Positions 1 through 25,975 of a DNA stretch of 25,975 nucleotides are shown piece by piece. The notes below the pieces were generated by a model. The model was not told the origin of the DNA, made no database searches, and saw only the letters and a program-made list of their open reading frames with translations. How positions within the stretch are numbered: position 1 is the first letter of the stretch; every line of letters starts with the position of its first letter. Source of the DNA: a virus; IMG/VR virus record IMGVR_UViG_3300049456_000180, positions 1 through 25,975 of that record; one strand, given 5' to 3'. A program made the position numbers and the translations under genes.

Positions 1-111
1 TTCGTCGCAGAAACCAATACCGAGCCAAAACCCTTCGTGTGGACCGCCGATCCCGACAAAATCATCGCCGCCGTCAAACGCGGGCATCAAGTGTTAGATT
101 CGATCCACTAG
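1..111 (+). mobile_element. IS630-family transposase, C-terminal fragment (5' end outside window)
   Basis: Frame 1 is open from the window edge to a TAG at 109-111 and encodes 36 residues. The segment PFVWTADPDKIIAAVKRGHQ resembles the C-terminus of IS630/Tc1-mariner-type DDE transposases, which typically end with a 'PF-W-T' motif and a short basic helix. The catalytic domain and left inverted repeat lie outside the window, so whether the element is intact cannot be judged. The stop is only 60 bp from the terminase start, so the right end of the element must lie in that gap. IS630 elements usually insert at TA dinucleotides, and a TA at 112-113 follows the stop directly. Family assignment rests on motif recognition from a short fragment. 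Confidence 0.7.
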
Positions 112-194
112 TAGCAGAAGAAGTCACGATTATTGATCGTGAAATACGTGATGTGCTGATGGAATCGGCAAATGACATCGCTAGCGCTAGCTGA
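111..194 (+). pseudogene. Possible 3' remnant of the gene upstream of terminase (small terminase position)
   Basis: A reading frame through 111-194 ends in TGA at 192-194 and overlaps the terminase start by 23 bp, the overlap expected between co-transcribed phage genes. It reads VAEEVTIIDREIRDVLMESA followed by NDIASAS. Going leftward the frame runs into the transposase fragment. My inference is that this is the tail of the gene preceding the large terminase, often the small terminase subunit, cut off by the IS630 insertion. I do not recognise the residues as a specific small-terminase family, and the frame could be open by chance. Confidence 0.3.
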
Positions 195-1941
195 AGTTCG
201 CCGGCGCGCGCTGGCATCGCTTATCCCTCCGCCACGGCTCCGTCTTTCGGAGTGGATTGAGTCAAACCTGAGGATCCCGGAAGACGTGTCCGCACTGCCT
301 GGCGCTGTGCGGCTGTGGCCGTATCAGCGCGAAATTGCGGATGCGATCGGTGATGTCACCTTGCCCCGTGTCACGCTTGTTAAACCCGTGCGCGTCGGCT
401 TCTCGACCCTTCTGACCGCCGTTGTTGGTAGCTTCGTAGCGAATGATCCCGCGCCAATCCTTTGTCTCCTGCCTACAGAGGCGGATTGCCGGGGATATAT
501 GGTCGATGACATAGAACCAATTTTTGACGCATCCCCCGAGCTGAGGGGGCTCCTTTCGGTCGATACGGCCGAGGGTGCGAGAAACACGCTTGTGCATCGT
601 CGTTTTCGGGGCGGCTCCCTCAAGGTGATCGCCGCCAAGGCGCCCAGAAATTTGCGCCGCCATAATGTTCGCGTGCTGCTCATCGACGAAGCGGACGCCA
701 TGGAGGTCACGTCCGAAGGGTCGCCGATAAAACTGGCCGAAAAGCGTACCATGAGCTTCCCGGACCGTAAGATCGTCCTGGGATCGACGCCCTTGCACGA
801 AGAGACAAGTCACGTCCTGCGGGCCTATGCAGACAGCGATCAGCGCGTCTTCGAACTCCCTTGTCCAGAGTGCGGAACATTTACGGAAATTCTGTGGTCA
901 CACATCGAATGGGAATCTGCCGCCCCGGAAACCGCTGCGTTCCGTTGCCCTCACTGCGAGCACCTGATTCCTGAGCGCCACAAGGCCCAAATGGTCACTG
1001 AGGGGCGCTGGCGGCCGATGAGACCCGAAGTAAAGGGGCATGCAGGCTTCCGTTTGAACGCGCTGGTGAGCTTACTGGTGAACGCGTCGTGGGCGAAATT
1101 GGCGGCCGAGTTCCTCAGCGCGAAAGATGACCCCGACCAGCTTCAAACGTTTGTCAACACGATCCTGGCGCAAGGCTGGCGGGACGCGGCCGAAGAACTC
1201 GACGAATCCGAATTGCAAAAACGCAGCGAACCATGGGGCTTGGAGACAATTCCCGAATGGGTTCTGGTCATCACCTGCGGCGTAGACGTCCAGGATGACC
1301 GCTTGGAGGTATCAGTAGTCGGATGGTCGCGCACAGAGTGCTTCGTGCTCGGGCACGTCGTGATATGGGGCACGCCAGACGATGAAACAACATGGCTGGA
1401 ATTGGATGAGTTGCTCCGTACACGGTGGAAGCATCCTCACGGCGGTAACTTGAAAGTTGACGCGGCCATGGTCGATTCCGGCGACGGCGATTGGACGGAG
1501 AAGGTCTATAGTTATTGCTTTGCCCGTGGCGGCCGCCGCATCTTTGCGTGCAAGGGCGCCGCCGGCAATCGACCGTTCATTCAGGCGAGCAAGGCCAAAA
1601 ACGGACGCCTATTTATCATCGGGGTGGATGTGATTAAAACTACCGTCATGAACCGGCTTGCACTTAAACGGTCAATCCGATTTTCCAACTCACTCCAGCC
1701 TGTTTATTTCGAACAGCTCGCGAGCGAGCGGAAGGTTCTGCGATACGTGCGCGGGCAACCGGTGAAACGCTTTGAACGTAAGCCCGGCGCGCGGGCGGAG
1801 ACACTAGATTGCCTCGTTTATGCGACTGCTGCGCGCCAAGCTGTTAATGTGAATTTGGACCATCGGGAGGGCGAACTCCGGTGCACCATGTTGCCGCCGG
1901 CACCGTCTGTGATTCGGTCGAAATGGCTCGAGGGCGGCTAA
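172..1941 (+). CDS. Phage terminase large subunit, GpA family
   Basis: The 589-residue protein matches the lambda gpA type of large terminase, the motor that drives DNA into the prohead and cuts it. The ATPase domain occupies roughly residues 50-220. KPVRVGFST at 71-79 fits the divergent Walker A of this family, and RVLLIDEAD at 167-175 is the Walker B with catalytic Glu. A CPEC...CPHC zinc-ribbon pair at about 231-262 separates the ATPase from the nuclease part, where GVDVQDDRLEVSVVGW begins the RNase H-like fold. Length is close to the family norm of about 600. The start at 172 has no strong ribosome-binding site and overlaps the frame ending at 194, so translational coupling to a lost upstream gene is plausible. 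It heads the head-morphogenesis genes but is separated from the portal by a reverse-oriented pair and two other genes. Confidence 0.93.
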   Translation: MTSLALAEVRRRALASLIPPPRLRLSEWIESNLRIPEDVSALPGAVRLWPYQREIADAIGDVTLPRVTLVKPVRVGFSTLLTAVVGSFVANDPAPILCLLPTEADCRGYMVDDIEPIFDASPELRGLLSVDTAEGARNTLVHRRFRGGSLKVIAAKAPRNLRRHNVRVLLIDEADAMEVTSEGSPIKLAEKRTMSFPDRKIVLGSTPLHEETSHVLRAYADSDQRVFELPCPECGTFTEILWSHIEWESAAPETAAFRCPHCEHLIPERHKAQMVTEGRWRPMRPEVKGHAGFRLNALVSLLVNASWAKLAAEFLSAKDDPDQLQTFVNTILAQGWRDAAEELDESELQKRSEPWGLETIPEWVLVITCGVDVQDDRLEVSVVGWSRTECFVLGHVVIWGTPDDETTWLELDELLRTRWKHPHGGNLKVDAAMVDSGDGDWTEKVYSYCFARGGRRIFACKGAAGNRPFIQASKAKNGRLFIIGVDVIKTTVMNRLALKRSIRFSNSLQPVYFEQLASERKVLRYVRGQPVKRFERKPGARAETLDCLVYATAARQAVNVNLDHREGELRCTMLPPAPSVIRSKWLEGG

Positions 1942-1942
1942 T

Positions 1943-2233
1943 TCACGTATTATCCAAAAGCCACAGCGGCAGGGTTTCACCGGCGACGGCCTCCTTATCC
2001 TTTTCAACGCCCTTGACGATCCATTCCCAAAAATCATCTGCTGCCTCTGTCGCAGCCAAATTACTGGGGATACGCCCGGCGAACCTCACAGCATCTCCCA
2101 TAAAGTTTTTGGCACCCACTCCAGATTGGAGACTGTTATCCTTGATCTCGCGTCGCGATGTCACTCGGATCGAATCCGCCAAAATGGCGGTTTGAACGAT
2201 CCACAAGAATTCTTCCTGTTTGGTAATGCTCAT
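1943..2233 (-). CDS. Hypothetical protein, coupled to ribbon-helix-helix gene
   Basis: A 96-residue protein starting MSITKQEEFLWIVQTAILAD. The ATG overlaps the stop of the preceding minus-strand gene as ATGA (2230-2233), a hallmark of translational coupling, so the two are almost certainly one operon. The N-terminal 20 residues look like an amphipathic helix; the C-terminal half is acidic and Trp-rich (DDFWEWIVKGVEKD). No signal peptide or membrane segment is visible. I do not recognise the family. Its stop lies one base past the terminase stop, so the operon converges on the terminase. Pairing with a small DNA-binding protein would fit a toxin-antitoxin or regulator-cofactor unit, but toxin activity is not shown by the sequence. 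Confidence 0.65.
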   Translation of the reverse strand: MSITKQEEFLWIVQTAILADSIRVTSRREIKDNSLQSGVGAKNFMGDAVRFAGRIPSNLAATEAADDFWEWIVKGVEKDKEAVAGETLPLWLLDNT

Positions 2234-2460
2234 CGCTTCACCTTTGGCTTTCTGCCTCTGGGTTTAACGTCAGGCTCGGCGTTGAACGCCTTCAAAGGCC
2301 CTTTTTCAGACGAAGCGTTCAGCCCGCGCGCAATGAGCTCTCGGATTGCTGCAGATTCGGTCGTGAACCGCTCCCGAAACCGGAAGTCCTCAATTTTTTG
2401 AGCCAACACAGCATCAAACTGAATGAGGCGTTTTTCCGTTAGGAGCTTCGGCTTCGGCAT
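2230..2460 (-). CDS. Ribbon-helix-helix-like DNA-binding protein
   Basis: A 76-residue protein. The ATG at 2460 is chosen over a start 39 bases upstream because AGGA sits about six bases before it. LTEKRLIQFDAVLAQKIEDF followed by RFRERFTTESAAIRELIARG fits a ribbon-helix-helix (Arc/CopG type) fold: a short beta strand with alternating polar residues, then two helices with the TESAAIRELI signature. The C-terminal 25 residues are basic (KPRGRKPKVKR) and probably disordered. Such proteins bind operators as dimers and often repress their own operon. It is coupled to the downstream hypothetical gene and reads opposite to the surrounding capsid genes, which suggests a repressor- or antitoxin-like role within the island. 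Confidence 0.72.
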   Translation of the reverse strand: MPKPKLLTEKRLIQFDAVLAQKIEDFRFRERFTTESAAIRELIARGLNASSEKGPLKAFNAEPDVKPRGRKPKVKR

Positions 2461-2499
2461 ATCAGTCCTATAACCCTGGGCAGAGATATGGACAATCAA

Positions 2500-2566
2500 A
2501 GAATACCACTATAACTTATATCAGTATATGCGGCCTGAGCGAGCGCTGATGACGCTCCCTCAGGCC
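2500..2566. promoter_or_regulatory. Divergent control region with strong hairpin
   Basis: Between the ribbon-helix-helix gene (minus) and the acidic repeat protein (plus) lies an AT-rich stretch (2500-2530) with -10-like TATAAC and TTATAT hexamers, standing out in GC-rich surroundings. It is followed by a near-perfect inverted repeat: GGCCTGAG-C-GAGCG at 2532-2545 and CGCTC-C-CTCAGGCC at 2553-2566, 13 paired bases with one C/C mismatch and a 7-base loop. The hairpin would lie in the 5' leader of the acidic protein mRNA, 16 bases before its GGAGG. Promoter assignment is inference; the repeat is seen directly. Confidence 0.45.
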
Positions 2567-2594
2567 TAACCCACGCCGAATCGGAGGTAAGTCG

Positions 2595-3341
2595 ATGACG
2601 ACGCAAGCTAATGCACGTTCTATCACACCATTGTTGCCCCGCGCGCTGCCCAAGACCGTGGTGAAGAAAGTCCATGCCGCTATCGAAAGCCATCTTGCGG
2701 CCGTCGAGGCGCTGACAACCTTTCTCGACGAAGCCGAAGGCGACGCCGATTTCGAACCAAACCTTGGCGCCGCCGAGGCCGGGGGCGAGTATGATTCGCA
2801 GGCGCGCGCGTGGGCCCATCCGCGTACTGCCCGGCAGGATTTCGAAGATGAACACGATGGGCGCGAGGATGGCGGCGACGATGAACCGTCAGAAGACCCG
2901 GAGCCGGAGTTGGGGTGGACGGCGGACGTAGACCAGGCGCGGGCGTCACGAGGCCTCACAACCGCTGGCTTGCACCACCACGGCGAAGCCGAGCACGACG
3001 GCGGCGAACCTTCCCTTGGCTCAGTCGGCTCCGGCAATCCTGGCACGCCGCAAGAATTTTGGGCGGCCGGCGCGCGCGGTGACCTTGAGGACGAGCACGA
3101 CGGGCGCGAGCCCGACGTGGAAGATGAGGCTTTGCTTGGATGGACGGGGATAACCGATCAGACGCGCTTAGGCGCTCAATGCCGCTTCTCGTTTGCCACA
3201 GACGGGGAAGGTCCTGACGTTGATCAGGAGCCGTCGCTGGGCTCCTGCAGCGCCATGACGAATCAAAACCACTGGGCTCTGGGCAGCACGCGCGATCTCG
3301 AAGATGAGCATGATGGGGGTGAGCCCGAAGAAATGATCTAA
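2595..3341 (+). CDS. Acidic repeat-containing hypothetical protein
   Basis: A 248-residue protein with a clear GGAGG eight to nine bases before ATG 2595. Residues 1-45 predict a helical region (VVKKVHAAIESHLAAVEALTTFL). The rest is low-complexity, acidic and built of loose repeats: EDEHDGRE-type units near 82-91, 131-138, 163-174 and 234-245, alternating with ELGWT / EPSLGS / LLGWTG units near 103, 138, 178 and 212. Proteins of this kind are frequent in alphaproteobacterial genomes, often in mobile regions, with no assigned function that I know. It sits between terminase and portal and reads with them. The many Asp/Glu/His residues could bind divalent metal, but that is speculative. Confidence 0.75.
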   Translation: MTTQANARSITPLLPRALPKTVVKKVHAAIESHLAAVEALTTFLDEAEGDADFEPNLGAAEAGGEYDSQARAWAHPRTARQDFEDEHDGREDGGDDEPSEDPEPELGWTADVDQARASRGLTTAGLHHHGEAEHDGGEPSLGSVGSGNPGTPQEFWAAGARGDLEDEHDGREPDVEDEALLGWTGITDQTRLGAQCRFSFATDGEGPDVDQEPSLGSCSAMTNQNHWALGSTRDLEDEHDGGEPEEMI

Positions 3342-3363
3342 CGCGTTGCCGCAAGTCACCAAT

Positions 3364-3409
3364 CTCACATGAGTCTCGCATGTTGACTTTGCAGCGAGAC
3401 TCATGTGAG
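3364..3409. promoter_or_regulatory. Perfect 16-bp inverted repeat overlapping a ribosome-binding site
   Basis: CTCACATGAGTCTCGC at 3364-3379 is matched exactly by its reverse complement at 3394-3409, with a 14-base spacer containing TTGAC. Each arm holds a smaller palindrome, CTCA-NN-TGAG (3364-3373 and 3400-3409), so the element also reads as two operator sites 36 bp centre to centre. The right arm covers the GTGAGG that serves as ribosome-binding site for the regulator starting at 3420. It could be an operator bound by that regulator, an mRNA hairpin limiting its translation, or both. Confidence 0.7.
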
Positions 3410-3419
3410 GCTCGTCACC

Positions 3420-4049
3420 ATGGAGCGAATCGACTTAGACGAACCATGGTTTACACAGGCGCAAGTTCTAGACGCCGTGCCTGCGCTCACGCCGAAAACG
3501 CTCCAAAATTGGGCGTCACGCGGGATCCTTGATCTGCACGAGCCCAATCCTGGAAGACAGGCAAAGCGCCTCTATACGGGAATTGGCGTCATCATGTTGG
3601 CCTTCATGGCGCGCGTCACGGCACTGGGCATCGGTCCCAGCGCTGCGCGCGATATGGCTGAGACGGTTGCCAAGCACGCGGCGGATATTCATCGCGCCTA
3701 TCCGGTCTCCGAGGAAAACGGTCGCTTGCAGTGGACGATCGCGGGTAGCCATTACGAGCTGTATCACCGTGGATACATCATCAAGCACAAGGACCAGCAC
3801 AGGATTATCATCCAGATGGAGGGCTTAGGGATTCTCCGCACGCAATTCCCGCATGTCTATCTCACCGTCGAAATCGATTTCCTGGTTCTCTCCGTCCTCA
3901 ACGAGATTTATCGCGTCGCAGCGGGCCAAAAGGCCAGCCGAAAACTGAAAGTCTCAGCCCCAACTGCCGCCGATGCACGCGAGCTACGAAAGCTTGCAAA
4001 GTTTTTCCGCGACTTCTCTCAGCCGCAGGAGGCTGACGATGAAAGTTGA
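3420..4049 (+). CDS. MerR-like helix-turn-helix regulator
   Basis: A 209-residue protein from ATG 3420, chosen because GAGG lies nine bases upstream; a GTG at 3405 is in frame but inside the inverted repeat. The N-terminus (WFTQAQVLDAVPALTPKTLQ, then NWASRGILDLHEPNPGRQ) fits a winged helix-turn-helix of the MerR superfamily at residues 10-45, followed by LYTGIGVIMLAFMARVTALG, resembling the helix after the wing. The C-terminal two thirds is unassigned. No Cys cluster suggests metal sensing. The gene overlaps the portal start by 11 bp, so it is translated with the capsid genes and may control them. The inverted repeat just upstream is a natural candidate for its own operator. Confidence 0.75.
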   Translation: MERIDLDEPWFTQAQVLDAVPALTPKTLQNWASRGILDLHEPNPGRQAKRLYTGIGVIMLAFMARVTALGIGPSAARDMAETVAKHAADIHRAYPVSEENGRLQWTIAGSHYELYHRGYIIKHKDQHRIIIQMEGLGILRTQFPHVYLTVEIDFLVLSVLNEIYRVAAGQKASRKLKVSAPTAADARELRKLAKFFRDFSQPQEADDES

Positions 4050-5475
4050 CCAAATGGTTCGCGCTCTCACGAGAGTGTTTCAGTCCAAACATACCCGGCG
4101 CTTCGATGGCGCGGCCGGCGGCCGGCGCTGGTCGAGCAACCCAACCTTTCACGACATCAATGCCGAAATTCTCACAGCAGCAATGCCCGTTCGCCGGCGC
4201 GCGGCCTACTACGCGAGGAACAATGCATGGGCTACCAATGGCGTGAGTTCGCTCGTGGCCAACCTAGTCGGCGCCGGGATAAGGCCGGCATCGCAACACC
4301 CGGACCCGAAAGTACGCGCCCTGATCGCGAAGGCTTGGGCGAGGTGGTGCCGATCAGCTGACGCTGACGGACTTACGGATTTCTACGGGCTCCAGGCATG
4401 CGCCGTTCGCCAAATGATAGAGGGCGGAGAATGCTTCAGTCGATTTGAAACTGAAAGCACCTCCCTCAAAGTGCGGCTGCTCGACCCAGATATGGTGGAT
4501 TTGGCGATCACCCGTGAATTAGATGGCAATCGTCGGATTGTAGGGGGCGTCGAGTTCGATGCCCAGGGGAGGCGAACGGCGTACTGGGTTTCTCCCAAAA
4601 GGCCGGGCCAGCTTTTTACAATCACTATGCCGCCAATCCGCATTCCCGCTGCGGACATGACACATCTCTTCGCGCCGCTCGCGCCTGGCCAGGTGCGCGG
4701 GGTGTCGTGGCTGGCGCCCATTCTGCTACGCCTCCATGAAATTGATCAGTACGAAGATGCTCAGTTGGTGCGGCAAAAGGTGTCGGCTATGTTCGCTGGA
4801 TTTATTACGGACCAGCAAGGCGGTGCATCGGCGACGTTCGAAGGCCAACAAACAGGGAGTGTTCTCGAAAGCGGAATTGAGCCCGGCATGCTCAAGGTAT
4901 TGCCACAAGGCCTCGATATCAAATTTAGTGATCCCGCATCCGTCGGGGACACTGTCGAATTTCTTCGGTTGCAATTGCGCAGCGTCGCTGCTGGGCTTGG
5001 AGTGCCGGATCATTTGCTCACCGGTGATCTATCACAGGTGAATTACAGTTCAATCCGAGCAGGCCTCGTCGAATTCCGCCGGCGCATCGAGTTGCTGCAG
5101 TACAGCGTCATCATTCATCAATTCTGCATGCCGATCTGGCGACGTTTCATTATTGGAGTGGTGCTCTCTGGAGCGATCGATGCGCCGGACTTTGAAAGCA
5201 GTCCGGACGATTATCTTGCCGTCGAATGGTATCCGCCAACTCAAGAATGGGTCGATCCGTTCAAAGACGCACAGGCTGAAGCTCTCGCAGTCGCCAACGG
5301 CTTCAAATCACGCCGTCAAGTCGTGATGGAGCGCGGATATGACATCGAAACGCTCGACGAAGAAATAGCCGCTGACCACGCGCGCGAAAAGAAACTCGGG
5401 CTTGATCTTAGCGCCGGCCTGCGCCCGCCATCCGGCGTACCACCACAGGAGAATGCTAATGCCCCAAACTCTTGA
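4039..5475 (+). CDS. Phage portal protein, lambda family
   Basis: 478 residues from ATG 4039, which has a textbook AGGAGG six bases upstream (4027-4032). The body matches lambda gpB-type portals, the dodecameric ring at the unique vertex through which DNA enters and leaves the head. Family-like segments include MPVRRRAAYYARNNAWATNG near the N-terminus, then GGECFSRFE, VSWLAPILLRLHEIDQYEDA and LLTGDLSQVNYSSIRAGLVE, the last being the characteristic 'NYSS-R' signature. Length is normal for the family. It overlaps both neighbours, the regulator by 11 bp and the protease-capsid fusion by 17 bp, so the head genes form one tightly packed operon. Confidence 0.93.
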   Translation: MKVDQMVRALTRVFQSKHTRRFDGAAGGRRWSSNPTFHDINAEILTAAMPVRRRAAYYARNNAWATNGVSSLVANLVGAGIRPASQHPDPKVRALIAKAWARWCRSADADGLTDFYGLQACAVRQMIEGGECFSRFETESTSLKVRLLDPDMVDLAITRELDGNRRIVGGVEFDAQGRRTAYWVSPKRPGQLFTITMPPIRIPAADMTHLFAPLAPGQVRGVSWLAPILLRLHEIDQYEDAQLVRQKVSAMFAGFITDQQGGASATFEGQQTGSVLESGIEPGMLKVLPQGLDIKFSDPASVGDTVEFLRLQLRSVAAGLGVPDHLLTGDLSQVNYSSIRAGLVEFRRRIELLQYSVIIHQFCMPIWRRFIIGVVLSGAIDAPDFESSPDDYLAVEWYPPTQEWVDPFKDAQAEALAVANGFKSRRQVVMERGYDIETLDEEIAADHAREKKLGLDLSAGLRPPSGVPPQENANAPNS

Positions 5476-7264
5476 GCTTCTATTGCGCCGTGCTTCGCTG
5501 GCGCCCACGTCCATTGACGAGAAGGCCCGAACGGCCAGCGTCGTATGGTCAACGGGCGCACCGGTTCAACGGCGCGATTACGAAGGGCCATTCCTGGAAT
5601 CGCTATCGCTCAATCCAAACCACGTGCGGATGAACAAACTGGTTGGAGCATCTGTTCTCAATAGTCACAAACAGGGCGATCTCAGCAACGTGCTTGGTGT
5701 CGTGACCGATGCCGGGACTGATGGTGGCGGCGGATGGGCGAACATTAAGTTCTCTTCTCGCGCTGAAATTGATCCGATTTGGCAGGACGTTCGCGATGGA
5801 ATCATTCGATCCGTCAGCGTCGGATACAGTGTCTCCAAATGGGAAGACGCGAAGGATCCCGTTACCGGGTTACGTAAACGCACTGCGGTGGATTGGACAC
5901 CGCAAGAGATTTCACTTGTCGCTCTGCCGGCAGATTCCGGCGCAACCATAAGGAGTAAACTTGTGCAAGAAGATGAGATTTTGGCCCAGCTAGCACCAGT
6001 GGTGGAATCAAGGGCGGAGACAAACAAGAAAATTCGAAACATCGCGACTATCGCCAGCCTGGATACGCAATTTGCAGATGGTCTCATCGACAGGGGCGCC
6101 ACCATCGATCAGGCTCGCGCGGCGGCATTCGAGGAAATGGGGAGGCGTTCTGGCGGGCCAATCCATAGCCAGCGCCTCGAAATCCACGATAGCCATGACG
6201 ATCCCGCGAAACGGGTCGAGCGCATGGCCGAGGCCCTGACATGCCGACTTCACCCAACGCAAAAGCCGAGCGAGGCGGCTAAGCAGTACATGCATCGCCG
6301 AGTACTTGAGATGGCATCCGAACTTCTCGAGGTGAGAGGCGAGCGCGGGGTCTCTCTCATGTCGCCAGACACAATACTCGCGCGTGCAAACACCACATCG
6401 GATTTTCCCACGCTTCTCCAATCGACCGGAAATCGCGTGCTCATGGCCGCATTTCAAGCTGCTCCTAATCCGCTGAAAACGTTGGCTCGCCAAGCGCTGA
6501 TCAACGACTTCCGGCCGAAAACAGCGGTGAAACTTGGACCGATGGGGAAACTGCCGAAGATCAATGAAAAAGGTGAAGTGAAAAGCACGAGCCGTACTGA
6601 AGCAAAAGAGGCCTACAGCCTTGCAACGTTCGCGGAGATTTTCTCGCTCAGCCGCCAGGCAATTATCAATGATGATTTGGGGGCCTTCAATGATTGGTCC
6701 GTCGCAATGGGGCGGGCGGCATCCGAAACTGAAGCTGATCAGCTTGTCCAGCTTCTCACCGCCAACAGCGGCGCTGGCGCCACGCTGGATGATGGGGCTG
6801 CGTTGTTTAATTCGGCACACGCCAATGTGGCCGGGTCTGGCGGCGTAATTTCCACTGCTACTTTGTCCGCCGGCAGGCAAGCAATGCGCGGCCAGACGCA
6901 AGTAGATGGCAAGACGCTCATCAACGCTACGCCGAAATATCTTCTGGTCAGCCCGGTTAAGGAAACGGAAGCGGAAAGCGTGCTCGCTCAGCTGTATCCG
7001 GCACAGGTGTCGAACGTAAACCCGTTCGCGAGCAACAGATATGAGTTGCTAGTTGAACCGCGCTTCGCGGGAAACAGCTGGTATCTCTTTGCTGATCCTG
7101 CGGTGCAGGCCGTGCTGGAATACGCATATCTCACCTCCGCCCAGGGACCGCAGATGGCCTCCAGGGCGGGCTGGGACGTTCTCGGTATGGAATTTCGTGT
7201 GACATTAGATTTTGGCGCCGGCGTGGTCGATCACCGTGGCGCATACCGCAATCCTGGTGCGTAA
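5459..7264 (+). CDS. Prohead protease / major capsid protein fusion
   Basis: A 601-residue protein from ATG 5459, preferred over ATG 5453 because AGGAG ends seven bases before it. Residues 1-190 form an HK97-type prohead serine protease: His at about 70 (VLNSHKQGDLSNVLG) and Ser at about 120 (GIIRSVSVGYSV) match the catalytic His and Ser of that family. Roughly 190-290 looks like a scaffold/linker. From about 310 on, SDFPTLLQSTGNRVLMAAFQ to the C-terminus resembles the major capsid protein of Mu-like and lambdoid relatives. Fused protease-capsid proteins are known in alphaproteobacterial prophages. The protease would mature the shell by cleaving the scaffold part. No separate capsid gene follows, supporting the fusion as the only shell protein. 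Confidence 0.9.
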   Translation: MPQTLELLLRRASLAPTSIDEKARTASVVWSTGAPVQRRDYEGPFLESLSLNPNHVRMNKLVGASVLNSHKQGDLSNVLGVVTDAGTDGGGGWANIKFSSRAEIDPIWQDVRDGIIRSVSVGYSVSKWEDAKDPVTGLRKRTAVDWTPQEISLVALPADSGATIRSKLVQEDEILAQLAPVVESRAETNKKIRNIATIASLDTQFADGLIDRGATIDQARAAAFEEMGRRSGGPIHSQRLEIHDSHDDPAKRVERMAEALTCRLHPTQKPSEAAKQYMHRRVLEMASELLEVRGERGVSLMSPDTILARANTTSDFPTLLQSTGNRVLMAAFQAAPNPLKTLARQALINDFRPKTAVKLGPMGKLPKINEKGEVKSTSRTEAKEAYSLATFAEIFSLSRQAIINDDLGAFNDWSVAMGRAASETEADQLVQLLTANSGAGATLDDGAALFNSAHANVAGSGGVISTATLSAGRQAMRGQTQVDGKTLINATPKYLLVSPVKETEAESVLAQLYPAQVSNVNPFASNRYELLVEPRFAGNSWYLFADPAVQAVLEYAYLTSAQGPQMASRAGWDVLGMEFRVTLDFGAGVVDHRGAYRNPGA

Positions 7265-7267
7265 TCC

Positions 7268-7483
7268 ATGGCGACGACTCTCTCCGATCTGCAGGGGTGG
7301 CGGGATGCGCTGTTTCAGGCGCGGATGAGCGGCGTTCAATCCGTTCATTATGGCGACCATCGCGTGGATTACAAATCTGACTCGGAAATGCGGAGCGCAA
7401 TCGCTGCAGCAGACGCGGAAATCGCAAAACTGCAGGGTACTCGCGTGAAGGAAGTCCGGCTCTCAACTTCGAAAGGACTATGA
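7268..7483 (+). CDS. gpW-like head-tail connector protein
   Basis: A 71-residue protein beginning MATTLSDLQGWRDALFQARM, with YGDHRVDYKSDSEMRSAIAA and a predicted second helix ADAEIAKLQG. Size, helix-hairpin-helix pattern and the 'L..WR.AL' plus 'Y.S..E...A' layout fit the lambda gpW family. In lambda gpW stabilises the filled head and is needed before the tail joins. It starts three bases after the capsid stop, in the same operon. It matters for interpreting the island because it is a joining protein although no tail genes are seen. The family call is from pattern recognition on a short sequence. Confidence 0.75.
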   Translation: MATTLSDLQGWRDALFQARMSGVQSVHYGDHRVDYKSDSEMRSAIAAADAEIAKLQGTRVKEVRLSTSKGL

Positions 7484-7486
7484 CTT

Positions 7487-7813
7487 ATGAAGAACTTCGT
7501 TCAGCGTGGCGACACGCTCACTCTTCCCGCACCTTACGACGTTACTTCCGGAAAAGGTGTTTTAGTTGGCTCGATATTTGGCGTGGCATCGGGAGACGTT
7601 CTCTCGGGCTTTGATGGCGAGTTCGATGTCGAAGGAGTCTTCGATTTAACGAAGGCGACAGGAGCAGTCACGCAAGGCGCGGCTCTCTATTGGGATGACA
7701 CCGCGAAGAATGTGACAACAACTTCGAGCGGAAACACCAAAATCGGAGTTGCTGTTGTGGCTGCGTTGTCGGGCGATGCGACGGCTCGAATCCGGCTGAA
7801 CGGAGCATTCTGA
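7487..7813 (+). CDS. DUF2190 family capsid-associated protein
   Basis: A 108-residue protein starting MKNFVQRGDTLTLPAPYDVT with an AAAGGA about ten bases upstream. The pattern 'G..L.LPAPYDVTSGKGVLVG', 'FDVEGVFDLTKATGAVTQGA' and 'LYWDD...NVTTT' is characteristic of DUF2190 proteins, small beta-rich proteins found beside capsid genes. Some members are thought to be capsid decoration or cement proteins, so that is the likely role. It lies three bases after the connector gene and is the last head gene in the operon. A structured, apparently non-coding stretch of 123 bp follows. Confidence 0.85.
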   Translation: MKNFVQRGDTLTLPAPYDVTSGKGVLVGSIFGVASGDVLSGFDGEFDVEGVFDLTKATGAVTQGAALYWDDTAKNVTTTSSGNTKIGVAVVAALSGDATARIRLNGAF

Positions 7814-7889
7814 ATTGGTGGCGAGCGTCTCCTGCGGTCGCGCGGTCCGACCGGGCATACCAAGCGATCTCCCGAGGCTCGCTGCCAAT
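7814..7889 (+). other. Foldable intergenic segment after the head operon
   Basis: ATTGGTGGCGAGC at 7814-7826 can pair along its full 13 bases with GCTCGCTGCCAAT at 7877-7889, using two adjacent G-U wobbles. Inside, CGGTCG at 7835-7840 pairs with CGACCG at 7848-7853. No open frame or T-tract explains the stretch, so a simple terminator is unlikely. A structured leader for the next genes or a small RNA are possibilities, neither demonstrated. Confidence 0.35.
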
Positions 7890-7936
7890 CGGTTACGGGC
7901 AAGATCGTATGGCCGCACCTTGTTTGGTTAATTGAA

Positions 7937-8116
7937 ATGGCACGCCGCGCAAGCACGTTTAGGCAACGGGACGTAACCCGCGCTCTTAAAGCGACGGTTG
8001 CGGCCGGTGTCGGCGTGCGTCGCGTCGAAATAGGCAAGGACGGTAAGATCGTTGTCATTACCGGCAGTCCGCAGGACGCGTCGTCGGCCGAGACAATTAA
8101 CGAGTGGGACAAATGA
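7937..8116 (+). CDS. Small hypothetical protein preceding the integrase
   Basis: ATG 7937 opens a 59-residue frame, MARRASTFRQRDVTRALKAT through to EWDK and TGA 8114-8116. The integrase ATG is at 8118, one base after this stop, which implies coupled expression. The layout (basic N-terminus, 'F.Q.D..RALKA...AG', then a short beta hairpin 'VRRVEIGKDGKIVVITG') recurs in small proteins found just upstream of phage integrases in alphaproteobacteria. Their function is unknown to me. An accessory role in recombination or in controlling integrase is plausible by position only. Confidence 0.7.
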   Translation: MARRASTFRQRDVTRALKATVAAGVGVRRVEIGKDGKIVVITGSPQDASSAETINEWDK

Positions 8117-8117
8117 A

Positions 8118-9200
8118 ATGAGGCGCCCTTATCGTCTTCCCCCATATGTCCATGGCTTTGCCGATCGTCACGGAAAGGCGCGGTACTATTTCCGGCGCGA
8201 AGGGTTTGCTCGTGTCGCATTGCCCGGGCTCCCTTGGTCTCCTGCCTTCATGGCGGCACACGAAGCGGCTATGGCGGGCGTGGAGGTGCGCAAAGCCATC
8301 GGTGTGAGTCGTACGTTGCCAGGCAGTGTGAACGCTGCGATCGTGGCCTACTATAATTCGGACGCCTTCCGTGTCGCGCTAAAGCCGACCACGCAAGGAA
8401 TGCGCCGCGCGATCCTAGAGCGCTTTCGCGTTGAGCATGGCGATAAGAGGATCGCGTTCGTGCAAACTCGGCACCTCGTGATCATATTGGCAACTAAGAA
8501 GCCATTCGCCGCCCGAAACTGGCTGAAGACGCTCCGCGGGCTTTTACAATTTGCCGTCGCAGCCGAATTACGCCCGGACGACCCGACGCATGGGATCAAG
8601 CTCGCGCGTGTTAAGAGCGATGGAATCCACACATGGACCGAAGGCCAAATCGAGACGTTTGAGGCCAAGCACAAACCTGGCACTAGGGCCCGTCTGGCGT
8701 TTGCCCTTCTGCTTTACACGGCGCAGCGCCGCGGCGATGTCATTCGCATGGGTCGACAGCATGTTCGGGAAGGCGAAATCGCTGTGCGGCAGGAAAAGAC
8801 CGGTTCGCGTTTATTGATACCGATACACGCTGAACTCCAATCCGCACTCGACAATTGGCCAAGCGAGCATCTGACGTTCCTTACAACAGAACGTGGTGAG
8901 CCGTTCACTGCGGCGGGTTTTGGCAATTGGTTTCGCGATCAGTGCAACGCAGCTGGGCTTCCGAAGGCCTGCAGTGCCCACGGTCTACGTAAGGCCGCGT
9001 GCAGACGCCTCGCTGAGGCCGGGTGCACCGCGCATCAGATTGCCGCGATAAGTGGCCATGTGAGCCTTTTAGAGGTGCAACGGTACACGAAGGCGGCAGA
9101 TCAAGCACAGATGGCCCGCGACGCTATGAGAACTATGTCGGAACAAACGAGAACATCCATTGGCAAACCAGGCCGACGGGTTTGCCAAAATGAGGGCTAA
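8118..9200 (+). CDS. int: Tyrosine recombinase / phage integrase
   Basis: 360 residues from ATG 8118. All catalytic residues of tyrosine recombinases are visible: Arg about 204 in TAQRRGDV, Lys about 227 in RQEKTGSRL, His and Arg about 288/291 in SAHGLRK, His about 314 in ISGHVSLLEVQ, and the nucleophile Tyr about 323 in RYTKAA. The N-terminal 80 residues correspond to the arm-binding/core-binding region of short alphaproteobacterial phage integrases. It cuts and rejoins DNA at att sites to insert or excise the island. The gene ends 32 bp from the 3' end of a convergent tRNA-Arg gene, the classic integrase-tRNA arrangement, so the island's right boundary is inside or beside that tRNA. An in-frame start upstream at 8052 would overlap the small gene and is less likely. 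Confidence 0.93.
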   Translation: MRRPYRLPPYVHGFADRHGKARYYFRREGFARVALPGLPWSPAFMAAHEAAMAGVEVRKAIGVSRTLPGSVNAAIVAYYNSDAFRVALKPTTQGMRRAILERFRVEHGDKRIAFVQTRHLVIILATKKPFAARNWLKTLRGLLQFAVAAELRPDDPTHGIKLARVKSDGIHTWTEGQIETFEAKHKPGTRARLAFALLLYTAQRRGDVIRMGRQHVREGEIAVRQEKTGSRLLIPIHAELQSALDNWPSEHLTFLTTERGEPFTAAGFGNWFRDQCNAAGLPKACSAHGLRKAACRRLAEAGCTAHQIAAISGHVSLLEVQRYTKAADQAQMARDAMRTMSEQTRTSIGKPGRRVCQNEG

Positions 9201-9232
9201 GGCATTGAAGAATATGCGTTTGCGTTTAACGA

Positions 9233-9309
9233 TGGCGACCCCGATTGGATTCGAACCAACGACCTACAGATTAGGAATCTGCCGCTCTATCCTGCTGAGC
9301 TACGGGGTC
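9233..9309 (-). tRNA. tRNA-Arg (anticodon CCT), probable attachment site
   Basis: Reading the minus strand from 9309, the acceptor GACCCCG pairs with CGGGGTC, followed by G73 and an encoded CCA (9233-9235). The D arm GTAGCTCAGC, the anticodon stem GCAGA/TCTGT closing the loop TTCCTAA (anticodon CCT, reading AGG), and the T loop GGTTCGAATCC are all present; total 77 bases. The 3' end faces the integrase gene, so the 3' half is the likely attB/attR core. No second copy of this 3' segment is present in the window, so the other att site should lie to the left, beyond the IS630 fragment. Confidence 0.93.
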
Positions 9310-9341
9310 TTCAAGGGGTTAGGGGGGAAACGCTAGATCAT

Positions 9342-9388
9342 TTGTCTCCGCATTGTCTCACATCCGAAAGTTTGTCAGTAGTTGTCTA
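9342..9388. repeat. Four TTGTC direct repeats beside the tRNA
   Basis: TTGTCTC at 9342 and 9353, TTGTCAG at 9372 and TTGTCTA at 9382 lie in the same orientation with start-to-start spacings of 11, 19 and 10 bp, roughly one or two helical turns. They occupy the gap between the 5' end of the tRNA and the next gene. They could be protein-binding sites, for example integrase arm sites or a tRNA upstream element; short motifs can also recur by chance. Confidence 0.35.
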
Positions 9389-9438
9389 TCCGAGCCTCGC
9401 TCGGTTGAGAACTGAGGGCAGGCTGTGCGGCCTGCGAA

Positions 9439-9660
9439 TTAGTGAATAGCATTGGTCGTTCGATAGCCCGCAGCGCGATGCCTCGCGATCCGCAGTTGCA
9501 GAAGCTTACGAACGTCGTTCTTTCCCAGCGACTCGCCGTCATTGTTGAACCGAGATACCGCGAGGTCGAGGACAAACTGGGATATGATCGCCGCCTCCTC
9601 GCCACCGGCATCTCCGAGTAGCTCAACGGCGTCCTTCAACTCTTCGATGCTAAGCTGCAT
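9439..9660 (-). CDS. Small hypothetical protein
   Basis: A 73-residue frame from ATG 9660, selected because GGAG stands eight bases upstream; an in-frame GTG at 9669 has no such site. It begins MQLSIEELKDAVELLGDAGG and continues with helical, charged segments (EEAAIISQFVLDLAVSRFNN). No membrane segment or known motif is seen. It lies between the tRNA and the VirD4-like gene, on the strand of the latter, 167 bp beyond its stop. Helical composition and the ribosome-binding site support a real gene, but no family is recognised. Confidence 0.5.
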   Translation of the reverse strand: MQLSIEELKDAVELLGDAGGEEAAIISQFVLDLAVSRFNNDGESLGKNDVRKLLQLRIARHRAAGYRTTNAIH

Positions 9661-9827
9661 GGCTCGCACTCCGTTGGCGGGGTAACCTCCGACAGATTGT
9701 TCGAACCATCAAAACGCGTCAACCAAAAACACTTTTGCCGTCCAAGTTGCCGGCGAGATACGCTGTACTTGGTTGCCAGATAGGGCCTCACGAGTCTCGG
9801 GCTTTTGGCTCGGGACCAAGTCCGCGT

Positions 9828-10997
9828 CTAGGGCGTAAGCGTCGTGGCGCTGAAGGGCTTGGAAGGCTCGCCGTCGATCATGAGTCGCAAATAGATGTGG
9901 TGATTGGGCAAACGGATGAGATTCTCGGCAGCGAACACCGGCTCGAACTCCCGTGCGAGGTAGGAGGCGTCTTCGGCCCCCACTCGAAACGAAATGAGTG
10001 TGCCGGCATTTCCAAGAACCGCACGGCGAACGTCCGGTTCAAGTTGATGGAAATACTGGTGGGCAAGAACAAGTCCGATCCCGTATTTACGCAGCTCGGC
10101 CGTCATATTGGCGACGCTTAAAGTCGTGAAGGTCTGGAATTCATCGATGTAGACGTAGAAGGGTCGCCGCTGATCTTCTGGACGGGAAGCCCGGCTGAAG
10201 GCCCCCAGCGAAATCGCCGTCAAGATCAACCCACCGGCAAGACCGGCGCTATCGGCGCCGATCTGTCCTTTGGCGAGATTCACGATGAGAATTTTGCCTT
10301 CGTCCATGAGCTGGCGGAAGCGCAAAGGTCGTTCCGGTTCGACGAAAAAACGGTATAGGCGCCGGTCGGCCAGAAAGGCCCCGACCTTGTTCTGAATTGG
10401 CGCGATCGCTTCCGCCTGATAGCGATAAGTGTATTTCGGATACTCGGTGCGCCAGAATATACGAACCTGCTCATTGGCCGTATTGGCGAGGACACGCTGC
10501 CGGAATGATTTGTCCGCATAGAGGCGAAGAATGTCGGCGAAGTTCGCCTCCGGAAAGTCCAAGAGCGCGAGCAGGGTGTTGCGCAGGATATGTTCCATGC
10601 GCTGGCCCCATGCGTTGGGCCACATCTTCTCAAAGAGTTCCATGATGCCCGAAGAGACGAGGCTCCGCCGTTCGGGCGAGACATGGGTGAGCGGATTGTA
10701 TCCGTAAGGCTGCGCCGGATCGGGAAGATTGACATAGACAAGATCGTGCTGACGCCAGGGCGGAACCCGTGCTACAACCCGCGCCGCCAGATCGCCATGG
10801 GGGTCGATGAGCGCACAGCCGCGCCCTGCCGTTACATCCTGCTCAAAGAGAGTCTCGAGCAACGTCGATTTTCCCGTTCCGGTCTTACCGATCACATGCA
10901 TATGGGCAAGCCGGTCGGCTTGTTTGATGCCGAACGGAGTGTGTCTGGCTCGCGCATTCGTAACGGCGAAATACGAAACGGTGTGATCGTGCTCCAT
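9828..10997 (-). CDS. VirD4/TraG-type (HerA-like) conjugative transfer ATPase
   Basis: A 389-residue protein with Walker A GKTGTGKST at residues 37-45 and Walker B FYVYIDEFQTF at about 280-290. The N-terminal segment HTPFGIKQADRLAHMHVIGK and the C-terminal TAELRKYGIGLVLAHQYFHQ with ISFRVGAEDASYLAREFEP fit the soluble type IV secretion/conjugative DNA-transfer ATPases. Such ATPases form rings that move DNA or present substrates to a secretion channel. Unlike classical VirD4 it has no N-terminal membrane helices, which is usual for this shorter group. No relaxase or channel genes are nearby, so any transfer would need partners elsewhere. It lies downstream of parB, separated by a terminator, on the same strand. 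Confidence 0.85.
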   Translation of the reverse strand: MEHDHTVSYFAVTNARARHTPFGIKQADRLAHMHVIGKTGTGKSTLLETLFEQDVTAGRGCALIDPHGDLAARVVARVPPWRQHDLVYVNLPDPAQPYGYNPLTHVSPERRSLVSSGIMELFEKMWPNAWGQRMEHILRNTLLALLDFPEANFADILRLYADKSFRQRVLANTANEQVRIFWRTEYPKYTYRYQAEAIAPIQNKVGAFLADRRLYRFFVEPERPLRFRQLMDEGKILIVNLAKGQIGADSAGLAGGLILTAISLGAFSRASRPEDQRRPFYVYIDEFQTFTTLSVANMTAELRKYGIGLVLAHQYFHQLEPDVRRAVLGNAGTLISFRVGAEDASYLAREFEPVFAAENLIRLPNHHIYLRLMIDGEPSKPFSATTLTP

Positions 10998-11084
10998 CCT
11001 CCGAAGCTACGCGCATGGCGCGCAAAATCAGGACGTGAGAAAGATCGGTGCCCGGACCATTCTTTATCTTGGATGAGGATCGAC

Positions 11085-11114
11085 AAAAAAAGACCGGCAC
11101 GTAGAGTGCCGGCC
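11085..11114 (-). terminator. Intrinsic terminator after parB-like gene
   Basis: On the minus strand GGCCGGCAC (11114-11106) pairs with GTGCCGGTC (11100-11092), nine pairs with one G-U, around a five-base loop, followed by seven T residues (11091-11085). It begins ten bases after the parB-like stop and would end that transcript before the VirD4-like gene. Confidence 0.85.
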
Positions 11115-11123
11115 CAGTCTTAC

Positions 11124-13022
11124 TCATTCAGCCATCGCCGCTGCCCTAACATCATCCCTTGAACCATCGTTCGCCACAGGAGTTCTTAGCGGTTCCGGAA
11201 TCCACCGGCTCTCGCCAAGGAGCGTCTCCGCGCTCTCGCTCATCTGGCTCTTCTTAAGGTCCTCAAGGCGCTGCGCCGCTTCAGGCGATGCGCCTTCGGA
11301 AACGGCTTTCGTGATCTGATCCTTCGTCACGCGGTCGAAGAATCCTACCGCCGTGGGTCGCCACCAATCGGCCATGTCGAGCGAAATCGCACGGGCGAGG
11401 ACGTCGGCATGGGCGAAACGTTCTCTCCCTGCTTCTCGCCGGTGAACCGCATCGACTGTCACCGCGGTGCAATACGCAAGAAGTTCAAGACGGAGGGAAG
11501 GCTCCATCTGTTCCAACCAAACCCAGAGTTCCGCTCTTTCGGGCAGACGCTCAAGCCATCGGTTGTGCCGGGCAAGGAGCGCCTCCGCCGCTTTGCTCTG
11601 GCCCACTGTCTGGGAGAACTTCCCGAGGTCTACGAGCGTGGGTGTTATCTCAGCGCAGCCCTCGCCATGCCCGTGGAAGAAAATGCGTACCACGAGTGCG
11701 TGAAGCAGCACGACAAGCGCCCACTCCGGCTGGCCCGCAAGAACTTCCCGCAAGGCCGCCGTCCGGTGCGCCGACAGATCGACGAGGAGCGATTCCGAAT
11801 ACCCGTTGGAAGTTTTTTCGTTCGTGGCGGCCTGAGTCTCAGACCGCCGCGTGCTTTCTCCCGCCGGCTCTCGTTCTTCCGGCTTCACAAGCCCGCGATC
11901 GGCTTGCAGATTGCCGTCATAGCCGAGGCTAATCACAACTCCGGCGTGGCTCTTTTCTTCTTCCGGCCAGACTTCTTTCCTGGCCCGAAGCGAATCTAGT
12001 TCGACCGATACGCGGTCGAGCTCGGTAGAGGCCCCATCGTCTTCTTCGTCCTCGATCGCGGCCACAAGCTCGTCATAGCGCTCGCACAGAACGTTGAGAC
12101 GGGCTTCCTCTTCATCGGCGAGTGTGACCTCAGTCATCTTGATCCGGCCGAAGCGAGAGAGATGGTTGAAGTCGGTCTCTTGCATGATTTCCACCCAGCC
12201 CCAGCCGTCGGTTTTGACCGTTTCCGCCTCCGCTTGAAGCTTCTCTGCCACCAGGCGGTCGAGAAGCTGACTGTCCGTGAAATACCCCTCGTCTTCGGGC
12301 TGGAAGAGATCGCGGACGATGATGCCGCCCGCTTCCTCGTATGCTTTGGCCCCGATGAATCGGGCCCTCCTATCCCCACCTTCCACATGCGACTTGGTGA
12401 GGAAGCGCCGGATCGCTTGGGGCGAGGAATCCCCATAGGGGTTCTCGAACCAGAATTCCTCCTGTGCCTTGCGATCGTCCGAGATCGTGAAGGCCATGAG
12501 TTGTTCAAGCGTCATCGCACCCAAACGGTATTCCGCCACCAGACGCGAGGAGACCGTGGCAAGCTTCAGGCGCTGAAGCACGATGGTCGCCGAGAGGCCA
12601 AACCGGGCCGCAATGTCCTCGGTGGGGAGGCCTTCCTTCTGAAGCTTGGCGAAAGCATCGAACTGATCGGCCGGATGCAGCGGAGCCCGGATGATGTTCT
12701 CGGCCAGGGAGACTTCCGTTGAATCTCCGTCTCGCTGATTCTCCAGAATCAGACACGGAACCGGGTGATCGCGGGCGATCTTCTTGCGCTTTGCGAGAAG
12801 CTTGAGCGCCGCAAGCCGCCTTCCGCCGGCGACGACTTCGTAGGTGTTCGGTTCGACGGCGTTAGGATTCTCCTCCTGCCGCACGATAAGGTTTTCAAGA
12901 ATGCCCATCGACTCGATGCTTGCGGCCATCTGTTCGATGTCCGCCAGCGGTTCGGTCTTCCGGATGTTGGCCTTGGACCGCTTCAATTGGCAAAGCGGAA
13001 TCGTCATGAGCTGGTTGCCCAT
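11124..13022 (-). CDS. ParB/RepB/Spo0J-type partition protein (long form)
   Basis: A 632-residue protein with AGGAG seven bases before ATG 13022. The N-terminal ParB domain is clear: IPLCQLKRSKANIRK, VVAGGRRLAALK at about residue 65 (the ParB/Srx box I, CTP-binding in canonical ParB), VSLAENIIRAPLHPADQF (box II), then a helix-turn-helix EDIAARFGLSATIVLQRLKL. Canonical ParB is about 300 residues; here residues about 200-630 form an additional acidic, partly coiled domain (ERYDELVAAIEDEEDDGAST). Long ParB-like proteins of this kind occur on plasmids and integrative elements. No ParA neighbour is present, so it may be a nuclease-type or regulatory ParB rather than part of a segregation system. 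A 13-bp palindrome lies 49 bp upstream of its start. Confidence 0.88.
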   Translation of the reverse strand: MGNQLMTIPLCQLKRSKANIRKTEPLADIEQMAASIESMGILENLIVRQEENPNAVEPNTYEVVAGGRRLAALKLLAKRKKIARDHPVPCLILENQRDGDSTEVSLAENIIRAPLHPADQFDAFAKLQKEGLPTEDIAARFGLSATIVLQRLKLATVSSRLVAEYRLGAMTLEQLMAFTISDDRKAQEEFWFENPYGDSSPQAIRRFLTKSHVEGGDRRARFIGAKAYEEAGGIIVRDLFQPEDEGYFTDSQLLDRLVAEKLQAEAETVKTDGWGWVEIMQETDFNHLSRFGRIKMTEVTLADEEEARLNVLCERYDELVAAIEDEEDDGASTELDRVSVELDSLRARKEVWPEEEKSHAGVVISLGYDGNLQADRGLVKPEEREPAGESTRRSETQAATNEKTSNGYSESLLVDLSAHRTAALREVLAGQPEWALVVLLHALVVRIFFHGHGEGCAEITPTLVDLGKFSQTVGQSKAAEALLARHNRWLERLPERAELWVWLEQMEPSLRLELLAYCTAVTVDAVHRREAGRERFAHADVLARAISLDMADWWRPTAVGFFDRVTKDQITKAVSEGASPEAAQRLEDLKKSQMSESAETLLGESRWIPEPLRTPVANDGSRDDVRAAAMAE

Positions 13023-13070
13023 CGTCGTTCTCCTGATTGTTAGAGATGGTTGGAAGCGTCACGCGGGCCG

Positions 13071-13083
13071 CCGGTACTACCGG
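13071..13083. promoter_or_regulatory. 13-bp palindrome upstream of parB-like gene
   Basis: CCGGTA-C-TACCGG is a perfect palindrome in the 246-bp gap between the parB-like gene (minus) and the ParD-like antitoxin (plus). Position suits an operator or a parS-like site for the divergent genes. I do not recognise it as a known parS. The rest of the gap shows no gene. Confidence 0.4.
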
Positions 13084-13256
13084 ATGGGCTAACGCAGTGA
13101 CACCGATATGGACCTGCAAAGAACAGGTTCCGCATCCATGGTCGCGAAAGTTTGGTGCCGGGGATAGACGTGGAAATGATCGGAAAAAAGAGCATTACGT
13201 GACGCAAGGGCTTGCGCCGCGCGTCTGGGACATGGTGTCTCGAGAGGGCGCTATGC

Positions 13257-13262
13257 TATACT
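13257..13262 (+). promoter_or_regulatory. Putative -10 element of the toxin-antitoxin operon
   Basis: TATACT lies six bases before ATG 13269. If used, transcription would start at or next to the ATG, giving a leaderless mRNA; consistent with this, no Shine-Dalgarno sequence precedes the antitoxin. No convincing -35 hexamer is visible at the usual spacing. Confidence 0.35.
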
Positions 13263-13268
13263 GTCGAT

Positions 13269-13523
13269 ATGAACCAGAAACCCACAATTACGCTTTCAGA
13301 GGACGCTCAGGCGCTGGCAGAGAAGCGTGCGCGCGAAGAAGGTTTCGATTCAGTCGATGCTTATATCGACGCTCTGATCGAAGAGGATGGGCAGACCGGG
13401 ACAATCCGGGGCTGGATGCGCGAACGTCTTGAACAGGGCATCGGTTCTCCAACAGCAGGTGAGCTTACCGAAAGCAAATTGCAGCGCCTCGTCGGCGAAG
13501 GCATCGCCCGCGTCTCGCGCTAG
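13269..13523 (+). CDS. ParD-like ribbon-helix-helix antitoxin
   Basis: An 84-residue protein from ATG 13269. PTITLSEDAQALAEKRAREEGFDSVDAYIDALI has the beta-helix-helix pattern of ParD/CopG antitoxins at residues 4-40, and the C-terminal part (IRGWMRERLEQGIGSPTAGE) matches the flexible toxin-binding tail of ParD. It neutralises the ParE toxin encoded three bases downstream and, by analogy with the family, represses the operon with it. Such pairs stabilise mobile elements by killing cells that lose them. The upstream -10 sits so close to the ATG that a leaderless transcript is possible. Confidence 0.88.
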   Translation: MNQKPTITLSEDAQALAEKRAREEGFDSVDAYIDALIEEDGQTGTIRGWMRERLEQGIGSPTAGELTESKLQRLVGEGIARVSR

Positions 13524-13526
13524 GGC

Positions 13527-13841
13527 ATGATCCGCCGGATCACCACGACCGAGGCGGCGGATGCTGATATCCGTGACATCGCGACCTACATTGCCTTCGA
13601 TAACGAGCACGCCTCCAGGAAATTTGGAGCGGAATTATGGGAGAGTTTTCAACGGATCGCCGAAAATCCAGAAATCGGCCATATTGTTGCGGAGTTTAAC
13701 GAACTCCGTGTATTGCGTGTCTCGAACCGATTTCGGAGATACTTGGTCTTCTACCGTTCTCTCGACGCTGAGACCGTGGAGGTCGTCCGCGTCCTTCATG
13801 GCGCTCGCGACATCACATTACTGGTTCGCGACATCCCCTGA
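13527..13841 (+). CDS. ParE/RelE-superfamily toxin
   Basis: A 104-residue protein with the ParE layout: ITTTEAADADIRDIATYIAF (first strand and helix), then RVLRVSNRFRRYLVFYRSLD and VEVVRVLHGARDI, the 'Y.VFY' and 'V.VLHG.RD' signatures of ParE. ParE toxins poison DNA gyrase, whereas RelE members cut mRNA; the C-terminal signature favours ParE. ATG 13527 follows the antitoxin stop by three bases, so both are translated from one mRNA with antitoxin first. The gene is full length for the family (about 95-105 residues) with no evident damage. Confidence 0.9.
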   Translation: MIRRITTTEAADADIRDIATYIAFDNEHASRKFGAELWESFQRIAENPEIGHIVAEFNELRVLRVSNRFRRYLVFYRSLDAETVEVVRVLHGARDITLLVRDIP

Positions 13842-13903
13842 AGCTGGAGCTAGGCCCCATGGAAAGCCGTCACACGCCGATCGTTCTTGATACTGGAAAG
13901 ATG

Positions 13904-15460
13904 TCACAAAGCCGCAGCTTTTTCACTACTTTGAGCGTTCTGCCCGTAGCCCTTAGAATGCGCGATGATGGTTGCGACCAAGCGATTCACCCTTAATGCG
14001 AAAGTTCGATGTTTGATCCGCTTAGGTCCACCCGCGGTGACAACGTCATCAAAAACAAGGCTGTTGAAGGGATTTGCCCAAGTAACTGCAACGTTTTTCT
14101 GGCACACGGTCAGGTTCGATACTGTGTCTTTTAGGATTTCGCGCAATTTGTCGTCATTTTCCAAATTAGGCAGGTTTCCCAACGTTTTTATGAGTTCGAT
14201 ACTTTTTTCAACCCGCAGCCGGATTCCGTCGTCGCCGGCTTCTATAGAGGCCTTGCTGGAGGTGAGTGTTGCCCGCTCGCCCAACAATTGCTCTTTGCGC
14301 GCGAGATAGGTTTCGCGATCCACCATCTGATCGACATAGGCGTCCGTAAGCCGGCCCAGTCGCTCGTCAATGGCGCTTGTTGCAAGGGACAGATTTTGCA
14401 GCTCGGCAGCCGCGTCCGTCTTGCGATGTGCAAGGACCGTCTCGATGTCGGCTTTGACCGCGGTCCACTCTTCTTCGGTCAAGGAAAAGGATTCGGCCGC
14501 GGCCCGCAATTTTCCGTCAATGACCTCTTCTCTTAGACATGTCGTAGGGCACGTCGGTGTCGCGCACCGGTAGTAGACGTGCCCCTTTCTTCGCGAAGCG
14601 GTGAGGGAACGGCCGCAAGTAGAACACTTAAGCGTCCGCTGGTAACGGAAGCGATGGATATTCGCCTTATGGGTTGTCCTCCCCCCGAGGATCTCTCCCA
14701 CGCGGTCAAAGAGGGCCTTTCCGACCAATGGTTCATGGACTCCTTGGAAGACCTCGCGTGTTTTCTCGATCCTGATTAGCCCAACGTAGAACGGGTTATT
14801 GAGAGCGGTAGACCACCCGTTTCGCGTGACCCGGCGTCCTTTCCTGGGCCGCAGTCCGCGGGAATAGAGCTCCTGGCTCAGCGTTTCGAGAGACCACTGC
14901 CCTGTAGCGTAGAGGGCGAAGGCCTTCGCGACGAGTGGCCCGCGCACCGGGTCGATGGTTTTGGGCTGCCCCCCTCCTTGGTCGAGATACCCGAGCGGTG
15001 CCTGTAGCGGATAGAGCCCTTGTTTCAGACGCCCGTAGAATCCCTTTTTTACCTCGTCGCGCAGATTGCGGATGTAATCGGCGGCGACGACTGCCTGGAT
15101 GTCGGCGGAGAGTCGGCCACCGCGCGAGCTGAGGTCGATACTCTCATGCGCGAAATGCAACTCGATGCCGCGGTCGACCAACTCTCCCAACATTGCCCAA
15201 TCGCGAAGGTTGCGGGCACTGCGGTCTATCTTGTGCGTGATCACCCCGGCGGCGAGCCCATGCTCAAGGCCTTTGACCATCTTGATGAAAATCGGACGGC
15301 CCTGCTTGGCAGCCGTCTCCTTTTCCTCGAACCATTCGGTGATTGCGAGATTGTGGCGCCGTGCGTATGCATCAATTGCCGCTTGTTGTTCTTGCAGGCT
15401 TGAGCCTTTCTCGCCCTGCTTCACGGTCGAGACACGGATATACGCGAAATATTTTTTCAT
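13904..15460 (-). CDS. Large serine recombinase
   Basis: A 518-residue protein. YIRVSTVKQGEKGSSLQEQQ holds the nucleophile Ser11 of the resolvase/invertase domain (1-145), with the active-site region ITHKIDRSARNLRD at about 74-87. A recombinase domain (about 150-260, PFYVGLIRIEKTREVFQGVH) and a zinc ribbon (Cys 279, 282, 299/304, 308) follow, then a coiled-coil-rich segment (about 325-400), matching phage- and ICE-type large serine integrases. These integrate and excise DNA between short att sites. Its ATG overlaps the stop of the small upstream gene (ATGA, 15457-15460). It is the second recombinase in the window and probably mobilises, or once mobilised, the block containing parB, VirD4-like and helicase genes. 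Confidence 0.93.
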   Translation of the reverse strand: MKKYFAYIRVSTVKQGEKGSSLQEQQAAIDAYARRHNLAITEWFEEKETAAKQGRPIFIKMVKGLEHGLAAGVITHKIDRSARNLRDWAMLGELVDRGIELHFAHESIDLSSRGGRLSADIQAVVAADYIRNLRDEVKKGFYGRLKQGLYPLQAPLGYLDQGGGQPKTIDPVRGPLVAKAFALYATGQWSLETLSQELYSRGLRPRKGRRVTRNGWSTALNNPFYVGLIRIEKTREVFQGVHEPLVGKALFDRVGEILGGRTTHKANIHRFRYQRTLKCSTCGRSLTASRRKGHVYYRCATPTCPTTCLREEVIDGKLRAAAESFSLTEEEWTAVKADIETVLAHRKTDAAAELQNLSLATSAIDERLGRLTDAYVDQMVDRETYLARKEQLLGERATLTSSKASIEAGDDGIRLRVEKSIELIKTLGNLPNLENDDKLREILKDTVSNLTVCQKNVAVTWANPFNSLVFDDVVTAGGPKRIKHRTFALRVNRLVATIIAHSKGYGQNAQSSEKAAAL

Positions 15461-15660
15461 ACGATTGGGGGAGCAACTTCAAAACTATCATCGCCGCGCG
15501 ATTTCTGCGAATCGCGCATTGCCTGTTCGCGCTCGGTCACAATGCTGTCGATGGTCTGAAGAAAGCCGAACCAGCGACGTGTTGCCTCCTCGATTTCAGC
15601 TTCGGATGCGCCCGGCATCACGAGGCGTACAAGTTGAGATTCCAGTTTCTTCGGCTGCAT
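15457..15660 (-). CDS. Small protein coupled to the serine recombinase
   Basis: A 67-residue protein from ATG 15660: MQPKKLESQLVRLVMPGASE, then a helical EAEIEEATRRWFGFLQTID and a charged tail. The stop overlaps the recombinase ATG as ATGA, so expression of the recombinase probably depends on translating this gene. The frame could extend upstream to a TTG at 15741, but no ribosome-binding site supports that. I do not recognise the family. By position it may be an accessory or directionality factor for the recombinase; it lacks an obvious helix-turn-helix. Confidence 0.65.
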   Translation of the reverse strand: MQPKKLESQLVRLVMPGASEAEIEEATRRWFGFLQTIDSIVTEREQAMRDSQKSRGDDSFEVAPPIV

Positions 15661-15695
15661 TGCCGCATTGTGCCGGAGCGGTGGTTGCCCACGTA

Positions 15696-15733
15696 GACGG
15701 TGAAATGACTCGAACTCGGAGCATTTCCACGTC
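15696..15733. promoter_or_regulatory. Inverted repeat in divergent recombinase/helicase promoter region
   Basis: GACGGTGAAATG at 15696-15707 and CATTTCCACGTC at 15722-15733 are reverse complements at 10 of 12 positions, with a 14-base spacer. It lies in the 108-bp gap between the recombinase operon (minus, start 15660) and the helicase-like gene (plus, start 15769), a natural operator position controlling both directions. Confidence 0.5.
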
Positions 15734-15768
15734 TCGGCCAAATCGGTGGCGCGCTACAGCATAAGCGC

Positions 15769-17127
15769 ATGCAAGAGCGCAACTCCCCGAAGGCTCAAAC
15801 GTCGCTTGTCGTGTCGGCGATTGAGGAGGACGGCACGATCATCGAGACGATCTACCATCCCGGGACGGTTGAGACGGCCTTCGTCGTGGCGCGCGATGGC
15901 AACATCGAAATCGTCCCGCAATGGAAAGCAGGGAATACGGTCTATGTTCCCGTGCGCCCCTCCAACAACCTCATCAAGCACCAGGCGCTCATTCTTCCGT
16001 CGCAGCCCGCCGAGTATGGCGATGTGGAGACTCTGCTCGCAGGCATCGAGAACTACATTGCCCGCTACGTATGCCTCTCTCGGGAGGCGATTGGTCTTTC
16101 AGCCGCTTACGTCCTCCTATCGTGGGTGTATGACGCCTTTAACGAACTGCCTTACTTGCGCTTCAGAGGGGACTATGGGACGGGCAAAACCCGCGCCCTC
16201 CTGATAATCGGCTCCCTTTGTCACAAGGCATTCTTCGCCAGCGGCGCTTCTACAGTATCTCCGATTTTCCATACCCTCGACACCTTCAAGGGAACGCTGA
16301 TCTTCGACGAGGCCGATTTCCGCTTCACCGACGAAAAGGCGGAGCTGGTGAAAATTCTGAACAATGGCAACGCCAAGGGATTTCCGGTTCTACGCACGCA
16401 GGTGACGCCCCAGAAGGAATTCGACCCGCGGGCCTTTGTTATTTTTGGCCCCAAAATCGTTGGCATGCGGCGCTCCTATGACGACCGGGCGCTGGAGAGC
16501 CGCTTTCTCACCGTCGAAATGGAATCCGGACGTGCCACGGGTGTGCCGATCAATCTTCCCGACGCACAGAAGGAAGAAGCGCTATGTCTTCGCAACCAGC
16601 TCCTCATGTACCGGCTGCGCACCAGGCTGTCGGTCAAGCTCGATCCGGCGCTTGTTGATTCGAGCCTTGAACCGCGCATGAACCAGATTCTTTTGCCGCT
16701 GCTTTCGGTGGCGCCCAGCGATACATTGCGGGCGACGATCAGCGACATGGCGAGAGGGCTCCAAGCCACCATCGTCGCCGAGCGCGGGGCAACCACCGAG
16801 GGTCAACTCTTGGCGATTTTGGCCAAGTTTCTTGCCGATGCGGACCGGACCGTCTCCCTTGGCGAGATAACTGAAGCCTTCACCGCAGAGCACGGACGCG
16901 ATTACGAGCGACCCGTTGTCAACCGCTGGATTAGCTCCGTGCTTCGCCGTCTTGGTGTTGCGCTCTATAAGAGCAATGGCGTTTTCGTTCTCCTGCCCGG
17001 CCAGCACGAGCGGATCGCGGCGCTTTGCGTTCGCTACGGCGTTGGGGATATCGCGGGGGAAAATCCGTCGGGGACCGCCTCTCAGGGAGATAGGGAGATA
17101 GGGAGCAACGAGGAAGGAGCGCGATAG
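15769..17127 (+). CDS. AAA-type helicase/primase-like ATPase
   Basis: A 452-residue protein with Walker A GDYGTGKTR at residues 134-142 and Walker B LIFDEADF at 177-184, then FVIFGPKIVGMRRSYDDRALESRF, whose 'R..DRALESR' carries arginines expected at subunit interfaces. The arrangement resembles DUF3631/DUF927-like helicase domains of phage and plasmid replication proteins. A short N-terminal domain (1-95) and a C-terminal winged-helix-like part (about 345-425) flank the motor. The likely role is DNA unwinding in replication or transfer of the element. The last 48 bases of the gene overlap the left arm of a 26-bp inverted repeat with GGGAGATA units. It is the first of four genes reading rightwards. 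Confidence 0.75.
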   Translation: MQERNSPKAQTSLVVSAIEEDGTIIETIYHPGTVETAFVVARDGNIEIVPQWKAGNTVYVPVRPSNNLIKHQALILPSQPAEYGDVETLLAGIENYIARYVCLSREAIGLSAAYVLLSWVYDAFNELPYLRFRGDYGTGKTRALLIIGSLCHKAFFASGASTVSPIFHTLDTFKGTLIFDEADFRFTDEKAELVKILNNGNAKGFPVLRTQVTPQKEFDPRAFVIFGPKIVGMRRSYDDRALESRFLTVEMESGRATGVPINLPDAQKEEALCLRNQLLMYRLRTRLSVKLDPALVDSSLEPRMNQILLPLLSVAPSDTLRATISDMARGLQATIVAERGATTEGQLLAILAKFLADADRTVSLGEITEAFTAEHGRDYERPVVNRWISSVLRRLGVALYKSNGVFVLLPGQHERIAALCVRYGVGDIAGENPSGTASQGDREIGSNEEGAR

Positions 17128-17220
17128 CCGCTGCACTTAGGTTATTCACGTTGCGCCGCGGCGCTAATAGCGAGTGGGCAGGATCCCGGATCATCTCCCT
17201 ATGTCCCTATCTCCCTGAGA
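17080..17220. repeat. 26-bp inverted repeat with GGGAGATA units
   Basis: The arm at 17080-17105 and the arm at 17195-17220 are reverse complements at 25 of 26 positions, 89 bases apart. Each arm begins TCTCA and contains tandem GGGAGATA-type units (two and a half on the left). The left arm is within the 3' end of the helicase-like gene; the rest of the 201-bp gap to the next gene (17128-17328) contains no gene. The G-tracts at 17071, 17085, 17093 and 17101 could also form a G-quadruplex. An origin, a protein-binding site or a long mRNA hairpin are possible roles. Confidence 0.75.
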
Positions 17221-17328
17221 TGTTCCGATTATCGCGCATTTTCCCCTCTACAGCGATGGGCGCATCCGCGCGAACATGAAACTTCCCGGTGATGCGCTTT
17301 AGACATCATCGGCAGTTCTTTTTACTCT

Positions 17329-17688
17329 ATGCCATCGAAAGTTCCTTGTTACCTGCGCACGCTGCGGAAGAAGTGGGGGCTGACGCAGAAAGAGCTCGCG
17401 TCTCTCGTACCTCGCTGCCGGCGCAATAGAGTCTCCGAAGTCGAACGCGGAAAGATTCCGCCAAGAGCATCCGAGCTCCTGGCCTATGCCCTCATTTTCG
17501 GGTTCCCGCCCCAAGCCATCTTCCGGAAATACGCCGAGGAGATCGAGGATGCGGTCATGCGCGGTGCCGCCGGGCTCGACCGCCGCCTTGCGGACGACGA
17601 TTCGCCGTCCGCGGCGCGCAAAATCGATTTCCTGGAGCAATTGAGCAACCGCGTCAGATTAGAAGCCAGTGAAATTCCAAACTTATGA
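17329..17688 (+). CDS. XRE-family helix-turn-helix regulator
   Basis: A 119-residue protein. LRTLRKKWGLTQKELASLVP followed by RNRVSEVERGKIPPRASELL is a standard XRE/Cro-type helix-turn-helix at about residues 9-55, ending with the typical 'YALIFGFPPQAIF'. The C-terminal 50 residues are helical and unassigned. Members bind operators and act as repressors or activators on phages and mobile elements. ATG 17329 lacks a strong ribosome-binding site. The stop overlaps the next start as ATGA (17685-17688), so it is coupled to the RuvC-fold gene. The inverted repeat ending at 17220 lies about 110 bp upstream and could be part of its control region. Confidence 0.87.
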   Translation: MPSKVPCYLRTLRKKWGLTQKELASLVPRCRRNRVSEVERGKIPPRASELLAYALIFGFPPQAIFRKYAEEIEDAVMRGAAGLDRRLADDDSPSAARKIDFLEQLSNRVRLEASEIPNL

Positions 17689-18209
17689 TTGGAGGACAAC
17701 ATTCCGAACTCGTGCTTGCCATTCAACCGTTTACCCGCGGTTACGCCTTCGCCCTCTTCGAGGGACCGCTTTCGCCGATCGATTGGGGCATCAAGGAGGT
17801 CCGGGGAGGAAACCGCAACGCCCGCTGCCTTGCCGCCGCCGAGACGTTGATCGCACGCACGCGCCCGGATGCCCTGGTGCTTGAAGATTATACCGGCTCC
17901 TTCGCCCGGCGTTCGCGCCGGATCAAGAGACTGCAAAGCCTCATAACCAACCACGCGGCGGGTCAATCCATTGACGTGCGCCACTACCCTCGCGAGTGCA
18001 TTCGTGATTGCTTCAAAGCTGTGGGCGCCGTCACACGCTACGAAATCGCCCAAGCCATCGCTGCCCGAGTGCAAGCCTTCGAGAACAGATTGCCGCCCGT
18101 ACGCAAATTATGGGAGCCGGAAGATCCGAGGATGGCGCTCTTCGATGCCGCGTCGCTCGTTATGTCCCATTACAGCTTGCCCCGTTCGCAATCCTCGGAC
18201 GATGCCTAA
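17685..18209 (+). CDS. RuvC-fold (RNase H-like) protein with altered first motif
   Basis: A 174-residue protein with the segment order of RuvC-like nucleases: ELVLAIQPFTRGYAFALFEG (first strands; RuvC has 'IDPG..TGY' here), DALVLEDYTG with Glu67 on the second catalytic strand, a basic stretch RRSRRIKRL, and EDPRMALFDAASLVMSHY with acidic residues near 147-154 on the last helix. RuvC cuts Holliday junctions using four acidic residues; here the first, normally Asp, is Gln14. Similar proteins with His or another residue at this place occur on mobile elements, and their activity is unclear to me. It is coupled to the XRE regulator by ATGA overlap. It could be a junction-binding or otherwise specialised member. 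Confidence 0.7.
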   Translation: MIGGQHSELVLAIQPFTRGYAFALFEGPLSPIDWGIKEVRGGNRNARCLAAAETLIARTRPDALVLEDYTGSFARRSRRIKRLQSLITNHAAGQSIDVRHYPRECIRDCFKAVGAVTRYEIAQAIAARVQAFENRLPPVRKLWEPEDPRMALFDAASLVMSHYSLPRSQSSDDA

Positions 18210-18231
18210 CGCTCATTGGTTTCCCGGGCAT

Positions 18232-18263
18232 GCGGGAGCGCCGGAATGGTCCGGCGTTCCCGC
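18232..18263 (+). other. 14-bp hairpin between RuvC-like and ArdC-like genes
   Basis: GCGGGAGCGCCGGA (18232-18245) pairs with TCCGGCGTTCCCGC (18250-18263), 14 pairs with one G-U and the four-base loop ATGG. No T-tract follows, so it is not a standard intrinsic terminator. It ends seven bases before the GGGAGA ribosome-binding site of the ArdC-like gene and may stabilise or separate the mRNA segments. Confidence 0.55.
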
Positions 18264-18282
18264 TGTTCTCGGGAGATCGAAT

Positions 18283-19203
18283 ATGAATAGTCCTGTTCTT
18301 TCAGAATCGAAGTTCAATGTTTACGGCTCCGTTACAGAAAAGATCGTGGAGGCGATCCGCAAGGGCGTCGGAACGTACACGATGCCTTGGCATGGCGGCG
18401 GGCCCGCCATTTGCATCCCTGTCAACGCCGCCACCGAGGCGCCGTATCGCGGCGTCAACATCCTGGCGTTGTGGGCGGTGGCAGCGATCGAAGGATACGA
18501 GTCTGGTCAATGGGCGAGCTACCGTCAGTGGCAGTCGCTCGGTGCACAGGTACGAGGGGGAGAACGAGGCTCCATCATCGTCTTCGTCAAGGAGATCGAA
18601 GGTGCCGAGAAGGATAAAAAGGAGGAGGAGGGAGAACGCCCCCGACTCGTTGCACGCGCATACCGGGTCTTCAACGCCGCTCAGGTGGAGGGTTGGGAGT
18701 CACCACCGCCAGCGCGCATCCCCGAGTTTTTTGCCATCAAGGAGATCGACGCGTTTGTACAGGCCACAGGCGCAAATATTCGTCATGGAGCTCCCATGGC
18801 GAGATATCACCCGAAGGAAGACTTCATTGAGATGCCGGATCGCGAGCGCTTCATCGGGAGCGCCACGAGTACATCAACGGAGACCTACTATTCGGTTCTC
18901 TTGCATGAATTGACGCACTTCAGCGGGGCGTCTCACCGCCTCAATCGTCAATTTGGTGCCCGGTTTGGCGACCGTGCCTATGCGATGGAGGAGTTGGTCG
19001 CAGAACTTGGTGCGGCGTTTCTCTGCGCTGCTCTCGGTATTGCCAATGAGCCGCGCCAGGATCATGCAGCCTATGTGGCGTCATGGCTTGAAGTTCTCGA
19101 CCACGATCACAAGGCAATCTTTATGGCAGCGAGCCAAGCCCAGAAGGCCGTGGAGTACCTTGCACAACTCGCCAAAGCCAACAATTGGCGGATCGGGGTT
19201 TAA
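18283..19203 (+). CDS. ArdC-like antirestriction protein (DUF1738 / zincin-like)
   Basis: A 306-residue protein from ATG 18283, with GGGAGA six bases upstream; open frame further upstream overlaps the RuvC-like gene and is not used. Residues 10-135 match the ArdC N-terminal single-strand-DNA-binding domain (VTEKIVEAIRKGVGTYTMPW; PYRGVNILALW; WASYRQWQSLGAQVRGGERG). Residues 145-300 form a zincin-like metallopeptidase domain: HELTH at 208-212 and EELVAELGAAFL at 236-247 provide the zinc ligands and catalytic Glu. ArdC-type proteins protect incoming DNA from host restriction after conjugation. It ends the rightward operon and is followed by a terminator 17 bases later, supporting an element with a conjugative history. 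Confidence 0.9.
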   Translation: MNSPVLSESKFNVYGSVTEKIVEAIRKGVGTYTMPWHGGGPAICIPVNAATEAPYRGVNILALWAVAAIEGYESGQWASYRQWQSLGAQVRGGERGSIIVFVKEIEGAEKDKKEEEGERPRLVARAYRVFNAAQVEGWESPPPARIPEFFAIKEIDAFVQATGANIRHGAPMARYHPKEDFIEMPDRERFIGSATSTSTETYYSVLLHELTHFSGASHRLNRQFGARFGDRAYAMEELVAELGAAFLCAALGIANEPRQDHAAYVASWLEVLDHDHKAIFMAASQAQKAVEYLAQLAKANNWRIGV

Positions 19204-19219
19204 GTCAGAAATCCTTTCA

Positions 19220-19250
19220 CGGCCTCGGTATTCACCGGGGCCGTTTTGTT
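19220..19250 (+). terminator. Intrinsic terminator after the ArdC-like gene
   Basis: CGGCCTCGGT (19220-19229) pairs with ACCGGGGCCG (19234-19243), ten pairs with one G-U around the loop ATTC, followed by TTTTGTT. It closes the rightward operon and, 32 bases before the end of the leftward histidine-kinase gene, marks the boundary between two blocks. Confidence 0.88.
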
Positions 19251-19282
19251 GGCACCGACCTCGGCGTGGCCCCGTCCCTCAG

Positions 19283-20881
19283 CTAAAGTCTGATCGCAGG
19301 GAGTTCCACAAAGAACGTCGACCCGTGCCCCGAACCTTTGGATTCAGCCCATATCCGGCCGCCGTGAGCGGCCACCAGTTGCGCTGCCACATATAGGCCA
19401 AGACCGGTGCCAGACGCGTTGGTCCGTGCCGCGTCTTCGGCGCGCGAGAATTTCTGAAACAGCTTCTTGAGGGTACCGGCGTCGATACCAATGCCAGAAT
19501 CCGTGATTGAAAGCAGCAAAGTGCCTGCCGTCGATTTCTGCTCGAGTCTAACCTGGATTGTCCCTTGCGGCGTGTATTTGATCGCATTGTCGATGAGGTT
19601 GGAGACGACCTGGGCCATCTTCCCAGCGTCGAGTTTGGCGAGATAGGGCATGCCAGTATCTGCATTAAACAAGAGAATCAGTTTGGCGTCGTTGGCCAAC
19701 CGGGTCATTTCCTCGACGACGCGGGCGACAACCGCTTTGAAGTCTCCAATCCGGAAATCGTATTTCATGCGTCCCAATTCGATTCGAGAGACGTTCAGAT
19801 AGTCTTCGATCACGGAAGCGAGCGCCTGGCCGCGATCTGCAATGCGGCCGGCAGCCTTTGCGGCTTCGCTGGAAAGCGCCCCGTACGTGCCATCCCTGAG
19901 ATTTTCGGCATAGCCGCGGATCACCGTGACGGGGCTTCGGAGCTGGTGCGTTGCGATCGACAGGAATTCGGTCTTGGCTTGGTCGAGTTCCTTCAGCCGA
20001 ACGTTGGCGAGAGCAAGATTTTCGCGCGCCCGCACTTCGAGCTTTATGCTTCGAAGCAGAAGTACCCCTATTGGGACGGACACGGCCAAGAGGAGACTGT
20101 TCGTCAGTCGCTCATTTGCACTTTCGGCGAGCAAAACGCGGACAAAGACGAAGAGCCAAAGAGCGAAGACCAGAACCTCGGCGATAATCGCCTTGGGGCT
20201 GAACAGTTTGTAGCGGAAGACGCTATAGACGATGACGACGGCGAAGATCGATGTGAAGACCGGACCCGTCCAGATGTATCGGAAATCCCTCAAGAATGGC
20301 GAGATCAGAACGAGATTGTAGTACATGCCGATTGCGCCGATCGGCGTAACGCTGGCGCCGACAGCGAGCAGTTGTCGCCGAATCTGGCCGGTTGCGTTCA
20401 AATATTTCCACCACAGGCGGATCTGTGCCCCGACAAAAAGACCAGAGAAGGCTGCGGCGAAGATCAGGTAAGCGACAGTCTCAAGCGTTACCTCGCGGCC
20501 CCAGGCGTGATGTATGACGCTGCCCGTCAGCAAATGCGGGGTAAGAAGGGCAATGCAAAGAAGCGTCGTCCCCCAAGTGAGCACCCGCCCATGCCAGCGC
20601 GCCGGCCTTTGATCCTCCGGGAACACGAGCGAGAAATAATAGTAGCAACCGGCAATCAATGCGGCTGAGACGTAGGAAAGTTTCAGGAACCATATCGCGG
20701 CGGCATCTGAACTTACCGTGAGGAATCCCAGGATCGACAGGGACCACGCGCTCAGGAATAGCGTGAAAAGCGCGAACGAGACATTGATCCGGCTTGACCG
20801 GTTCTCGCTATATATAAAAGCTGTGACGCCGAAGTTTATGACGGCGGTTGTCGCAAGGAGTGTTGTGTGGAGATCGAGCAT
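19283..20881 (-). CDS. Membrane sensor histidine kinase with 7TM-type N-terminus
   Basis: A 532-residue protein. Residues 1-280 hold about eight hydrophobic segments in the pattern of histidine-kinase N-terminal 7TM domains, giving an integral inner-membrane sensor. A short helix (about 280-305) leads to the HisKA domain, with the phosphoacceptor His312 in FLSIATHQLRSPVT. The ATPase domain shows NLIDNAIKYT (N box, 428-437), DSGIGI (G1, 461-466) and GTGLGL (G2, 491-496), ending normally with GSTFFVELP. It would autophosphorylate and pass phosphate to a response regulator, but none is encoded nearby, so it is an orphan kinase. No receiver domain is present. The start lacks a clear ribosome-binding site, so the exact N-terminus is uncertain. 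The signal is unknown. Confidence 0.92.
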   Translation of the reverse strand: MLDLHTTLLATTAVINFGVTAFIYSENRSSRINVSFALFTLFLSAWSLSILGFLTVSSDAAAIWFLKLSYVSAALIAGCYYYFSLVFPEDQRPARWHGRVLTWGTTLLCIALLTPHLLTGSVIHHAWGREVTLETVAYLIFAAAFSGLFVGAQIRLWWKYLNATGQIRRQLLAVGASVTPIGAIGMYYNLVLISPFLRDFRYIWTGPVFTSIFAVVIVYSVFRYKLFSPKAIIAEVLVFALWLFVFVRVLLAESANERLTNSLLLAVSVPIGVLLLRSIKLEVRARENLALANVRLKELDQAKTEFLSIATHQLRSPVTVIRGYAENLRDGTYGALSSEAAKAAGRIADRGQALASVIEDYLNVSRIELGRMKYDFRIGDFKAVVARVVEEMTRLANDAKLILLFNADTGMPYLAKLDAGKMAQVVSNLIDNAIKYTPQGTIQVRLEQKSTAGTLLLSITDSGIGIDAGTLKKLFQKFSRAEDAARTNASGTGLGLYVAAQLVAAHGGRIWAESKGSGHGSTFFVELPAIRL

Positions 20882-20986
20882 AATGAGGCGGCACTGTGCC
20901 CGAAGGCGCGGTGCCGATCTCAGTATACCGTGCTAGCAAGCGTGTCCGATCGTTCGAAGTTGAACAAGCAGGCCACCATATCGTGG

Positions 20987-21625
20987 TCAACCGGTTAGCT
21001 GTTCTCTCGGCAACAACGTGTAGATAATTTTGTCGAGTGTCCCTATTTTTCCGCCGTCGACAAAGGCGCAGCCGTCCACGAAGTAGAGTTTCAAACGTGC
21101 GCCTTGAAGCGTGACTTTGATCAGCACGTCTACCGGCGCGGTGACAAGCTCCTTCGCAAGAGCTTTGGATGCACCCGCTCCAATTGCGATAGGAGCTTCG
21201 TGCGGCTGAGCGTGAAGGCTCGCCAATATGATTCCAGTTTGGGCCATTGCCTTGCAAAGCTCGATAAGCGGAACAATCGGCTTCGTCGGAAAGTGGCCTG
21301 CGCTGCGTTCAATAGTGATGCGTGCCAGACCAAGAACCGTATGATTGCCAATAGCAACGGCGCGCTCGATAAAGAAAAACGGGGCTCGTTCGAGCATCAA
21401 CTCTTCAATGTCGCTCAGCTTCAGGAACCGGGGCTCTTCGGTCCCGAATAGGTCCTCGTCGTCGGGAAGCTGGACGCCCAGAAACGTTTCGATCGCCGCG
21501 CGCCTGAGCATATCGGTTTCGAGGGCCGAATTGGCCGTATTTCCAAGCGATTGAGGCCGCGCCGCCGTATCAATGGCCGCAGCGGCGGCTACGTCTTCCC
21601 CTCGAAATGACACACTGCACCCCAC
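20987..21625 (-). CDS. FabZ/FabA-like hot-dog-fold protein lacking the catalytic Glu
   Basis: Up to 212 residues. LSDIEELMLERAPFFFIERA and ERSAGHFPTKPIVPLIELCK followed by AMAQTG align with the 3-hydroxyacyl-ACP dehydratase FabZ (substrate-binding 'PFL..DR' and catalytic 'GHFP..PI.PG.L..EAMAQ'). The catalytic His is present (111 in GHFP), but the position of the catalytic Glu is Lys125, and the conserved Gly after 'PI.P' is Leu. Dehydratase activity is therefore doubtful; binding of an acyl-ACP or acyl-CoA remains possible. The first 60-80 residues are an added extension. Start is uncertain: GTG 21625, GTG 21613 or ATG 21511 are all in frame, the last omitting most of the extension. It lies upstream of the histidine kinase on the same strand, 105 bp away. 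Confidence 0.65.
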   Translation of the reverse strand: MGCSVSFRGEDVAAAAAIDTAARPQSLGNTANSALETDMLRRAAIETFLGVQLPDDEDLFGTEEPRFLKLSDIEELMLERAPFFFIERAVAIGNHTVLGLARITIERSAGHFPTKPIVPLIELCKAMAQTGIILASLHAQPHEAPIAIGAGASKALAKELVTAPVDVLIKVTLQGARLKLYFVDGCAFVDGGKIGTLDKIIYTLLPREQLTG

Positions 21626-21629
21626 CGAT

Positions 21630-21656
21630 CTGAACAGAATAGGGGATTCTGTTCAG
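21630..21656. promoter_or_regulatory. Perfect 11-bp inverted repeat before the FabZ-like gene
   Basis: CTGAACAGAAT (21630-21640) and ATTCTGTTCAG (21646-21656) are exact reverse complements around the five-base spacer AGGGG. It lies immediately upstream of the minus-strand FabZ-like gene and 158 bp beyond the stop of the membrane-protein gene. No T-tract flanks it on either strand, which favours an operator over a terminator. The remainder of 21657-21814 shows no gene. Confidence 0.6.
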
Positions 21657-21814
21657 CAGCGCACGAAGGGGTCAGAAAGTAACCGAACCATGGCGCTGAC
21701 CACGGCATGCCGTCACGCCAGAACCCCATGATGGCCCGCCCACTCCGTGGCAAGGGTGACTAGCAGATCGAACACCCGATCGAATGATAGCGAATCAGGC
21801 AAGCCTTAAAGCCC

Positions 21815-22423
21815 CTACAATGCGGCTACCTTAATTTCGTCCACCTTTGACACAGTTCGTTCCCATGCCCCAGCTCCTTTCTGCGAAGTACGCTCTCTGG
21901 CTACCTCCTGATCCAGAACGATAAGGGGGAACCGATGTCGCTGCGCATACTCATTGACGTTGTCTAGTAGGGCTCGTAGTCCGGTTATCCTGTCGGTGAA
22001 CACGATGGGACCTCTCAAATTCACCATCCGCTCGCGAAGTCCGGGAAAGTCGCCGTCATACGCATAGAAAACATCTTCGTATGAGCGCGAACCCGCATTC
22101 CATCTCCGGACTTTCTTGACCTTAGTTACATCCTCCCAGCCAATGAACTTGAGCACTCGTCCAAAATTGCGAGACGCGATCCCCCTATCACTTACGATAA
22201 TGGAGGAGCACATCAAAGAGCCAAACACACTTAGAGAGATGAACCACGCTGCAACTAGTATGCAAAGCACCCCAAAAACATAGCTGTGCTCGCTGATCGC
22301 AAACACTCCCACACCAAAGCAAAACAGTGACAGCCCTGGTATGCCGAGGTAAGTCATCACCATTTGTGATTGCGGATATTCGTACTGTGCGGATGCTTCG
22401 TTGTCGCCCATCGCCGCACTCAT
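21815..22423 (-). CDS. Two-helix membrane protein with PH-like domain; candidate immunity protein of the RHS protein
   Basis: A 202-residue protein. Its ATG overlaps the RHS stop as ATGA (22420-22423), so translation is coupled. Residues about 25-43 and 48-70 are two hydrophobic segments separated by a short polar turn, predicting a membrane hairpin. The following soluble part (SSIIVSDRGIASRNFGRVLK, then FIGWEDVTKVKKVRR up to about residue 165) has the strand-rich 'I.VSDRGI....FG....I.WEDV..V' pattern of bacterial PH-like domains. Hand counts of three 60-base lines here give 47-57% GC, against 67-70% for two lines of the RHS core, suggesting separate origin. In polymorphic toxin loci the gene directly after the toxin is usually its immunity gene; that role is inferred from position only. 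Confidence 0.72.
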   Translation of the reverse strand: MSAAMGDNEASAQYEYPQSQMVMTYLGIPGLSLFCFGVGVFAISEHSYVFGVLCILVAAWFISLSVFGSLMCSSIIVSDRGIASRNFGRVLKFIGWEDVTKVKKVRRWNAGSRSYEDVFYAYDGDFPGLRERMVNLRGPIVFTDRITGLRALLDNVNEYAQRHRFPLIVLDQEVARERTSQKGAGAWERTVSKVDEIKVAAL

Positions 22424-25400
22424 TTTCTTGCCGGACCGCAGCCCACACCAACGGAGCAGGTTGTGCCCAATGTCCCCATCGTGCCGAAAATCGCGCTGTT
22501 CGCACTCAGAGTCGCATCAGGCAGCAGGCCAACGCCCCCGACAGCCGCGAAGGGAGCCTCCACGATGCCGGATAACCCACCAACTATCGCTCCGGTCTCA
22601 ATTTGCCCTACGCTTGGCAGTCCGCCATTTATCATGGCCCCGTTGACTGTTGCGGCGGCTCCGCCGGCGGCATTGACCACAGTGAATGTGGTTGCGCCAA
22701 CCGCGACACTGCCTACACCAGCTCCACCGACCAATCCCGTCGTATAGCTTACTGCTAGAGGATTGAGTGTTCCAATCGCTGTGCCAATCGCCGCGCCACT
22801 GGCAGCTCCCAAAGCAGTTCCCAGTAGCGTGCCCGTTTGGTGATATCCCGCAATCGCACCACTAATCGCTCCTCCCACTGCCCCTATTGCCGCAGTCACC
22901 CCCGCTGCTGGACAAGCCACGATGCATGCGCCCGCCGCTAGGCCGCCTCCGATTATCCGGTTGCCGATTTGCTGGGCCTGGGCAGCGCCTTCAGCAGTAT
23001 ACGTTCCACACGTACCCGCAAGGACGCAATTGTTGATTGTCCCTGTTGGATCGGTGTTATTGACGGGGTCGTTTCCGGCATACGCATAGAGATTCACGCC
23101 GCCGGCATAGCCGATGGGGTCCGGCTGGAAGAAGCGTCCCAGCGCCGGCGAATACATCCGCGCGCGGTAGTAATAGAGCCCGCTCGGCTCGGCCGTGCTG
23201 CCGGCGGTCTCGGCATCGAAGCGCCGCCCGGTGTAGAGATAGCTGCCGCTCGTGAGACCGGGATTTTCGCCATAGGGCTGGAATCCCGTCTTTGTCAGTG
23301 TCCCGCTCGAATCGAGCGTGGCGACGACCGAACTCTGAACGTCGGGAACCATCGTTTGCCGCGTGCCGCCCGGCACGTTCATGCGGTTCAGCGGCTCGTC
23401 GATCCCGAGCCCATAGGCATACCAAGTCTGGATCGCCCCGGCGGCCCCGGTGTACTCCACGACCTCGCGGTTGTCCGCGTCCGTGACGTAGAGCGTCGTC
23501 GTGCCGCCGAGCGTCCTGCTCTTGCGCCGCCCCTGCGCGTCATAGGCATAGGTGGCAATGGTCGTCATGCCCTGCGTAATGCCGGTCAGCCGGTTCTCCG
23601 CGTCGTAGCCATAGGTGTAGGTCCCGTCATAGGTGAGGTTGCCGTCGGCGTCGTAAGTCGGCGTCACCGCGCCCACCGCGGAATACTGGTTGAGGTTGTT
23701 CGCCGTGTAGCTCTTCGAGCTCGGGCCGGCCGGATAATTCCACCAGCTCTTGTCGGTCGCGCTTTGGTTCACCCGCCGGTTGGTCGCATCATAGCTGTAG
23801 GTGAATCCGGCGGTGCTGGACGAAGGCGTCGTCTGCGCCGGCGCAGGTGTCCACGATGCGCTGACGGGGCGATTCAGCGCATCGTAGCTGTAACTGGCGC
23901 TGTAGCTCACCGTTCCGCCGGAGGGCGGCAGGGCAGCGGTCACCGCCGCGCCGTTGTCGGTGAATCCCGCTGGCCTGCCGGCAAGATCGTAGTTGAACCA
24001 TGTTGTCGGATTGCCGGATGACGTCGCGGAACACGCCGTCGGCAACGTGGCGATGGCCTTGGTGCAGACGCGGTTCAGCGTGTCATAGGTGAAGCTGATG
24101 GTGTCGCCCTTGCGCGTAACGCGCGAGGCGACGTTGCCGTCGGAATCATAGGCTAGCGTCTCCTTGTCCGTGCCACCGTCGGGATAGGTGGTGGTGGCGA
24201 GCCGGTCCAAGCCGTCATAGGCGAAGCTCGTCGCGTGGCTGGCGGCGTCAGTCAGGCTCGCCAGCAATCCGTCTGCCGTGTAGGCCTGCTGCACCAGCGC
24301 GCCGCTCTGGATCGCCGTATTGAAGAGCGCGGTTTGCCGGCTCATCGAATCATAGCTGTAGCTCGTCACATTGCCGATCGCATCGGCAATGCTCGACAGC
24401 CGGTCGACCGAATCATAGCTGGACCGCGTGACATTTCCATTGGCGTCCGTCGCCGTTGCGACCTTCCCAGTCGGCGTGTAGCTCGAACTTACCGTGCGCA
24501 GCACTGTGCCGCTCGCCGATTGCTGCGTCTGCAGCAGCCGCCCATCCGGGTCGTAGCTGAACGCGGTGACGAGACGGCCGGGCGTGGACGATGTTGCCGG
24601 CGCAGTCGTGCTGGCTAGGCGCCGGTCCGCATCATAGGCGTTTGTGGTCGAATTCCCGTTCGGATCGGTCACCGATGCGACATCGCCCGCTGCGCTAAAT
24701 CCGAACGTGGTGATCTGAATCAAACCGGCGGAATCGCGCGTGACCGATATCCGGTTTCCGAGCCCGTCATAGGCATACGCCGTCACTACGCCGAGCGGAT
24801 CTGTGGCGGTCAGCACCTGACCGGTGCTGTTGTAGGTGAAACTCGTCTTGGCGTTGAAATGCGGCGACGACCCGACATCGGCAGTGGTCGTCAGAAGGTT
24901 CCCGGTCGCGGAGTCGTAACGCATCGCGGTGACGAGCCCGAGCGGATCGGTCACGCTGATCGGCTTGTTGTAGATCGGATCGTAGCTGTAGCTCGTGCTC
25001 ACCGCCGAAAGCGGCGATCCCAATTTGGGAGTATTCGTGATCTGAATGACGTTATGCTCGAGATCCGGCGAATATGTATAGCCGGCCGTGCCACCCTCGG
25101 GGGCTTTGGCAAGCGTCAAGCGATCCTGTCCGTCATATTGGTTGCTCGCGACGTTGACGATTCCATTCTGTTGCGCTGTATCGTTGAACACGTTCCCGAA
25201 GGTGCCGCTCAATACCAATGCGCGCGAGAGCACTTTTCCGCGCGGCGTCTGATAAGTGACCTCGCGGTCTCCCGCCGGATCGATGGTCTCGGTGCGGGAA
25301 CCGGCGATGTAGAACGCCGTCGAATTGCCGAACGCATTCGCCTGTTGGCTGACCCTGCCAAGGCCGTCATAGCCATTGGTCACGAAAGCGTTTGTGGGAT

Positions 25401-25975
25401 TGCTGGGATAGAATATCTGCGTCAAATGGCCGGCCGATCCGTCATAGACAAAATTGGTTTTGTAGCTGAGTGGGTCGGTATAGCTCGCCAGATTGCTGCT
25501 GCTGTCATAGCCGAAGGCGATCGACCGGCCGGTATCGTCAGTTACCAAATTCACATGGGGGCCGCTATATCCCAAAGTCAGGCTGCGGCCGATATTGTCG
25601 GTGACACTCGTGAGATAATTCGTACCGCTATAGGTATAGTTGTAAGCGAAGTTCACGTTCATCCCGTATGGCATGGTCCAGCTCGCGAGCGAGCCCGTCA
25701 GGGAAGAATTCAGCGTGTTAAAGGAAAGCAGCGACTGATCCTTGTTGCGGTATGTAAAGATCGTGAAATTCCCATAGGAATCCGGCGAGCTTCCGGTCAG
25801 GGTCACCGCCGAACCGAGCGGAGGATTATACGCGGCGCTTGAGCTTCCATCGGCGTGCGGAAGAAATACGAACTCCTCGCTGCTGCCCGGCCACGAAACC
25901 GTGACCGCATTGTTGGTGAGCTGATCGGTCAGCCAGCGACCCACCACCCATGGGATGGTCAGATGCTGCGCATCC
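22420..25975 (-). CDS. RHS/YD-repeat protein, probable polymorphic toxin (5' end outside window)
   Basis: The frame is open to the window edge, so the N-terminus is missing; at least 1,184 residues are encoded. Dozens of YD repeats are visible (YDGLGNRISVTRD, YDADRRLASTT, YDSVDRLSSI, YDALNRPVSA and others), the strand-turn units that build the hollow RHS shell. The conserved core end is at about 23160-23040: YSPALGRFFQPDPIGYAGGV, NLYAYAGNDPVNN, then DPTG. After it comes a variable tip of about 206 residues, rich in Gly and Ala with GxxxGxxxG spacing (GTALGAASGAAIGTAIG) and ending in two Cys and a basic tail (CSVGVGCGPARK). The tip has no nuclease or deaminase motif I recognise, and its hydrophobic small-residue pattern suggests membrane insertion. 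Secretion route is not visible in the window. Confidence 0.9.
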   Translation of the reverse strand, partial: DAQHLTIPWVVGRWLTDQLTNNAVTVSWPGSSEEFVFLPHADGSSSAAYNPPLGSAVTLTGSSPDSYGNFTIFTYRNKDQSLLSFNTLNSSLTGSLASWTMPYGMNVNFAYNYTYSGTNYLTSVTDNIGRSLTLGYSGPHVNLVTDDTGRSIAFGYDSSSNLASYTDPLSYKTNFVYDGSAGHLTQIFYPSNPTNAFVTNGYDGLGRVSQQANAFGNSTAFYIAGSRTETIDPAGDREVTYQTPRGKVLSRALVLSGTFGNVFNDTAQQNGIVNVASNQYDGQDRLTLAKAPEGGTAGYTYSPDLEHNVIQITNTPKLGSPLSAVSTSYSYDPIYNKPISVTDPLGLVTAMRYDSATGNLLTTTADVGSSPHFNAKTSFTYNSTGQVLTATDPLGVVTAYAYDGLGNRISVTRDSAGLIQITTFGFSAAGDVASVTDPNGNSTTNAYDADRRLASTTAPATSSTPGRLVTAFSYDPDGRLLQTQQSASGTVLRTVSSSYTPTGKVATATDANGNVTRSSYDSVDRLSSIADAIGNVTSYSYDSMSRQTALFNTAIQSGALVQQAYTADGLLASLTDAASHATSFAYDGLDRLATTTYPDGGTDKETLAYDSDGNVASRVTRKGDTISFTYDTLNRVCTKAIATLPTACSATSSGNPTTWFNYDLAGRPAGFTDNGAAVTAALPPSGGTVSYSASYSYDALNRPVSASWTPAPAQTTPSSSTAGFTYSYDATNRRVNQSATDKSWWNYPAGPSSKSYTANNLNQYSAVGAVTPTYDADGNLTYDGTYTYGYDAENRLTGITQGMTTIATYAYDAQGRRKSRTLGGTTTLYVTDADNREVVEYTGAAGAIQTWYAYGLGIDEPLNRMNVPGGTRQTMVPDVQSSVVATLDSSGTLTKTGFQPYGENPGLTSGSYLYTGRRFDAETAGSTAEPSGLYYYRARMYSPALGRFFQPDPIGYAGGVNLYAYAGNDPVNNTDPTGTINNCVLAGTCGTYTAEGAAQAQQIGNRIIGGGLAAGACIVACPAAGVTAAIGAVGGAISGAIAGYHQTGTLLGTALGAASGAAIGTAIGTLNPLAVSYTTGLVGGAGVGSVAVGATTFTVVNAAGGAAATVNGAMINGGLPSVGQIETGAIVGGLSGIVEAPFAAVGGVGLLPDATLSANSAIFGTMGTLGTTCSVGVGCGPARK

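Follow-up and report, generated by a model that had tools for sequence, protein, structure and literature searches.

Pore-forming RHS tips have seldom been studied, and Tse5 of Pseudomonas aeruginosa is the main example. Its C-terminal domain, Tse5-CT, forms pores and depolarises, and Tsi5, which has two transmembrane (TM) regions, reverses the effect (PMC9637101). Another studied case is EsxX, a glycine-zipper toxin with the membrane immunity ExiCD, the genes of which are also found as orphans (PMC12744356). PMC11580447, citing PMC8657885, further describes membrane PH-domain proteins that act in immunity to, or transport of, leaderless, membrane-active bacteriocins. Pore-forming RHS tips escape profile searches because their sequences are of low complexity and diverge fast.

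Here we analysed an RHS gene and its neighbour in the IMG/VR record IMGVR_UViG_3300049456_000180, the whole 25,975 bases of which are referred to as the window. Positions 172-15460 look like a prophage remnant fused with plasmid- or ICE-like genes and hold phage packaging and head genes (terminase GpA, lambda-type portal, head protease/capsid; 172-7264), a tyrosine integrase (8052-9200), a ParB-like gene (11124-13022), a large serine recombinase (13904-15460) and a fragment of a TraD-like ATPase. An ArdC-like antirestriction protein, with ArdcN and zincin-like metallopeptidase domains, is encoded at 17971-19203. The RHS pair is located at the far end of the window, and its membership in the phage is not a given. 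The host appears to be alphaproteobacterial, although not with certainty, judging from ParB and from some relatives of the RHS protein.

The RHS gene, its tip and the overlapping partner gene

The RHS open reading frame (1184 aa; 22420-25974, minus strand) has its 5' end open at the record edge. Its core (23041-25974, minus strand) is made of YD/RHS repeats and matches Pfam RHS_repeat (E 1e-57) as well as TIGR03696 Rhs_assc_core (E 2e-21, 76 bits vs a cut-off of 32.5); an RHS polymorphic toxin is characterised by RHS/YD repeats and an Rhs-associated core domain, with a variable tip after them. The core ends in DPIG-X19-DPTG (DPIGYAGGVNLYAYAGNDPVNNTDPTG), the second and last DPTG being encoded at 23041-23052. 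This is a putative aspartyl self-cleavage motif of the form DPxG-X18/19-DPxG, at which cleavage is predicted, and its spacing of 19 is identical to that reported for Tse5 (PMC10684867).

Between the last DPTG and the TGA at 22420-22422 lie exactly 206 residues (22423-23040, minus strand; 22420-23040 with the stop codon), which we predict to be a membrane-acting toxin domain. An earlier note on this DNA had described a Gly/Ala-rich tip of this position and length in which no enzyme motif could be recognised, and this description proved accurate: the tip is 22% glycine and 20% alanine (42% together), seven residues (3.4%) are charged (D/E/K/R), and searches of Pfam, NCBIfam and PHROGs returned no enzyme family and nothing beyond a sub-threshold match to Glycine zipper 2TM (E 0.05). 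The earlier note had also drawn attention to repeated GxxxG spacing. Fourteen such motifs are indeed present, but composition-preserving shuffles contain 9.4 +/- 2.4 of them and 99 of 2000 shuffles reach 14 (p about 0.05), so that the excess over composition is marginal. Because of this the spacing was dropped as key evidence, and the strong signal of the tip is its composition itself. We found no relatives of the tip among plasmids, viral contigs or the 150 RHS tips collected below; its sequence matches in the PDB were at chance level, and a structure model built from the single sequence was of too low confidence to be used (mean pLDDT 34.5).

The RHS stop codon overlaps the start of the next gene by 4 nt (ATGA, 22420-22423, minus strand), the ATG beginning at 22423, and the two genes are likely to be translationally coupled through this overlap. 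The second gene (21815-22423, minus strand) encodes a partner of 202 residues, the predicted immunity protein. Hydrophobic segments at residues 26-44 and 49-67 predict an N-terminal two-helix membrane hairpin (residues 26-67), so that both the overlap and the hairpin are as had been noted before, and so is the lower GC content of the partner gene (51.2% vs 61.3% in the RHS core; the tip has 60.5% and the window 57.9%). The partner directly adjoins the tip and has two predicted TM helices, which is the gene layout of Tsi5. Its soluble part (residues ~73-165) is called PH-like from a motif reading (SIIVSDRGIASRNFGRVLKFIGWEDVTKV ... IVFTDRITGLRALLDNVNEYA), and no Pfam bPH model matched the protein. 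In a poor AlphaFold2 single-sequence model (mean pLDDT 44) the hairpin was the best-predicted region, followed by strands and a C-terminal helix with pLDDT below 50. Matches of the partner to PucR, NF038396 and T6SS_Burk_ExIF (E 0.006-0.24) were rejected as due to chance or to TM composition. Immediately downstream of the partner and on the same strand are genes for a 7TM-type sensor histidine kinase and a FabZ-like dehydratase (19283-21625), the FabZ match being sub-threshold.

Hydropathy of RHS tips and their neighbours

As homology left the question undecided, we surveyed RHS tips. Core ends were collected from 385 alphaproteobacterial and 369 gammaproteobacterial genomes, with a search of genome contigs contributing a few loci from other phyla, and the collection comprises 150 complete tips, 144 of them with an adjacent downstream open reading frame. 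Among the 150, the window tip ranks lowest in charge and highest in mean hydropathy, and a single tip exceeds it in G+A fraction. When the window was excluded, the hydropathy of the last 100 tip residues rose with the number of TM segments in the gene that follows (Spearman 0.36, p 9e-6, n=143), where next genes were picked mechanically, TM segments were called by Kyte-Doolittle thresholds and some of the genomes contributed several loci. Restricted to the 127 loci at which the downstream sequence was long enough, the analysis gave a coefficient of 0.38 for the next gene as against -0.05 (p 0.6) for a gene further downstream. Membrane neighbours accompany hydrophobic tips specifically, at the next-gene position, and tip hydropathy combined with a membrane-protein neighbour flags such tips. 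Low-charge tips lacking a membrane neighbour also exist (e.g., L223, L185 and L047).

As an alternative, the earlier note had proposed that the Gly/Ala region is only a linker whose toxin domain has been lost. It might be the translocation or packing linker found ahead of enzyme toxins in many RHS proteins, in which case a deletion has removed the actual toxin and left the partner behind, unless the partner is unrelated. At L057, L092, L034 and L129 a Gly-rich segment does lie ahead of a soluble, charged toxin domain, and there the next genes are soluble too; a glycine zipper is also required for translocation of the Tde1 DNase of Agrobacterium (PMC10240207). In the window, however, all 206 residues are low in charge and no charged domain comes after the Gly/Ala part, the tip exceeds the survey median in length (206 vs 152 aa), and its neighbour is a membrane protein, unlike the neighbours of enzyme tips. 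A clean in-place deletion must also restore the 4-nt overlap with the partner's ATG, and from the RHS stop to the next genes there is no room for a displaced remnant. Because nothing follows the tip and its stop overlaps the partner, we disfavour the loss of a toxin and consider it unlikely.

The hydropathy association points to the membrane as the site of action or recognition and is silent on pores. It is therefore also consistent with a toxin-immunity pair that acts in another way, for example by way of a tip that sits in the membrane and inhibits an inner-membrane protein, the site of which the partner would occupy. Depolarisation is nevertheless what the nearest analogues with experimental data, Tse5 and EsxX, bring about (PMC9637101, PMC12744356), and non-pore action seems to us improbable.

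The survey also contained a recurrent gammaproteobacterial tip type (L102, L151 and L153), Gly-rich and about 140-150 aa long, with the pattern 'WTG ... [ST]xCxNGxx ... DPxVFxG'. A four-TM protein follows or overlaps these tips in 3/3 loci, and the two are probably another unnamed membrane-toxin/immunity family. In addition, the L133 and L129 tips share a short C-terminal tail, SGGFVLYPxxLNxNMxQxVYSK, on quite different tip bodies, one hydrophobic and the other PD-(D/E)XK-like in appearance; this shared tail perhaps serves in recombination or packing.

Relatives of the partner and recurrence of its outline

The partner has a single clear homologue, L022, from an alphaproteobacterial genome (E 4e-13 in the genome search; 29% identity over 174 aa and E 2e-17 in the pairwise comparison), and because it aligns over 174 residues we take the partner to be a real gene. 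Inspection of translations placed L022 between membrane-bound lytic transglycosylase-like and tRNA-dihydrouridine synthase-like genes, with no RHS. L022 matches the model STM3941_fam (NF041635) at E 5.7e-5 and 23.1 bits, under the curated cut-off of 40 bits, and the partner itself at 11.7 bits. In L245, a member of the STM3941 family with the same outline, a membrane hairpin precedes an 'IxMDExG ... IPWNEI' block, and no RHS gene stands beside L245 either. The wider family of the partner can therefore stand alone. Its homologues are rare, however, not widespread: there was one clear match in the 385 Alphaproteobacteria and, in the 369 Gammaproteobacteria, one weak match with stop codons and none that was convincing, and no relatives were found in plasmids and viral contigs or by a pattern search of genome contigs. 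A PDB sequence search with the two-sequence partner profile returned chance matches. The earlier note had held that wide occurrence of the partner without RHS genes would speak against the pair; L022 is such an occurrence, but a rare one. The profile searches which that note had proposed gave no family for the tip and a weak STM3941 likeness for the partner.

The separate positions of L022 and L245 are what would be expected if the partner were a resident STM3941-related bacterial membrane protein without an immunity role that stands beside the RHS gene by chance. This would leave the ATGA overlap joining the partner to the RHS stop as a coincidence, and three other low-charge RHS tips precede similar TM-plus-soluble partners. 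Partner-type proteins are also rare in genomes, which fits an immunity gene, and in such systems it is common for immunity genes to occur as orphans (PMC12744356). We regard a chance neighbour as very improbable.

An N-terminal TM helix or hairpin with a PH-like-looking soluble part is found in four next genes, those of the window, L133, L142 and L032. When the 144 tips are ordered from the lowest charge upward, the window ranks 1, L032 2, L133 3 and L142 (identical with locus L005) 8. The L133 partner has 178 aa and reads '...ILITDKGIEG...FIAWDKIERVE...IVIYENIKNYIELRRII', whereas the L142 partner has 149 aa and the L032 partner 122 aa with one TM; a truncated locus in an actinobacterium (L020) is similar by eye. 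This set was spotted post hoc, on 144 cases, and a numerical criterion (at least 2 TM and at least 60 further residues) selects the window, L133, L142 and L012, the last of which is unlike the others and has charge rank 137. The outline that these partners appear to have in common is an observation, and their sequence similarity is weak: profile comparisons with the partner gave E 0.0046 for L133, 0.15 for L005 and 0.09 for L245, the E 0.0046 being that of a profile of the window partner and L022 against the L133 partner, at an hhalign probability of 8%. Homology of the partner with the L005 or L133 partners was not significant by BLAST.

These loci may represent a recurrent, unnamed RHS class, one where proteins that combine a membrane hairpin with a cytosolic PH-like part neutralise tips that are hydrophobic and almost free of charge, a generalisation that we put forward tentatively and with considerable doubt. 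If it is true, the PH-like domain would sense or cap the toxin from the cytosolic side once this has inserted, Gram-positive bacteria would counter leaderless bacteriocins by the same solution, and the PH-like fold would be a general immunity device against membrane-inserting toxins. Some predicted immunity proteins bear the extra PH-like part, and its role is directly testable.

Predicted mode of action and comparison with known systems

We consider it probable that the RHS tip inserts into the target's cytoplasmic membrane and makes it leaky, and that the next gene encodes its specific immunity protein. Membrane insertion is the most likely action because of the gene layout and the analogy with Tse5/Tsi5, and a membrane tip with membrane immunity is best supported because the tip has the top hydropathy of the 150, next genes show the TM association and similar partners accompany other low-charge tips. 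Counted against this were the absence of a tip homologue in the searches, the position of the only clear partner homologue away from RHS, the marginal glycine spacing, mean pLDDT values of 44 and 34.5, the low-charge tips without a membrane neighbour, and a PH-like reading that is a motif resemblance. The membrane-acting tip with membrane immunity that the earlier note had suggested thus stood as regards hydropathy, TM association and partner style, while toxicity, pore formation and protection are predictions.

In the proposed mechanism, the hydrophobic tip would sit inside the RHS shell, to be freed upon delivery by self-cleavage at DPxG-X19-DPxG. The released tip would enter the target's cytoplasmic membrane, where helices packed through Gly/Ala may form a depolarising pore or channel. 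The partner would protect within the producer's membrane, its hairpin and cytosolic PH-like part binding the tip there and blocking pore assembly. For the cytosolic part, capping or sensing of the toxin after insertion is conceivable, a role made plausible by the PH proteins of leaderless bacteriocins. Those bPH_2/DUF304 proteins (PMC11580447, citing PMC8657885) are membrane proteins with PH domains that take part in transporting membrane-active peptides or in protecting the producer from them, which would be the likeness to the partner; they differ in belonging to Gram-positive bacteriocin clusters and in that the partner has no Pfam bPH match.

Other known proteins share single features with the locus. 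STM3941_fam (NF041635), a family of uncharacterised membrane proteins, shares the partner's outline of an N-terminal membrane hairpin and, after it, a comparable motif block ([I]xxDxxG ... IxWxxI), but the members seen are not beside RHS. EsxX/ExiCD and TspA/TsaI of the Staphylococcus aureus T7SS also combine a glycine-rich C-terminal toxin with membrane immunity; the toxins depolarise membranes, and orphan immunity genes exist elsewhere (PMC12744356). Unlike the window pair, they use LXG/T7SS carriers and short, defined zippers, and ExiCD and TsaI are polytopic, with no PH-like part as described.

The closest system is Tse5/Tsi5 (RhsP1/RhsI1) of the Pseudomonas aeruginosa H1-T6SS. The earlier note could name no toxin or immunity family resembling either part of the pair, a statement overtaken by Tse5/Tsi5, which is the same kind of system: an RHS shell with DPxG-X19-DPxG, a hydrophobic C-terminal toxin without an enzyme motif and, encoded next to it, an immunity protein that has two TM regions (PMC9637101, PMC10684867). 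In comparison with Tse5, no sequence related to the window tip was detected in the collections searched, and the N-terminus of the window RHS protein lies beyond the record edge. Since the tip had no match to characterised pore-forming tips in PDB chains, Pfam, NCBIfam, PHROGs or plasmid records, calling it Tse5-like would mean only that it may work like Tse5. Unlike Tsi5, the partner has an extra soluble part of ~135 residues after its hairpin. An RHS membrane toxin with membrane immunity is thus of a known kind, and what is unusual in this variant is the soluble domain added to the predicted immunity protein.
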